Below, piece after piece: positions 1-64,000 of a stretch of DNA of 64,000 nucleotides. The position numbers were made by a program, and so were the translations under genes. Origin of the DNA: Vicia villosa (taxonomy: Eukaryota > Streptophyta > Magnoliopsida > Fabales > Fabaceae). The number at the start of each line of letters is the position of its first letter. Position 1 is the first letter of the stretch. Location: NCBI RefSeq assembly GCF_029867415.1, contig NW_026705173.1, positions 1-64,000 of the forward strand, written 5' to 3'. Below the pieces are notes generated by a model. That model was not told where the DNA came from. It saw nothing but the letters and a program-made list of their open reading frames with translations, and made no database searches.

Positions 1-1526
1 GCACACCTGGAGAGATTGTACCATGAACAATTCTACATGGGTCAAACCAAGATAAGTCTGAAAGAATTGGCTAGCATCAAGAGGAAGTTCACGAAGCCTA
101 TAGATGATTACTTGAACAGGTTCTGTTTGTTGAAATCAAGATGCTTCACGGTTGTCCCAGAACATGAATTAGTCGAAATGACTGCGGGCAGTTTAGACTA
201 TTCAATCAGAAAGAAAACTAGATACCTAATACCTAAGGGATGTGGCCCAATTGGCATACAGGGTTCGACAAGTCGAACGATTAAAAGCAGAAAAGGCCAG
301 AGCAAATAAATTTACAAGAAAGAGAGGGTAGCATACATTGAAGCTGAAGACGTTGACGACGAATCTTTCAAAGATTCGTACAGCGTGGAAGAGGTCGAAA
401 TAGACCTAGCTGAATTGAAAGAAGCACCACCTTATTCTTGCAAATTGCTCACCCCTTCTAATGGAAAAAATCTAGTTGAGAATGACAAAAGCGATAGATT
501 TCCTAAGAAAACTTATACATTTGACGTCACTAAATGTGACGAAATATTTGATTTATTAGTAAAAAGATGGTCAGATGATAGTGCCTCCTAATTCCAAAAT
601 TCCTCCGTGTAGAACAACGGAAGAAGCGAGACTTTTTGTAAATATCATGGTTTTTTAGGCCATAAAACCTCACAATGTTTTTCTTTTCAGGGATCTAATT
701 CAGAATGCTATCAAGGATGGACGTTTGAAATTCGCTGATAAAACCAAGAATCATATGAAGGTTGACACAGACCCTTTGAATGTTGCTGACACTAACCTGT
801 GTGAACCACTTGACGTAAACATGGTGGAAGTGTCTGAAATCGATGTTGCTGAATCGGAGATGATTTCAACTAGAAAGCAGGCTTACTGAAAGCCTAAATG
901 ACAATACAATCTTCAATACTGATATTGAAGAATACTTTGATACAGAGATAACTGAAGATCTGAAAGGGAAAACTAGCGAGGCCATTGAAGACCTCAGGGC
1001 GAAACTTCAGCAGATACAGATTTCTGAAGCTCCTCCGGCAGTTGTTAACATGGTCAATGTTAGGCGGCCTTTGTCTGAAATAGAAGAACTAGAAAAGTGG
1101 CTGATAAGGGAGAAAGGTAAATATTGAAATCCCACCGAGAGGGGGAGAGTTTGAAGGATTATCTCTGGAATTGTCATGAGAAAAATGGTGGAAAAATGCT
1201 AATGTGCCCGAGGTGTTCGATTATGCTGAATCGAAGGGGTTCAAGCTAACTTTGAAAGGGCCTTACGAGGAGAGAATGGAACAACCCTAGAGAGGAGGAG
1301 AAACTATTGTGGAAGGTATACCCAAGGACTGAAGAAAGCTTAGTAGGTTTCTTGGTCAGATGTCACAAAGAAAAACACTGAGGTTGTATTGTGTCCCAGA
1401 TGTGGAGCAGTCTATGACGAACTACTAGCGCGATCATTCGAAAGAGTATATTTCTACATGGGTTCGAGAAACTCAGGGACTTCTTCCCAACATGTATGTG
1501 TTTGATAACTGGACCCTCATCGAAGA
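1..1526 (+). pseudogene. gag: Tat-type gag polyprotein, N-terminal part, decayed
   Basis: This is capsid-region coding sequence of the host Tat element. Positions 1-220 read as the conserved gag core (EQFYMGQ ... RKFTKPIDDYLNRF). Around 631-672 another frame gives a zinc-knuckle-like C-x2-H-x4-H-x4-C pattern (CKYHGFLGHKTSQC), followed by FRDLIQNAI-like sequence. Near 1390 a frame reads VVLCPRCGAVYDE, a second cysteine-pair motif. The reading frame changes several times and has many stops, so it cannot make protein. It runs off the left edge of the window and is cut at 1526 by the CACTA element; the matching continuation starts at 11185. Family call is confident, exact domain limits are not. 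Confidence 0.75.
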
Positions 1527-1544
1527 CACTACGCCAAATTTAAG

Positions 1545-1980
1545 TTTTAGCAGCACACCTACTAAAGCGCTTCTAGTAAAAAGCGCTGTTATAGGTTGCA
1601 CTAAAAACAAAATAAAAAAACACGCTAAAAAAGCGCTCTTAAAGGGGGGGGGGGGGGGTAATGAAAGCGCTTTTCAAAAGCGCTCTTATAGGGGGGGGGG
1701 GGGCTATGAAAGCGCTTTCTAAAAGCGCTCTTAAAGGGGGGGGGGGGGGGGTATGACAGCGCTTTTCAAAAGCGCTCGTTATAGGGGTCTTATAGTGGGG
1801 GATATGAAAGCGCTTTTGAAAGCGCTCTTAAAGGGGGGGGGGGGTTACAAAAGCGCTTTTTAAGAGAAAGCGCTGGCATAAGGGTGGGCCCTTCTAAAGC
1901 GCTTTTCAGAAGCGCCCTCGTAGGTGTTTTAAAATAAAACAAATTAAACTTGCCCCAATTAATTTCAGAAGCGCTTCTCA
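1545..1980. repeat. CACTA 5' subterminal AGCGCT inverted-repeat array with poly-G tracts
   Basis: About 15 copies of AGCGCT, itself a palindrome, occur here. Most sit in face-to-face pairs such as AAAGCGCTTTT-n-AAAAGCGCTCTT, so each pair can form a hairpin. Between pairs lie runs of 10-16 G. In known CACTA elements such repeats bind the element's TNPA-like protein; that role is inferred here by analogy. Confidence 0.85.
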
Positions 1981-3447
1981 GTATCTTTCTCTCTCTTCTC
2001 CTCGCGAACAAACACCCAGAATCCCTAAATCTCAGAATTCTTCCCTAAATCAATTTCAGTTCCTCCGTCCTCCGTCTCCGCCGCCGTTTCCGCCTCCGTC
2101 TCCGCCTCCGTTCGCCATTTCCCGCCTCCGTCCGTTCTCCGGTTCTCCCTCCGTTCTCCGTTCTCCCTGCATCCCTTTAGGTAATTTCTAAGTTTTATTG
2201 AATATGCTGTATGTGGGTTGCTATATGTTCTTATTCATACTGCTATATGTTTATGAATATGCTTATGAGAATTTGTTTGGAATTTTATATGGAACATTTA
2301 GAATCTTTAGAACTGACATTTAGAAACAACACTGACATTTGGAACAACACTGAGTTTTGGTGGAAAGATTGAGGAAATTCTGAAATTCTGGGGGAGTTTC
2401 ATAGTTATGGTGAATTGATGAAATTGGATGATCATGTTTTGTGTTGTTGTTTGGATAATCATGGTAGAATTAAGATTTAGTAAATCTTACATGTATGATT
2501 ATGAGTTTTGAATCTTCCTTATTAGTTTTTATGAGAGTTTAGGTGGTTTGAGTTGTGACATAAAACTAAGATTCAATGATGAATTGGTGTAAAATTAGAA
2601 GATGGGAAATATGGTGTTTTGATAGTTAAAACATGTGTATAACTTGTTCCATGAATGGTGATAGATCAAAATTAGGGAAATAATTAGGGGTCATTCTTAT
2701 GCCATAATATTGGCGTAGCTTTTTGGTTTGTTGGTTGTTGTGGTTTGTTGAATTGGAGTAAAATTAGAAGATGGAAATATGGTTGTTGTATCATTAAAAA
2801 AACCACTTTTAATGATACAAAGAAATTTATAAAAAAAAAACAAAAGCTATAACAAACGGTTGCTATAGTAAATAGAAAATTAAGAGTTGCATTTTAAACT
2901 TTTTGCTTCTTAGAGAAATAACACCCTCTTATTTTCCAAAAAATACTTGAATTCATCCTTTTAAAATGTTAAAACTTGACACTTTGTTTTCTTTAAAAAT
3001 GAATAATTTTATTGCATGCACTTTAGTTCATTTTAATAAAAAAATATGTATACATGTGTTTCTCTATTTATTTTTTTTGGTTACATGTGTTTCTCTATTT
3101 TTATTTATAATATAAGGAACATGTGTTTCTCTATTTTTTAGTTCAAATTTGCTTTCATAAAAAATGTTTGAATTTTAATATAAAAAGAAATTTCACTTTT
3201 TTAAATTTATAGTTTGTTATAGTTTGTTATTTTCTTCTTTTTAAATTTTAATATCAATTTAGTGTCTCTCAACCAATTTTTTTGGTTTGTGGACTTATAT
3301 TACCTTGAAATAAGGTAATGTCTTCTTTAAGAAATCAGGTATTCTGATTAGGTATTCTATTATGATGATAGCTATTTATTATCTTGACAGAATTCCTTAG
3401 TACCCTGATAGAGAAACCAAGAAGCATTTGTTTAGCTTAATTAAGTC
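1981..3447 (+). other. CACTA 5' leader/promoter region before the transposase, no coding sequence seen
   Basis: The left part (1981-2180) is pyrimidine-rich with repeated CTCCG/CCGCC units and looks like a plant 5' UTR. It is followed by AT-rich sequence (2180-3440) with no convincing reading frame, which could hold a long leader intron. A triplicated ATGTGTTTCTCTATTT-like segment lies near 3054-3137. Confidence 0.5.
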
Positions 3448-6400
3448 ATGGATAAGACATGGATGAGATCAAACCGATTGTCGAAAGAGTACGAGAAAGG
3501 GGGTATGGGGAATTCGTTGAGTTTGCGGTTAAGCACTCCGAAGACCCGCTTCGAATGCCGTGTCCTTGCTTGGGTTGCTGTTATGGGGATAAGGTTGACG
3601 GGAAACAGTTGGGATCCCATTTACTACGGTTTGGAATTGATAGAAGTTATACATGTTGGACAATGCATGGTGAGAAAAGTAACGGGAATGCTGGGTCGAG
3701 TTGTAATAGGAAGTATGCTTCAAACGACGATTGCACAGGACACATACGATTGCGATCGAGTCGAAGAGATTGCCAGAAGCGCTTGAAGAAGATCTTGCGG
3801 ATTGTCCCAAAATGTTTGAGAGGTTGGCAAAGCGATGCAGAGAAACCGTTGTATGATGGTTGTTCAAAATTCACAAGATTGTCTGCGGTGTTAAAGTTGT
3901 ACAACTTAAAGGCGGACAAAGGAATGGTCCGGATAAAAGTTTACACAGAGTTATTAGCCCTTATGAAAGATATGCTACCAGAGGATAATGTTCTTCCCAA
4001 TCGAACGTATGAAGCCAAAAAGATGTTGTCCTCTATTGGCATGAGCTATGATAAGATACATGCATGTCCAAACGATTGCGTTTTGTTTCGAAACGAGTAT
4101 GCAGCATTGAATGAGTGTCCTAAATGTGGTGCCCCTCGATATAAGAAAAAGTTTGTCTCCTGCTAAAGTCTTATTGGTATTTTCCTATAATTCCGAGATT
4201 TAGACGCATGTATCGTAGTGAGACCGATTCAAGACACTTGACTTGGCATGCAGATGAAAGAATTATTGATGGAATGTTGCGACATCCGGCAGACTCACCA
4301 CAATGGATGAAAGTTGATACTGATTATCCTGAATTTGGAAAAGAAGCAAGAAACCTTCGGTTGTCATTGTCTACTGATGGAATGAACCCGCATGGTATTC
4401 AAAGTATCTCGCATAGCACATGGCCTGTGATTCTTATGATCTATAACCTACCTCCGTGGCTATGTATGAAGCGTAAGTACATGATGTTATCAATGCTAAT
4501 TTCTGGGCCTAAACAACCAGGGAATGACATAGACGTATACTTGGCACCGTTAATCGAAGATTTAAAGTTTTTGTGGGACAACGGTGTGGAGGTTTACGAT
4601 GGGTATGGGAAGGAAAGTTTCAACTTGAGGGCGATGTTGTTTGGAACAATTAATGATTTTCCAGCATACGGAAATCTATCCGGGTACAGCAATAAAGGTC
4701 AAAAGGCGTGTCCCGTTTGTGAAGATGAAACCGATACGACACGATTGGATCTTTGTCAGAAGAATGTCTTTCTCGATCATCGTAGATTCTTAAATTCTAA
4801 TCATCACTACCGTGGGTGGAGAAAAGCATTCAACGGAAAGGCCGGACATGGTACAGCCCTGCCTTTTTTGTCAGGTGATCAAATTTTTGAAAAGGTGAAA
4901 GATGTGAGCACTCAGTTTGGCAAGCCTTTTGCACATTCACTTGTCAAGGGTGGGTGGAAGAAGAAGTCCATTTTTTTTGAACTTCCATATTGGAAGTCAT
5001 TGTACGTAAGACATTTCCTGGATGTTATGCATATTGAAAAAAATGTATTTGACAGCGTTATAGGTACGTTACTCAATATACCAGGAAAGTCTAAGGATGG
5101 CGTTAACATAAGGAATGACATGGTAAACATGGGGATGAGAACTGAATTGAGACCCGTGACGAAAGGAAGACGGACATATCTGCCACCTGCTGTTTACACT
5201 CTATCTAGAAAGGAGAAGAAAACATTGTGTAAGTTCCTCAGTGAAGTTAAAGTTCCAGAAGGCTACTCTTCAGATATTAGAAGACTTGTGTCCATGAAAG
5301 ACCTCAAGTTAAAGAGTTTGAAGACGCATGATTGTCATGTTATAATGGAACATTTTTTACCAATAGGTATACGTTCTATTCTGCCAGAAAAAGTAAGAAG
5401 CGCAATAACTAAGCTGTGTTTCTTCTTCAGGTCAATTTGCAGTAAGGTGGTCGATCCCGCGATCTTACCAACATTGCAAAAAGAGATAGTTGTTACTTTA
5501 TGTGATCTTGAAATGTATTTTCCTCCCTCGTTTTTTGACATAATGGTTCATCTAGTCGTTCATCTTGTGAAAGAGACACAATTGTGCGGACCAGCTTATA
5601 TGAGATGGATGTACCCTGCTGAACGTTATATGAAAATATTAAAAGGGTACGTGAAAAACAGAAGTCGACCGGAGGGTTGTATTGCCGAATGATACGTTGT
5701 TGAAGAAGCGGTTGAGTTTTGTACTGAATATCTGTCAAATGTTCAATCAATTGGACTCCCCAAATCTCATATTGTCGAAAAAAAAGAAGGAAAAAGGCTA
5801 ATTGGAAATAAAGTTGTGACAGTATCAATGGTCGAACGGGATCAAGCGCACTTGTATGTTCTGCACAATGAGATTGAGGTTGAGCCGTATGTTGAAATGC
5901 ACAAGGTTGTTCTCCGAGATTTAAATCCAAATAGAAATAAGAACTGGATAGTACGAGAGCACAATCGAAGTTTCATACCGTGGTTTAGGGATCATATTTA
6001 TTCAAAGTATCGTTCAGATCCTGCTTCAGTAACAGAAAGGTTGAGATGTTTAGCCTATGGTCCAACTGTAATTGTGCTTTCTTATAGCGCATACGCTATT
6101 AATGGATACACATTTTATACCAAAGAACAGGATGATAAAAGTACTATGCAAAATAGTGGTGTTACCTTGGTAGCTGAAGCAATGCACATATCAAGTGCGA
6201 ATGACTTAAATCCGAAATTTGCAAATTTGTCATATTTTGGGGTTATCGAGCGCATTTTGGTGTTTGATTACGCGAAGTTTCAGATTCCTGTATTTGGTTG
6301 CAAGTGGGTTGAAAATAATAGTGGCATACGAATGGATAAGTCAGGATTTTTGCAAGTGGATCTCAATAGGGTAGGGTACAAAGATGAGCCTTTCATTTTA

Positions 6401-6670
6401 GCCTCTCAAGCTAAACAAGTGTTCTATGTCAATGATCCGACAAGTACGAAATGGTCTATAGTGCTTTTATCTAACAAAATAGTAGATGAAAACATTGAAG
6501 ATCAAGGTGATATTGGTGTTGGCATTGAATCTTGTACAAGAAACGATCAAAATGAGAATGAATCTTGTACTAGAAATGATCATAATGAGGGTATTTGGAT
6601 CAATCCAACCGTCCGCGTTGTTAAGAGACGCGTAGAACACAATCCTACCAAGAAAAGAAAGAGACGTTAG
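3448..6670 (+). pseudogene. TNP2/TnpD-type CACTA transposase, frameshifted and with a premature stop
   Basis: This is the catalytic transposase of En/Spm-type elements. The N-terminus MDKTWM...LSKEYEKG starts at 3448, then a frame change in the G-rich run near 3500 leads into EFVEFAVKHSEDP and the cysteine motif CPCLGCC. The core with HLTWHADER (transposase_21 family) runs from 4208. Near 5350-5690 is a DUF4218-like stretch (ITKLCFFFRSICSK ... LVVHLVKE), and at 6230-6470 a DUF4216-like stretch (FGVIERILVFDY). The tail is basic (KKRKRR), possibly a nuclear signal. Damage: frame changes near 3500, 3740, 3830, 3940, 4150 and 4174 by my reading, and an in-frame TGA at 5690-5692 where CGA would fit. 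From 5693 the same frame is open to 6670. Confidence 0.9.
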
Positions 6671-7171
6671 TGATAAAGGTAATAGTATACATATTCCGAC
6701 TAATTTGTTTTATTCAATTTGTACCGATTGTTTTAATCAATAGTATAGTACTTATTCAATTTTGGTGCATATTCTCGTTTTGTACATAACTTTTGAACCA
6801 TGTATCCGTTTGTCGACTTCTTTACATGTAACTATACTATTTTGACGATTCCGGAGCTGCTCATGCACTTATATGTTCATTTCGGGACTGTTTTTTTTAT
6901 CGGTTTTGCTTCTGCCCGTAATCAAAAGTCGGGCTTAGGGTCTGAATTTCGGAAAACCGACTTTATTTTTGAGTCCGTGGGGACGTTTTACCATAGCCAT
7001 GTAAATTTCGTTCAATTCCGACAACTTTATTTTTTGACGCTTATTTTGATTTGTACCGATTTCGTTTCCGATTTACTTGTACATGCATGGTTTGACTTCC
7101 ATTTTACTTGTATAGATTGTTAGCTTATTAATAGTGTACTAATGTGCTTTAGTTTGTTTGATACAGGTTAA
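6671..7171 (+). other. Spacer between the two CACTA genes
   Basis: About 500 bases of AT-rich sequence between the transposase stop and the start codon at 7172. The 107-codon open frame at 6800-7123 is F/Y-rich, resembles nothing I know and is probably chance. The promoter of the second gene or a shared intron could lie here; no clear TATA box stood out. Confidence 0.4.
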
Positions 7172-9879
7172 ATGGCTCCGGATAGAGATGCTCCACCTGA
7201 AAACTCACAAGAAAGAGATGCTCAAGAAAGAGATGCCACGGATACAAATGCTCCACCTGATACTGAAGCAAAAGAAGTTGCACGAGGCATCACTATCATG
7301 AAGGGAATCGTTCGACATAGAGACCAAGGATTAGTATACCGATTGGAATGGAATTCTGATAAACAAGCAATTGGTCCTAATTCTGCAAAGTTGACAAGTT
7401 ATATTGGTACACTTGTTCGTATGCATATTCCGGTCTCCGTAGCTAAATGGAATCTGAAAAGCGAAGACTTGGATGCGAAAAAAAAAGCGATTTGGGACGA
7501 GCTTCAGGTATATATCATATATGGTTAATTGTTGTTATTATCTTGACGATAAATTGTTTAAATTACTTATACTAACACACTATGAGTATGTTTTTTTGCA
7601 GAGGACTTTTGAGATACCAGATGATCGTAGACGCTACATACTTGGTTTGGCCGGCAAAAGATATAGAGGGTGGAAAGCTTTTTTGACAAACACTTATCTT
7701 AAGGATAAAGATGGAAACTTTCTTGAAGAGGCACCGGGACGGCCAAAAAAGTATGAGATCTTCATTGGTGAAGAAGATTGGGCTAAGTTTGTAGAGCAAA
7801 GAGATGAAGATTTTCGGAAAAGGAGTGCCAAGAATAGTGCGAGAGCATCCAAACCCGCATATCCATACAAAAAAGGGCGTTTGGGATATGCACGCTTGGA
7901 GGATAAAATTGTAAGTAAATAGAAATGCGTTTTAATTAATTGTCTAAATGTGTTTTATTTGACGATTTTATCATTTGTGTCAATGCATAGTTAGAGGAGA
8001 CTAAAAGTGAGGAAACCTCACTTCCTGAACATGTGTTGTGGAGGGAAGCTCGTGTGGGCAAGGATCATGCTGTCGATCCCGAAGTTCAGAGAGTTTTTAC
8101 TGAATGTGTAAGTATAATACTGTGTCTTTAATTAAATCAAATGTTTTTTAATATATAAATAATTTTTTAATGTAAATGAATTACAGGAGACCTTGTCGCA
8201 ATCGGCATCCACCGGTGAGGGGAGCGTACTTAGTAGAGCACTAGATGCTCCTGAGTATCCCGGTCGGGTGAGGGGTAAGGGTCATGGTGTGACTCCAACC
8301 TCTTTTTACAAGAGTCCTAGGAGAAGAAATCCTTCAAATGAAGAAGTGTTGCAAAAGTTGGCGGAATTGCAAGCACAAGTCTCTGAATTGCAAAGAGATA
8401 AAGAGGCGTATATGAGAGAAAAGTGCAACACTTCATCGGTGAAAGAAACTAGTGATAAGGCTAGTATCAACTATCAAAGGAAATTTCCCGAGGTAATTAT
8501 AATTTTTTTTCCTTTTAAATTGTTCTATTTTATTAATGATAATGACTTTATATTTACTATTGGTTTAGGGCATTTCATCTTGCCAACTATACTTATCGGA
8601 ACCAAGTTATCGACTAGTTGGCAAGGGAAAAGTGCACAACACTTTGGGAGATTTACTTCACCATAGACCGCTCCCGGATGGACACCTGAAAGTATCGGTG
8701 GATGTTGTAGTAGATCATGATGCGATGCTACCGGTACCTGACATGGTCTCAGAGACGACATTGCTGCGAGATGCAATAGGATCATTTGTTGCATGGCCCT
8801 CGGAGCTCATTACCATTAGTGATGAGGTATATTGAAAACGATTATGAATCATTTAGTTTTCGAATGTCAATTCTAAACCGTTTATTAATTATTTTTTACA
8901 TTTTAATTTTAGACTGCTCCTATAAAACCCACAGTTAAGGGTAAAGGGATTTTACAGGAGGAGGAGTCCGTTGCATCACTAAAAGAGGTACATTTAAAGT
9001 GTTAATAATTAATCTGAATCTAAATCTGCATGATTTTATATTTTACCTAACTTATATGACTTTTAGGCATCCGCTCGAGAGTCACAACAAGTGACGCAGC
9101 AAGTTCGTACCGTACCACCCACTGGTCCTCCGAAGCCAGCGGGAAAAAAAGGCGGTGCTTTTGTGCCTCGGTACCGGTCGACGCTCGCAACAATGGTTGA
9201 TATGTCCGATTTGAAGGATGGTGCTTTACGTGAAATCGTTATGGATGAGAGTGTCTTCGGTATTGAATTCAAGTCACTTATTACACTTGATGACTTGGAG
9301 GAGATTTTTAAGCATGATCAACTAGGCGTCAATAACATGCACTCATACATCCGGTAATATTCCCTCATCCGATATATTATTTAATTAGTCCCACAATATA
9401 ATTTATTTACACATTTCAATGAAAATAATCTAATGTTTATTATGTTTTTATTTAAGGTTGTTGTATGACAGAGTGTTGCGCGGGACTCCGTTGTCTAACA
9501 AATTCCGTTTCGTGTCTTCCGCCCACTGCAGCGGAATGGCAATTGCTTTGGAACGGGAATCAGTTAGACAGCGATTAGTCGATAGATTCATGTCCACCGG
9601 CAATACAGAATGTCTGCATCTTTGGGCGTATAATACCCGACCAGTAGGGTTAGTTTCTCATTCTTTGTTCATCTAATCTCTGTTTCTTTTGTGTATAGCA
9701 AAATTTTCATATAACCTATTGTTTTTATTTATAGAGCACACTGGTTGCTGCTTGCTATCAACCCTATAAGGGAAGTCGTGTATTATCTGAATTCGGTAAA
9801 TGGTGAATGGACCAATTATCCGGCCATGAAGGACATCGTTGATTTGTAAGTGGGATCGTTCTAAATATATATTCGTGTA

Positions 9880-9911
<32 letters not shown>

Positions 9912-10419
9912 TACTTATTTGTGGGATTGATCTAAACATATGCTTTTATATATTTGTTAATTAGATCAATACAAGTGTTCCGAAGTCAACGGGACGCACA
10001 GGTATCCCGAACTAAATCTAGCAACATTACTTGGATCCAAGTGCAGGTACATTATTTTTCACAATGTTGCTTATAATATATTTATGCTACTTGATAAAAC
10101 AATGCACAACTATAGAATCTTATTTGTTTTTCTATGTAGTGTCCGCAACAGAAAAACAGTTACGATTGCGGATACTTTGTATTGAGGTTTATGAAAGAAA
10201 TCCTTCAGGCAAATCAATTAGAGATTCCGCTCACGGTATGAATTTATAACTTAAGATAATTTCATATAATTTATTACATTTAACTAAATGTATCATTCAT
10301 ATTTTGTTTTTGTTTTGTAGTACCTTGACGAATTCCGTGCCGCTGGATACCCGAAACTTAAGTTGGAAGAAATAAAAGAGGATTTGTGTCATTTTTATAT
10401 TAAGCGCTTTTTCATGTAG
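7172..10419 (+). CDS. CACTA second gene: Spm-like protein with C-terminal ULP1-like (C48) protease domain, 12 exons
   Basis: Twelve exons with GT/AG borders join without a stop: 7172-7507, 7602-7910, 7991-8107, 8187-8492, 8569-8826, 8913-8987, 9067-9353, 9457-9648, 9735-9845, 9965-10046, 10140-10235, 10321-10419. They sum to 2,268 nt, giving 755 residues. Residues 1-250 are the plant Ptta/En/Spm-like region (RRYILGLAGKRYRGWKAFLT), 300-335 a short coiled coil, 357-442 a DUF8039-like module (FVAWPSELI). Residues 625-755 are ULP1-like: His629 in AHWLL, Asn646 in YYLNSV, Gln695 and Cys701 in NSYDCGYF. Asn stands where the usual acid is Asp. ULP1 enzymes cut SUMO-type tags; whether this one is active is unknown. 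It may bind the subterminal repeats like TNPA. The exon model is by eye. Confidence 0.88.
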
Positions 10420-10669
10420 GATTTGTGTCGGATTGAAGTACTATAATATTATTGATGTTGTAATGATGTATATATATAATTTTGGATATTATAATGGTAT
10501 TATATTAGTATATATATATATATATATTGTCTTACTGATGGCTGAAATAATATCGTCGAAAATAAATTACAGGTCGAAAATATTACAGGCTGAAAACATA
10601 TTACAGGTCGAAAATATTACAGGTCGACTGGGAGGATTAAATTACAGGCTGCACATTAAAATACCTCAT
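10420..10669 (+). other. 3' untranslated region of the CACTA second gene
   Basis: AT-rich sequence with a (TA)n run at about 10507-10526, then a small tandem repeat of TACAGGTCGAAAATAT-type units (10555-10630). No coding signal. Confidence 0.45.
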
Positions 10670-11184
10670 TTAGCTACTAAAGCGCTTTTTAAAAAACGCT
10701 CTTAAAGACCCACATACTAAAGCGCTTCTTTTTAAAAGCGCTGCCAAAGATTAATAAAAAAGCAAAAAAAAAAAAAGCAACATACTAAAGCGCTTTTGTA
10801 AAAGCGCTCTTATAGGGGGGCTATCAGAGCGCTTTTTCGGGAAAAAGCGCTCTTAAAGCCCACCCTATAAGAGCGCTTTTACAAAAGCGCTTTAGTATGT
10901 TGCGTTTTTTTTTATTTTTTACTCTCACAGGGGGGCCTATCACAGCGCTTTTCTGGAAAAAGCGCACTTAAAGGGGGGCCTACCAGAGCGCTTTTTCCTG
11001 AAAAGCGCTCTTAAAGGGGGGCCTACAAGAGCGCTTTTTCCAAAAAAGCGCTCTTATAGGGGGGGCCTACCAGAGCGCTTTTAAAAGCGCTTTCGTAGCC
11101 TATGCCAGCGCTGGCTTTGGCAGCGCTTTAAAGCGCTGTTAAAGGCCAAAAAAAGCGCTTTTAAAAGCCTTGCGCGTTGTAGTG
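10670..11184. repeat. CACTA 3' subterminal AGCGCT inverted-repeat array
   Basis: About 20 AGCGCT palindromes in paired, hairpin-forming units separated by short GGGGGGCCTA-type spacers, matching the 5' array in motif and style. The last repeat ends about 20 bases before the terminal GTAGTG. Confidence 0.85.
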
Positions 11185-12473
11185 AGAGGCCTGACAGCCC
11201 CCACCCTAGAGCTCGAAGGGTCACATTCAAAATCTCTGCAGACATACCCAGGGATAGATGGATGCGAGTTGGTACCAGAACCAACAAATGGCGAAGTTGG
11301 GACCAAGGGGGAAGAACTGCAATGGCATATAGGAAGAAATTCCAGACCTCAAATCGAGAGATGTACAGGTTGGGGAATTACAAGGGCAAAAACCCTATGT
11401 CTAGGTCCCAATGGAGAAGACACCAGAGGATGAAGAAGGCCCAAAGGGAATGTAAACCAAAGGAGATTGGAGAGTCTAGTAGCAACCAAATCCCAACGTA
11501 GGGGACAACGACAAGTAAACCTCCAGTGGAACGCAAGTTGTTCGATTCTAAAAATGAGAAGGAAGAAGAAAAGATGCATTCCAGCCCTTGGAAAGAAGAC
11601 GATAGGATGACAAACAATTTCGACTCAGACGGAGTATCGTCTATAAACTTCAATTGCAATGTTGTGTCAGTACTCCCTCATGAGTTTAACCAAGAGACAT
11701 AAGCTGAAGACTGTGAGGAAGCTGATGCAGAAGAGATGGAAAGACACAGACCTGTGTGTTATTATGTGCTAAACAATGGGGCAGTCGAAGAGCAGAATGC
11801 TTTCTTCGAGAGGCTTGATGAAGGTATGAGAAACCATCTAAAACCACTCTACATAAGGGCTAAGATTGAAAATGTTGGCATTAACAAAGTCCTAGTAGAT
11901 GGGGGGGCAGCAGTGAACCTAATGCCCCACTACATGCTAAAGAGAATTGGCATGTTCGATACTGATATAAGGCCACATAACTTGGTCTTGTCTAACTATG
12001 AAGATAAGATAGGGCAAACTTTAGGAGTCATTCAAGTGAATTTAACTGTGGGTTCGGTCACAAGGCCAACGATGTTCATGGTGATACCAGCAAAGGCGAA
12101 TTACAATCTTTTGCTAGGAAGAGAGTGGATCCACGGAGTTGCTGCAGTGCCTTCGACAATGCATCAAAGATTAACCATTTGGAGGGAAGATGGTATAGTA
12201 GAAAACATTGAAGGTGATCAGAGTTACTACATGGCTGAAGTTAATCAAGTCAATAAGACCAGTTTCGACAGGAAATTGGCAAACATAGGGCCTTGCCATG
12301 TTGCGGAAGATATATACACCCCAAATAAGAATGCTTTATACTATTTGTCTTTACACCCAAATGGATTCCAATGGAATAGAGAAATAATGGACAGTCCAGA
12401 GGATACTGCACCAATGGAGCCTTTGACAACAATACGGCCAACAGGCTGGGATGACGACGTTGATGATGTCTGA
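11185..12473 (+). pseudogene. Tat gag C-terminal part and aspartic protease
   Basis: One frame is nearly continuous from 11262 to 12473, broken by TAG at 11499-11501 and TAA near 11699. It starts with YRKKFQTSNREMYRLGNYKGK and SRSQWRRHQRMKKAQ, the conserved tail of Tat gag. The protease lies at about 11860-12130: VDGGAAVNLMP is the Tat form of the catalytic D-S/T-G loop, here with Gly in place of the usual Ser/Thr, and LLLGREWI is the second conserved block. The frame ends at a TGA at 12471; RT continues one frame over from about 12470, so a small indel lies there. It directly follows the CACTA element and continues the gag of 1-1526. Confidence 0.85.
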
Positions 12474-13497
12474 GTCATCCTTCTTTGAAAGGATTTCGCC
12501 TTACATAGCTGAGAATAAAAGAAATACGGCCCTCGAAGCTGAATTATTAAACATGACTGTCGATGCAATTCAAAGAAATGCAGAAACGACGAGTTCTGGG
12601 ATACACTTGGTCCCTCAATCTCCTGAAGACACAACTCAAATTGAAAAGATCTCAGGTGAAAAGGCGAGTCAAAGGCTGGACGCAATCTATGATGAAGAAC
12701 CCTTGGGATTCGAGAAAGACCCAATGGCGACAAATATAAAGATGTTAGCCCAAGATCCACTCGAAGAAGTAAATCTTGGAGACGGAGACCAGAAGAGGGT
12801 AACATACGTCAGTGCAAAATTAGAGCCAACTTTGAAATCAAGAGTCGTTGCGTTATTAAAAGAAAACAAAGATTGCTTCGCATGGGATTACGATGAGATG
12901 CCTGGTTTAGGGAGAGATTTGGTCGAATTAAAGCTGCCTATAAAGGAAGGGAAAAAGCCCATCAAGCAAACTCCTAGGAGGTTCGCACCGGAGATTCATT
13001 CGAAGATCAAAGCAAAGGTCGAGAGACTTCTACATTGCAAGTTCATCAGAACTACAAGGTATGTTGAATGGATTGCTAATATTGTTCCGGTTATTAAAAA
13101 GAACGGTTCATTTAGAGTATGCATAGATTTTCGTGATTTGAATGCAGCAACTCCTAAGGATGAATATCCCATGCCCGTGGCAGAAATGCTAGTAGATTCA
13201 GCCGCAGGCTTCGAATATTTAAGTATGTTGGACGGATATTCTGGGTATAACCAGATCTTCATTGCAGAAGAAGATGTGTCCAAAACAGCTTTTCGTTGCC
13301 CAGGGGCAATAGGCACCTACGAATGGGTTGTAATGCCTTTTGGCCTGAAAAATGCTGCGGCAACTTATCAAAGAGCAATGAATTCTATATTCCATGATTT
13401 CATAGAAACTTTCATGCAAGTATACATAGATGACATTGTAGTAAAATCTGTTTCAGATCACAGTCATCTGGACCATCTAAGCCAATCATTCGAATGA
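12451..13497 (+). pseudogene. Tat reverse transcriptase
   Basis: Reads through the finger and palm blocks of a Ty3/gypsy RT: VCIDFRDLNAATPKDEYPMP near 13120-13180, LSMLDGYSGYNQI near 13220, MPFGLKNAAATYQRAMN near 13335 and the catalytic YIDDIVV near 13420. All three palm aspartates seem present. A small deletion near 13490 removes the join to the thumb; the thumb and RNase H continue in another frame from 13494. The first 350 bases are the linker from protease (ESSFFERISPYIAENK) and the start codon shown by the open frame is not meaningful, since RT is made as part of a polyprotein. Confidence 0.9.
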
Positions 13498-14192
13498 GAA
13501 AACATGGCTTAAAGATGAATCCCCTTAAATGTGCTTTCTTTGTGCAGGCTGGAGATTTTCTGGGCTTCATGGTCCACAAAAAGGGAATAGAAATTAATCA
13601 GAATAAAACAAAGGCTATTATGGAAACAAAGTCTCCATCCATGAAGAAAGAACTACAGTCTTTACTAGGAAAGATAAACTTCTTAAGAAGATTTATCTCA
13701 AATTTGAGTGGACGCACGCAAGCTTTTTCCCCCTTACTTCGACTCAAGCAAGGAAGGTTTGAATGGCATGCTGAACATCAAGAAGCTTTTGAAAAAATCA
13801 AGCAATACTTGATGCATCCACCAATATTATCTCCCCCAAATGGGAAGAAGCACATGCGACTATACATTTCAGCTTCAGATAATACAATAGGTAGCATGTT
13901 AGCTCAGGAAGACGACAATGGCATCGAAAGAGCCAATTATTACTTAAGTAGAGTACTCAATGATGCAGAGACTAGGTATAGCGCAATAGAAAAACTCTGC
14001 CTTTGTTTATATTTCTCTTGTATCAAACTCAAGTATTACATAAAGCCAGTTGATGTTTATGTTTCGTCTCATTGTGATGTTATTAAACATATGCTATCAA
14101 AACCAATATTGCATAGTCGAATTGGCAAGTGGGCGTTGGCCCTCACTAGGTACTCTTTAATATTTCAACCCCTTAAGGCAATGAAAGGATAA
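13494..14192 (+). pseudogene. Tat RT thumb/connection and first RNase H domain
   Basis: Begins RKHGLKMNPLKCAFF, the RT thumb, then FLGFMVHKKGIEIN and LLGKINFLRRFI. The RNase H follows from about 13850: MRLYISASDNTIGSMLAQ, NYYLSRVLNDAETRYSAIEK and a degenerate end. It closes with a TAA at 14190-14192 in KAMKG(stop)IVSNFIVDH, where CAA would fit. The next domain is open in the same frame, so this is a single nonsense change rather than a natural end. Confidence 0.85.
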
Positions 14193-14549
14193 ATCGTGTC
14201 AAATTTCATTGTTGACCATGCAGTGGTTGAGAACCCTCAACAATATGTAGAATTGAAACCTTGGAAGTTATACTTTGATGGTTCGACCCATAAAGAAGAA
14301 AGCGGCGTTGGAATACTAATAATTTCTCTTGGTGGAATTCCAACAAATCTCAAGTACAAGATTGAAGGTCCTATATGCTCCAACAACGAAGCTGAATACG
14401 AAGCACTGATCGCTGGACTTGAAGCTTTGTTAGAATTGGGGGCAACCAGAGTCGAAATTAAAGGAGATTCCGAACTAGTGATTAAGCAACTGACGAAGGA
14501 ATACAAATGTATCAAAGAGAATTTGATCATGTATTTTGTCATAGCAAAT
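14193..14549 (+). pseudogene. Tat second (archaeal-type) RNase H, N-terminal half
   Basis: YFDGSTHKEESGVGI, CSNNEAEYEALIAGLEALLELGA and IKGDSELVIKQL carry the D, E and D expected of an active RNase H fold. This extra RNase H after the RT-linked one is known for the Tat lineage. The domain is cut at CAAAT (14545-14549) by the 29-kb Ogre-like insertion and resumes at 43560 with RLLKKFEYVELNHVSR. Confidence 0.85.
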
Positions 14550-16770
14550 TGTTGCACCCCAAAATTTGCCCATCTAATTCCATTTCTAGTTGGCTTTTGT
14601 TTTCCCATTTCCTCTGCATTATCACCTCAGTAGGTCATCGATAAAATCATGTATTCATCCAACAATAAAGCTTGACAGTGGATCATTGGATCATTGGTTA
14701 TATAAATTAGGGTTCCATCCCTTATGAAGGAGTTTAACAAGGTTTTCCAAATAAGAATCAAGAATCAGGGTTTATTTCCCTATGCTTGCATTCATCAAAG
14801 TTTTTATTGAGATCAACTGGATTAATTTCAATATTCATTTATTAACCAGGGGGTCTTTCTTATGGAACTCAGACATAATCATTTGGTACACTACTTGAAT
14901 TGTAAGTTATGGTGCATTACAAGCTTTATGAGATTCGTATGGTGATTACTTATCTTGAACTATGGCTTAGAAAAGAGGTAACTGGTGTGTGGTTGATTTT
15001 TTCGGTCAAAGTCAACAATGAAGGTTGACTGTCGACTATAAACACTTTTAAGATCTGTAATTTCCATCTTATGTTGTGGTTGCTACTTCAAATACAAAAG
15101 GTGAAAGAAGAATTTGAATTCTAAGTTCATACAATAAATAGAGGAAAATCTCATTCTTCAATATTGATTACAAGTCATTACATTGGTTACAGAAGGGAGC
15201 TATCATTACAAATTTATACAAAGTTTCAAAATTCAAGCAGACCACAACCATGCCATTCAATTCATATTGACGGTCCCTGTACATAGCAGTTCCTAAACTA
15301 ATTCCATTATATACACTTCAAATCTCTTATAAAAATCTGGATCAAAGAACCTTCATCATTAAAAAGAATCCATTTTTCACCAACATATTGTTCATATACA
15401 AATCCAATTACCATTCAAAACATAACCTAACTGTCCTAATGGTTAACAAACTAACATAACAGAAAATCCAATATGTCTTTCCAAGCTACAATTCTGCCAT
15501 GCTTCCGCCTCCTTGTAACGACTACGATCATCCATCAGACATCACAAATCCAAGCCACCTCTCAGTTCAGCCGTGTGGTCTTGTAATCAGTCCCTAATCT
15601 TGCTCAAACCTGCACAAAAGAAAAAGAAAAAAAGCAGTATTACCAAACTGACATTTCACTCCCCTGTTGATTCAAATCAATTCCCAAAGTGGAAGTAGCA
15701 AAACAAAACATACAATCAAGCAAACTCCAGTCTCATTCAGATTCGATACATACAATATATTCATAAATTCACATCTTATTCCAAGAAAAAGGAGAGGGAT
15801 GGTTCAGTTCAACGATTGTGCAGTCAAGAAAAAAAAGAAAAGCTAATACTTTTTTCAGATTGGAACTGTCCTAACAAATCATCTAACATATAACCTCACA
15901 ACAAACTGTTTTTCTTTTTAACCTTCAACCTTAACTAACTTAAACAGTTTAACAAACTAACAGTTTCAAACCACCTAACCGATTTCAGTTACTATCCTAC
16001 AAATTTTCAACTAACCTAACTGCCAAGTAACCAACCATATAACTGTCATAACCACCACCTAACAGTTGCAACTAACTGACTTTTCCCAATCATTGTTTCA
16101 AACTAACACTAACTGTTTCAAACTAATTTATAACTAACAGAAGTGCAACCATATAACAGTTTGTAACTAACATTTTCCACCCCTAACTAACTTTCTATCC
16201 AGTTACTAACAGAATCATAACTGACTCAAACTACCCTAACCAACTTCAATCTACACCCTTCAATTCGTAACAGAATCCCTAGGATCTAAGGGCTCAGAGC
16301 TTCTCACCTTCATCTATATATCTCGAGCTTCCCTCCATAATTGAGTCTCTACACCATTTTCTTTCACCTTCACTTCAATCTCTCTGCACCAACTCTCTAC
16401 ATCTTCAATAACACCTCGCCTTCATCACCCTCACCATCACTATACGCTCACCTCCATTGTTGAGCAGAGATTCAACCTCTGAAACTCTTCTACAACAGAG
16501 CTAAGCCCTCACCTTCATCACTCAATCTCTCAATCAGAGTTCACAACACACACGCGGGAAAGGAAAACAACAAAAGAAGAGAAGAATATGAAGAAGTGAG
16601 AGATCAAGAAACACTTGAAGAAGTTATCATCTTCCTCAACCGCGTCTACTTCACCAACACCTCCAAGTGGAACCTCATTTCTTCTCGATCTCCACTCCTC
16701 TCGGCACTTCAGGTAAGTCTTCAGAACTCTCTTTCTTGCGTTTTCTTAATGCTTTATCATTGCTGATGCT
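14550..16770 (+). repeat. 5' LTR of the Ogre-like element, left part
   Basis: Matches 39834-41407 base by base apart from scattered changes, and retains a 648-bp stretch (15317-15964) missing from the 3' LTR. The split occurs after ATGCT at 16766-16770. Confidence 0.95.
16314..16322 (+). promoter_or_regulatory. Probable TATA box of the Ogre-like LTR promoter
   Basis: CTATATATC followed by a pyrimidine-rich leader; the same site is kept in the 3' LTR near 40951. A canonical splice donor (CAG/GTAAGT) lies at 16710-16718, downstream of the likely start. The function is inferred from position and base composition. Confidence 0.5.
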
Positions 16771-17693
16771 TGTAACGCCCCGAATTTAATTAATTATTTA
16801 ATTAAATTGATCGAGGATTTATTCATTGGAATTAGTTGAAGTCGAGGTTTATCGGTATTATTCTAAAGGCGTAATTTGGATTTATATGTTGATTTAAGCA
16901 GTTAAGTTTATGGTCGGATTAATTAGTCGGAGAAATACAATTATAAGTTGGTATTAATTAAGTTAAGGAGCAATTGTAGTTGTGGATTATTATTGGGAAT
17001 AATATCCGTGATGTTATGTGATTATTCAATTATGTGTGTTATTTGGCTTAATTGAGTAATTAGAGGAATATTATGAATTGGGCCAAAGTGGAAGAATATA
17101 ACACAATGGATGGGTTATGGGTTAAGCCCATTAGAGAAAAGATAGTAAGAGTTAGGGTTTTAGAGATTAAACCTCATAACTCATTTTGTGGAAAAGAAGA
17201 GAAAGAAGAGAAAGAAGAGAAAGAAGAGAAGAAGAGGGAAATCTATGGCATGAAGAGGAAGAGCTCCATTGAAGGAAGTGAAGCTTTTGCTAAGGTAAGG
17301 GTGGGGTTCTTACTCTCTAAGGGTTGGCATGATGATGGGTATGGTAGAGATTAGGTTCCATAATTGAAATCCATGATTGTGTTGCAATGTTGATGAATGT
17401 GGAATTGATAATGTTGTGTGTGCTTTCTATTCTTTGCAATTTCATTGAAACATAGAAAAGTTAGGGTTTAAGAACAAATGCATGAATTGATGATTTGAAA
17501 TGTGTTTGATTGATGCTTAATGATGTTGTGTTGTTAGAAGATCCATAATATGTGTTGTATTTGTGTTTATAACATGTATTATGTGGTTGTTCGTGATGAT
17601 TGGTGTTTTCCAACTTGATTGGGTTAAGTTTGGGGATTTTTGAATGAGTTTCGTATGCTGTTTCTGTGTTTTGGGATTTTCTGAAAATCGCCA

Positions 17694-17868
17694 GTTCGCG
17701 CCGCGAACTATTGTTCGAGCCGCGAACCTCTTGGCAGAAACTTGGGAAAAACTGGACCTGCTCAGTTCGCGCCGCGAACTATTGTTCGAGCCGCGAACTG
17801 CTTGGCAGAAACTTGGGGATTATTTGATTCACTCAGTTCGCGCCGCGAACTTTGTTGGCGCCGCGAAC
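17694..17868. repeat. CG-rich palindrome cluster in the LARD LTR
   Basis: GTTCGCGCCGCGAAC (7-bp arms, 1-nt centre) occurs at 17694-17708, 17765-17779 and 17836-17850. Variants with GTTCGAG follow at 17713 and 17784, and a shorter one near 17856. They are separated by TTGGCAGAAACTTGGG-type spacers. The same cluster recurs at +5,076 and +10,152. Confidence 0.9.
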
Positions 17869-17907
17869 CCTGTTTTGCAGAACTTTTTCTAAACTTTGAA
17901 ATGATGT

Positions 17908-17964
17908 AACTTTTGATCCGTAACTCCGTTTTAGGCGCCGTTTGAAGCGTTGGAAAGCTAATGA
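17908..17964 (+). other. 57-nt shared LTR motif, LARD version
   Basis: Begins AACTTTTGATCCGTAACTCC and ends GGAAAGCTAATGA. Copies at 22984-23040 and 28060-28116. Ungapped hand alignment gives 43 of 57 identities to the motif in the solo LTR (34803-34859) and 31 of 57 to that in the Athila LTRs (reverse complement of 57491-57547). Function unknown. Confidence 0.75.
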
Positions 17965-19728
17965 AATGAACTATACCATGATGCAATAAAATGATTCATA
18001 TGATATAGTTTCCTATTATGTTTATTAGGATTAAGTGATGAACTATGTTGTGTTAATAATATATGAAGTATGCCCTTTGCGATGAATTGGCATAACTATA
18101 TGGTAGTATATCTTGATGTGTGTTTTCTTATGATGATACAATGTTAATGGAATGATAATATGTGCCTTCCTTATGATGAGATAATGAGATATGTGATGAT
18201 ATGCATAATTGATAAAGATGTTGTATGCTATATGTGATTAATTGTGCGTATTTGATATGTAAGAGTCGACGACGATGCCATGCGATGAATTAAGAATATA
18301 TATGTCTTTATTAGGAAGTTGAATATGACGTGTTATGAGGATTACTTGAATTAAGGGATAATGATGAATGTGTTGATGTTGTTGGTGATATGATGAATTG
18401 TTGATGTTTGTCGTTAACATGATGAATTGTTGTTGTTGTTGTTGTAACATGTTGATGTTTATTGTTGTTGTGCAATATGTTGAATTGTTATTGTTTCTAT
18501 AACATGATGAATTCGTCGTTGTTGTTGTAGACCCTATGGTCACTAATGATAAGTTATATAATGTTGATAATTTGTATTGTGATGTATGGTGAGGTGAATT
18601 ATTGTTGTATGATGATGCAACATAGTGACGTGATTGTGAGGTGATGCATTCTTATGAATGATGGTGATTTTGTTGTTGTTGAAGTTCGACATTATATTGA
18701 TAATGTTCGATGGTGATTTAGACGATGTTGTGACGTATTGTTTATGTGGTTTGTATGGATGTTGCATTTATTGAGTCACATCCATTGCATAAAGAGACGG
18801 TGGCCTTAATGGTAAATAGCGACGGTGGCCTTGTTGGCAAATAGAGACGGTGTGCCCAATGGCAAACTTTGAGACGGTGGGAGTTTTACTCCAAATGGTA
18901 CCACATGCATTTGCATAAGTCGAGTCACATGTGAATTGCATTTGAGTCGTATTTGATTATGTTTGTGGTGACGTGATGACTTGATGATGAGATGTTTGTT
19001 GTGATGTGTTGGAATCTTATTTGTGAATTGCATATATTGTCATGGTTGATTGTCGACATTGTTGCCATTTCATAAGTTGATTATGTTATTTGAATTGTTG
19101 AGTCGATGATCTGTTGTTGTGACATGATGATAGTATAATTGTGAATTCGAATATGTTGTCTTAACTGATTAATGATGTTGTTCCGTTTTGAAAGTTGTAT
19201 TATATTGATAAGTTGTTTTGCGGTTAAACTTGTTATGAGATGTTATGTGATGCAATGTGGTGAAATTATGTATGATCTATATCTCCTATATTATTTATCA
19301 TGCATTCCTTTATATTGTAAGATATCTCACCCCTTTGCTGATATTTCCCCTACCATGGGAAATGGGCAGGTACTCAAGATTAGTCGTGGATGTTCGAGAT
19401 TATTGATGTGGAGTCTTGATGTTGCTTTATGGCATGTCGAGTCGGTGTCCATTGCTCTGATACGTAGCACTCGGGGGGATTAGTCTTTATTACTTTATTG
19501 TTGTATTCTATGATGATATATGTGTTGAATTGAATTGAAAGATGTCTATGAGTTGAAATTGGAAGTTATTGGATAAAGTTTTGTTTCCGAATGCTATGTA
19601 TCTTTGTTGATTACAATATGAGTATGTTTGTTTGTTTAAGTCGAATTGTGACATCCCATCTTTGATGAATATTTTTAAATGCACTCTGATTTCCGATTAT
19701 ATTTCCGGGGTAGATTTGGGGTGTTACA

Positions 19729-21846
19729 ATAGTGGTATCAGAGCAGGTCGGTCTGTCCGGCCAATGTTGTCTAATGTTGTTTATTCCTGTGTACGCGATG
19801 AGTGTGTGAAACACTATCGGTACTTGTTGTTCTTCTAATCGTTGTCTGCAAAAGTTGGTTTGAAGCTAAGTGGGGGAGAAGCTATGCTTCTCAAATGTGT
19901 TCAGTTGTAAGGTGTTAGTATATTGATGCTGAGGGCGACAGTGCAAGTGTTATTGGAGTTTGTTGTTTCCTGAATCAAAGATGATTTGGATTTAAGATTT
20001 TGTTGCTAATTAAGTGGAGCATCTTGAGGGAGAGGATGAGCAGGAATTTTTGATGTTCACTTCTCGAAGGACGAGGAGCTATGTAGAGGTTGTTGATATG
20101 CGAGTATGGTGCAAGCTCCTGATGTGTCTAAAGGTAACTGTAAGAAATGAGAATAAATTCAAGAAGATGGAATTTAGAAAGTGCGATGTTCCAGTGCTGC
20201 TGATGGACTGTGAAGTTGTTGGTTGAGCAACCTTGCGTAAGATGTCGATGTGGGATCAGTGATTAAAAGAAGTATTACTGTAAGATCGATGCAAGTGATT
20301 GAGGCAGTAGTAGAAGCCGTTGAAGTTGTTGAAACTTTCTGAAGCGCGAGTAAGAATTGGTAATGCGAAGAGATGAGTATGGTTTCAATAATAAGAAGTG
20401 TGGATAATGGTGTACATGAATTTTGTTCTGATGTATCGTCAGAGGTGCTTAAGGAAGTAGCTGCAAGACGTCGGTGTTAGTTTTCCAGATGATTTTGGAA
20501 GATTAGTGAATTATGGATTTATAGTGCTTCTAGTGATATAAGTACAAGTTGAAAAAGAACATTATTAATGTTGGTAATGATGGTTTATACTCCATTATGG
20601 TTGTCGGCTATCTATTGACAAATTGAGGACTTGATCACCCTTAATCACTTGTTGATAGTAGATGAAATCGTGATTGGATGTCATAGACGTATCTTGCTAA
20701 CTTGATAGTGCATAAAGGGATGAATGTTATGTCGTGAAGATATCTAGTTGGCAGGAATTAACGGAAAAGTATCCATGAATATTTGAGAAGTAATGAACAA
20801 GTCGGAGAAGCTGGTTTATAGGTGAGATAACGTCGCAAAGTGAAGGATAGAGAATGTCGAGTGAGCATCGATTTTGTGATGGATGTTTAAGGAAGTCTGA
20901 ACTAGATTAAGACTTGTGAACCATACAATTGATGGAAAGATTTAACCTGGACGGTGACTTAAGATGGATTATCAGAGTGGTGCAGCGGACGTGTAAGGTG
21001 GCGCAGTTGTTATGCGTGTGTGTTTGTTAGAGATGGAAAATCAAGTATCAGAAGCCTAGGAGAATGGTATGTCTTGATCTACATGTTTGAGTTGGTGGAT
21101 GTTGAGGTAAGGACGATGTATCGGAGATATGGTATTTTCTCATGAATACTTGCCGAGTTTATAAGGACAATACTAGAGTTGTTAATTGATGGTGGAGTTG
21201 GATGTATTCGTCGAGTAATCTTGTTAAGTATATGTTATAGTGAGTTGGTTTCCGTTGTCGCGATATTGTTGTTGGACTCTGTAAGTAAGAAGTGAGATTC
21301 TGTACTATGACTGAGTTGAGTATGCTGGCTATGTTGATGTAACTTATAAGAGTGATACAACCAGGCTTAGAGAGAGTTGTTGGTGTTGGTTAAAGATTGT
21401 CATGTATAATTAAGGGAATGGAAGTAAGTATGTGTTCTGGTGTTGAGAATGTTGTTAATACGATAATAGTGTGGAGTTGAACACCCAAGTATATGAGGAT
21501 TATGATTGTTACTACCTTAAGGATCGATAGTCAAGGTATTGTTGAACAGTGATGACTCTGTTGCTAAGCTAATGAAGTGAGATTGTATCTTCATGTATAA
21601 GCGAGTTAAGGTTGTTGCTACCATAAGTATTGATAAGCAGGGAGGTTCTTGAGGTGGTTGGTAAGTTGTTAATGAGCAATTCATTGAGATGTCGAATAAT
21701 TCACGTTGGATTTAAGTCAGATTAAGTTGTTTTGGTAGTGGAAGTATTGTCAAGCGCAACTGAGGATCAGAGAGATAGAAGCGAAGTTAAGGATGATTAT
21801 GTCGGATAGATTTTCGAGGACGAAAATATTCTAAGTGGGGGAGAGT
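19729..21846 (+). other. LARD internal region 1 (non-coding) with primer site and purine tract
   Basis: The primer site TGGTATCAGAGC at 19733-19744 is the initiator-methionine tRNA type. The purine tract AAGTGGGGGAGAG ends just before LTR 2. The longest open frame (20014-20226, 70 codons) resembles nothing I know. I see no zinc knuckle, protease or RT motif. Confidence 0.9.
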
Positions 21847-24804
21847 TGTAACGCCCCGAATTTAATTAATTATTTAATTAAATTGATCGAGGATTTATTC
21901 ATTGGAATTAGTTGAAGTCGAGGTTTATCGGTATTATTCTAAAGGCGTAATTTGGATTTATATGTTGATTTAAGCAGTTAAGTTTATGGTCGGATTAATT
22001 AGTCGGAGAAATACAATTATAAGTTGGTATTAATTAAGTTAAGGAGCAATTGTAGTTATGGATTATTATTGGGAATAATATCCGTGATGTTATGTGATTA
22101 TTCAATTATGTGTGTTATTTGGCTTAATTGAGTAATTAGAGGAATATTATGAATTGGGCCAAAGTGGAAGAATATAACACAATGGATGGGTTATGGGTTA
22201 AGCCCATTAGAGAAAAGATAGTAAGAGTTAGGGTTTTAGAGATTAAACCTCATAACTCATTTTGTGGAAAAGAAGAGAAAGAAGAGAAAGAAGAGAAAGA
22301 AGAGAAGAAGAGGGAAATCTATGGCATGAAGAGGAAGAGCTCCATTGAAGGAAGTGAAGCTTTTGCTAAGGTAAGGGTGGGGTTCTTACTCTCTAAGGGT
22401 TGGCATGATGATGGGTATGGTAGAGATTAGGTTCCATAATTGAAATCCATGATTGTGTTGCAATGTTGATGAATGTGGAATTGATAATGTTGTGTGTGCT
22501 TTCTATTCTTTGCAATTTCATTGAAACATAGAAAAGTTAGGGTTTAAGAACAAATGCATGAATTGATGATTTGAAATGTGTTTGATTGATGCTTAATGAT
22601 GTTGTGTTGTTAGAAGATCCATAATATGTGTTGTATTTGTGTTTATAACATGTATTATGTGGTTGTTCGTGATGATTGGTGTTTTCCAACTTGATTGGGT
22701 TAAGTTTGGGGATTTTTGAATGAGTTTCGTATGCTGTTTCTGTGTTTTGGGATTTTCTGAAAATCGCCAGTTCGCGCCGCGAACTATTGTTCGAGCCGCG
22801 AACCTCTTGGCAGAAACTTGGGAAAAACTGGATCTGCTCAGTTCGCGCCGCGAACTATTGTTCGAGCCGCGAACTGCTTGGCAGAAACTTGGGGATTATT
22901 TGATTCACTCAGTTCGCGCCGCGAACTTTGTTGGCGCCGCGAACCCTGTTTTGCAGAACTTTTTCTAAACTTTGAAATGATGTAACTTTTGATCCGTAAC
23001 TCCGTTTTAGGCGCCGTTTGAAGCGTTGGAAAGCTAATGAAATGAACTATACCATGATGCAATAAAATGATTCATATGATATAGTTTCCTATTATGTTTA
23101 TTAGGATTAAGTGATGAACTATGTTGTGTTAATAATATATGAAGTATGCCCTTTGCGATGAATTGGCATAACTATATGGTAGTATATCTTGATGTGTGTT
23201 TTCTTATGATGATACAATGTTAATGGAATGATAATATGTGCCTTCCTTATGATGAGATAATGAGATATGTGATGATATGCATAATTGATAAAGATGTTGT
23301 ATGCTATATGTGATTAATTGTGCGTATTTGATATGTAAGAGTCGACGACGATGCCATGCGATGAATTAAGAATATATATGTCTTTATTAGGAAGTTGAAT
23401 ATGACGTGTTATGAGGATTACTTGAATTAAGGGATAATGATGAATGTGTTGATGTTGTTGGTGATATGATGAATTGTTGATGTTTGTCGTTAACATGATG
23501 AATTGTTGTTGTTGTTGTTGTAACATGTTGATGTTTATTGTTGTTGTGCAATATGTTGAATTGTTATTGTTTCTATAACATGATGAATTCGTCGTTGTTG
23601 TTGTAGACCCTATGGTCACTAATGATAAGTTATATAATGTTGATAATTTGTATTGTGATGTATGGTGAGGTGAATTATTGTTGTATGATGATGCAACATA
23701 GTGACGTGATTGTGAGGTGATGCATTCTTATGAATGATGGTGATTTTGTTGTTGTTGAAGTTCGACATTATATTGATAATGTTCGATGGTGATTTAGACG
23801 ATGTTGTGACGTATTGTTTATGTGGTTTGTATGGATGTTGCATTTATTGAGTCACATCCATTGCATAAAGAGACGGTGGCCTTAATGGTAAATAGCGACG
23901 GTGGCCTTGTTGGCAAATAGAGACGGTGTGCCCAATGGCAAACTTTGAGACGGTGGGAGTTTTACTCCAAATGGTACCACATGCATTTGCATAAGTCGAG
24001 TCACATGTGAATTGCATTTGAGTCGTATTTGATTATGTTTGTGGTGACGTGATGACTTGATGATGAGATGTTTGTTGTGATGTGTTGGAATCTTATTTGT
24101 GAATTGCATATATTGTCATGGTTGATTGTCGACATTGTTGCCATTTCATAAGTTGATTATGTTATTTGAATTGTTGAGTCGATGATCTGTTGTTGTGACA
24201 TGATGATAGTATAATTGTGAATTCGAATATGTTGTCTTAACTGATTAATGATGTTGTTCCGTTTTGAAAGTTGTATTATATTGATAAGTTGTTTTGCGGT
24301 TAAACTTGTTATGAGATGTTATGTGATGCAATGTGGTGAAATTATGTATGATCTATATCTCCTATATTATTTATCATGCATTCCTTTATATTGTAAGATA
24401 TCTCACCCCTTTGCTGATATTTCCCCTACCATGGGAAATGGGCAGGTACTCAAGATTAGTCGTGGATGTTCGAGATTATTGATGTGGAGTCTTGATGTTG
24501 CTTTATGGCATGTCGAGTCGGTGTCCATTGCTCTGATACGTAGCACTCGGGGGGATTAGTCTTTATTACTTTATTGTTGTATTCTATGATGATATATGTG
24601 TTGAATTGAATTGAAAGATGTCTATGAGTTGAAATTGGAAGTTATTGGATAAAGTTTTGTTTCCGAATGCTATGTATCTTTGTTGATTACAATATGAGTA
24701 TGTTTGTTTGTTTAAGTCGAATTGTGACATCCCATCTTTGATGAATATTTTTAAATGCACTCTGATTTCCGATTATATTTCCGGGGTAGATTTGGGGTGT
24801 TACA
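21847..24804 (+). repeat. LARD LTR 2 (middle, mosaic)
   Basis: 2,958 bp. At the four sites that distinguish LTR 1 from LTR 3 it agrees with LTR 3 on the left (A22058, T22833) and with LTR 1 on the right (T24238, C24414). Confidence 0.95.
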
Positions 24805-26922
24805 ATAGTGGTATCAGAGCAGGTCGGTCTGTCCGGCCAATGTTGTCTAATGTTGTTTATTCCTGTGTACGCGATGAGTGTGTGAAACACTATCGGTACT
24901 TGTTGTTCTTCTAATCGTTGTCTGCAAAAGTTGGTTTGAAGCTAAGTGGGGGAGAAGCTATGCTTCTCAAATGTGTTCAGTTGTAAGGTGTTAGTATATT
25001 GATGCTGAGGGCGACAGTGCAAGTGTTATTGGAGTTTGTTGTTTCCTGAATCAAAGATGATTTGGATTTAAGATTTTGTTGCTAATTAAGTGGAGCATCT
25101 TGAGGGAGAGGATGAGCAGGAATTTTTGATGTTCACTTCTCGAAGGACGAGGAGCTATGTAGAGGTTGTTGATATGCGAGTATGGTGCAAGCTCCTGATG
25201 TGTCTAAAGGTAACTGTAAGAAATGAGAATAAATTCAAGAAGATGGAATTTAGAAAGTGCGATGTTCCAGTGCTGCTGATGGACTGTGAAGTTGTTGGTT
25301 GAGCAACCTTGCGTAAGATGTCGATGTGGGATCAGTGATTAAAAGAAGTATTACTGTAAGATCGATGCAAGTGATTGAGGCAGTAGTAGAAGCCGTTGAA
25401 GTTGTTGAAACTTTCTGAAGCGCGAGTAAGAATTGGTAATGCGAAGAGATGAGTATGGTTTCAATAATAAGAAGTGTGGATAATGGTGTACATGAATTTT
25501 GTTCTGATGTATCGTCAGAGGTGCTTAAGGAAGTAGCTGCAAGACGTCGGTGTTAGTTTTCCAGATGATTTTGGAAGATTAGTGAATTATGGATTTATAG
25601 TGCTTCTAGTGATATAAGTACAAGTTGAAAAAGAACATTATTAATGTTGGTAATGATGGTTTATACTCCATTATGGTTGTCGGCTATCTATTGACAAATT
25701 GAGGACTTGATCACCCTTAATCACTTGTTGATAGTAGATGAAATCGTGATTGGATGTCATAGACGTATCTTGCTAACTTGATAGTGCATAAAGGGATGAA
25801 TGTTATGTCGTGAAGATATCTGGTTGGCAGGAATTAACGGAAAAGTATCCATGAATATTTGAGAAGTAATGAACAAGTCGGAGAAGCTGGTTTATAGGTG
25901 AGATAACGTCGCAAAGTGAAGGATAGAGAATGTCGAGTGAGCATCGATTTTGTGATGGATGTTTAAGGAAGTCTGAACTAGATTAAGACTTGTGAACCAT
26001 ACAATTGATGGAAAGATTTAACCTGGACGGTGACTTAAGATGGATTATCAGAGTGGTGCAGCGGACGTGTAAGGTGGCGCAGTTGTTATGCGTGTGTGTT
26101 TGTTAGAGATGGAAAATCAAGTATCAGAAGCCTAGGAGAATGGTATGTCTTGATCTACATGTTTGAGTTGGTGGATGTTGAGGTAAGGACGATGTATCGG
26201 AGATATGGTATTTTCTCATGAATACTTGCCGAGTTTATAAGGACAATACTAGAGTTGTTAATTGATGGTGGAGTTGGATGTATTCGTCGAGTAATCTTGT
26301 TAAGTATATGTTATAGTGAGTTGGTTTCCGTTGTCGCGATATTGTTGTTGGACTCTGTAAGTAAGAAGTGAGATTCTGTACTATGACTGAGTTGAGTATG
26401 CTGGCTATGTTGATGTAACTTATAAGAGTGATACAACCAGGCTTAGAGAGAGTTGTTGGTGTTGGTTAAAGATTGTCATGTATAATTAAGGGAATGGAAG
26501 TAAGTATGTGTTCTGGTGTTGAGAATGTTGTTAATACGATAATAGTGTGGAGTTGAACACCCAAGTATATGAGGATTATGATTGTTACTACCTTAAGGAT
26601 CGATAGTCAAGGTATTGTTGAACAGTGATGACTCTGTTGCTAAGCTAATGAAGTGAGATTGTATCTTCATGTATAAGCGAGTTAAGGTTGTTGCTACCAT
26701 AAGTATTGATAAGCAGGGAGGTTCTTGAGGTGGTTGGTAAGTTGTTAATGAGCAATTCATTGAGATGTCGAATAATTCACGTTGGATTTAAGTCAGATTA
26801 AGTTGTTTTGGTAGTGGAAGTATTGTCAAGCGCAACTGAGGATCAGAGAGATAGAAGCGAAGTTAAGGATGATTATGTCGGATAGATTTTCGAGGACGAA
26901 AATATTCTAAGTGGGGGAGAGT
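24805..26922 (+). other. LARD internal region 2 (non-coding)
   Basis: A copy of 19729-21846 with its own primer site at 24809-24820 and purine tract before 26923. The only difference I saw is G25822 where region 1 has A20746. Confidence 0.9.
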
Positions 26923-29880
26923 TGTAACGCCCCGAATTTAATTAATTATTTAATTAAATTGATCGAGGATTTATTCATTGGAATTAGTTGAAGTCGAGGT
27001 TTATCGGTATTATTCTAAAGGCGTAATTTGGATTTATATGTTGATTTAAGCAGTTAAGTTTATGGTCGGATTAATTAGTCGGAGAAATACAATTATAAGT
27101 TGGTATTAATTAAGTTAAGGAGCAATTGTAGTTATGGATTATTATTGGGAATAATATCCGTGATGTTATGTGATTATTCAATTATGTGTGTTATTTGGCT
27201 TAATTGAGTAATTAGAGGAATATTATGAATTGGGCCAAAGTGGAAGAATATAACACAATGGATGGGTTATGGGTTAAGCCCATTAGAGAAAAGATAGTAA
27301 GAGTTAGGGTTTTAGAGATTAAACCTCATAACTCATTTTGTGGAAAAGAAGAGAAAGAAGAGAAAGAAGAGAAAGAAGAGAAGAAGAGGGAAATCTATGG
27401 CATGAAGAGGAAGAGCTCCATTGAAGGAAGTGAAGCTTTTGCTAAGGTAAGGGTGGGGTTCTTACTCTCTAAGGGTTGGCATGATGATGGGTATGGTAGA
27501 GATTAGGTTCCATAATTGAAATCCATGATTGTGTTGCAATGTTGATGAATGTGGAATTGATAATGTTGTGTGTGCTTTCTATTCTTTGCAATTTCATTGA
27601 AACATAGAAAAGTTAGGGTTTAAGAACAAATGCATGAATTGATGATTTGAAATGTGTTTGATTGATGCTTAATGATGTTGTGTTGTTAGAAGATCCATAA
27701 TATGTGTTGTATTTGTGTTTATAACATGTATTATGTGGTTGTTCGTGATGATTGGTGTTTTCCAACTTGATTGGGTTAAGTTTGGGGATTTTTGAATGAG
27801 TTTCGTATGCTGTTTCTGTGTTTTGGGATTTTCTGAAAATCGCCAGTTCGCGCCGCGAACTATTGTTCGAGCCGCGAACCTCTTGGCAGAAACTTGGGAA
27901 AAACTGGATCTGCTCAGTTCGCGCCGCGAACTATTGTTCGAGCCGCGAACTGCTTGGCAGAAACTTGGGGATTATTTGATTCACTCAGTTCGCGCCGCGA
28001 ACTTTGTTGGCGCCGCGAACCCTGTTTTGCAGAACTTTTTCTAAACTTTGAAATGATGTAACTTTTGATCCGTAACTCCGTTTTAGGCGCCGTTTGAAGC
28101 GTTGGAAAGCTAATGAAATGAACTATACCATGATGCAATAAAATGATTCATATGATATAGTTTCCTATTATGTTTATTAGGATTAAGTGATGAACTATGT
28201 TGTGTTAATAATATATGAAGTATGCCCTTTGCGATGAATTGGCATAACTATATGGTAGTATATCTTGATGTGTGTTTTCTTATGATGATACAATGTTAAT
28301 GGAATGATAATATGTGCCTTCCTTATGATGAGATAATGAGATATGTGATGATATGCATAATTGATAAAGATGTTGTATGCTATATGTGATTAATTGTGCG
28401 TATTTGATATGTAAGAGTCGACGACGATGCCATGCGATGAATTAAGAATATATATGTCTTTATTAGGAAGTTGAATATGACGTGTTATGAGGATTACTTG
28501 AATTAAGGGATAATGATGAATGTGTTGATGTTGTTGGTGATATGATGAATTGTTGATGTTTGTCGTTAACATGATGAATTGTTGTTGTTGTTGTTGTAAC
28601 ATGTTGATGTTTATTGTTGTTGTGCAATATGTTGAATTGTTATTGTTTCTATAACATGATGAATTCGTCGTTGTTGTTGTAGACCCTATGGTCACTAATG
28701 ATAAGTTATATAATGTTGATAATTTGTATTGTGATGTATGGTGAGGTGAATTATTGTTGTATGATGATGCAACATAGTGACGTGATTGTGAGGTGATGCA
28801 TTCTTATGAATGATGGTGATTTTGTTGTTGTTGAAGTTCGACATTATATTGATAATGTTCGATGGTGATTTAGACGATGTTGTGACGTATTGTTTATGTG
28901 GTTTGTATGGATGTTGCATTTATTGAGTCACATCCATTGCATAAAGAGACGGTGGCCTTAATGGTAAATAGCGACGGTGGCCTTGTTGGCAAATAGAGAC
29001 GGTGTGCCCAATGGCAAACTTTGAGACGGTGGGAGTTTTACTCCAAATGGTACCACATGCATTTGCATAAGTCGAGTCACATGTGAATTGCATTTGAGTC
29101 GTATTTGATTATGTTTGTGGTGACGTGATGACTTGATGATGAGATGTTTGTTGTGATGTGTTGGAATCTTATTTGTGAATTGCATATATTGTCATGGTTG
29201 ATTGTCGACATTGTTGCCATTTCATAAGTTGATTATGTTATTTGAATTGTTGAGTCGATGATCTGTTGTTGTGACATGATGATAGTATAATTGTGAATTC
29301 GAATATGTTGTCTCAACTGATTAATGATGTTGTTCCGTTTTGAAAGTTGTATTATATTGATAAGTTGTTTTGCGGTTAAACTTGTTATGAGATGTTATGT
29401 GATGCAATGTGGTGAAATTATGTATGATCTATATCTCCTATATTATTTATCATGCATTCCTTTATATTGTAAGATATCTCACCCCTTTGTTGATATTTCC
29501 CCTACCATGGGAAATGGGCAGGTACTCAAGATTAGTCGTGGATGTTCGAGATTATTGATGTGGAGTCTTGATGTTGCTTTATGGCATGTCGAGTCGGTGT
29601 CCATTGCTCTGATACGTAGCACTCGGGGGGATTAGTCTTTATTACTTTATTGTTGTATTCTATGATGATATATGTGTTGAATTGAATTGAAAGATGTCTA
29701 TGAGTTGAAATTGGAAGTTATTGGATAAAGTTTTGTTTCCGAATGCTATGTATCTTTGTTGATTACAATATGAGTATGTTTGTTTGTTTAAGTCGAATTG
29801 TGACATCCCATCTTTGATGAATATTTTTAAATGCACTCTGATTTCCGATTATATTTCCGGGGTAGATTTGGGGTGTTACA
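26923..29880 (+). repeat. LARD LTR 3
   Basis: 2,958 bp, ending GGTGTTACA directly before the second ATGCT. Private bases at compared sites are C29314 and T29490. Confidence 0.95.
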
Positions 29881-29885
29881 ATGCT

Positions 29886-32027
29886 GGTTCATCCTTCGCC
29901 CTTCTTCGAATTTCTTGAATCCCGTGCATTTTTGCAATTCGTTGATACTAAGAACTTAGGGTTCACATTTCCCCTTGTCGATCTGCGGCGATTAGAGCGT
30001 TCTCTTTATGAAATTGAGGTCGGGATAGGGTTCACATGGAAGCAGAGGTTGTGATTTTGTGTGTTATTAGGTGTAACGTCACGCTCCGCCGCCTACGGCG
30101 CGGCGGAAGCGATTTCCGGCGAACGTTTTATTTGAAAGAGATGGGAGAGATACGATAGAGAGTGTGAGTCATGAGAAGTCGATTAGCCACAATACACATA
30201 ACCCAAATTTCCCTTTCTATTTTTCTAATTTTCTTTATTATTATTCTTTTTTTTATTGTTAAAATCTAATAACAAATAAAAATGGATCAACGCTGGGCCA
30301 TACCAATTTGCTTGTTCACCCCCAAGTGGCCTGTTTCACTCATTTTTGGTAAACACAATAATCTGAAAACAACATGGGGCCTGCCACGAATTGATTTCGC
30401 CCCCTTGGCCCAGGTAGCGTGTTTTTGTCTTGCTGAATTAAATTATACAAAAAAATATGATGTTGGGCTTCTCCCTGGGCCCAGCGCCTTGCTATTCAAC
30501 ACCTTCATTTCAGTTTGCACCCCATGCTTCCTTACATTTTTTTAATTGAATTCATTGTTCTAATTAGTCTTTTTACTACTTCTTTGAGTAATTAAATTAC
30601 TAATTTTTCTTACTAATTCTTAGACTTTAATACACAATTTTTGTCACATAAAAAATGTTCATAAAAAATATTAGTTTTAGGCTATTGTTTTAATCCTTTT
30701 TGCTTAATTTGTAATTCAATTCCTCTCATTAAAATCAATATAAAAATAGTAGTATTTTTAGGCCACTTTTGTACTATATTTTTGGCTTGTTGCTTCATGC
30801 TTGTGTATAATTTGGTACCATTATATCATTCTCAATTTTGCTCATGTATCTTACTTATGACTTCTAATTGTGACTTTATTTTCACGTCTCTTTAATTCCT
30901 AACTTTAGGTAGAAACCATGACAACATTAGGACTTAGAAGTTCCATTCATAACATTAAGCTAGTTATTCATTTTAGGCTAGTTTTCTTCTTCTTTTTCTC
31001 TTTCAACATTAAAACATTAACAAATAGAGATGCGAATCACATTAAGAAAGTGATAGAGAAATGAGTGGGATTCATTCCCTAATCTGTTTCTCAATCACTT
31101 AGTGGCATAGAAATGAGTGGGATTTATTCCCTAATCTGTTTCTCAGTCACTACTTAATGGGAGACAAATGAGTGGGATTCATTCCCTAATCTGTTTCTCG
31201 AACATTAATGGGATAGAAATGAGTGGGATTCATTCCCTAATCTGTTTCTTGAACATTACATAATGGGATAGAAGTGAGTGGGATTCATTCCCTAATCTGC
31301 TTCTCGATCATTATACATTTTTATGTGATTCGAATTGCAAAGTAAATTCCCTTAAAAAACACTCAACCAAAAACACTTAAAACACTTAATAAAGGCTCAG
31401 ACCTAAACAAAGTAAGGAAGTGATGCGAAGCCTTGTATTGGTTTTTGTTCATCATGGAATTACATCTAAAAGACACAAACCAAGTTTCTCTCTTCTTTAT
31501 CTCGCCTCCGAGGCATTCTTTCTCTTGCCTTCAGGGCATTCTTTCTCCTAATCGGACACGTTATTTCCGCTCCATTCCCAGCTTAAGACTCCAGAGGTCG
31601 AGCAGCGGAGTGCGAATGTAACTGTTCAACTAAAAAACACAAAAACAAACAAAAACTAAAGAGCCGAACTACGGCGCTCTGATTCCTGAAACGGATACGT
31701 AGGCATTAGGTCGTGGGGCCTAAGCGAGCACAACTATTTATAAACCTTATTTTCCCCGTGTTTCTTTTCTTTCATCTGCATGCATTCCCTTAGTGATTAA
31801 GCTTTAAATTTATACACCCTTTAGATAGCAACAAACATAGGTGGATACCATCGAGTACGATGGGCGTGAGGGATGCTAGCACCTTGCCCTTGCGTAACCG
31901 ACTCCCGTACCCTATCTCTGGTCGAAAGACCTCGTTCTTATCCATCTTAGGTTTTCTGATATTCCTTTCCCTCTTTGGGATAAATATATTGGTGGCGACT
32001 CTGTTCACATTTCGCGAGCGTGCGACA
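29886..32027 (+). repeat. 5' LTR of the Ogre-like element, right part
   Basis: Continues the LTR after the array and matches 41408-43554. Ends GTGCGACA at 32027, next to the primer site. The small open frames here (such as 30282-30545) recur in the other LTR as part of the repeat and are not credible genes. Confidence 0.95.
31055..31312 (+). repeat. Five-unit tandem repeat inside the Ogre-like LTR
   Basis: Units of about 50 bp built on GAGTGGGATTCATTCCCTAA and TCTGTTTCTC. GGGATTCATTCCC is a short inverted repeat (GGGA/TCCC arms). Repeated in the 3' LTR at about 42580-42838. Confidence 0.9.
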
Positions 32028-32029
32028 AC

Positions 32030-32047
32030 TGGCGACTCTGCTGGGGA
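32030..32047 (+). other. Primer binding site of the Ogre-like element
   Basis: TGGCGACTCTGCTGGGGA begins two bases after the LTR end. From memory this is the arginine-tRNA type reported for Ogre; the tRNA match was not checked. Confidence 0.8.
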
Positions 32048-32891
32048 CTAGCTTAGTCGATCCTAGCTTCTGTTTGTTTTCTTTTCTTTGGGTGTTTATT
32101 TATTGCTTTATTGTTTTATTGTTTTATTTCTTTATGCTTTGCATTTTATTTTCATATACTATGATGTTGTTCTGTTGGGATGGGATGTTACTGATTTGAG
32201 GTAAAAGGCCCAATACCCAGGCCAGAGTGTTACTTAGGCTACCTAGGACAGAGTGGATAGTCATGACGCCAACAGAATGTCAGGTTCTGTTGATTGCGAT
32301 CATGAGACCCACGACCAGTTGAGGTTCAAATGGGATACCATTGTTGGCATGTATTTGCAACAATGATGGTGTCTCAAGAGAACTGTTAACGCTAGAGACC
32401 TTTTAACCTACCTTATACTAGATCATACCTGTGAGAGGGGTTGGGAAATTTTTGTTTTGCAGGAAAACATGCCTCCATCCTACCCCATGCCATTCAGACT
32501 ACCTATCATAATCAACGTCGAACCTCCGAATCTGGAAGGTTTGACCTTATGTGACTTATGCAAAGGTTATCTATCAGAATCAACGTCGAACCTCTGAATC
32601 TGGAGGGTTCGACCATCTTTGACTTATGCACAAGCTATTTATCCAGAAATCAACGTCGAACCTCTGAATCTGGAGGATTCGACCATATCTTATTGACCGT
32701 GAGAAGCTATTATCCAAGAGGCCTTGATCCTTGATCCTGATTTATGTTGCATTTGCATCATCATTGACATTTTTGCATTCATGCATGTGCATCCATGGTT
32801 ACCAAGACTCTCACCACTCTTCCTCTCCATCAGATCAGTCAAGACGATTCCTCCACACCGATATCTGACAAGAGCTCACAGAAGAAGAATC
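32048..32891 (+). other. Untranslated leader of the Ogre-like element with three hairpin repeats
   Basis: No coding sequence. Three related segments at 32517-32545, 32585-32613 and 32655-32683 read GTCGAACCTC-n-GGAGGNTTCGAC, each able to fold into a stem of about 9-10 bp with a bulge. In retroelements leader hairpins often act in packaging or dimer formation; that is only a possibility here. Confidence 0.6.
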
Positions 32892-34581
32892 ATGGAGAAC
32901 TATGAACAAGATCAAGCTGCCATTAGAGAAGAGATGGACCAAATGAAAGGCAAGGTTGATGCTATTTTGGAAGCCCTCCAAGCTTTGAGAAATGAAAGGA
33001 TTCCTGTTGTGCAAGAGACTCTTGTTGGTGCTAATCAAGCTGCTGCTAGTCAACCTGATGTCATTCCGCCTTCTACTAATCCACCTGAGTTCCAACCAAG
33101 GACTAATGCTACTCTTGGGATGCCATTTAGCTTCATGACTGCTGATACTCTTGGAGCTTCAAACCAAGGAGGACCCATGCCCATAACTTCTGGAGTGCCA
33201 ACTATGACTGGGCCTGTTTTCCCGTTTCCTACTCCGCCTCCTCATACAGAGATTCCTTATCCTGCTTTCGGTGGTCCTCAGTCTGCTAATCCAGAAATGC
33301 ACCCAATACCAACTGTTGAAAGAGCTCGACCCATTGAGAGATCTGCTGAGAAGTATCAAATTCTTGAGGAAAGGATTCGAGCTATTGAAGGTTTTAGTGC
33401 CTATGGGATGGACGCTGAAGAGATGTGCTTAGTTCCTAATCTGGTTATTCCTCCCAAGTTCAAGACTCCCGACTTTCAGAAGTACAAGGGTTTGAGCTGT
33501 CCAAAGAGCCATATCATCATGTACTGTCGTAAGATGGCTTCTCACATCCACAATGACTCATTGCTCATCCATTGCTTTCAAGATAGCTTGTCTAGGGCAT
33601 CTTTGAACCGGTATATGAATCTGGAGCGTAATAGAATCCGATCTTGGAACGATTTGTCTGATGCCTTTCTCAAGCAATACCAATACAACATTGACATGGC
33701 ACCAACTAGGTTGCAACTACAGAATCAAGTGCAAAGAACCAATGAGACATTCAAAGAATATGCCCAAAGGTGGAGAGAAATGGCTACCCAAGTTAATCCA
33801 CCACTTTCTGAATCCGAATTGGTTGACATGTTCATGAACACTCTTCAGGGGCAATATTACGAAAGGATGGTGGGTAGTGTTTCTTCTGGCTTCTCCAATC
33901 TGGTCAGGATTGGTGAAAGAATTGAGAATGGCTTGAAAATTGGTAAGATCCAGAATCCCGCCAACGCTGTAACACCCCGTTAATTCTTGTTTATTAATTT
34001 AATTATTTTTTAATTAAATTATTAGAATTAATAATTTTGGGAATATTTGGAAAATGATGAAGTATTTGGCATTGGGCTAGAGTGGTGGTTAGCAGAAGGG
34101 GGGGTGTTAACTAAGCAAGCCCATTATAATATTTTATTTTATTTTTCATAAAATAAAAGGAATTGGAAAGAAGGGAGGTAGAAGAAAAAGGGACAGACTC
34201 TGAGAAAGGAAGAACACGTGAAAGTGAGAAGAGCCAAAGGGGAAGAAGACCTTCGAAGATTCGACTCTGAGGTAAGGGGGGATTCTTCGGGTTAGTAATC
34301 CTTATGCGATGATAGGTAGTAGAATTGAATAGGATTATTGTCTATTTCAATCGTACGTGTCGGGTTTGGGAATTTGTTAGGTTTTGATGAAATTGTATGA
34401 ATTACATGATTCTGTTAATACTCATGATATATGCTGTTAATACTTGTATAAAACTTGCCTGAAATATGTGATGATGTGAAAATTGATGGTATTTGTGTGC
34501 TATGTTCGTATGTACCTGAAATTGGGAAATGGGATAGGGTAAATGTTGTCAAAAGGGTGAAATTAGCTGTGCAGGTACGTA

Positions 34582-34760
34582 GGAACCGGTTCCCATGTGG
34601 GACGAACCGGTTCCCCCTTATAAAAACAGAGGCGTGTGGATTCTGGGTTGCTGGGAACCGGTTCCCAGGTAGGGACAACCCGGTTCCCCATAGTAAAAAT
34701 CAGAGGCGTGTTTTGGGAAGCAGCCAGGAACTGGTTCCCACGTAGGGACGAACCGGGTTC
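34582..34760. repeat. GGAACCGGTTCC palindrome cluster in the solo LTR
   Basis: GGAACCGGTTCC at 34582-34593, GGGAACCGGTTCCC at 34653-34666 and a decayed copy at 34727-34738. Each has a second CCGGTTC-type half about 20 bases on. The repeat unit is 70-75 bp and includes CAGAGGCGTG. Confidence 0.88.
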
Positions 34761-34802
34761 TGCAGCATATTTTCTAAAAATCTTTTATCTTTAAAAACCC
34801 GT

Positions 34803-34859
34803 AACTTTTGATCCGAATATCCGATTTATGTGCCGTTTTGAGCATTGCAAAGCTGAGTT
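34803..34859 (+). other. 57-nt shared LTR motif, solo-LTR version
   Basis: Begins AACTTTTGATCCGAATATCC and includes GCCGTTTTGAGCATTGCAAA. Lies 43 bases after the palindrome cluster, almost the same spacing as in the LARD LTR (40 bases). Confidence 0.75.
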
Positions 34860-36366
34860 AAAGGCCTATATGATGAATAGGTAGTGTGGACGTAAAGTCC
34901 GAGTTTTACATTCGTGTTTATACTATTTATTGGATGATGTCTTTCATGTATGCGTGTGACATGTTTGTATGAATGCTAAGAATATATATACATGCTTATT
35001 GGTGATGAATTGGTGATGATAATGAAACGATGTGATACATCGGATTGGTGATGTTGTAAGCATGTTATATGTTGCATTCATTCGCATACATCTTTGGTGA
35101 TGGATCCCGGTGATGAAAGTGGATCAAAATGGTGGGCATAATTCCCATTGTGTGGAATTTGTGCTGGTTAAAACTGTATCTTGGTGATGAAAAAGATCGG
35201 TTGGATGGGTTTATCCCATGGATGGTACCACATGCATTAGTGTCAGTTCATTCATTGCATTATATTATGATATCACTGAATGATTGTGTGGAGTGATAGA
35301 ATATGCTTATGTACTGATGTCTGGTTGTTATAATAATTTCCAATTTTATGTATGATGAGTGGATGATAATTGCTATGAGACTTTATTGCTTATGATTGTA
35401 TAATGGTTATTAATTCGAATGAAACTCACCCTTACTTTGATGATTTCAGATTAAGGATGTAGCAGCGTCTTGATTGGGTGAAGATAGCTTGTAGGCTAGC
35501 CCGTAGTTCGTGTCGAGTCATGCTCTGATTGCAACACTGGGATCGATTAGTCTAGCGTTACTTGTCATACTTTGTTGCCATTTTGGCTATGGATTATGTA
35601 TTGAGCATTGTGTGGAGTTGTTTCCTAATACTCTTGAATTAAGTTCCGCTGTGCTAAACACATGTTTGATATTGGTTAATTTCTAATAAAGCATGCGATC
35701 GACTTGATGTTTTGTTTATTTAATAATTGTAGCATCCTTGCTGTTTATTTACTCTGATTATAATATATTTCCGCGGGGGTTTAGAAGGGTGTTACAAATG
35801 CTGCTGCTGCTAATCAATATGGGTACAAGAAGCCTCAAGGTAATTTCATCAAGAAGAAAGAAGGAGAGACTAGTGTTGTTTCTGCTCAAGACCAAGCTTC
35901 TTATTATCAAGTGACCGCCACCGCTCCTCAAGCTTATGTGGCACCTGTTGGCCAACAACCTTGGGTCCCTTATCAGCAATATGTCCAACAACAACAACAG
36001 CAAGGTTTCCAACAACAAGGTTATCAACAAAGACAAGGTCAACAGAGACAGAATAAGCCAAAGAGGGTGTACGATCGTATACCAATGACTTATAGCCAAC
36101 TTCTTGCTCGCTTGCTTGACCTTAAACTGGTTCAATTAGCGGAAGCTAGGCCTCCTCCTGATCCTCTCCCTCCAAATTACAAGATTAATGCTAAGTGTGA
36201 ATTCCACTCTGGAGGACCTGGTCACACTACTGAAGAATGCAGAGTTCTCAAAGACAAAGTTCAGGATTTGCTTGACGCAAAAGAGATCGAGTTTGCACCT
36301 GTGGCACCTAATGTGATCAACAATCCCATTCCACCTCATAATGGAGCTTCCACCAGTGGACCATGA

Positions 36367-38388
36367 AGACTTTATGTTTGTCAGAGAACATTTCATTTGC
36401 ATTAGAATAAGGCCAAGCTTGCCATTGTATAGATTTCTTTTAGTATTTTCCATTGTATTACTTTTGTTGTTATCAAGTACTTCTCATTGTAAGAAACTCA
36501 TTCTGTTTGAATAAATAAAAATGATGCAATATACATGTTTTTCTCAAATCATTTCATTTTTGTCATTATGTTCGTTGATATTCAACTCATTTGTCTTAAG
36601 CAACTAAAAAAGGAGAATGATGAAAATCAAAAACACATGAACTACTAACTGTATGCTTTTAGAACAAAAATCCTGTTGACGATGTACAGGCATTGTTTCA
36701 ATTCCTAAACACCGGAGTTATAAGGGAGTGAAACCTTCGTAAACCCCTTTGAGCCTAAGGAGTAGTAGTTTCTTTTCAAAAATTACAAAACCCTCAATCT
36801 TAACCAGGGGCAGGGTAGTTTTCAGTTAGTGCGACCGAGCGCTCAACTTTCAGGTATTCCATCAGAGGATCAATCACATCTCATATCTCACAACAAAAGA
36901 AGAAGAGCACTATCCACAATGGATGTCTCTCATCCACTAAGAAGAAGGCAATCACAACCTTTTCTTCAAGTCATTCATAAAAGTCATACAACTTGTTCCC
37001 GAACGAGACAAAAAGAATGAAAAGAAAGTTATGAATCATGATCAAAAAAGAAAGAAACAATAGTCCGCTAAGTCAAAAAGAAAGAAAAGCTTTGAAGCAA
37101 ATGACTTAGGCAAAAATTAGGGCATATCCCGCTGGACAACGAAAACCAAATTCAAAAGAAACTTTTTGTCCAGGCAAAGTTAGGGAAAGCAAAAGGCAAA
37201 AGAAAAATCCTCCGAGGGACAAGTTGTTGTGACCATCTACGAAAGCACCAAAGGGTGGCTGCCACCTCCATCAAAGCCATAAAGGATCCTCATCCATCAC
37301 AATCCTTCCTGAAAGGTGAATACTCGTGTCAAACTAGCTGAACGTAGGACTGGAGAACATCACGAAGAAGGGGTGGGTTAAGTAGAACTTGAGCCTTTAT
37401 CCGTTGTTTCTCAAACCGTGAACCCGACCACGTTACAACCCTGAAAAGTCCTAATTGAAGTAGGGTTCGTCCTGAAAGCATACTAACTGTAAGATCATGT
37501 CAAACCTGAATTTGCTTGTCACTTGTGTCAGTATCAGTACAACATTTTGACAAATAAAACTTTCCCTTTAAGATTAACATGTGCATTGCATTCTCATTAT
37601 CTTTTCCAAACAGAATTGTATCTAACTTGAAAGCAAGTACTTGATACCAAGGAAAGTTCAACATTGAAATTCCATTGAGTAATCTTACAAGGGCAATGGT
37701 TGGTCATCCACTGAGCAAATATCTGAAGCAATCCATCTGGTGGAATAGTTCCTTTCCATCTGGGGCATTCATTCCATGATCAACACTGGGGCAGACCATT
37801 GCAAATCTCCACAATTCAAGCATATCAAAGTTCTTTCACAAAAGATCATCCAGGCTGGGGCAAGCTAGCAATAATTCATTTCTTCATCTTCAATCAAGTG
37901 TCATATACCGAGACAGGTGTCGAGGAGTCAAGCCAAACACCTCACCTTCACAAATTCTATCCTTCAAGCAACAACCTTTCTGCAAGGAACCCTCCATTCA
38001 CTCCTAGTATCATGGAAATAGTCATTCCATTCATAATCATACATACATCATGCATATCATTGCATTTTCATTATCATTTCTCCCACATGATCCAATCATC
38101 AACAAATCAGGGGCATCCACCCCACCTTGATTCTCAAACAGAGTTTCAGAGCTCCACCTAATCTATTCCACATCAAAGCAGAAACCCTAATCAATCACTA
38201 CACTGCATATAGAATCCATAGCATTGCATCTCCAGAAGTGCACAAATAAATCAAACATTGCATATGAAGCATAAGCCAAGTTACTCATCAGATGAGGTCC
38301 CTACAAAGCATTCAATTGATATTCCACTGGATCACTCAGAGTTACCATTGTGGTGTCATCTCCCAAAGTCAATCATGTTCATCTTTCT
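36367..38388 (+). other. Post-gag untranslated region of the Ogre-like element
   Basis: No pol motif in any frame that I could recognise. A-rich stretches near 37010-37220 and a few short open frames only. This is where protease-RT-integrase would be in a complete Ogre element. Confidence 0.6.
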
Positions 38389-39669
38389 TCAACCCAGAGT
38401 TGATGTTTTTGTGTTCAACCCAGAGTTGAATTTCCTTTCATCCTTTAACCCCGAGTTAATTATCTTTCCCACTCAACCCAGAGTTGACGGTTATTTCCTT
38501 TTGTCCTTTTCCGACTCAACCCAGAGTTGACGGTCATCCTTTACTCAATCCAGAATTGATTCCTTTTCCCACTCAACCCAGAGTTGACGATTATTCCTTG
38601 TTAATTTCTTTTCCCACTCAACCCAGAGTTGACGGTCACCCTTGTTTTTCCCACTCAACCCAGAGTTGACGGTTACTTTTTCATCTTTTCCAACTCAACC
38701 CAGAGTTGACGGTTATCTTTTGTTCAATCCAGAATTGATTCCTTTTCCCTCTCACCCAGAGTTGACGGTCATCTTTTGTCCTTTCACACTCAACCCAGAG
38801 TTGATGGTTATCTTTTCTTATTTCCCACTCAATCCAGAGTTGACGGTTATCCCTTTTTCAATCCAGAGTTGATGTTTTGGTGTTCAACCCAGAGTTGATT
38901 TTCCTTTCATCTTTTAACCCCGAGTTAATCATATTTTGCCACTCAACCCAGAGTTGACGGTCATCTTTTGTCCTTTCCCACTCAACCCATAGTTGATGGT
39001 TATCTTTTCTTATTTCCCACTCAACCCAGAGTTGACGGTTATCCTTTATTCAATCCAGAATTGATTTCACCTTTTCCCTCTCAACCCAGAGTTGACGGTT
39101 ACCTTCTTTCTTTCCCACTCAACCCAGAGTTAACGGTTATCTTTTCTCTTTTCATACTCAACCCAGAGTTGACGGTTATTCCTTGTTGATCTTTTTTCCC
39201 ACTCAACCCAGAGTTGACGGTCACCTTTTGTCCTTTCCCACTCAACCCAGAGTTGACGGTTATATTTTGCTCAATCCAGAATTGATTCCTTTTCTCACTC
39301 AACCCAGAGTTGACGGTTATATTTTGTTCAATCCAGAATTGATTCCTTTTCCCACTCAACCCAGAGTTGACGGTCATCATTTGTCTTTCCCACTCAACCC
39401 AGAGTTGACGGTCATCATTTGTCTTTCCCACTCAACCCAGAGTTGACGGTTATCTCCTGTCTTTCCCACTCAATCCAGAGTTGACGGTTATTTCTAATTG
39501 TTCATCTTTCCTCTTTCAACCCATAGTTATTACCCAATCCCTTATCCAACCCAGAGTCGACTTCCCTTCATTCTTCGACCCGGAGTCGACCCACTTTTCT
39601 TCTTCAACCCAGAGTTGAGTTCTGTTTCATTTCTAATCCAGAGTTAATTTGTTCAACCCAGAGTTGATA
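38389..39669 (+). repeat. About 39 tandem hairpin repeats in the 3' untranslated region
   Basis: The core is TCAACCCAGAGTTGA: 5-bp arms (TCAAC/GTTGA) around the loop CCAGA, spaced 24-47 bases by ACGGTTATCTTTTGTCC-like linkers. Arm variants keep pairing: TCAAT/ATTGA in five copies (for example 38545-38559 and 38724-38738), TTAAC/GTTAA in two (38445-38459 and near 38914), TCGAC/GTCGA in one (39575-39589). Three copies have TCAAT/GTTGA, a G-U pair in RNA. A few are imperfect (near 38751, 39119, 39515, 39546, 39634). Hypervariable tandem repeats in this position are known from Ogre elements and gave rise to the pea satellite PisTR-A. Confidence 0.92.
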
Positions 39670-39819
39670 CAATCTTCCTTAGTGGATTTAACACCATCTT
39701 TTCCCTAGTGGATCCTGTCTCTCATCAGGAAAATTTTCAGGTTCTTTTGATATTTAATCTTCTTATACCTTGAATTTTCGAAAGGCTAGCGCCAATCTCA
39801 CCTTCAGGTTTAAGACGAT

Positions 39820-39833
39820 TAAATAGGGGCAGC
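39820..39833 (+). other. Polypurine tract region of the Ogre-like element
   Basis: AAATAGGGGCAGC directly precedes the 3' LTR start TGTTGCACC. The purine run is short but in the expected place. Confidence 0.6.
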
Positions 39834-42800
39834 TGTTGCACCCCAAAATTTGCCCATCTAATTCCATTTCTAATTGGCTTATGTTTTCCCATTTCATTTG
39901 CATTATCACCTCAGTAGGTCATCGATAAAATCATGTATTCATCCAACAATAAAGCTTGACAGTGGATCATTGGATCATTGGTTATATAAATTAGGGTTCC
40001 ATCCCTTTATGAAGGAGTTTAACAAGGTTTTCAAAATAAGAATCAAGAATCAGGGTTTATTTCCCTATGCTTGCATTCATCAAAGTTTTTATTGAGATCA
40101 ACTGGATTAATTTCAATATTCATTTATTAACCAGGGGGGTCTTTCTTATGGAACTCAGACATAATCATTTGGTACACTGCTTGAATTGTAAGTTATGGTG
40201 CATTACAAGCTTTATGAGATTCGTAGGGTGATTACTTATCTTGAACTATGGCTTAGAAAAGAGGTCACTGGTGTGTGGTTGATTTTTTCGGTCAAAGTCA
40301 ACAATGAAGGTTGACTGTCGACTATAAACACTTTCAAGATCTGTAATTTCCATCTTATGTTGTGGTTGCTACTTCAAATACAAAAGGTGAAAGAAGAATT
40401 TGAATTCTAAGTTCATACAATAAATAGAGGAAAATCTCATTCTTCAATATTGATTACAAGTCATTACATTGGTTACAGAAGGGAGCTACCATTACAAATT
40501 TATACAAAGTTTCAAAATTCAAGCAGACCACAACCATGCCATTCAATTCATATTGACGGTCCCTGTACATAGCAGTTCCTAAACTAATTCCATTATATAC
40601 ACTTCAAACCACCTAACCGATTTCAGTTACTATCCTACAAATTTTCAACTAACCTAACTGCCAAGTAACCAACCATATAACTGTCATAACCACCACCTAA
40701 CAGTTGCAACTAACTGACTTTTCCCAATCATTGTTTCAAACTAACACTAACTGTTTCAAACTAATTTATAACTAACAGAAGTGCAACCATATAACAGTTT
40801 GTAACTAACATTTTCCACCCCTAACTAACTTTCTATCCAGTTACTAACAGAATCATAACTGACTCAAACTACCCTAACAAACTTCAATCTACACCCTTCA
40901 ATTCGTAACAGAATCCCTAGGATCTAAGGGCTCAGAGCTTCTCACCTTCATCTATATATCTCGAGCTTCCCTCCATAATTGAGTCTCTCCACCATTTTCT
41001 TTCACCTTCACTTCAATCTCTCTGCAACCACTCTCTACATCTTCAATAACACCTCGCCTTCATCACCCTCACCATCACTATACGCTCACCTCCATTGTTG
41101 AGCAGAGATTCAACCTCTGAAACTCTGCTACAACAGAGCTAAGCCCTCACCTTCATCACTCAATCTCTCAATCAGAGTTCACAACACACACGCGGGAAAG
41201 GAAAACAACAGAAGAAGAGAAGAATATGAAGAAGTGAGAGATCAGGAATCACCTGAAGAAGTTATCATCTTCCTCAACCGCGTCTACTTCACCAACACCT
41301 CCAAGTGGAACCTCATTTCTTCTCGATCTCCACTCCTCTCGGCACTTCAGGTAAGTCTTTAGAACTCTCCTTCTTGCGTGTTCTTAATGCTTTATCATTG
41401 CTGATGCTGGTTCATCCTTCGCCCTTCTTTGAATTTCTTGAATCCCGTGCGTTTTTGCAATTCGTTGATACTAAGAACTTAGGGTTCACATTTCCCCTTG
41501 TCGATCTGCGGCGATTAGAGGGTTCTCTTTATGAAATTGAGGTCGGGATAGGGTTCACATGGAAGCAGAGGTTGTGATTTTGTGTGTTATTAGGTGTAAC
41601 GTCACGCTCCGCCGCCTCCGGCGCGGCGGAAACGATTTCCGGCGAACGTTTTATTTGAAAGAGATGGGAGAGATATGATAGAGAGTGTGAGTCATGAGAA
41701 GTCGATTAGCCACAATACACATAACCCTAATTTTCCTTTCTATTTTTTTATTTTTCTTTATTATTATTCTTTTTTTTATTGTTAAAATCTAATAACAAAT
41801 AAAAATGGATCAACGCTGGGCCATACCAATTTGCTTGTTCACCCCCAAGTGGCCTGTTTCACTCATTTTTGGTAAACACAATAATCTGAAAACAACATGG
41901 GGCCTGCCACGAATTGATTTCGCCCCCTTGGCCCAGGTAGCGTGTTTTTGTCTTGCTGAATTAAATTATACAAAAAAATATGATGTTGGGCTTCTCCCTG
42001 GGCCCAGCGCCTTGCTATTCAACACCTTCATTTCAGTTTTCACCCCATGCTTCCTTACATTTTTTTAATTGAATTCATTGTTCTAATTAGTCTTTTTACT
42101 ACTTCTTTGAGTAATTAAATTACTAATTTTTCTTACTAATTCTTAGACTTTAATACACAATTTTTGTCACATAAAAAATGTTCATAAAAAATATTAGTTT
42201 TAGGCTATTGTTTTAATCCTGTTTGCTTAATTTGTAATTCAATTCCTCTCATTAAATTCAATATAAAAATAGTAGTATTTTTAGGCCACTTTTGTACTAT
42301 ATTTTTGGCTTGTTGCTTCATGCTTGTGTATAATTTAGTACCATTATATCATTCTCAATTTTGCTCATGTATCTTACTTATGACTTCTAATTGTGACTTT
42401 ATTTTCACGTCTCTTTAATTCCTAACTTTAGGTAGAAACCATGACAACATTAGGACTTAGAAGTTCCCTTCATAACATTAAGCTAGTTATTCATTTTAGG
42501 CTAGTTTTCTTCTTCTTTTTCTCTTTCAACATTAAAACATTAACAAATAGAGATGCGAATCACATTAAGAAAGTGATAGAGAAATGAGTGGGATTCATTC
42601 CCTAATCTGTTTCTCAATCACTTAGTGGCATAGAAATGAGTGAGATTTATTCCCTAATCTGTTTCTCAGTCACTACTTAATGGGAGAGAAATGAGTGGGA
42701 TTCATTCCCTAATCTGTTTCTCGAACATTAATTAATGGGATAGAAATGAGTGGGATTCATTCCCTAATCTGTTTCTTGAACATTACATAATGGGATAGAA

Positions 42801-43554
42801 GTGAGTGGGATTCATTCCCTAATCTGCTTCTCGATCATTATACATTTTTATGTGATTCGAATCGCAAAGTAAATTCCCTTAAAAAACACTCAACCAAAAA
42901 CACTTAAAACACTTAATAAAGGCTCAGACCTAAACAAAGTAAGGAAGTGATGCGAAGCCTTGTATTGGGTTTTGTTCATCATGGAATTACATCTAAAAGA
43001 CACAAACCAAGTTTCTCTCTTCTTTATCTCGCCTCCGAGGCATTCTTTCTCTTGCCTTCAGGGCATTCTTTCTCCTAATTGGACACGTTATTTCCACTCC
43101 ATTCCCAGCTTAAGACTCCAGAGGTCGAGCAGCGGAGTGCGAATGTAACTGTTCAACTAAAAAACACAAAAACAAACAAAAACTAAAGAGCCGAACTACG
43201 ATGCTCTGATTCCTGAAAAGGATAAGTAGGCATTCGGTCGCGGGGCCTAAGCGAGCACAACTATTTATAAACCTTATTTTCCCCGTGTTACTTTTCTTTC
43301 ATCTGCATGCATTCCCTTAGTGATTAAGCTTTAAATTTATACACCCTTTAGATAGCAACAAACATAGGTGGATACCATCGAGTACGATGGGCGTGAGGGA
43401 TGCTAGGACCTTCCCCTTGCGTAACCAACTCCCGTACCCTATCTCTGGTCGAAAGACCTCGTTCTTATCCATCTTAGGTTTTCTGATATTCCTTTCCCTC
43501 TTTGGGATAAATATATTGGTGGCGACTCTGTTCATATTTCGCGAGCGTGCGACA
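39834..43554 (+). repeat. 3' LTR of the Ogre-like element (3,721 bp)
   Basis: Matches the interrupted 5' LTR. It lacks 648 bp present there: the join lies at TTCAAA (40603-40608), a 6-base string found at both ends of the missing stretch in the 5' LTR (15317-15322 and 15965-15970). Substitutions are more frequent than in the LARD array, so this element is older than the array inside it. Confidence 0.95.
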
Positions 43555-45080
43555 CAAATAGACTGCTTAAAAAATTCGAGTATGTGGAGTTAAATCACGT
43601 CTCAAGGTTCAATAATCAAGAAGCGAATGACTTGGCACAATTAGCTTCAGGATACAGAGTATCAAAAGAAAAACTAGAAGAACTGATCGAAGTAAGAGGC
43701 AAAGCAATGGCTACGAAGCTTTCTCCAAGTGATTTGGAAAATTCACAATTAGGTTTCGCTAACAAAGAGGAGTTTGAGGTTTTAAATATAGACTCTTTAG
43801 CAGACACAGACTGGAGGAGTCCAATTGTGAACTATTTAAAAGACCCTTCGACAGACGCAGATAGAAAGGTAAAGTATCGAGCCTTATCATACTTCCTGAT
43901 GGGAAATGAATTGTTTAAGAAAACCCTTGAAGGAGTTTTGCTAAAATGTCTGGGTGAAGCGGAAGCATATTTGGCTCTCTCGAATGTACATAGTGGAGAA
44001 TGTGGTGCACACCAAGCGGGGCACAAAATGAAATGGCTTTTGTTTTGATATGGAATGTATTGGCCCTCTATGTTAAAAGATTGCATAGAATTTGCAAAAG
44101 GATGTCAAGAATGTCAAGAACACGCAGGTATTCAACATGCTCCTGCAAATGAATTAAGTTCAATAATAAAACCATGGCCTTTCAGAGGTTAGGCATTAGA
44201 CCTAATTGGGGAAATTCACCCCAAGTCTTCCAAAGGTCAAAGATATATCTTAGTAGGAATAGACTACTTCACAAAATAGGTCGAAGCGATACCACTTGCA
44301 AATGTGGATCAGGAGGCTGTGATTGAGTTTATTCAAATACACATTATATACAGATTCAGAATCCCAGAAAGTATAACCACAGATCAAGGATCAGTGTTCA
44401 CTGGGCGAAAGATGCAAGAATTCGCCAGAGAAATGGGGTTCAAGTTGTTTACTTCTACACCTTACTACGCTCAGGCAAATGGACAAGTTGAAGCAGCGAA
44501 TAAGATAATAATTGGTCTCATAAAGAAACACGTAGGGAAAAAACCTAAGAACTGGCATAAAACTTTGGACCAAGCGCTTTGGGCATGTCAAACGTCACCA
44601 AAAGAAGCTACAAACACTACACCTTTCTAGTTAACGTTCGGACATGATGCAATGCTCCCAGTTGAGATATATTTGCAGTCAGTCCGGATCCAAAGACAGG
44701 TAGAAATTCCTCCAAACATGTATTGGGAACTGATGATGAACGAATTGGTGGATTTGGACGAAGACAGACTTCGAGCGTTGGAGATGATAAAGAGACAAAA
44801 AGAAAGGGTGTCGAGAGCATACAATAAAAAGCTGAAAGGTAAAACGTTTATTAATAATGACTTAGTTTGGAAAGTTATTTTACCTATAGATCGAAAGAGT
44901 CAGGTTTTAGGCAAATGGTCCCCACATTGGGAAGGACCCTTTCGAATCTTAAAAGTATTCTAAAATAATGCTTATGAGATAGAAGAGTTGGCAGAAGATC
45001 GCAGGATCTTAAGAGTGAATGGGAATTATCTGAAAAGATACAAACCAATCATGCACGAAGTAAAAATTGCAAAAACGTAG
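43555..45080 (+). pseudogene. Tat second RNase H (end) and integrase
   Basis: Resumes at RLLKKFEYVELNHVSRFNNQEANDLAQLASGY, completing the RNase H cut at 14549. The integrase zinc module is HSGECGAHQAGHKM ... CQECQ (about 43990-44125). The catalytic core has DLIGEIHP (Asp), ITTDQGSVFTG (Asp) and ANGQVEAANK (Glu), near 44200, 44380 and 44480. The C-terminal part includes RILKVF and RILRVNGNYLKRY. In-frame stops interrupt it near 44046, 44190, 44277, 44628 and 44961. Each can be explained by one C-to-T or G-to-A change, as expected after cytosine methylation and deamination. The integrase would insert element DNA but cannot be made from this copy. Confidence 0.9.
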
Positions 45081-45327
45081 ATATTTAAACTATAATACGT
45101 AGGCCAAAATGGTTGAATAAGCATCAAAATGGCTTCGTGTCCAACTGGGATATGTGGTAAACAAAGTAAGAAGACAGAGCAATGTCAAAATATATTTCAT
45201 TATGATTAGAAGAGTACATTCATTTTGGAAGATTATATTTCCATGAACAACAAAGGCTACAATAATTAGAAGCATACTAGAGGCTATCAAAAGGAGCATT
45301 CAAAATTATGAACAATAAAGCTAAGAC

Positions 45328-46099
45328 CTATAACGCCTCCATCCAAGCCTCAAACAACGCACCCTTTAGTTGATCCTTTGCTCTATACCTTCCAAGGACA
45401 GCAGGGGCAAGCTTTCTGCTTCGAAAAGGTCTAGAGATCCTGCCGTGCGCATTCTCCTCACTATACCTTTTTTTTGAGAAACATGTAGGACAGCAACCTT
45501 CCATAAGGAAGGCATGTCACCACACCTTGACGAGAGGCAGCCATAGCAACAACTTCGACAAGTTGCTTGAATATCAGCAACGAAAAGTTGATTTTCCTTC
45601 CCCAGAGAGCACAAAGTATGAACTCCAAATCTTCCATCATGATGCTGTCTTGATCCTGGTTTCATGGACGAAAGTTGCCCACTAACAGCTGGTACCAAAT
45701 CCTAATGATCTTAGCACTAAAAGGATCATTAGCCATGAGGGCCCTCAAGACATCAGAGGTAGTCATGTTAATGATGTTATCATCAAACGCTTCTCCAAGG
45801 TTATCACACCTTATTAGCTCAGAGATAGTTGATGGAGTAATGGTAATAGGGGCTCTTCGAACCTTAGACACTATGGTGGTTCTTCCTTCTGGATCTATGC
45901 GGAGGGACGCAAACATCCAGAATTCTGCCAGCATGTTTGGATAAACGGATCCCTCCAGGATTCCCTGATAAAACTAGAGTTGTTGGTTGGCAAAGAGTGC
46001 GTCAACATTAATGTGGTTCTCATTGAACTCTTCCACAGAGAGTTTGAATTCCTTTTTAATGGAGGACCTGATGGTAGTGTAAGTCAAGGGTTGCGTCAT
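45328..46099 (-). pseudogene. Antisense gene 2 of the Tat element, putative plant transposon-protein type
   Basis: Starts MTQPLTYTTIRSSIKKEF at 46099 and runs about 257 codons on the minus strand to a TAG at 45328. Recognisable blocks are FWMFASLRIDP, APITITPSTISELI, LVGNFRP, LLIFKQLVEVV and PYGRLLSYMF. The last resembles the shared pattern of small 'putative plant transposon protein' domains, a match from memory only. Two in-frame stops (45974-45976 and near 45662) and a slip in an A-run near 45465 break it. A TATATAAG box on the minus strand lies at 46222-46229, so it probably had its own promoter. Antisense extra genes at this place are known in Tat elements; their job is not. Confidence 0.7.
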
Positions 46100-46221
46100 T
46101 TTGAGGAGGAGAGTACAAAAGAAGTTTTTTAGACTCTGTATTTGAAAGAGTATAAGGGAAGGAGAAGAAACTTTGGTAAGAGCTTTGTGAGAGAATGAAG
46201 AAATGAGTAGAATACTAAGCC

Positions 46222-46229
46222 TTATATAG
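46222..46229 (-). promoter_or_regulatory. TATA box for antisense gene 2
   Basis: TATATAAG read on the minus strand, about 125 bases upstream of the ATG at 46099, with a pyrimidine-rich leader between. Confidence 0.55.
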
Positions 46230-46742
46230 AGGACGTTGGCCATAAAGGAGTGGTTATCTTTAAGTTTTGATTGGACCGCATTTGGTTTCCCCAAGAGAAG
46301 TTGTGGAGTTCGCCGTTTCCCGCCTTGGAAGTTGGAGTGTAATCCTTTCAGAAACTGATACACGCACGTCTCAAATAGACATTTTTGAAAAGTGATGTCA
46401 TCATTTAATGACAGTTGCGGCTAAGGGAGTGGAAACGTCAAGTCTAGACTTAAAGAGGTTGTGAGGGGTAATTATTCCACATAGATACACTATCAAGGTC
46501 ATTATGACAGTTAAAAAAAATATGATAAATAAATTTTTGACAATTTAAGAATTATTAAAATATTATTTATGATAGTTGCACAATATAACATATAGATAAT
46601 TGGAAGAAAAAGTGTGCATAGATTCCTGGATTAATTTTCAATACAAAAGAGACAAAGTGCTAAACTCAAAGATGTTACATATGTTGGAAAAATTAGTAAA
46701 AGTCCTTAGGGAGACTATCTTTCATTTTGGCATATTGAGAAG

Positions 46743-47116
46743 TGTAACGCCCCAGACTGCTTTCGGGATGATCGACTGACCCCACAAACCAACACGGGTC
46801 TTTTCAACATGCTTTGACCTCACTCGCACGCTTTCCGGGAAACTTCCCAGAAGGTCACCCATCCCAAGACTACTCCAAGTCAAGCACGCTTAACTGTGGA
46901 GTTCTTATGGAATGAGCTACCTAAAAGAAGATGCATCTTGTTGGTATAGGTAGTACCTATCAATCCTTATATGCTTTCTTTCAACCATGCAGTCTCATAC
47001 CTGCACAACTTCAGAATCCCTCTCATTCTGATGTGGCGACCACCCTAGCCCCAATTGGCTCCAGGTGTTCCATGTGGTGCAGCCACCCCTCGCCTTCTTC
47101 GGCCTCGGGTGTTACA
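46743..47116 (-). mobile_element. Cassandra-like solo LTR carrying a 5S rRNA-like block (374 bp)
   Basis: Flanked by AGAAG at 46738-46742 and 47117-47121. On the minus strand it begins TGTAACACCCGAGG and ends GGCGTTACA. Minus-strand sequence between about 46910 and 46840 follows plant 5S rRNA: AACTCCACAGTTAAGCGTGC, GGAGTAGT and GGATGGGTGACCTTCTGGGA. These correspond to the A box, intermediate element and C box of the 5S internal promoter. Cassandra elements are short non-coding retrotransposons known to carry 5S sequence in their LTRs. No second LTR or internal region is present. Confidence 0.88.
46840..46910 (-). other. 5S rRNA-derived internal promoter block
   Basis: Lies within the Cassandra-like LTR. 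All three 5S promoter boxes can be recognised in order, but the 5' half of a real 5S gene is missing. It is not a functional 5S gene; RNA polymerase III transcription is possible but unproven. Confidence 0.7.
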
Positions 47117-50100
47117 AGAAGCCCACAACGTCAGACGATGTTCGATTAGTGCTTGTTGTTTGTTCAGTTCTTCGATCTCTGGCACTAACTTCTGTACCAC
47201 CTCGAGATGTTGAATTCCTAACTGCGCCACTTCGTTCAACTCATGCTGCTGAGTTTGTTCGATCTCTTCTTGACGGGATTTAGCGTTGCTTATTTTATTT
47301 TCGAGGCGTTTAATTTTCTGCTCCCAGGATTTGATGTTCATCTCACAAGTTTTGTATTCTTCCTGGCGTTTTGTGTTCTCAAGCTCAAGGGCGCTAGCCT
47401 TGTCTGTGGCGTTCATTGGCAGCTTTCCACGAAGAATTGTTAGAAATCATTTTCGCCTTGAGTTTTTCATCAACATCCCGTTTACGGAGATTATCAGCTT
47501 GAAGTTGATCTAGAAGAGAAATCAGCGAGACAATTATGTTGGAGACTTCGTCTGAGACCTGGAGTAGATCCACTTTCTTCAAAAGGTTGATTAAACCAAA
47601 ACAGCTGGTGGAGTCCTTGTGCAGAGTTTCAATAAGATTGGTCTCAAAGAGCTTTTCCTTTATTCGACGAAGGAGCATTGGAATGTCATTCTCCTTACCA
47701 CCGTCCGTCAAAACAGTCGAAGAAGGCTCGAGCCGGATAGGCGAAATACCCTTGGCATTCATCATAGCCTTGAGAAAGCTTACGGGATTAGTCTCTTTGA
47801 GTTGCTCCAGATCTGTAGGAGTAAGAACTGCAGAGGTCTGCTTCGAAGTAGCCACATGAGTAACTATATTCCCGAGAGTCGAAGTTTCATTATTACTGGG
47901 AGGAGGCGAGTTAGAAGTTTCATCTGCATCTTCATGTTGAGAAATAGTGTCTTCGCTCTCGATTGGCTGGTTGACTATGTTGCCACTATTTGAATTTTGT
48001 GGGATCTCTTCCATGTCTTCATCTCGATGGGTAAGTGGAGAAGAGTCATTCGAATGACTTTCCTCAGCACGCACAGGGGAGACGATGGTTGCAATAGGTT
48101 GGGCATCTTCGAGGATTTCAGAAAGGACAGGAGATTTGCATTGAGGGACACCTGTTACGTAAATTAAAGTTTGTTAAGACAAGAAACCATCAAAGAGTTG
48201 TTTGTCAATCAAAGGGACAAATGCATACCTTGAAGGTTCCCAAGATCAATGCTGAGGTTTGAAGTGTTGAGATCAGAGGTAGTGGTGCCCACGTCATCCT
48301 GTATCGACAAGGTAAGAGATAAACTCAGTTGTTGAAGTTAAGTATAAAAGGTGATTATGTTATAAGGTCCAAGTACCTTGGTTGGGACGTTATCTGGGCT
48401 TGAATTATGGCTTTCCACAATGGGAATAGCACAAGCAATCTTTAAAGGTGATTCATCAGAAGATATCTTATCACTCGATGAAGTAAGTTTCGAAGTTCCA
48501 GATTCCTTTTCTTCAGCAAAAGGTATGGTAGCCTCTTGTCTTTTCTTCGCTACTTGTCTGGTACGAGGAGGAGATTTATCTTCATCATCTGAAATATTGG
48601 TGCAAGAAACTTTCCGCTTTGAAGGGGTCGGAGGCTTCGAACTCTGGAAATGCACAGTAATTAAAGTAAGTAATATTCATAAAATTACACAAGTCAGAAT
48701 GTAAGGTATGAATATACCGTGAGTTTTTTGCCAGTAGTGGCGGAGTCACTCCCACTCGTCTTGGTTCTTTTCGAAGCTCCAACGCCTTTCTGTGCAGGGG
48801 CTTCCTTGATACTTTTCTTTCGAGTAACAACTGTGAACAAGACATAAATCAGTATGTGAGTTAAGAAGGAAAGTTAGTCGAAGGATGGTCTAAACCCCAA
48901 CCTTCAGGTATTGGAGTCAAGACGCGAACATGCTCAAGGCCTATATGAAGATGTCCTTTGAAAGTATCCAGGGTATGCTTAGTCGGGACCACTCATTCAA
49001 TGCGTTTTTTAGATTGTTCCTGAAGGATTTTAATGGCATTCCCACACACAAACCAATCTGGAAAAGGAGGACTTAGAGCCACACCAAAATCAGCACTAGG
49101 TAGTGGAGGGAATTTTGGAGGATTAAGTTCGAAAGCCACATCATAACGTAGTTCAGGACGAACATACATGGGCAATTTCAACTTATCCAGTTTGGCAGAA
49201 AACTTTTCACGTAAAGTGACCGCAGCTTCTCGAACGGTCCGACTAAGATCATCAGGCCTGTAGATAGTTTCAAAGAAATTTTGAAAGGCTTGGATTTCTT
49301 TAATATGAGTTGAAGTACCTTTATGGAAGTTAGCCTGCACATCAGCAAAAGCTTCAGTTAGTTCTTGAGTAAGGCTCTCAGCATCGAAGATTTGCGTAGT
49401 ATAGTAATTTGTCCACCATTAATGAAAATCTATGGAAGAATAAAAAGCAGGTTCGAAAGAGACGGGAGAGAGAGTGGTGATGCCAACATATTTGGAGATT
49501 TTGGATTCGTAAATCTTCCGCTAGATGCAAAGTGTGTAGACACATGTGATTACTTTTGTCGTACATACACTTTGGTTTCAGTTGAACCAATCCAAATTGT
49601 CTTGATACCAGATTTGGTTGGTAACAAAGAAGACATCAGTGACTTTTGGGAGATCGAAGTCGGTGATATAACAGCTTTGGGGTAAGGAAAGCTTCCCAGA
49701 TAACCATGGATTCGGCTTGTTGATCTGGAGACGTTACTGGAAATTCTCGAGTAAACCACTCAGGACCCACTTTCCTTTGCACAAATGGAGCCATGGAGGG
49801 GCTAAATTGATACCGTTTGGCGAACATCATCATGTATGCTAAGAAGGTTTCACGAAGCTTGCCCGTTTCTTCTTTTGGAGTTAAGAGAGCCAATCTAGTG
49901 CCTTCTACCATTCGATTTTTTATGTCCGGATCTTCTTCATTTACAATACCTTTGTATGGGAGATAAGCTTCAAAGGTGGCATTGAGCCATAACTGCAATA
50001 ACCAGAAGGGACCAGCAAAGAGAAGAGATCCTGTTTTGTAGTTCTTAACAAGGTCTGTTGCTTCACCAAGGTTCTCGTAGAGAAATCCTAGAATTAATTG

Positions 50101-50994
50101 GCTTAAGTTTAACTTTTTCCCAGCATTTATCTGGTTAGCCATACAAAGATATCTCTTTGCTACTTGTATAGACCTAGAACAAAAAACGCATCTCGAAAGC
50201 CAGAGTGCTAGAAATGTAATGTGTTCCTCATCTGTGACTTCTGTGGTCGTTTGGACATGGTATCTTTGGATAAAAGCAGTATAAGTGACTGTTGCTTCAT
50301 TAAAGTGGATGGTGTCAGTATCCATGAAGTTGGGATCGAAGGTTTCTCCAGTTGGTCGAAGCCCTGTGATAGCGGCTACGTCGAAGAGAGTAGGGGTAAC
50401 CATTCCATATGGAAGATGGAAAGTATTGTGAGAAGCATCCCATAAATGAACTGACGCTACTAGCATGGTTTGGTTATATTCTAAACCTGTTTTGGATAAC
50501 TGGATTAGGTCATAAATCCCTAGTTGTTTCCAAAAAGAAGCCTTTTGTTTTTCCACTTTAGTTAGCCAAGCGTAATACTGGTCGGGATCTTTTGCTAAAG
50601 GGATTGACCTAAAGACTTTCACGAAATTGGTTACATAGTTTAACCTAATTTTTTCTAAGGTCATAGTGGCTTCAACCAGAGTGCCATCTGCATTATCAGT
50701 GTTAGCTAAGATTGGGTGGCCATCTTCATCTATTTTGTTCTTACAAACCAAGGGCCTAGTTTTGTAATAAGTAGGGAAAAATTTACCCAGATAAGGGTTA
50801 TTTCCTCCAGGTAAAGGACCCATGAAAGCATGAATTTTCTTACAAAGTTCAAAAGGAATGATTACCTGAGAAGCGTAGATAGCACGAGTCTCTGCAGCGT
50901 TCGGGTCTGGAATGTGTTGTTGATTCCCTATTTGGGTAGGATTTTGAAGCTTCTGAATAGGTTGGAGAACATTTGAAGTTGAAGAAGACGCCAT
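47117..50994 (-). pseudogene. Antisense gene 1 of the Tat element: plant mobile domain (PMD) protein, multi-exon
   Basis: The ATG is at 50994 (MASSSTSN), and the first long exon runs to about 49636. It carries a plant-mobile-domain-like region: FPTYYKTRP, ILANTDNADGTLVE, SFWKQLGIYDLIQLS, LPYGMVTPTLFDVAAITGL, LWLSRCVFC and GPFWLLQLWLNATF. Several exons with GT/AG borders follow: one ending 48902, then 48830-48718, 48643-48377, 48298-48229, and 48151 onward. These are S/P/E-rich with nuclear-signal-like KKR clusters, and the last exon ends in a coiled coil (47410-47120). Frameshifts near 49650 and 47400, stops near 49450-49580 and the Cassandra insertion break it. PMD proteins act in gene silencing in plants and are found in transposons. 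Antisense genes like this are known in Tat elements; the role is unknown. Confidence 0.8.
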
Positions 50995-51033
50995 GGATGA
51001 GATTGTTTTAAGAACTGGTTTAAATGAAACCAA

Positions 51034-51436
51034 AGGGTTTTTCTTTTCTGTGATGATAGGAGGAGAATAGAAGTAAAGGTTATGTGAGGATAAAAGTTCA
51101 AGTATTTAAAGGTTTGACGGAAACCCTTTAAAATCTTTTGGGTAAAGGTCAAAGGACACGCGGCAAGCGTTGATTTAATCCAACGACGGTCGAACAGTTG
51201 GTAGCCTTACTCCTAATATATAGGAGTAATGATCATAAAGTAATGACAGAACGTGGGAATGTAAGTTCTGAGTAGACGTTTTTGAAAATGACAAGACGTT
51301 TTGAAAGTGGAGTCATAAATGATTATGACGTTAGTCAGTTGTCTTGGAACTCTAAAAGTGAGTAAAACGAAATCTCATCATAACAAGAAACGCCTATTTC
51401 TCTTGTTTTTGAAACAGGCATTTATTGGGGGCAATT
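51034..51436 (-). promoter_or_regulatory. Promoter region of antisense gene 1 and Tat polypurine tract
   Basis: TTTAAATACT on the minus strand at 51101-51110 is a likely TATA box about 110 bases upstream of the ATG. The plus-strand purine-rich GGGGGCAATT just before 51437 would be the Tat element's polypurine tract. Confidence 0.45.
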
Positions 51437-52691
51437 TGTTGGCTGGAGATTTCGTTTAGAGAAAATATTCTTTGGAGAGTTAGGAGTCGAAGAAAGATGG
51501 TTACTGATGACCATTTATGAGATTAAAAATGGCTACTGATGGCCATGTTTCGAGGATGTTGTTTAAGTTGGAGTAAAGATGATTAGAAATTGGATCTAAT
51601 TCGAAGAGAATTGTCTTTAAGACTTAAACGTTTTGCGAAATAACGAAGGGTACTAAAGCTTAACGTGTTTTCGTGGCATTCTCGGTTCTGATCACGTTGC
51701 CACGTATCGAAAGAGGATTCAGGCGGGAGGATTTGAATTTCGAAATAGTCTGTGTAACCGAACAAGGACAGATGGCATCCCAGGGATTCATGTGAGCAAC
51801 GTGGCATCAGATTAGTGTAGGACCGTTAGGGTCAAAAATTAGTATAAATAAGGGTCTTAATGTTAGGATTCCGTGTGTTCATTTTGTACAAATCACTCAC
51901 AAATCACTCAAGTATCAAGTGTTTAGAGAACGAGTTCGCTGAGAAATGTACGTATGACACCAACACCATTTTAAATACATTTGTATCTTTCTTTATTCAA
52001 GTATCTTTTCAATTCCTTTATCTTTTCATTTAACTTTCATTTCGAAGCATTTTTACATTTCAGCACTTAACATTCTTGCACGTTATTTTCTTGTACTTTA
52101 TATTTCTGCAGTTTACATGCTTTTTTATGTTTTCTTTGTCGAAGTTATATTAACATGTATAACAAGTGTTGTTTCACGTGAATAAGTCGTACGATCATAT
52201 CACAAACAAGTTTTTCGAAGCAAGAACAAACAAGTATGAACCAAGTCATATCAAAAGACAATTGTTTGACTATGTCCTAGGATCAATCTAGTCGATCCTG
52301 CGAGTAACCAAAGTATATTTTATAGTTTGGAGGACTAGCGGTTGTTTACCGGAAATCACCGTAAGCAGTACGCGAAAGCGACAAGTTCCCATTAAATCAA
52401 TTATTTTCAAAGTTGAAAACATTGCCTTGTAGGAAATCTTAATAGAGACAGTTAGAGTATTGTCTGTTGATGTGAATTACGCTCCATTATTGTTATTTAT
52501 CTAAATTTATTAAAGTTATTTACCTCATCGCTCTTTCTCATACATACTTATTTGATTTTCCTTAAATAAACACCGTAACAATAAGTAACGATAGATTTGA
52601 TTGTTGGTCTCTGTGGTTCGACAATCTTTTATATTACTTCGATAGGTTGTGCACTTGCAGTTTAATTTAGACTCTGTTTACAGACCCGTCA
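51437..52691 (+). repeat. LTR-like block: Tat 3' LTR running into an Athila-type 5' LTR end
   Basis: Begins TGTTGGCTGG after a purine tract and ends CCCGTCA seven bases before an Athila-type primer site. A TATA box (GTATAAATAAGG) lies at about 51842-51853. The left part fits a Tat 3' LTR; the right end (CTCTGTGGTTCGACAATC ... GTGCACTTGCAG) resembles Athila LTR ends. I could not find the internal border, so two LTRs or a recombinant are both possible. Confidence 0.55.
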
Positions 52692-52781
52692 AGTTTTTAG
52701 CGCCGTTGCCGGGGACCAACTACGTCAAAATTTCGTACCTTATTGTTACACCGTATAGACTAAGGTTTTATTAGCCGATAG

Positions 52782-54801
52782 ATGTGTAAGAATCGTAGCA
52801 CCGAAAACTTATTAGATCCTTTAGCGGGACCTGGACGTTACACTCGAGCACGCCTTTTTATCCAAAGTTTAAGAAGAGTTATGGTCGAAGACCATAACCA
52901 AAGATCTCTTAAGGAATTTTACCAACCATCTAATGAGGAGCCTAGTTCTAGTATAGTAAGCCCTGCTATAACAACTAATAATTTCAAACTAAAGCCCTCA
53001 CTCTTACAATTAGTACAATAAAACCAATTCGCTGGTCTCGCTACTGAGAACCCGAATCAACACCTAAATTTTTTTATCCAGTAAGCTAACACCCTTAAGG
53101 CAAATGGTGCTTCACCTGAAGCAATTCGTCTAAGATTATTCCATTTCTCCCTTAGAGGTAAAGCACACGACTAGTAAGATTCCCTTCCAGCCAATTCAAT
53201 AACAACTTGGGAAGACCTTAGGAGAGTATTCCTTGCTCGATATTTTCCCTCAAGTAAGACCGCTTTCCTTAGGAACCTGATCATTAGATTTACTCAAAAC
53301 CAAGGCGAATCACTTTTTGAAGCCTGGGAGAGATATAAAGACCTTTTAAGAGCTTATCCGCACCATGGCCTAGAGCAATGGTTAATCATACACATCTTCT
53401 ACAATGGACTCCATTATAATACTAAAATGTTTATCGACGCTACCACTGGTGGTGCACTGATGAACAAACCTTACCCTGACGCTTATGCCCTAATAGAAGA
53501 TATGGCCCAAAACCATTTCCAATGGGGAGCATAATGAGCGACAATAGAAAAGAAGGAGACCCAAGTTGGAGTACATGAGATAAGTTGCATGGATGTGATG
53601 CAAGCCAAAATAGACGCCCTAGCCTTAAAATTCGAAAATATGTCTCAAAACCCTGCCATAGTAGCTTCAGTCCAATCGGAATGCAAACTCTGTGGAACTC
53701 AAGGACATCAAACTTCTGGTTGCAACCTATTGAATAGGTCTAGCTCAGACCAAGTTAATTACACGAAATCCTTTTTCCAATACTTACAATCTTGGATGGA
53801 GGAACCACCCTAATTTTTCCTATAAAAATAACAACCTGATCCAAAATCCTAGATCCTTTAGACCGCAAGGTTTTCAAGCTCAAAGACAAAATCAACCTAT
53901 GCAAGTTGTGCCACCAAAGCCCAGTCTTAAGGAGACCGTAGATGATTTTATCCTAACACAGACTCAGCAGGATAAAGAGTTCTTGAACTATAGCGTTCAT
54001 AAGAATGAGCTAATCACGCAACTAGGAACTAAGTTTGACCAGATGATAACCCACAACAAGATACTTGAAACCCAAATCTCACAAATAGCTCAAACACAAA
54101 CTCTTTCTCGGATAGAATCTATGAAACTTTGTGTAGCTGTCCAAAATGAAGAGTTTAGAAAACAACATCTTCAAATTAATGAATCCTTTAGGAAGATGAA
54201 TATTAAGCTTAAGTCCCTAGCGACTCACAACATGGTCATGGAGACCCAAATCTCCATGCTTAAACACATAATTCTAGGACCCTTCCTTGAGGAGAATGTG
54301 GATGTTGTAACAACCAATAGCGCAAGTCCAATTGAAAACCTTAAGGAAAGTGATGATGAGATTGAGGAAATTTCTGGTGAGAAAAGAGTAGAGATTAAGA
54401 ATGATCCGCCGACACCACCCGAAAAGGAAGTTGTCGAAGGAGTTGAGGAGGATACACCTTATATTGTTCCTCCTCACTACAACCCACTTATTTCTTTCCC
54501 TAAAATATCTGTGATAGACTCCAAATCCAAAAGGTATGTGGAGGTTTTGGAAAATGTTCACGTTAATACACCTTTATTAGAGAGACTGCACAAAAAGAGA
54601 AAATTAGACGACCATGAAACCAAGGAGATCGTTAATGTTAAGAGGGGAATGTTAACCTTCAAGATGGTGAGTGAAAGAACTGAACCCAAACCTGAAAAGC
54701 TAATAGATCCAGAACCACCACCACAAGCTCAGAAGTCTGAACTACCTTACAGAAGGAAGAAAAGAAAAGGTGAGGGATATGAAAGATGGCATGATAAGTA
54801 G
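52782..54801 (+). pseudogene. gag: Athila gag with internal deletion of the pol region
   Basis: MCKNRSTENLLDP starts at 52782, then NQFAGLATENPNQHLNFF, RLRLFHFSLRGKAHD, SITTWEDLRRVFLARYFPSS, RFTQNQGESLFEAWERYKDL and FYNGLHYNTKMFIDA: the capsid core of Athila gag. A zinc knuckle C-x2-C-x4-H-x4-C (CKLCGTQGHQTSGC) lies at about 53689-53730. The N-rich tail and a long coiled coil (53960-54270) follow. After NTPLLERLHKKRK the protein jumps to unrelated charged sequence (KRGMLTFKMVSE), so protease and polymerase have been lost. Stops near 53020, 53085, 53172 and 53533 and a frameshift near 53765 mean no full protein is made. Several stops fit CAA-to-TAA or TGG-to-TAG changes. Confidence 0.85.
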
Positions 54802-54824
54802 CCATGGAAACCGAAGATTGAGCC

Positions 54825-54871
54825 GTCAAGCTAACAACGTTAAACAAATGCTGCATGGGAGGCAACCCATG
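54825..54871 (+). other. Conserved Athila box with GGGAGGCAACCC hairpin, plus-strand copy
   Basis: GTCAAGCTAACAACGTTAAA leads to a hairpin CATGGG-AGGCAA-CCCATG (54854-54871). A close relative lies on the minus strand at 59226-59274. As far as I recall the box recurs after the coding part of Athila-type elements; I know no assigned function. Confidence 0.7.
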
Positions 54872-54975
54872 GTTTCTTTTTCAATTTAATTTTTCTTTTA
54901 TTTTTAATTATCATAAGTTAATTTTATTTGGACTGATCTTTTTCAGGTCCAGATATTCTAACTTTATTTTACAGG

Positions 54976-55810
54976 ATGGCTCAGTTCGATAACATGCATG
55001 TGGTTTTTTTAGAGATGACACGCAAAGGTCGTGCTACGCTGCTTTATCTATTCGACCTATGTTGCCTATCAGATACCCTGATAGATTTGCATGGAAGCAC
55101 TCAGGATTTAGGAAAGTGTTAGATATCTATGCAACTAGCTTAATTGGGAGAAGTATGCTGACGACATCAACGTAACCTATAGAAACCTCACTCTGGAGTT
55201 TCGTAGCTCTCTTGATTATGAGCCATATGTGGGAAGTGGTGATGCCAAGGGATACATCAACTTTAGGTTGTTTGGAACTGAATACGTCTTCATTCTGAAG
55301 CAGTTTGGTGACTTTCTAGGTTTTTAGACTGACCCTGATGTTACTCCTGAGCTTTCGCTGAGTTACTATATGAACAGAAAAAAATTTAAAATTTGGAGCA
55401 ACATCACTAACGAAGGTAGCCTTGACCCATCCACTCAGCTTTCTAAAAAGATCCACAACCCGACCTTCAGATACTTTCAGATGATCTTGTGCCATACCTT
55501 CTTTGGGAGGAGTCATTGTGATCATCTTGTTAGTGTTGAGGAGATATTATTCTTGTACTGTACTAGTCAGTCACATCCTATCGCTAGTGAGAACTTCCTT
55601 GATTGAGAGTCTCCACCAGACTGGTAGATCTACCGAAGGACTTTTACATGCAAATTTCTGCTTGGATTGTGACCTGATGAGGCGTGTTTCATTTTACCCA
55701 TATCATTATAGGCTCCTGTTCAATGATGAGATTGTTCATTACTTCACATTGTCGGATCCTTAGATGACCTGTGTCTACAATCCGGCTAATTGGACCTATT
55801 CTTTATAGGG
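54976..55810 (+). pseudogene. Athila ORF / env-like remnant
   Basis: An ATG follows a splice-acceptor-like TTTACAG at 54976 (MAQFDNMHVV). Better preserved pieces are NLTLEFRSSLDYEP near 55180, NFRLFGTEYVF near 55260 and IHNPTFRYFQMILCHTFFGR near 55450. The last matches the pattern of the Athila ORF-1/env-like family from memory. Frameshifts and stops (for example near 55325 and 55604) break it. It shows no clear membrane segment or signal peptide. Confidence 0.6.
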
Positions 55811-56460
55811 TTGGTGTCATACCCCAAAATTTTCCCATCACATTTTCCTACTCAAACTCATACCAAAGTTCAAAGACTCAAGGACACACTCTCCTAAACA
55901 ATAACCCTCAAACTTGGGTTTTGTCTCTCTCCAAGAAAAATCAGGCTCTGATACCTCAAATGGTTCCCATGGCCTCTCATATGCCTTGAAGAATCCTCAC
56001 ATCAAGTACAAGCTTCAATTCCAAGGAATGCCCAGTCAATTGCTCAGAAAGTCAACAGTCGACTAGTTTGACCTAAAAGTCAACATCCTTATTTTGAAGT
56101 ATCATTCATCATTTGATCAAGGACTGATCATGATTCATCAAGGAAAGTTCAGAAATCAACAATACTCAAAGTTTCTAAATTAAGGTTTTTGACCTAAAAG
56201 TCAATTGAACTTTGACCAGCCATAACTTTCACATGAAACATCAGAAATTTCCCATCCAAAGCTCATTTTGAAGGAAATTGAATTCTCTACAAATTTGTCT
56301 CTCACAAGCCAAGGATAAAAATGCTTCATTTGAGAGCTATGGATCAAAACATTACAGGTCCTTTTTGAAAGTCAACCAAAAGCAGTTTTTTGTCAAAGCT
56401 CATGTCACCAGGATAAAATCCTCAAATGGAAAAAAGCTTCCAAAGTGGCTTATAGAGGAC

Positions 56461-57824
56461 TGATCGGAAAAATAGCAAGTATACTATTTTCACCGATGTA
56501 GTAATAATGGGTTTTACCCCAAGTATCGATCACGAGGATTGCGTAGGAAAGATAAATTATTGTAAACAGTCAATTAAACAAAAGAGCAGATAGGGTTTTT
56601 ATATTGGAAGAATAAAATTCAAATAAATAAGCTGAAAGTAAAATAGCTTTTGTGTATAAATTCAGAGTAATGCCAATGTAGGTGTATGATCAGCCTTCTA
56701 ATGACTCTGTACTAAGATCTCTTTAACAAGTTCATATGTTGCAACTATTTGTTCTTAAGGGTGTTTTCCTAAGTCCTTAGTGAAAACCTTTTGGTTTGCA
56801 ATCCTAATGCCTAAGTCCTTAGAAACAAAGGTTTGTGAACCAAAGATGTAAATAATCAAGAATTTTTCAAATAACCTTACGGTATCCCTAGGCCTAGGTG
56901 ATAACAATAAGATTTAATTGTTTAAAAACCTTAACAACCGTAGTCTTACAGATTGTTAACCGTGGATCAATCTTGTTTTGCCGACAAAGAAAGCAATAAA
57001 AACATTAAACAATTAAATTGCAAAATATGAAAGCTTGATTAAAGAACAACGATATTCAGAGTCATTACAATGCAAATCAGGGACACCCCCTGGCATTGGG
57101 GGGTTTAGCCTCTCATAATATTCAAGAAACCAAAATCAGAAAGTTTAGACATTTACAAAAGATTAGGAGAACTCTGATCTTCAATGGTTTCCACCGTTGA
57201 ATCTCTTCGTCTTCCACAACCTTGATAACGCTATCTTGTTCTCTTCTGGAATTCTTTCGTACGATCAAAAGTCTCTTCTCCTTGTCTTTCAATCTTCTTT
57301 TAATCCCTCTAGGTTTTCAGATCTCATCCATAATACCCAAACTGCCCCTGGAACTTTAAAAATTGGAAAAAAACCAAAATTCAGAAATTCTGTCCGCACA
57401 GCTGACACGGCCGTGTCACTTGACACGGTCTGACCGTGTCCGTCTCTGCCTCTTTTGGTTTTGACTTCAAAATCAAAGTTGTATCCCTTTTCGTTAGCGA
57501 AATTTTGCCACCAGAACCGCGTCATTCCGAGTTACGAAGCTCCAGTTATGATCAAAATACTACACGCATGTCACGATTTTCAGCTTCTTTTACACCAACA
57601 CTTGTGCAATTTCCATCTGATCCAGACTTAACCTACAACCACCAAGTAGAGAGATCAAAAGCATCTAAAAAGACATGATAAAGGGAACAAAAACATAATG
57701 CAAGCAATTAACTAATATTAAAGGAATCAACGAAAAACTCTTGAAAACAACCACAAAGTGTTACCAAGTATGACGATCTTATGCCGAATTTATGACGAAA
57801 TTAAGTAGAAATGGTGACCGATCA
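56461..57824 (-). repeat. Athila LTR, left copy (3' LTR)
   Basis: Contains GACACGGCCGTGTC (57404-57417), a 9-1-9 palindrome GACACGGTCTGACCGTGTC (57422-57440), and the 57-nt shared motif on the minus strand (57491-57547). Confidence 0.95.
57491..57547 (-). other. 57-nt shared LTR motif, Athila version
   Basis: On the minus strand it begins AACTGGAGCTTCGTAACTCG and ends CGCTAACGA. Second copy at 63065-63121 with one change seen in the first bases (CGATAACGA). The palindromes lie 50 bases away, on the downstream side in the element's own orientation. Confidence 0.7.
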
Positions 57825-59225
57825 CAACCCCAAACTTATCTCATTGCTTGTCCTCAAGTGATGCAAGAGATCAAACCAAGGTCACCTTAAACTTTTCTTT
57901 TCCACAATATAGTCGATGTCTTTCACAACTTACTTCCCTTTCTTGATTAAGCTTTTGGACTTATCGAACCTTGTTGTCCATCACACTTCACAACAGAGTG
58001 TATTTCACCTGCAAACTTTTCACACTTCTCACATTGTCTCTCGGGGTTAGAGTGCTTTTCGCTCAACATCACGATATGCAATATCAACCCTTGACTTTGC
58101 ATGCATCCTACTTTCACTACACAAAAAGAATTCACACACTTTTGAGGACTTTTTAGGTTGTAACGGGGCTGAGGTGAAAGGAAGGATAAACAAGAGATTG
58201 ATATGCAAATGGTTTATGAACTAGCACTTATGTTATTTTTCTTGTCTTTGTGTTCGATTTTGTGTGAGGGGGTTTCTTCTTAGACTCTCCTTTTTACCTA
58301 ATTACCGGGTAATCAACATCGTTCGAGTCTTTCAAATCGTTTTAGGCAAGTGTTTCAAACTATTTTTTTCTTTTTTTTTCTTGTGCTTTACACACTTTTA
58401 TTTTTTTTTTCATATATCACTTGCCCTTTATTTTCTTAAGCACCACCCCAAACTTACAATTTCACACAAGTTCAAAAGAAACAATAATTACACAAGTGCC
58501 AAACAAAAATGATAGAATTATGGTTAAGGATGACATGTGTGGGTTTAACAAACAAGGGGGGATGGCTCAACGGGTTTAACGAGGGATAAAACAAAAATAA
58601 ATGAAGGACAGAAAGGCTCTGGGGAGAACAAACAAGTGCCTTAGTGTGTGATTTCATAATTGTACTGTGTCGGTAGGACAAACGCAAAATTAGAGAGATA
58701 AAGTCATACCTGATTTCACTCTCATGATGATCTTTACATATGTTTGGCATTTTATGTTCCTCGCCATGTAGGCTAAGTTTGCAGCTTCAACACACCCTTT
58801 ATGTCATGTGACTTTCCTTTCTGGCTCGATTTCACCACTTACCTTCTCAGTCCAGTTCTTCAAGTTGCGTCCGACACTTTCGGCTATGTCCACTTCCAAA
58901 GTACCTCGAGAGATTAAGTTCAGGTTGCACCTTTTATCCACTAACTACCAATCATCATTCATTTGGCATCCATCACTCAATCTATAACACAATGTCAACA
59001 CAACACACAAACAAAAACAAAAATGGAAAACAACTAAAAGCAAATGCAAAGAACCCCTCCCACACTTGAACTAAACATTGGCCTCAATGTTTTAGAACAA
59101 GCCTTGGAGAGGTTACTTACAGAGGGTATTGCACTCCAATGATAACTTCCGAGCTTTCACTAGAGATTTCCTCTTTTATTTCCTGAAAATAAAACAAACA
59201 AATAGAGAAATTAATTATTAAAACC
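57825..59225 (-). other. 3' untranslated region of the minus-strand Athila element
   Basis: No reading frame of interest. T-rich stretches at 58360-58420. Next to the LTR, the minus strand reads CACTTGAGGACAAGCAATGA before the purine tract, a string I recall as common at Athila 3' ends. Confidence 0.65.
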
Positions 59226-59274
59226 GTGGGTTGCCTCCCAAGGAGTGCTTCGTTTAACGTCACATGGCTCGACG
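59226..59274 (-). other. Conserved Athila box with GGGAGGCAACCC hairpin, minus-strand copy
   Basis: Minus strand: GTCGAGCCATGTGACGTTAA, then CTTGGG-AGGCAA-CCCACG. The four inner base pairs and the loop equal those of the plus-strand copy at 54854-54871; the outer pairs differ. Confidence 0.7.
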
Positions 59275-59289
59275 GTCCATTACCCATTA

Positions 59290-61869
59290 TTATGGAGGGT
59301 ATTTCCTTTTCCAAACCTTGTTGCTTGCCACTTCCGCAACCACGAACTCATGAAGATGAAAAGCATGGACAACTTTTCTATTCAATTCACTTCCCACATT
59401 CTTCTTGACTTCCTTAGCCTTCTTAGGACTTTTGATAGTTACATAATTTGGTTCCACCCTAGAGGCTATGCTTGAAACTTTTTCTTGGAGGTGTTTAGGA
59501 CTTTTGTCTTCTCCCTCACTTTCGATCATACCAACAGAAGCTTGATCATGTACACCTGCACTTTGTTTCTTGACTTCTAACATCTTCAAGGTTACTTCTT
59601 CATCAAATGATTTCACCGTTAGTGTCCCTTTCTCAATGTCAAAGTTGCAACGACTTGTTAACAAAAAGGGTCTCCCAAGAAGGATAGGAGTTTCTTCATC
59701 TTCAGGAATGTCCATGATGTGGAAGTCAACAGGGAATATAAACTTATCAATCTCCACCAGTACATCTTCAGCTACCCCATGAGATTTCTTGATGGTGTGA
59801 TCAGAGAACTTTAATTTTGTCTCACTTTCGCTTATCTTTCCCAATTCAAGCTTTTTGAAGATAGATAGTGGCATTAAACTCACACTAGAACCAGAATCAA
59901 TAAGTACCTTTTTAAACATTTTGTTCTTGATTGTGCATGGTATCGCCACTGCTCCAGGATCTTTCTTCTTGATGGGGGTCTTCCTTGCTGGCGAGACTAT
60001 ACCACACTTTTCAGTTGCAATTTCTGGTTCTCCTCCCACGGGTCTCTTTTTAGCAATCACCTCCTTCATAAATTTCTTATACAACGGCATGTGCTCAAGT
60101 GCTTCAAAGAAGGGGAGATTGACTTCTAGCTTTTTAAACAAAGCTGCAAACTTCTCAAAATCCTTTTCTGTTGAATTCTTCTTTGTCACTCTAGAAGGAA
60201 AAGGTAGCTTGATTGTCGGTTTAGCATTTTGCTTATTTTTCTCTTCAAGTTGCTTAACCGGTGGTATCACAATTTCGGGCTCTTTCACATTCTCTCTTAT
60301 CTCCAAATCTACCTCAATCACCAAGGGATCATCCATTTCCTCTTCTTCTTTTTCTGATTCTGCCACTTTCTTACTCCTTGTAGTAACAGCATTAATCTTC
60401 TCTTCGTCTTTCGGATTTTTCACAGTTGAGCTTGGAAGGGTACCTTGTGCCTGTAGAGTGAGATGATGTGCTATTTGACCCATTTGAACTTCCAGATTTT
60501 TGATTGAAGTTGTGGTGTTCCTGAGGTTGGTTCTTGTCTCTTCTTGAAACTGAGAATTTTGAGCTTCCATTATTTCAATAGCGATCTCCCAATCTGCTTT
60601 TTTTTGTACCTGTTGTTGCCCTTGAGTTTGGAACTGTTGTGGATAGTGTTGGAATTGTTGCTGATATGGAGGTTGTTGTTGAGTTGATCCTTGCTTTTGA
60701 AAGTTTCCTTGTTGGTCTTTCCATGCGAAATTAGGATGATTTTTCCATCCTGGATTATATGTATTGGCATATGGATTATTTTGCCTCAACATATGAATCT
60801 GCTCCACCTGTTCTTGCGTTGCCACACAATGCATCGCAAAATGCGGTCCACTACATATTTCACAAACAACTGAGGCGACTGGCTCAACTTGTGCTACTTT
60901 CTGTTCACTAATATTCATCTTTTTCAATATTATTTCTACTTCAACCGCAATTTGTTCTTCCATTTTAACTACCTGATCAGCAAGCTTCAAATCAATTTTA
61001 ACTTCCGGTTGACTCATTGCACGGTCATATAACTCAATGTGCTCATTAGCGGCAATAGCTTCTATGATTCTCTTGATACCAGTGGCTGTTGAAAAATTTG
61101 TTGAGCCACCGGCGGCAGTATCGATAAGCTGTTTAGTCTTAAGTCGGAGACCATTAACAAAAGTCTGCATTTGTTCGGTTGGGTCCATGTTATGAGTAGG
61201 ACAAGCCACCAAACACCTCTTGAACCTTTTATATGCATCTCCCAGTGATTCCCCTTCTTTCTGCTTAAAATTCACGATATCATATCTTTTTCAAATGAAG
61301 ACTGAAGTAGGGAAATACTCATTCAAGAAGGCGGTTTCCATCTGTTGCCATGTTGTGATGCTTCCAGCTGGAAGTGAATAAAACCATTCTTCTGCATCTT
61401 CGGATAAAGTAAATGGGAACATTACAAGTCTCTTGGCTTCTTCAGAATGGCCTTCTATTTTTAATGATGTTGTTGTGGTGAGGAATCTCTGTAAATGCTT
61501 ATTTGCATCTTCATTGATTCTTCCAGCAAAGGGCTTGCTTTCTAACTGACGGATAGTGGAAGGATGTAGTTGGAAGTGTGCCACGTTAACCGGTTGATTT
61601 ACTATGGTTATTCTTCCAAGTGGTGCATTAGCCCTTCCATAATCACCTAAAAGTCTCTCTGGAGGAGGTGGACCAGCTGCCATAGTTTCAGGCTCAGAAT
61701 CTGACTGCTCGGACTGAATAAATATTACTTCTTCGTCTTCTGATTCTGAAACTACAGGTGATTCTTCTTTCGATGCCAGTCTTTTCTGCTTAATTTCTTG
61801 GAGTCGTGCTCGCAATAATCTTTCGGGTTCTGCGTCAAAAAGAAATTTAGCTGAGGACTTACCTCGCAT
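59290..61869 (-). pseudogene. Athila gag-protease polyprotein, one premature stop
   Basis: A single minus-strand frame of about 860 codons from ATG at 61869 (MRGKSSAKFLF) to 59290, broken only by a TGA at 61291-61293 where CGA (Arg) would fit. Gag core: FAGRINEDANKHLQRFL, MFPFTLSEDAEEWFYSLP, ITTWQQMETAFLNEYFP, KQKEGESLGDAYKRFKRC. Zinc knuckle C-x2-C-x3-H-x4-C (CEICSGPHFAMHC) at about 60860-60820. A Q-rich segment and a K/E-rich segment follow. Protease: VLIDSGSSVSLMP near 59905 and ILLGRPFL near 59670. The chain stops after WKRKYPP with no RT. If the stop were read through or the two halves made separately, capsid and protease could still form; enzymes must come from elsewhere. Confidence 0.92.
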
Positions 61870-62011
61870 ACAAGGTTAGACAGTTATTAGTTGGGAGTAA
61901 TCAATAAAAATAAATAAGTAAATAAAAATCAAATTTTTGCAAAAGAAATAAAATTTTAATTGCAGAGCAATAAAATTTTAATTGACTGAATAATAACTTA
62001 TATTTTGGCAA

Positions 62012-62029
62012 TCCCCGGCAACGGCGCCA
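62012..62029 (-). other. Primer binding site of the minus-strand Athila element
   Basis: Minus strand TGGCGCCGTTGCCGGGGA, the Athila (aspartate-tRNA) type, 6 bases inside the 5' LTR. Confidence 0.88.
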
Positions 62030-62035
62030 AAAACT

Positions 62036-63398
62036 TGATCGGAAAAATAGCAATTGTACTATTTTCACCGATGTAGTAATAATGGGTTTTACCCCAAGTA
62101 TCGATCACGAGGATTGCGTAGGAAAGATAAATTATTGTAAACAGTCAATTAAACAAAAGAGCAGATAGGGTTTTTATATTGGAAGAATAAAATTCAAATA
62201 AATAAGCTGAAAGTAAAATAGCTTTTGTGTATAAATTCAGAGTAATGCCAATGTAGGTGTATGATCAGCCTTCTAATGACTCTGTACTAAGATCTCTTTA
62301 ACAAGTTCATATGTTGCAACTATTTGTTCTTAAGGGTGTTTTCCTAAGTCCTTAGTGAAAACCTTTTGGTTTGCAATCCTAATGCCTAAGTCCTTAGAAA
62401 CAAAGGTTTGTGAACCAAAGATGTAAATAATCAAGAATTTTTCAAATAACCTTACGGTATCCCTAGGCCTAGGTGATAACAATAAGATTTAATTGTTTAA
62501 AAACCTTAACAACCGTAGTCCTACAGATTGTTAACCGTGGATCAATCTTGTTTTGCCGACAAAGAAAGCAATAAAAACATAAAACAATTAAATTGCAAAA
62601 TATGAAAGCTTGATTAAAGAACAACGATATTCAGAGTCATTACAATGCAAATCAGGGACACCCCCTAGCATTGGGGGGTTTAGCCTCTCATAATATTCAA
62701 GAAACCAAAATCATAAAGTTTAGACATTTACAAAAGATTAGGAGAACTCTGATCTTCAATGGTTTCCACCGTTGAATCTCTTCGTCTTCCACAACCTTGA
62801 TAACGCTATCTTGCTCTCTTCTGGAATTCTTTCGTACGATCAAAAGTCTCTTCTCCTTGTCTTTCAATCTTCTTTTAATCCCTCTAGGTTTTCAGATCTC
62901 AGCCATAATACCCAAACTGCCCCTGGAACTTTAAAAATTGGAAAAAACCAAAATTCAGAAATTCTGTCCGCACAGCTGACACGGCCGTGTCACTTGACAC
63001 GGTCTGACCGTGTCCGTCTCTGCCTCTTTTGGTTTTGACTTCAAAACCAAAGTTGTAGCCCTTTTCGTTATCGAAATTTTGCCACCGGAACCGCGTCATT
63101 CCGAGTTACGAAGCTCCAGTTATGATCAAAATACTACACGCATGTCACGATTTTCAGCTTCTTTTACACCAACACTTGTGCAATTTCCATCTGATCCAGA
63201 CTTAACCTACAACCACCAAGTAGAGAGATCAAAAGCATCTAAAAAGACATGATAAAGGGAACAAAAACATAATGCAAGCAATTAACTAATATTAAAGGAA
63301 TCAACGAAAAACTCTTGAAAACAACCACAAAGTGTTACCAAGTATGACGATCTTATGCCGAATTTATGACGAAATTAAGTAGAAATGGTGACCGATCA
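62036..63398 (-). repeat. Athila LTR, right copy (5' LTR)
   Basis: 1,363 bp, near-identical to 56461-57824. Palindromes at 62978-62991 and 62996-63014, shared motif at 63065-63121. Confidence 0.95.
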
Positions 63399-63523
63399 AG
63401 GACATCTTGAGATTTCTAAAAAGTACTAGAACTCTTCCATATTCGACCTTCCAAGATCTCATTTACCACGAATGGTGATGACACGATCAACATTCAACAA
63501 CTACTTCTCAACACTTCAAGTCC

Positions 63524-64000
63524 ATATATGGTCTAATGTACAACTTGTTCTGGTACTCCTCTTCAGATATGATCTAATGAATGACTCTTTCTGACGTCCT
63601 TCATCAGATATGGTCTAATGTATGACTCGTTCTGGCATTATCCAACAAATATGGTCTAATGTACGACTCATTCTGACATCTTCCATCAGATATGATCCAA
63701 TGTATGATCCGTTCTGATATTCTTCCTCAGATATGGTCTAATGTACGACTCGTTTTGATATTCTTCCTCAGATATGGTCTAATGTACGACTCAATCTGAC
63801 GTCCTTCCTCAGTTATGGTCTAATGTACGACTCGTTCTGACGTCCTTCCTCAGATATGGTCTAATGTACGACTCGTTCTGACATCCTTCAACATATATGG
63901 TCTAATGTATGACTCGTTCTGACACCCTCCAACAGATATGATATAATATTCTCCTTCAAATATGGTTTAATGAATAACTCGTTATGATGTCCTACTTCCA
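63524..64000 (+). repeat. About 13 tandem repeats of ~41 bp in the Ogre-type LTR
   Basis: Unit CAGATATGGTCTAATGTACG then ACTCGTTCTGACGTCCTTCCT, with variation. The array continues past the window end. Some units could derive from a satellite, or form an LTR-internal array as in the other Ogre-like LTR. Confidence 0.85.

Follow-up and report, generated by a model that had tools for sequence, protein, structure and literature searches.

A conserved block beside changing palindrome arrays in long terminal repeats of several retrotransposon lineages of Vicia villosa

A 57-nt block is conserved between LTR families of Vicia villosa that otherwise differ. A peak of CpG density covers the block and the neighbouring palindromes, these palindromes are regularly spaced, and mosaic LTRs switch source at the block. 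It was found in a stretch of 64,000 nucleotides (the window; positions 1 to 64,000 of contig NW_026705173.1, assembly GCF_029867415.1) and is far more general than the three LTR families in which a first-pass annotation had named it. What we infer is a binding protein, promoter activity, and reverse transcription as the exchange step. Our best explanation, which we would back and doubt in equal measure, is that helically phased dimer sites stand next to a constant promoter-proximal block that may double as a hinge for template switching.

The block in the window

The LARD element has three LTRs in tandem. Self-comparison placed LTR 1 at 16770..19740 (+), with TGTAACGCCCC at its start and GGGTGTTACA at its end followed by TGGTATCAGAGC, and the other two copies at 21846-24816 and 26922-29891. 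The block of LTR 1 lies at 17908..17964 (+; ungapped identity and profile scores), those of LTR 2 and LTR 3 at 22984..23040 and 28060..28116 (both +; ungapped identity). Offset 0 denotes the first base of the 57-mer, which is 17908 in LARD, 34803 in the solo LTR and 57547 (minus) in the Athila-type LTR. In LTR 1 the extended conserved block covers 17888..17987 (+; offsets -20 to +79), as delimited by the identity peak at columns free of search patterns. The palindrome array of this LTR, GTTCGCGCCGCGAAC plus degenerate partners, is at 17693..17870 (+), with palindromes at 17693-17709, 17764-17780 and 17835-17851 and centres at -206.5, -187.5, -135.5, -116.5, -64.5 and -46.5 relative to the block.

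The solo LTR (33968..35797, +) has TGTAACACCCC at its start and GGGTGTTACA at its end. These ends alone give no orientation, which was read from colinearity with the LARD LTR. Its palindrome array, of the GGAACCGGTTCC type, is at 34582..34762 (+; palindromes 34582-34593 and 34651-34668) and its block at 34803..34859 (+; ungapped identity and profile score). The Athila-type LTR at 56461..57824 (-) has its mate at 62036-63398, and gag and protease frames lie on the same strand. The blocks of the two LTRs are at 57491..57547 (-; ungapped identity, profile and copy-by-copy match) and 63065..63121 (-; ungapped identity and profile score). The palindrome pair of the first is at 57403..57440 (-; 57403-57418 and 57422-57440), 3' of the block in element orientation, and that of the second at 62977..63014 (-; 62977-62992 and 62996-63014).

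The first-pass annotation had named these six copies of the block (LARD three times and solo on the plus strand, Athila twice on the minus strand) and the palindrome clusters beside them, and all were correct. Its ungapped identities were reproduced as well, with 43/57 between LARD and solo and 31/57 between LARD and Athila (29/57 for the other Athila copy). The opposite order that it described was also confirmed, palindromes standing before the block in the TGTAAC families and after it in Athila. Wherever orientation could be read, the sense strand carries the block, namely in LARD, L153 and L157 (TGGTATCAGAGC after the LTR), in the Athila-type element (gag strand) and in L185 (pol strand).

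We assume the TGTAAC-ended LTRs (LARD, solo and relatives) to be of a Tekay-like chromovirus, read from the LTR ends and TGGTATCAGAGC only. The Athila-type element (56461-63398) encodes Retrotrans_gag and Asp_protease_2, the latter just under the curated cut-off; neither a pol frame nor an Athila-specific Pfam match was found in it, and its name is presumptive, following the first-pass annotation. The LARD and solo LTRs belong to a set of nested insertions (14550-43554), in which the tandem LARD sits within the 5' LTR of an Ogre-like element whose inner part harbours the solo LTR. The LTR parts of this host element are 14550-16770 plus 29881-32027, and 39834-43554. It encodes Retrotrans_gag, from which we take it to be Ogre-like. 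A profile scan of both strands of the window revealed no credible block in the LTR of this host, thus the block is not present in every LTR.

Three other features were recorded in the window. A degenerate tandem repeat (38383-39491) lies within the Ogre-like element, and a 41-bp tandem repeat in eight overlapping copies (63482-63973) lies just past the Athila-type element. The plant snoRNA snoR71 (RF00097) was detected by Rfam at 53265-53371 (-) with 42.8 bits versus a gathering score of 40.

Conservation, palindromes and their spacing

The genome to which the window belongs (2.03 Gb, 1,888 contigs) was searched with two half-block patterns, some places being matched by both. A total of 2,816 matches (1370+1446) were found for CTTTTGATCCGNNNNTCCGNNT and 5,499 (2694+2805) for TCCGNNTN10TN5CNTTGGAAAGCT, and no match was obtained in the genome when either pattern was read backwards. 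The Athila-type pattern had 350+434 genome matches, and 0 when reversed. Loci retrieved by one half-block pattern usually carried the other half too. Among the first 100 matches listed per half-block search, from one contig, 30 and 29 neighbours lay within 15 kb, where about 1 (first list) and about 3 (second list) were expected by hand calculation. All except one of these 59 close neighbours were on the same strand, as expected of LTR pairs, and two pairs only 0.7 kb apart were double blocks. Such double blocks occur in L188 (1166 and 1841) and on the reverse strand of L207 (1474 and 2151), 675-677 nt apart and in the same orientation; the first copy has no palindromes, while GTAACCGGTTAC boxes accompany the second copy of L188. 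There is also a small block-bearing element type (L191:1-2401 with L206:1-3620) with LTR starts about 3.6 kb apart, whose matches recur at 3.2-3.7 kb with up to four in a row.

Conservation extends from about -20 to +80 around offset 0. Among 1431 pairs from 54 loci, 1005 had unrelated flanks. With the columns fixed by the patterns excluded, the ungapped identity of these pairs per 20-nt step from -20 to +80 was 0.48, 0.59, 0.52, 0.50 and 0.46, versus 0.25-0.31 upstream and 0.28-0.35 downstream of the block, so that LTR conservation peaks at the block. The carriers include TGTAAC-ended LTRs, the Athila-type LTR and one element with a Tat/Ogre-type pol. The latter, L185 (LTRs 13.1 kb apart), encodes RVT_3 (residues 87-197), H2C2 (Integrase_H2C2, 289-344) and rve (363-460) in one frame and thus has a second RNase H before the integrase, which we take as the rule for the Tat/Ogre lineage and by which L185 was assigned. 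L190 was grouped with L185 by LTR likeness only.

A perfect CG-containing palindrome was present within 260 nt upstream of the block in 26 of the 38 non-Athila loci, and within 260 nt downstream in 2/38. The earlier claim that palindromes adjoin the block in each family is therefore right for the families of the window and too broad beyond them, as 12/38 non-Athila loci lack a perfect one within 260 nt upstream. The palindrome types included GTTCGCGCCGCGAAC, GGAACCGGTTCC, GTAACCGGTTAC, TAGGTCGACCTA, CATACGCGTATG, TCCGCTGAGCGGA/TCCGCTCAGCGGA, GGCTCGCCCGGCGAGCC and TGCGTCGACGCA. Separate lineages can carry the same type (GGAACCGGTTCC in L185 and the solo type; TAGGTCGACCTA in L190 and L166/L173), and a single family can hold more than one type (L185/L190; L181/L191). 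Comparison by family thus gave several types that differ even between otherwise related LTRs (L185/L190, L181/L191, L169/L173), and across many LTR families the picture of a conserved block with quickly changing palindromes proved right. The CpG density was 4.6-5.7 per 100 nt at -200..+100 versus 1.2-2.6 elsewhere, and this peak covers both the palindromes and the block.

The spacing of the palindromes was analyzed with one mismatch allowed in 31 non-Athila loci, or 34 with Athila (8/38 loci were dropped, seven lacking a perfect palindrome and one being a near-duplicate). There is a tendency for centres to form pairs 18-22 nt apart, with a repeat of 70-74 nt in many families, and the spacing is similar across families with different palindromes. 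Among 16 types, 13 had a close pair and nine the 70-74 repeat. The last centre before the block lies at -39 to -51 in 16 of the 31 non-Athila loci, at -57 to -70 in nine and farther away in six, while on the other side no centre pairs were found within 110 nt in the 34 loci. The best period of the palindrome distances was 10.3 nt (Rayleigh 0.53), a value that none of 1000 random sets reached (maximum 0.30); in this test the 16 types were picked by hand, and the null takes no account of common descent or tandem duplication. The period is near the helical repeat of DNA, which argues for proteins side by side on the DNA.

Other readings of the block as a sequence signal were rejected. RNAalifold gave 0 pairs and 0 kcal/mol on 31 sense copies, and the folds of single copies differed. 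The best of six frames was open in 20/31 copies, with mean column entropies by codon phase of 0.84, 0.67 and 0.80, which give no clear coding signal. The only Rfam family in the window was snoR71, elsewhere, and the six matches in 17650-18050 were far below the gathering scores; ARAGORN detected no tRNA genes. Neither a TATA nor an AATAAA stood at a shared place, a strict TATA occurring at +69 in 2/32 loci. In these fold, frame and strict-motif comparisons the Athila copies stood one base out of register. There was a weak rise of TATA-like scores at +62, where 45% of 40 loci reached at least 6 of 8, and at -12 (30%). The first-pass annotation had offered a promoter or enhancer, a protein-binding site, or a methylation or silencing target. 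Since the spacing follows the helix and no conserved RNA fold or frame was found, the first two of these appear favoured, as far as sequence can indicate.

In the proposed mechanism, the 57-nt block would be the core of a constant element of about 100 nt in LTRs of several Ty3/gypsy-type lineages, and would form a transcription control module jointly with the CpG-rich array of palindromes. Each palindrome would be the site of a DNA-binding dimer, with sites mostly paired two helical turns apart and repeating about every seven turns, close to the block. The constant block would be promoter-proximal, in U3 or at the U3/R border, and may be kept because the machinery contacting it is common to the families, while the palindromes would change fast and thereby recruit a new factor or escape one. 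As a stretch common to unrelated LTRs, the block could also let reverse transcriptase switch template while it copies RNAs of two families at the same time, and palindrome cassettes or whole downstream halves could in this way move between LTRs. Points that weigh against this mechanism are the weakness of the TATA-like rises, the loci lacking a perfect upstream palindrome, the reversed order in Athila, the LTR of the Ogre-like host with no credible block, and the switches described below that fall elsewhere than at the block.

Mosaic LTRs and alternative explanations

Several pairs of LTRs change their relationship at the block. The identities of the 300-nt flanks upstream and downstream were 0.93 and 0.49 for L172-L173, 0.58 and 0.90 for L173-LARD, 0.57 and 0.97 for L162-L167, 0.89 and 0.55 for L193-LARD, and 0.95 and 0.49 for L151-L161; sliding comparison put these five switches at most about 60 nt from offset 0. 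L151 and L161 have the upstream half in common from the LTR start and show no alignment past about +40. The main difference in L169-L173 and in L162-L167 is a cassette ending at the block, and L155-L167 displays such a cassette plus another difference at about +200 to +550.

In a switch scan of 780 pairs (40 clusters), 16 switches were located at the block, 18 at -350 and 0-11 elsewhere, where the pairs are not independent and the bins adjoining the block stood outside the test. The -350 point is close to the end of the palindrome array that faces away from the block. As switches are as frequent there as at the block, the block is not the sole junction; it is one of two recurrent junctions that bound an exchanged palindrome cassette. 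Its role as a recurrent junction of mosaic LTRs had not been foreseen by the first-pass annotation. Between lineages, sharing is limited to about 40-110 nt at the palindromes, short of a whole cassette, the best cases being 39 nt at 90% (L190/L167) and 110 nt at 75% (L177/L163).

These switches, together with the mid-LTR place and the sense orientation, would also be expected if the block were situated in R and kept for reverse transcription as the acceptor of first-strand transfer, with the promoter elsewhere. Pairs in which the whole upstream half is common and nothing downstream aligns (L151/L161, L193/LARD) agree with this, and there is a precedent in Onsen (PMC5668417). However, R must match only within one element, so that conservation across lineages is not required, and several exchanges (L169/L173, L162/L167) consist of short cassettes lying upstream of the block, not of a single clean crossover. 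A place in R would also leave the phased palindromes and their nearness to the block unexplained, and we consider it unlikely.

Exchanges at the block do occur, and the block might thus have no function and be a relic spread among LTRs by recombination, with its likeness due to repeated exchange. This appears quite improbable, because copies with different variants hold an ungapped register despite unrelated flanks and families with unlike palindromes are alike in spacing.

The module is CpG-rich and fast palindrome change would suit escape, features that could indicate a silencing or methylation target that pairs with host small RNAs or recruits a silencing protein. A silencing target, however, should be lost from the elements rather than kept, and nothing in the module was above the Rfam threshold; we give this explanation very little weight.

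Athila-type copies, distant relatives and known LTR systems

The 31/57 identity of LARD and Athila alone is not above chance, since an unrelated place of the window (14704, minus) matches the LARD 57-mer at 32/57. With a word size of 7, blastn gave no LARD-Athila match at the block. A position matrix was trained on 26 distinct non-Athila copies, with one LARD copy included and the solo copy excluded. Its 98-column scores in the window were 110.4 for each of the three LARD blocks, 94.3 for the solo block and 9.8 and -2.2 for the Athila sites, which thus ranked fifth and sixth among all window places, directly after LARD and solo. The next-best place on either strand scored -20.3, and the maximum among 20 Markov sequences, each 64 kb long and scanned on one strand, was -12.8. 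For the 60-column core, the Athila sites scored 14.0 and 2.4 versus a null maximum of 4.7; the second copy is below this maximum, yet sixth in the window. The Athila similarity, claimed from an alignment by hand, therefore survived comparison with a null.

Fifteen of 18 single copies matched the Athila LTR region of the window best at the block, two tied with another place, and the solo copy was worse there (26 versus 28 of 59 at another place). In the same test against L208, 15/18 were best at the block and the other three were not. Three Athila copies were compared with TGTAAC-type (8 loci), Ogre-type (2) and other (8) families, and identities were 0.64-0.65 at offsets 0-20, 0.39-0.46 at 20-40, 0.35-0.43 at 40-60, 0.32-0.39 at 60-80 and 0.15-0.41 outside. 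Seven further Athila-type loci were retrieved by a pattern fixing 18 positions. Compared with the family of the window, six of them (L197-L202) had 0.93-0.96 identity in the block and 0.54-0.66 in other parts, and L208 had 0.88 and 0.51-0.71, respectively. That the Athila likeness is chance and the block confined to TGTAAC-type and some other LTRs is hardly credible: 31/57 is less than the best unrelated place of the window, the second copy is under the null maximum with the 60-column core and the best Athila match of the solo copy is not at the block, but with a profile from non-Athila copies no other remaining place outranks the Athila sites, 15/18 copies fit the Athila region best at the block, and the block is the part kept between two Athila-type LTR families.

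Outside this genome, a tandem repeat of Thinopyrum (PMC7349979) holds, in the part of the record available, CTCCGATTT...GGCGTTGGAAAGCTA with a TCCG-to-AAGCT spacing of 35 nt as in the block. Its second half scored 22.3 versus a null maximum of 0.6, while the first half was unrecognisable (-3.3, null maximum 8.5); the repeat was retrieved via GTTGGAAAGCT, thus only the remaining positions count as independent. The stretch GGCGTTGGAAAGCTATTGGGG is common to Triticeae repeats, being found in the Thinopyrum sequence (PMC7349979) and, without the first G, in a Dasypyrum CL95 primer (PMC12737168). Both are tandem repeats, known here as repeats rather than LTRs. The sharing of GGCGTTGGAAAGCTATTGGGG is consistent with a block that may predate the divergence of monocots and eudicots. 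A repeat of Populus containing TAACTTTTGATCCG (PMC8584087) was rejected as independent support, as it was retrieved by those letters and the second half is absent from the sequence given there.

Pattern searches of viral contigs gave 7 and 1 stretches, and those of prokaryote contigs at least 100. Among the 100 prokaryote matches listed, at most 8 of the 13 block positions before the pattern agree, and at most five do in 98 of them; the eight viral matches are unlike the block outside the pattern by eye. These matches are taken as chance. Literature searches for block words and for LTR motifs that are palindromic or conserved, mostly among non-subscription papers, gave no description of the block.

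The nearest known kind is the palindrome module of Sireviruses (Ty1/copia), in whose LTRs a conserved TATA box follows a CpG island made up of palindromic boxes (Bousios et al., 2010, PMC2829016). The order of palindromes, 40-50 nt and a constant block resembles the Sirevirus LTR, the Osr10 box CGGTCTGACCG has the same core as the window's Athila-type palindrome, and a CpG-rich stretch (-200..+100) likewise covers the boxes. Sequence and lineage differ. Sirevirus boxes have a CGG-CCG core, number at least 8 per element and precede the TATA box (PMC2829016), whereas several palindrome types here, such as TAGGTCGACCTA and GTTCGCGCCGCGAAC, lack that core. Where Sireviruses have the TATA box, shortly after the CpG island, the LTRs here show a weak TATA-like rise at +62 and no strict TATA at a shared place. 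Sirevirus gag-pol is of copia type, whereas the sole carrier pol read (L185) is gypsy-type, with RVT_3, H2C2 and rve in one frame. As that pol is not of copia type and several palindrome types are without the CGG-CCG core, the block module resembles the Sirevirus kind and is not a member of it. The 57-nt block, helical pairing and hinge exchange are not described in the accessible text on Sireviruses (PMC2829016).

Sanchez et al. (2017, PMC5668417) found that most LTR chimeras of Onsen, an Arabidopsis Ty1/copia element, fit a first template switch in R. Onsen chimeras have upstream and downstream halves from different members (PMC5668417), and LTR halves of different source were found here as well. 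As far as the available account of Onsen goes, those chimeras arose within one family and were observed in the laboratory, whereas here exchange would be between LTRs with dissimilar other halves and is read from sequence. The Tnt1 superfamily has modular LTR evolution in which U3 varies and other parts are kept (PMC1838419); it is one Ty1/copia superfamily in Solanaceae, and a cross-lineage block does not appear in the part of that description available (PMC1838419). General LTR models seek terminal repeats, a TATA-like stretch and a polyadenylation signal (Benachenhou et al., 2013, PMC3601003). According to the same source, as far as its text was available, plant Metaviridae LTRs are too variable in length for such models, therefore this group is not covered.

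Taken more broadly, and only tentatively, the module could be an ancient cis-element of flowering-plant Ty3/gypsy LTRs, with a constant promoter block and an interchangeable array of phased dimer sites. Unrelated retrotransposons would trade arrays by template switching at the block, so that enhancer specificity would pass from lineage to lineage during an arms race against the host, and the constant block would point to a shared host partner. We regard this as possible, though doubtful on balance. If it is right, thousands of LTR copies in one plant genome would have a common control element, which would bear on which host proteins switch Ty3/gypsy elements on and off and on how LTR families gain new regulation. 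The regular palindrome spacing would yield clear expectations for reporter and binding assays, and with the hinge as a marker, exchanges between families could be counted in every assembled plant genome.
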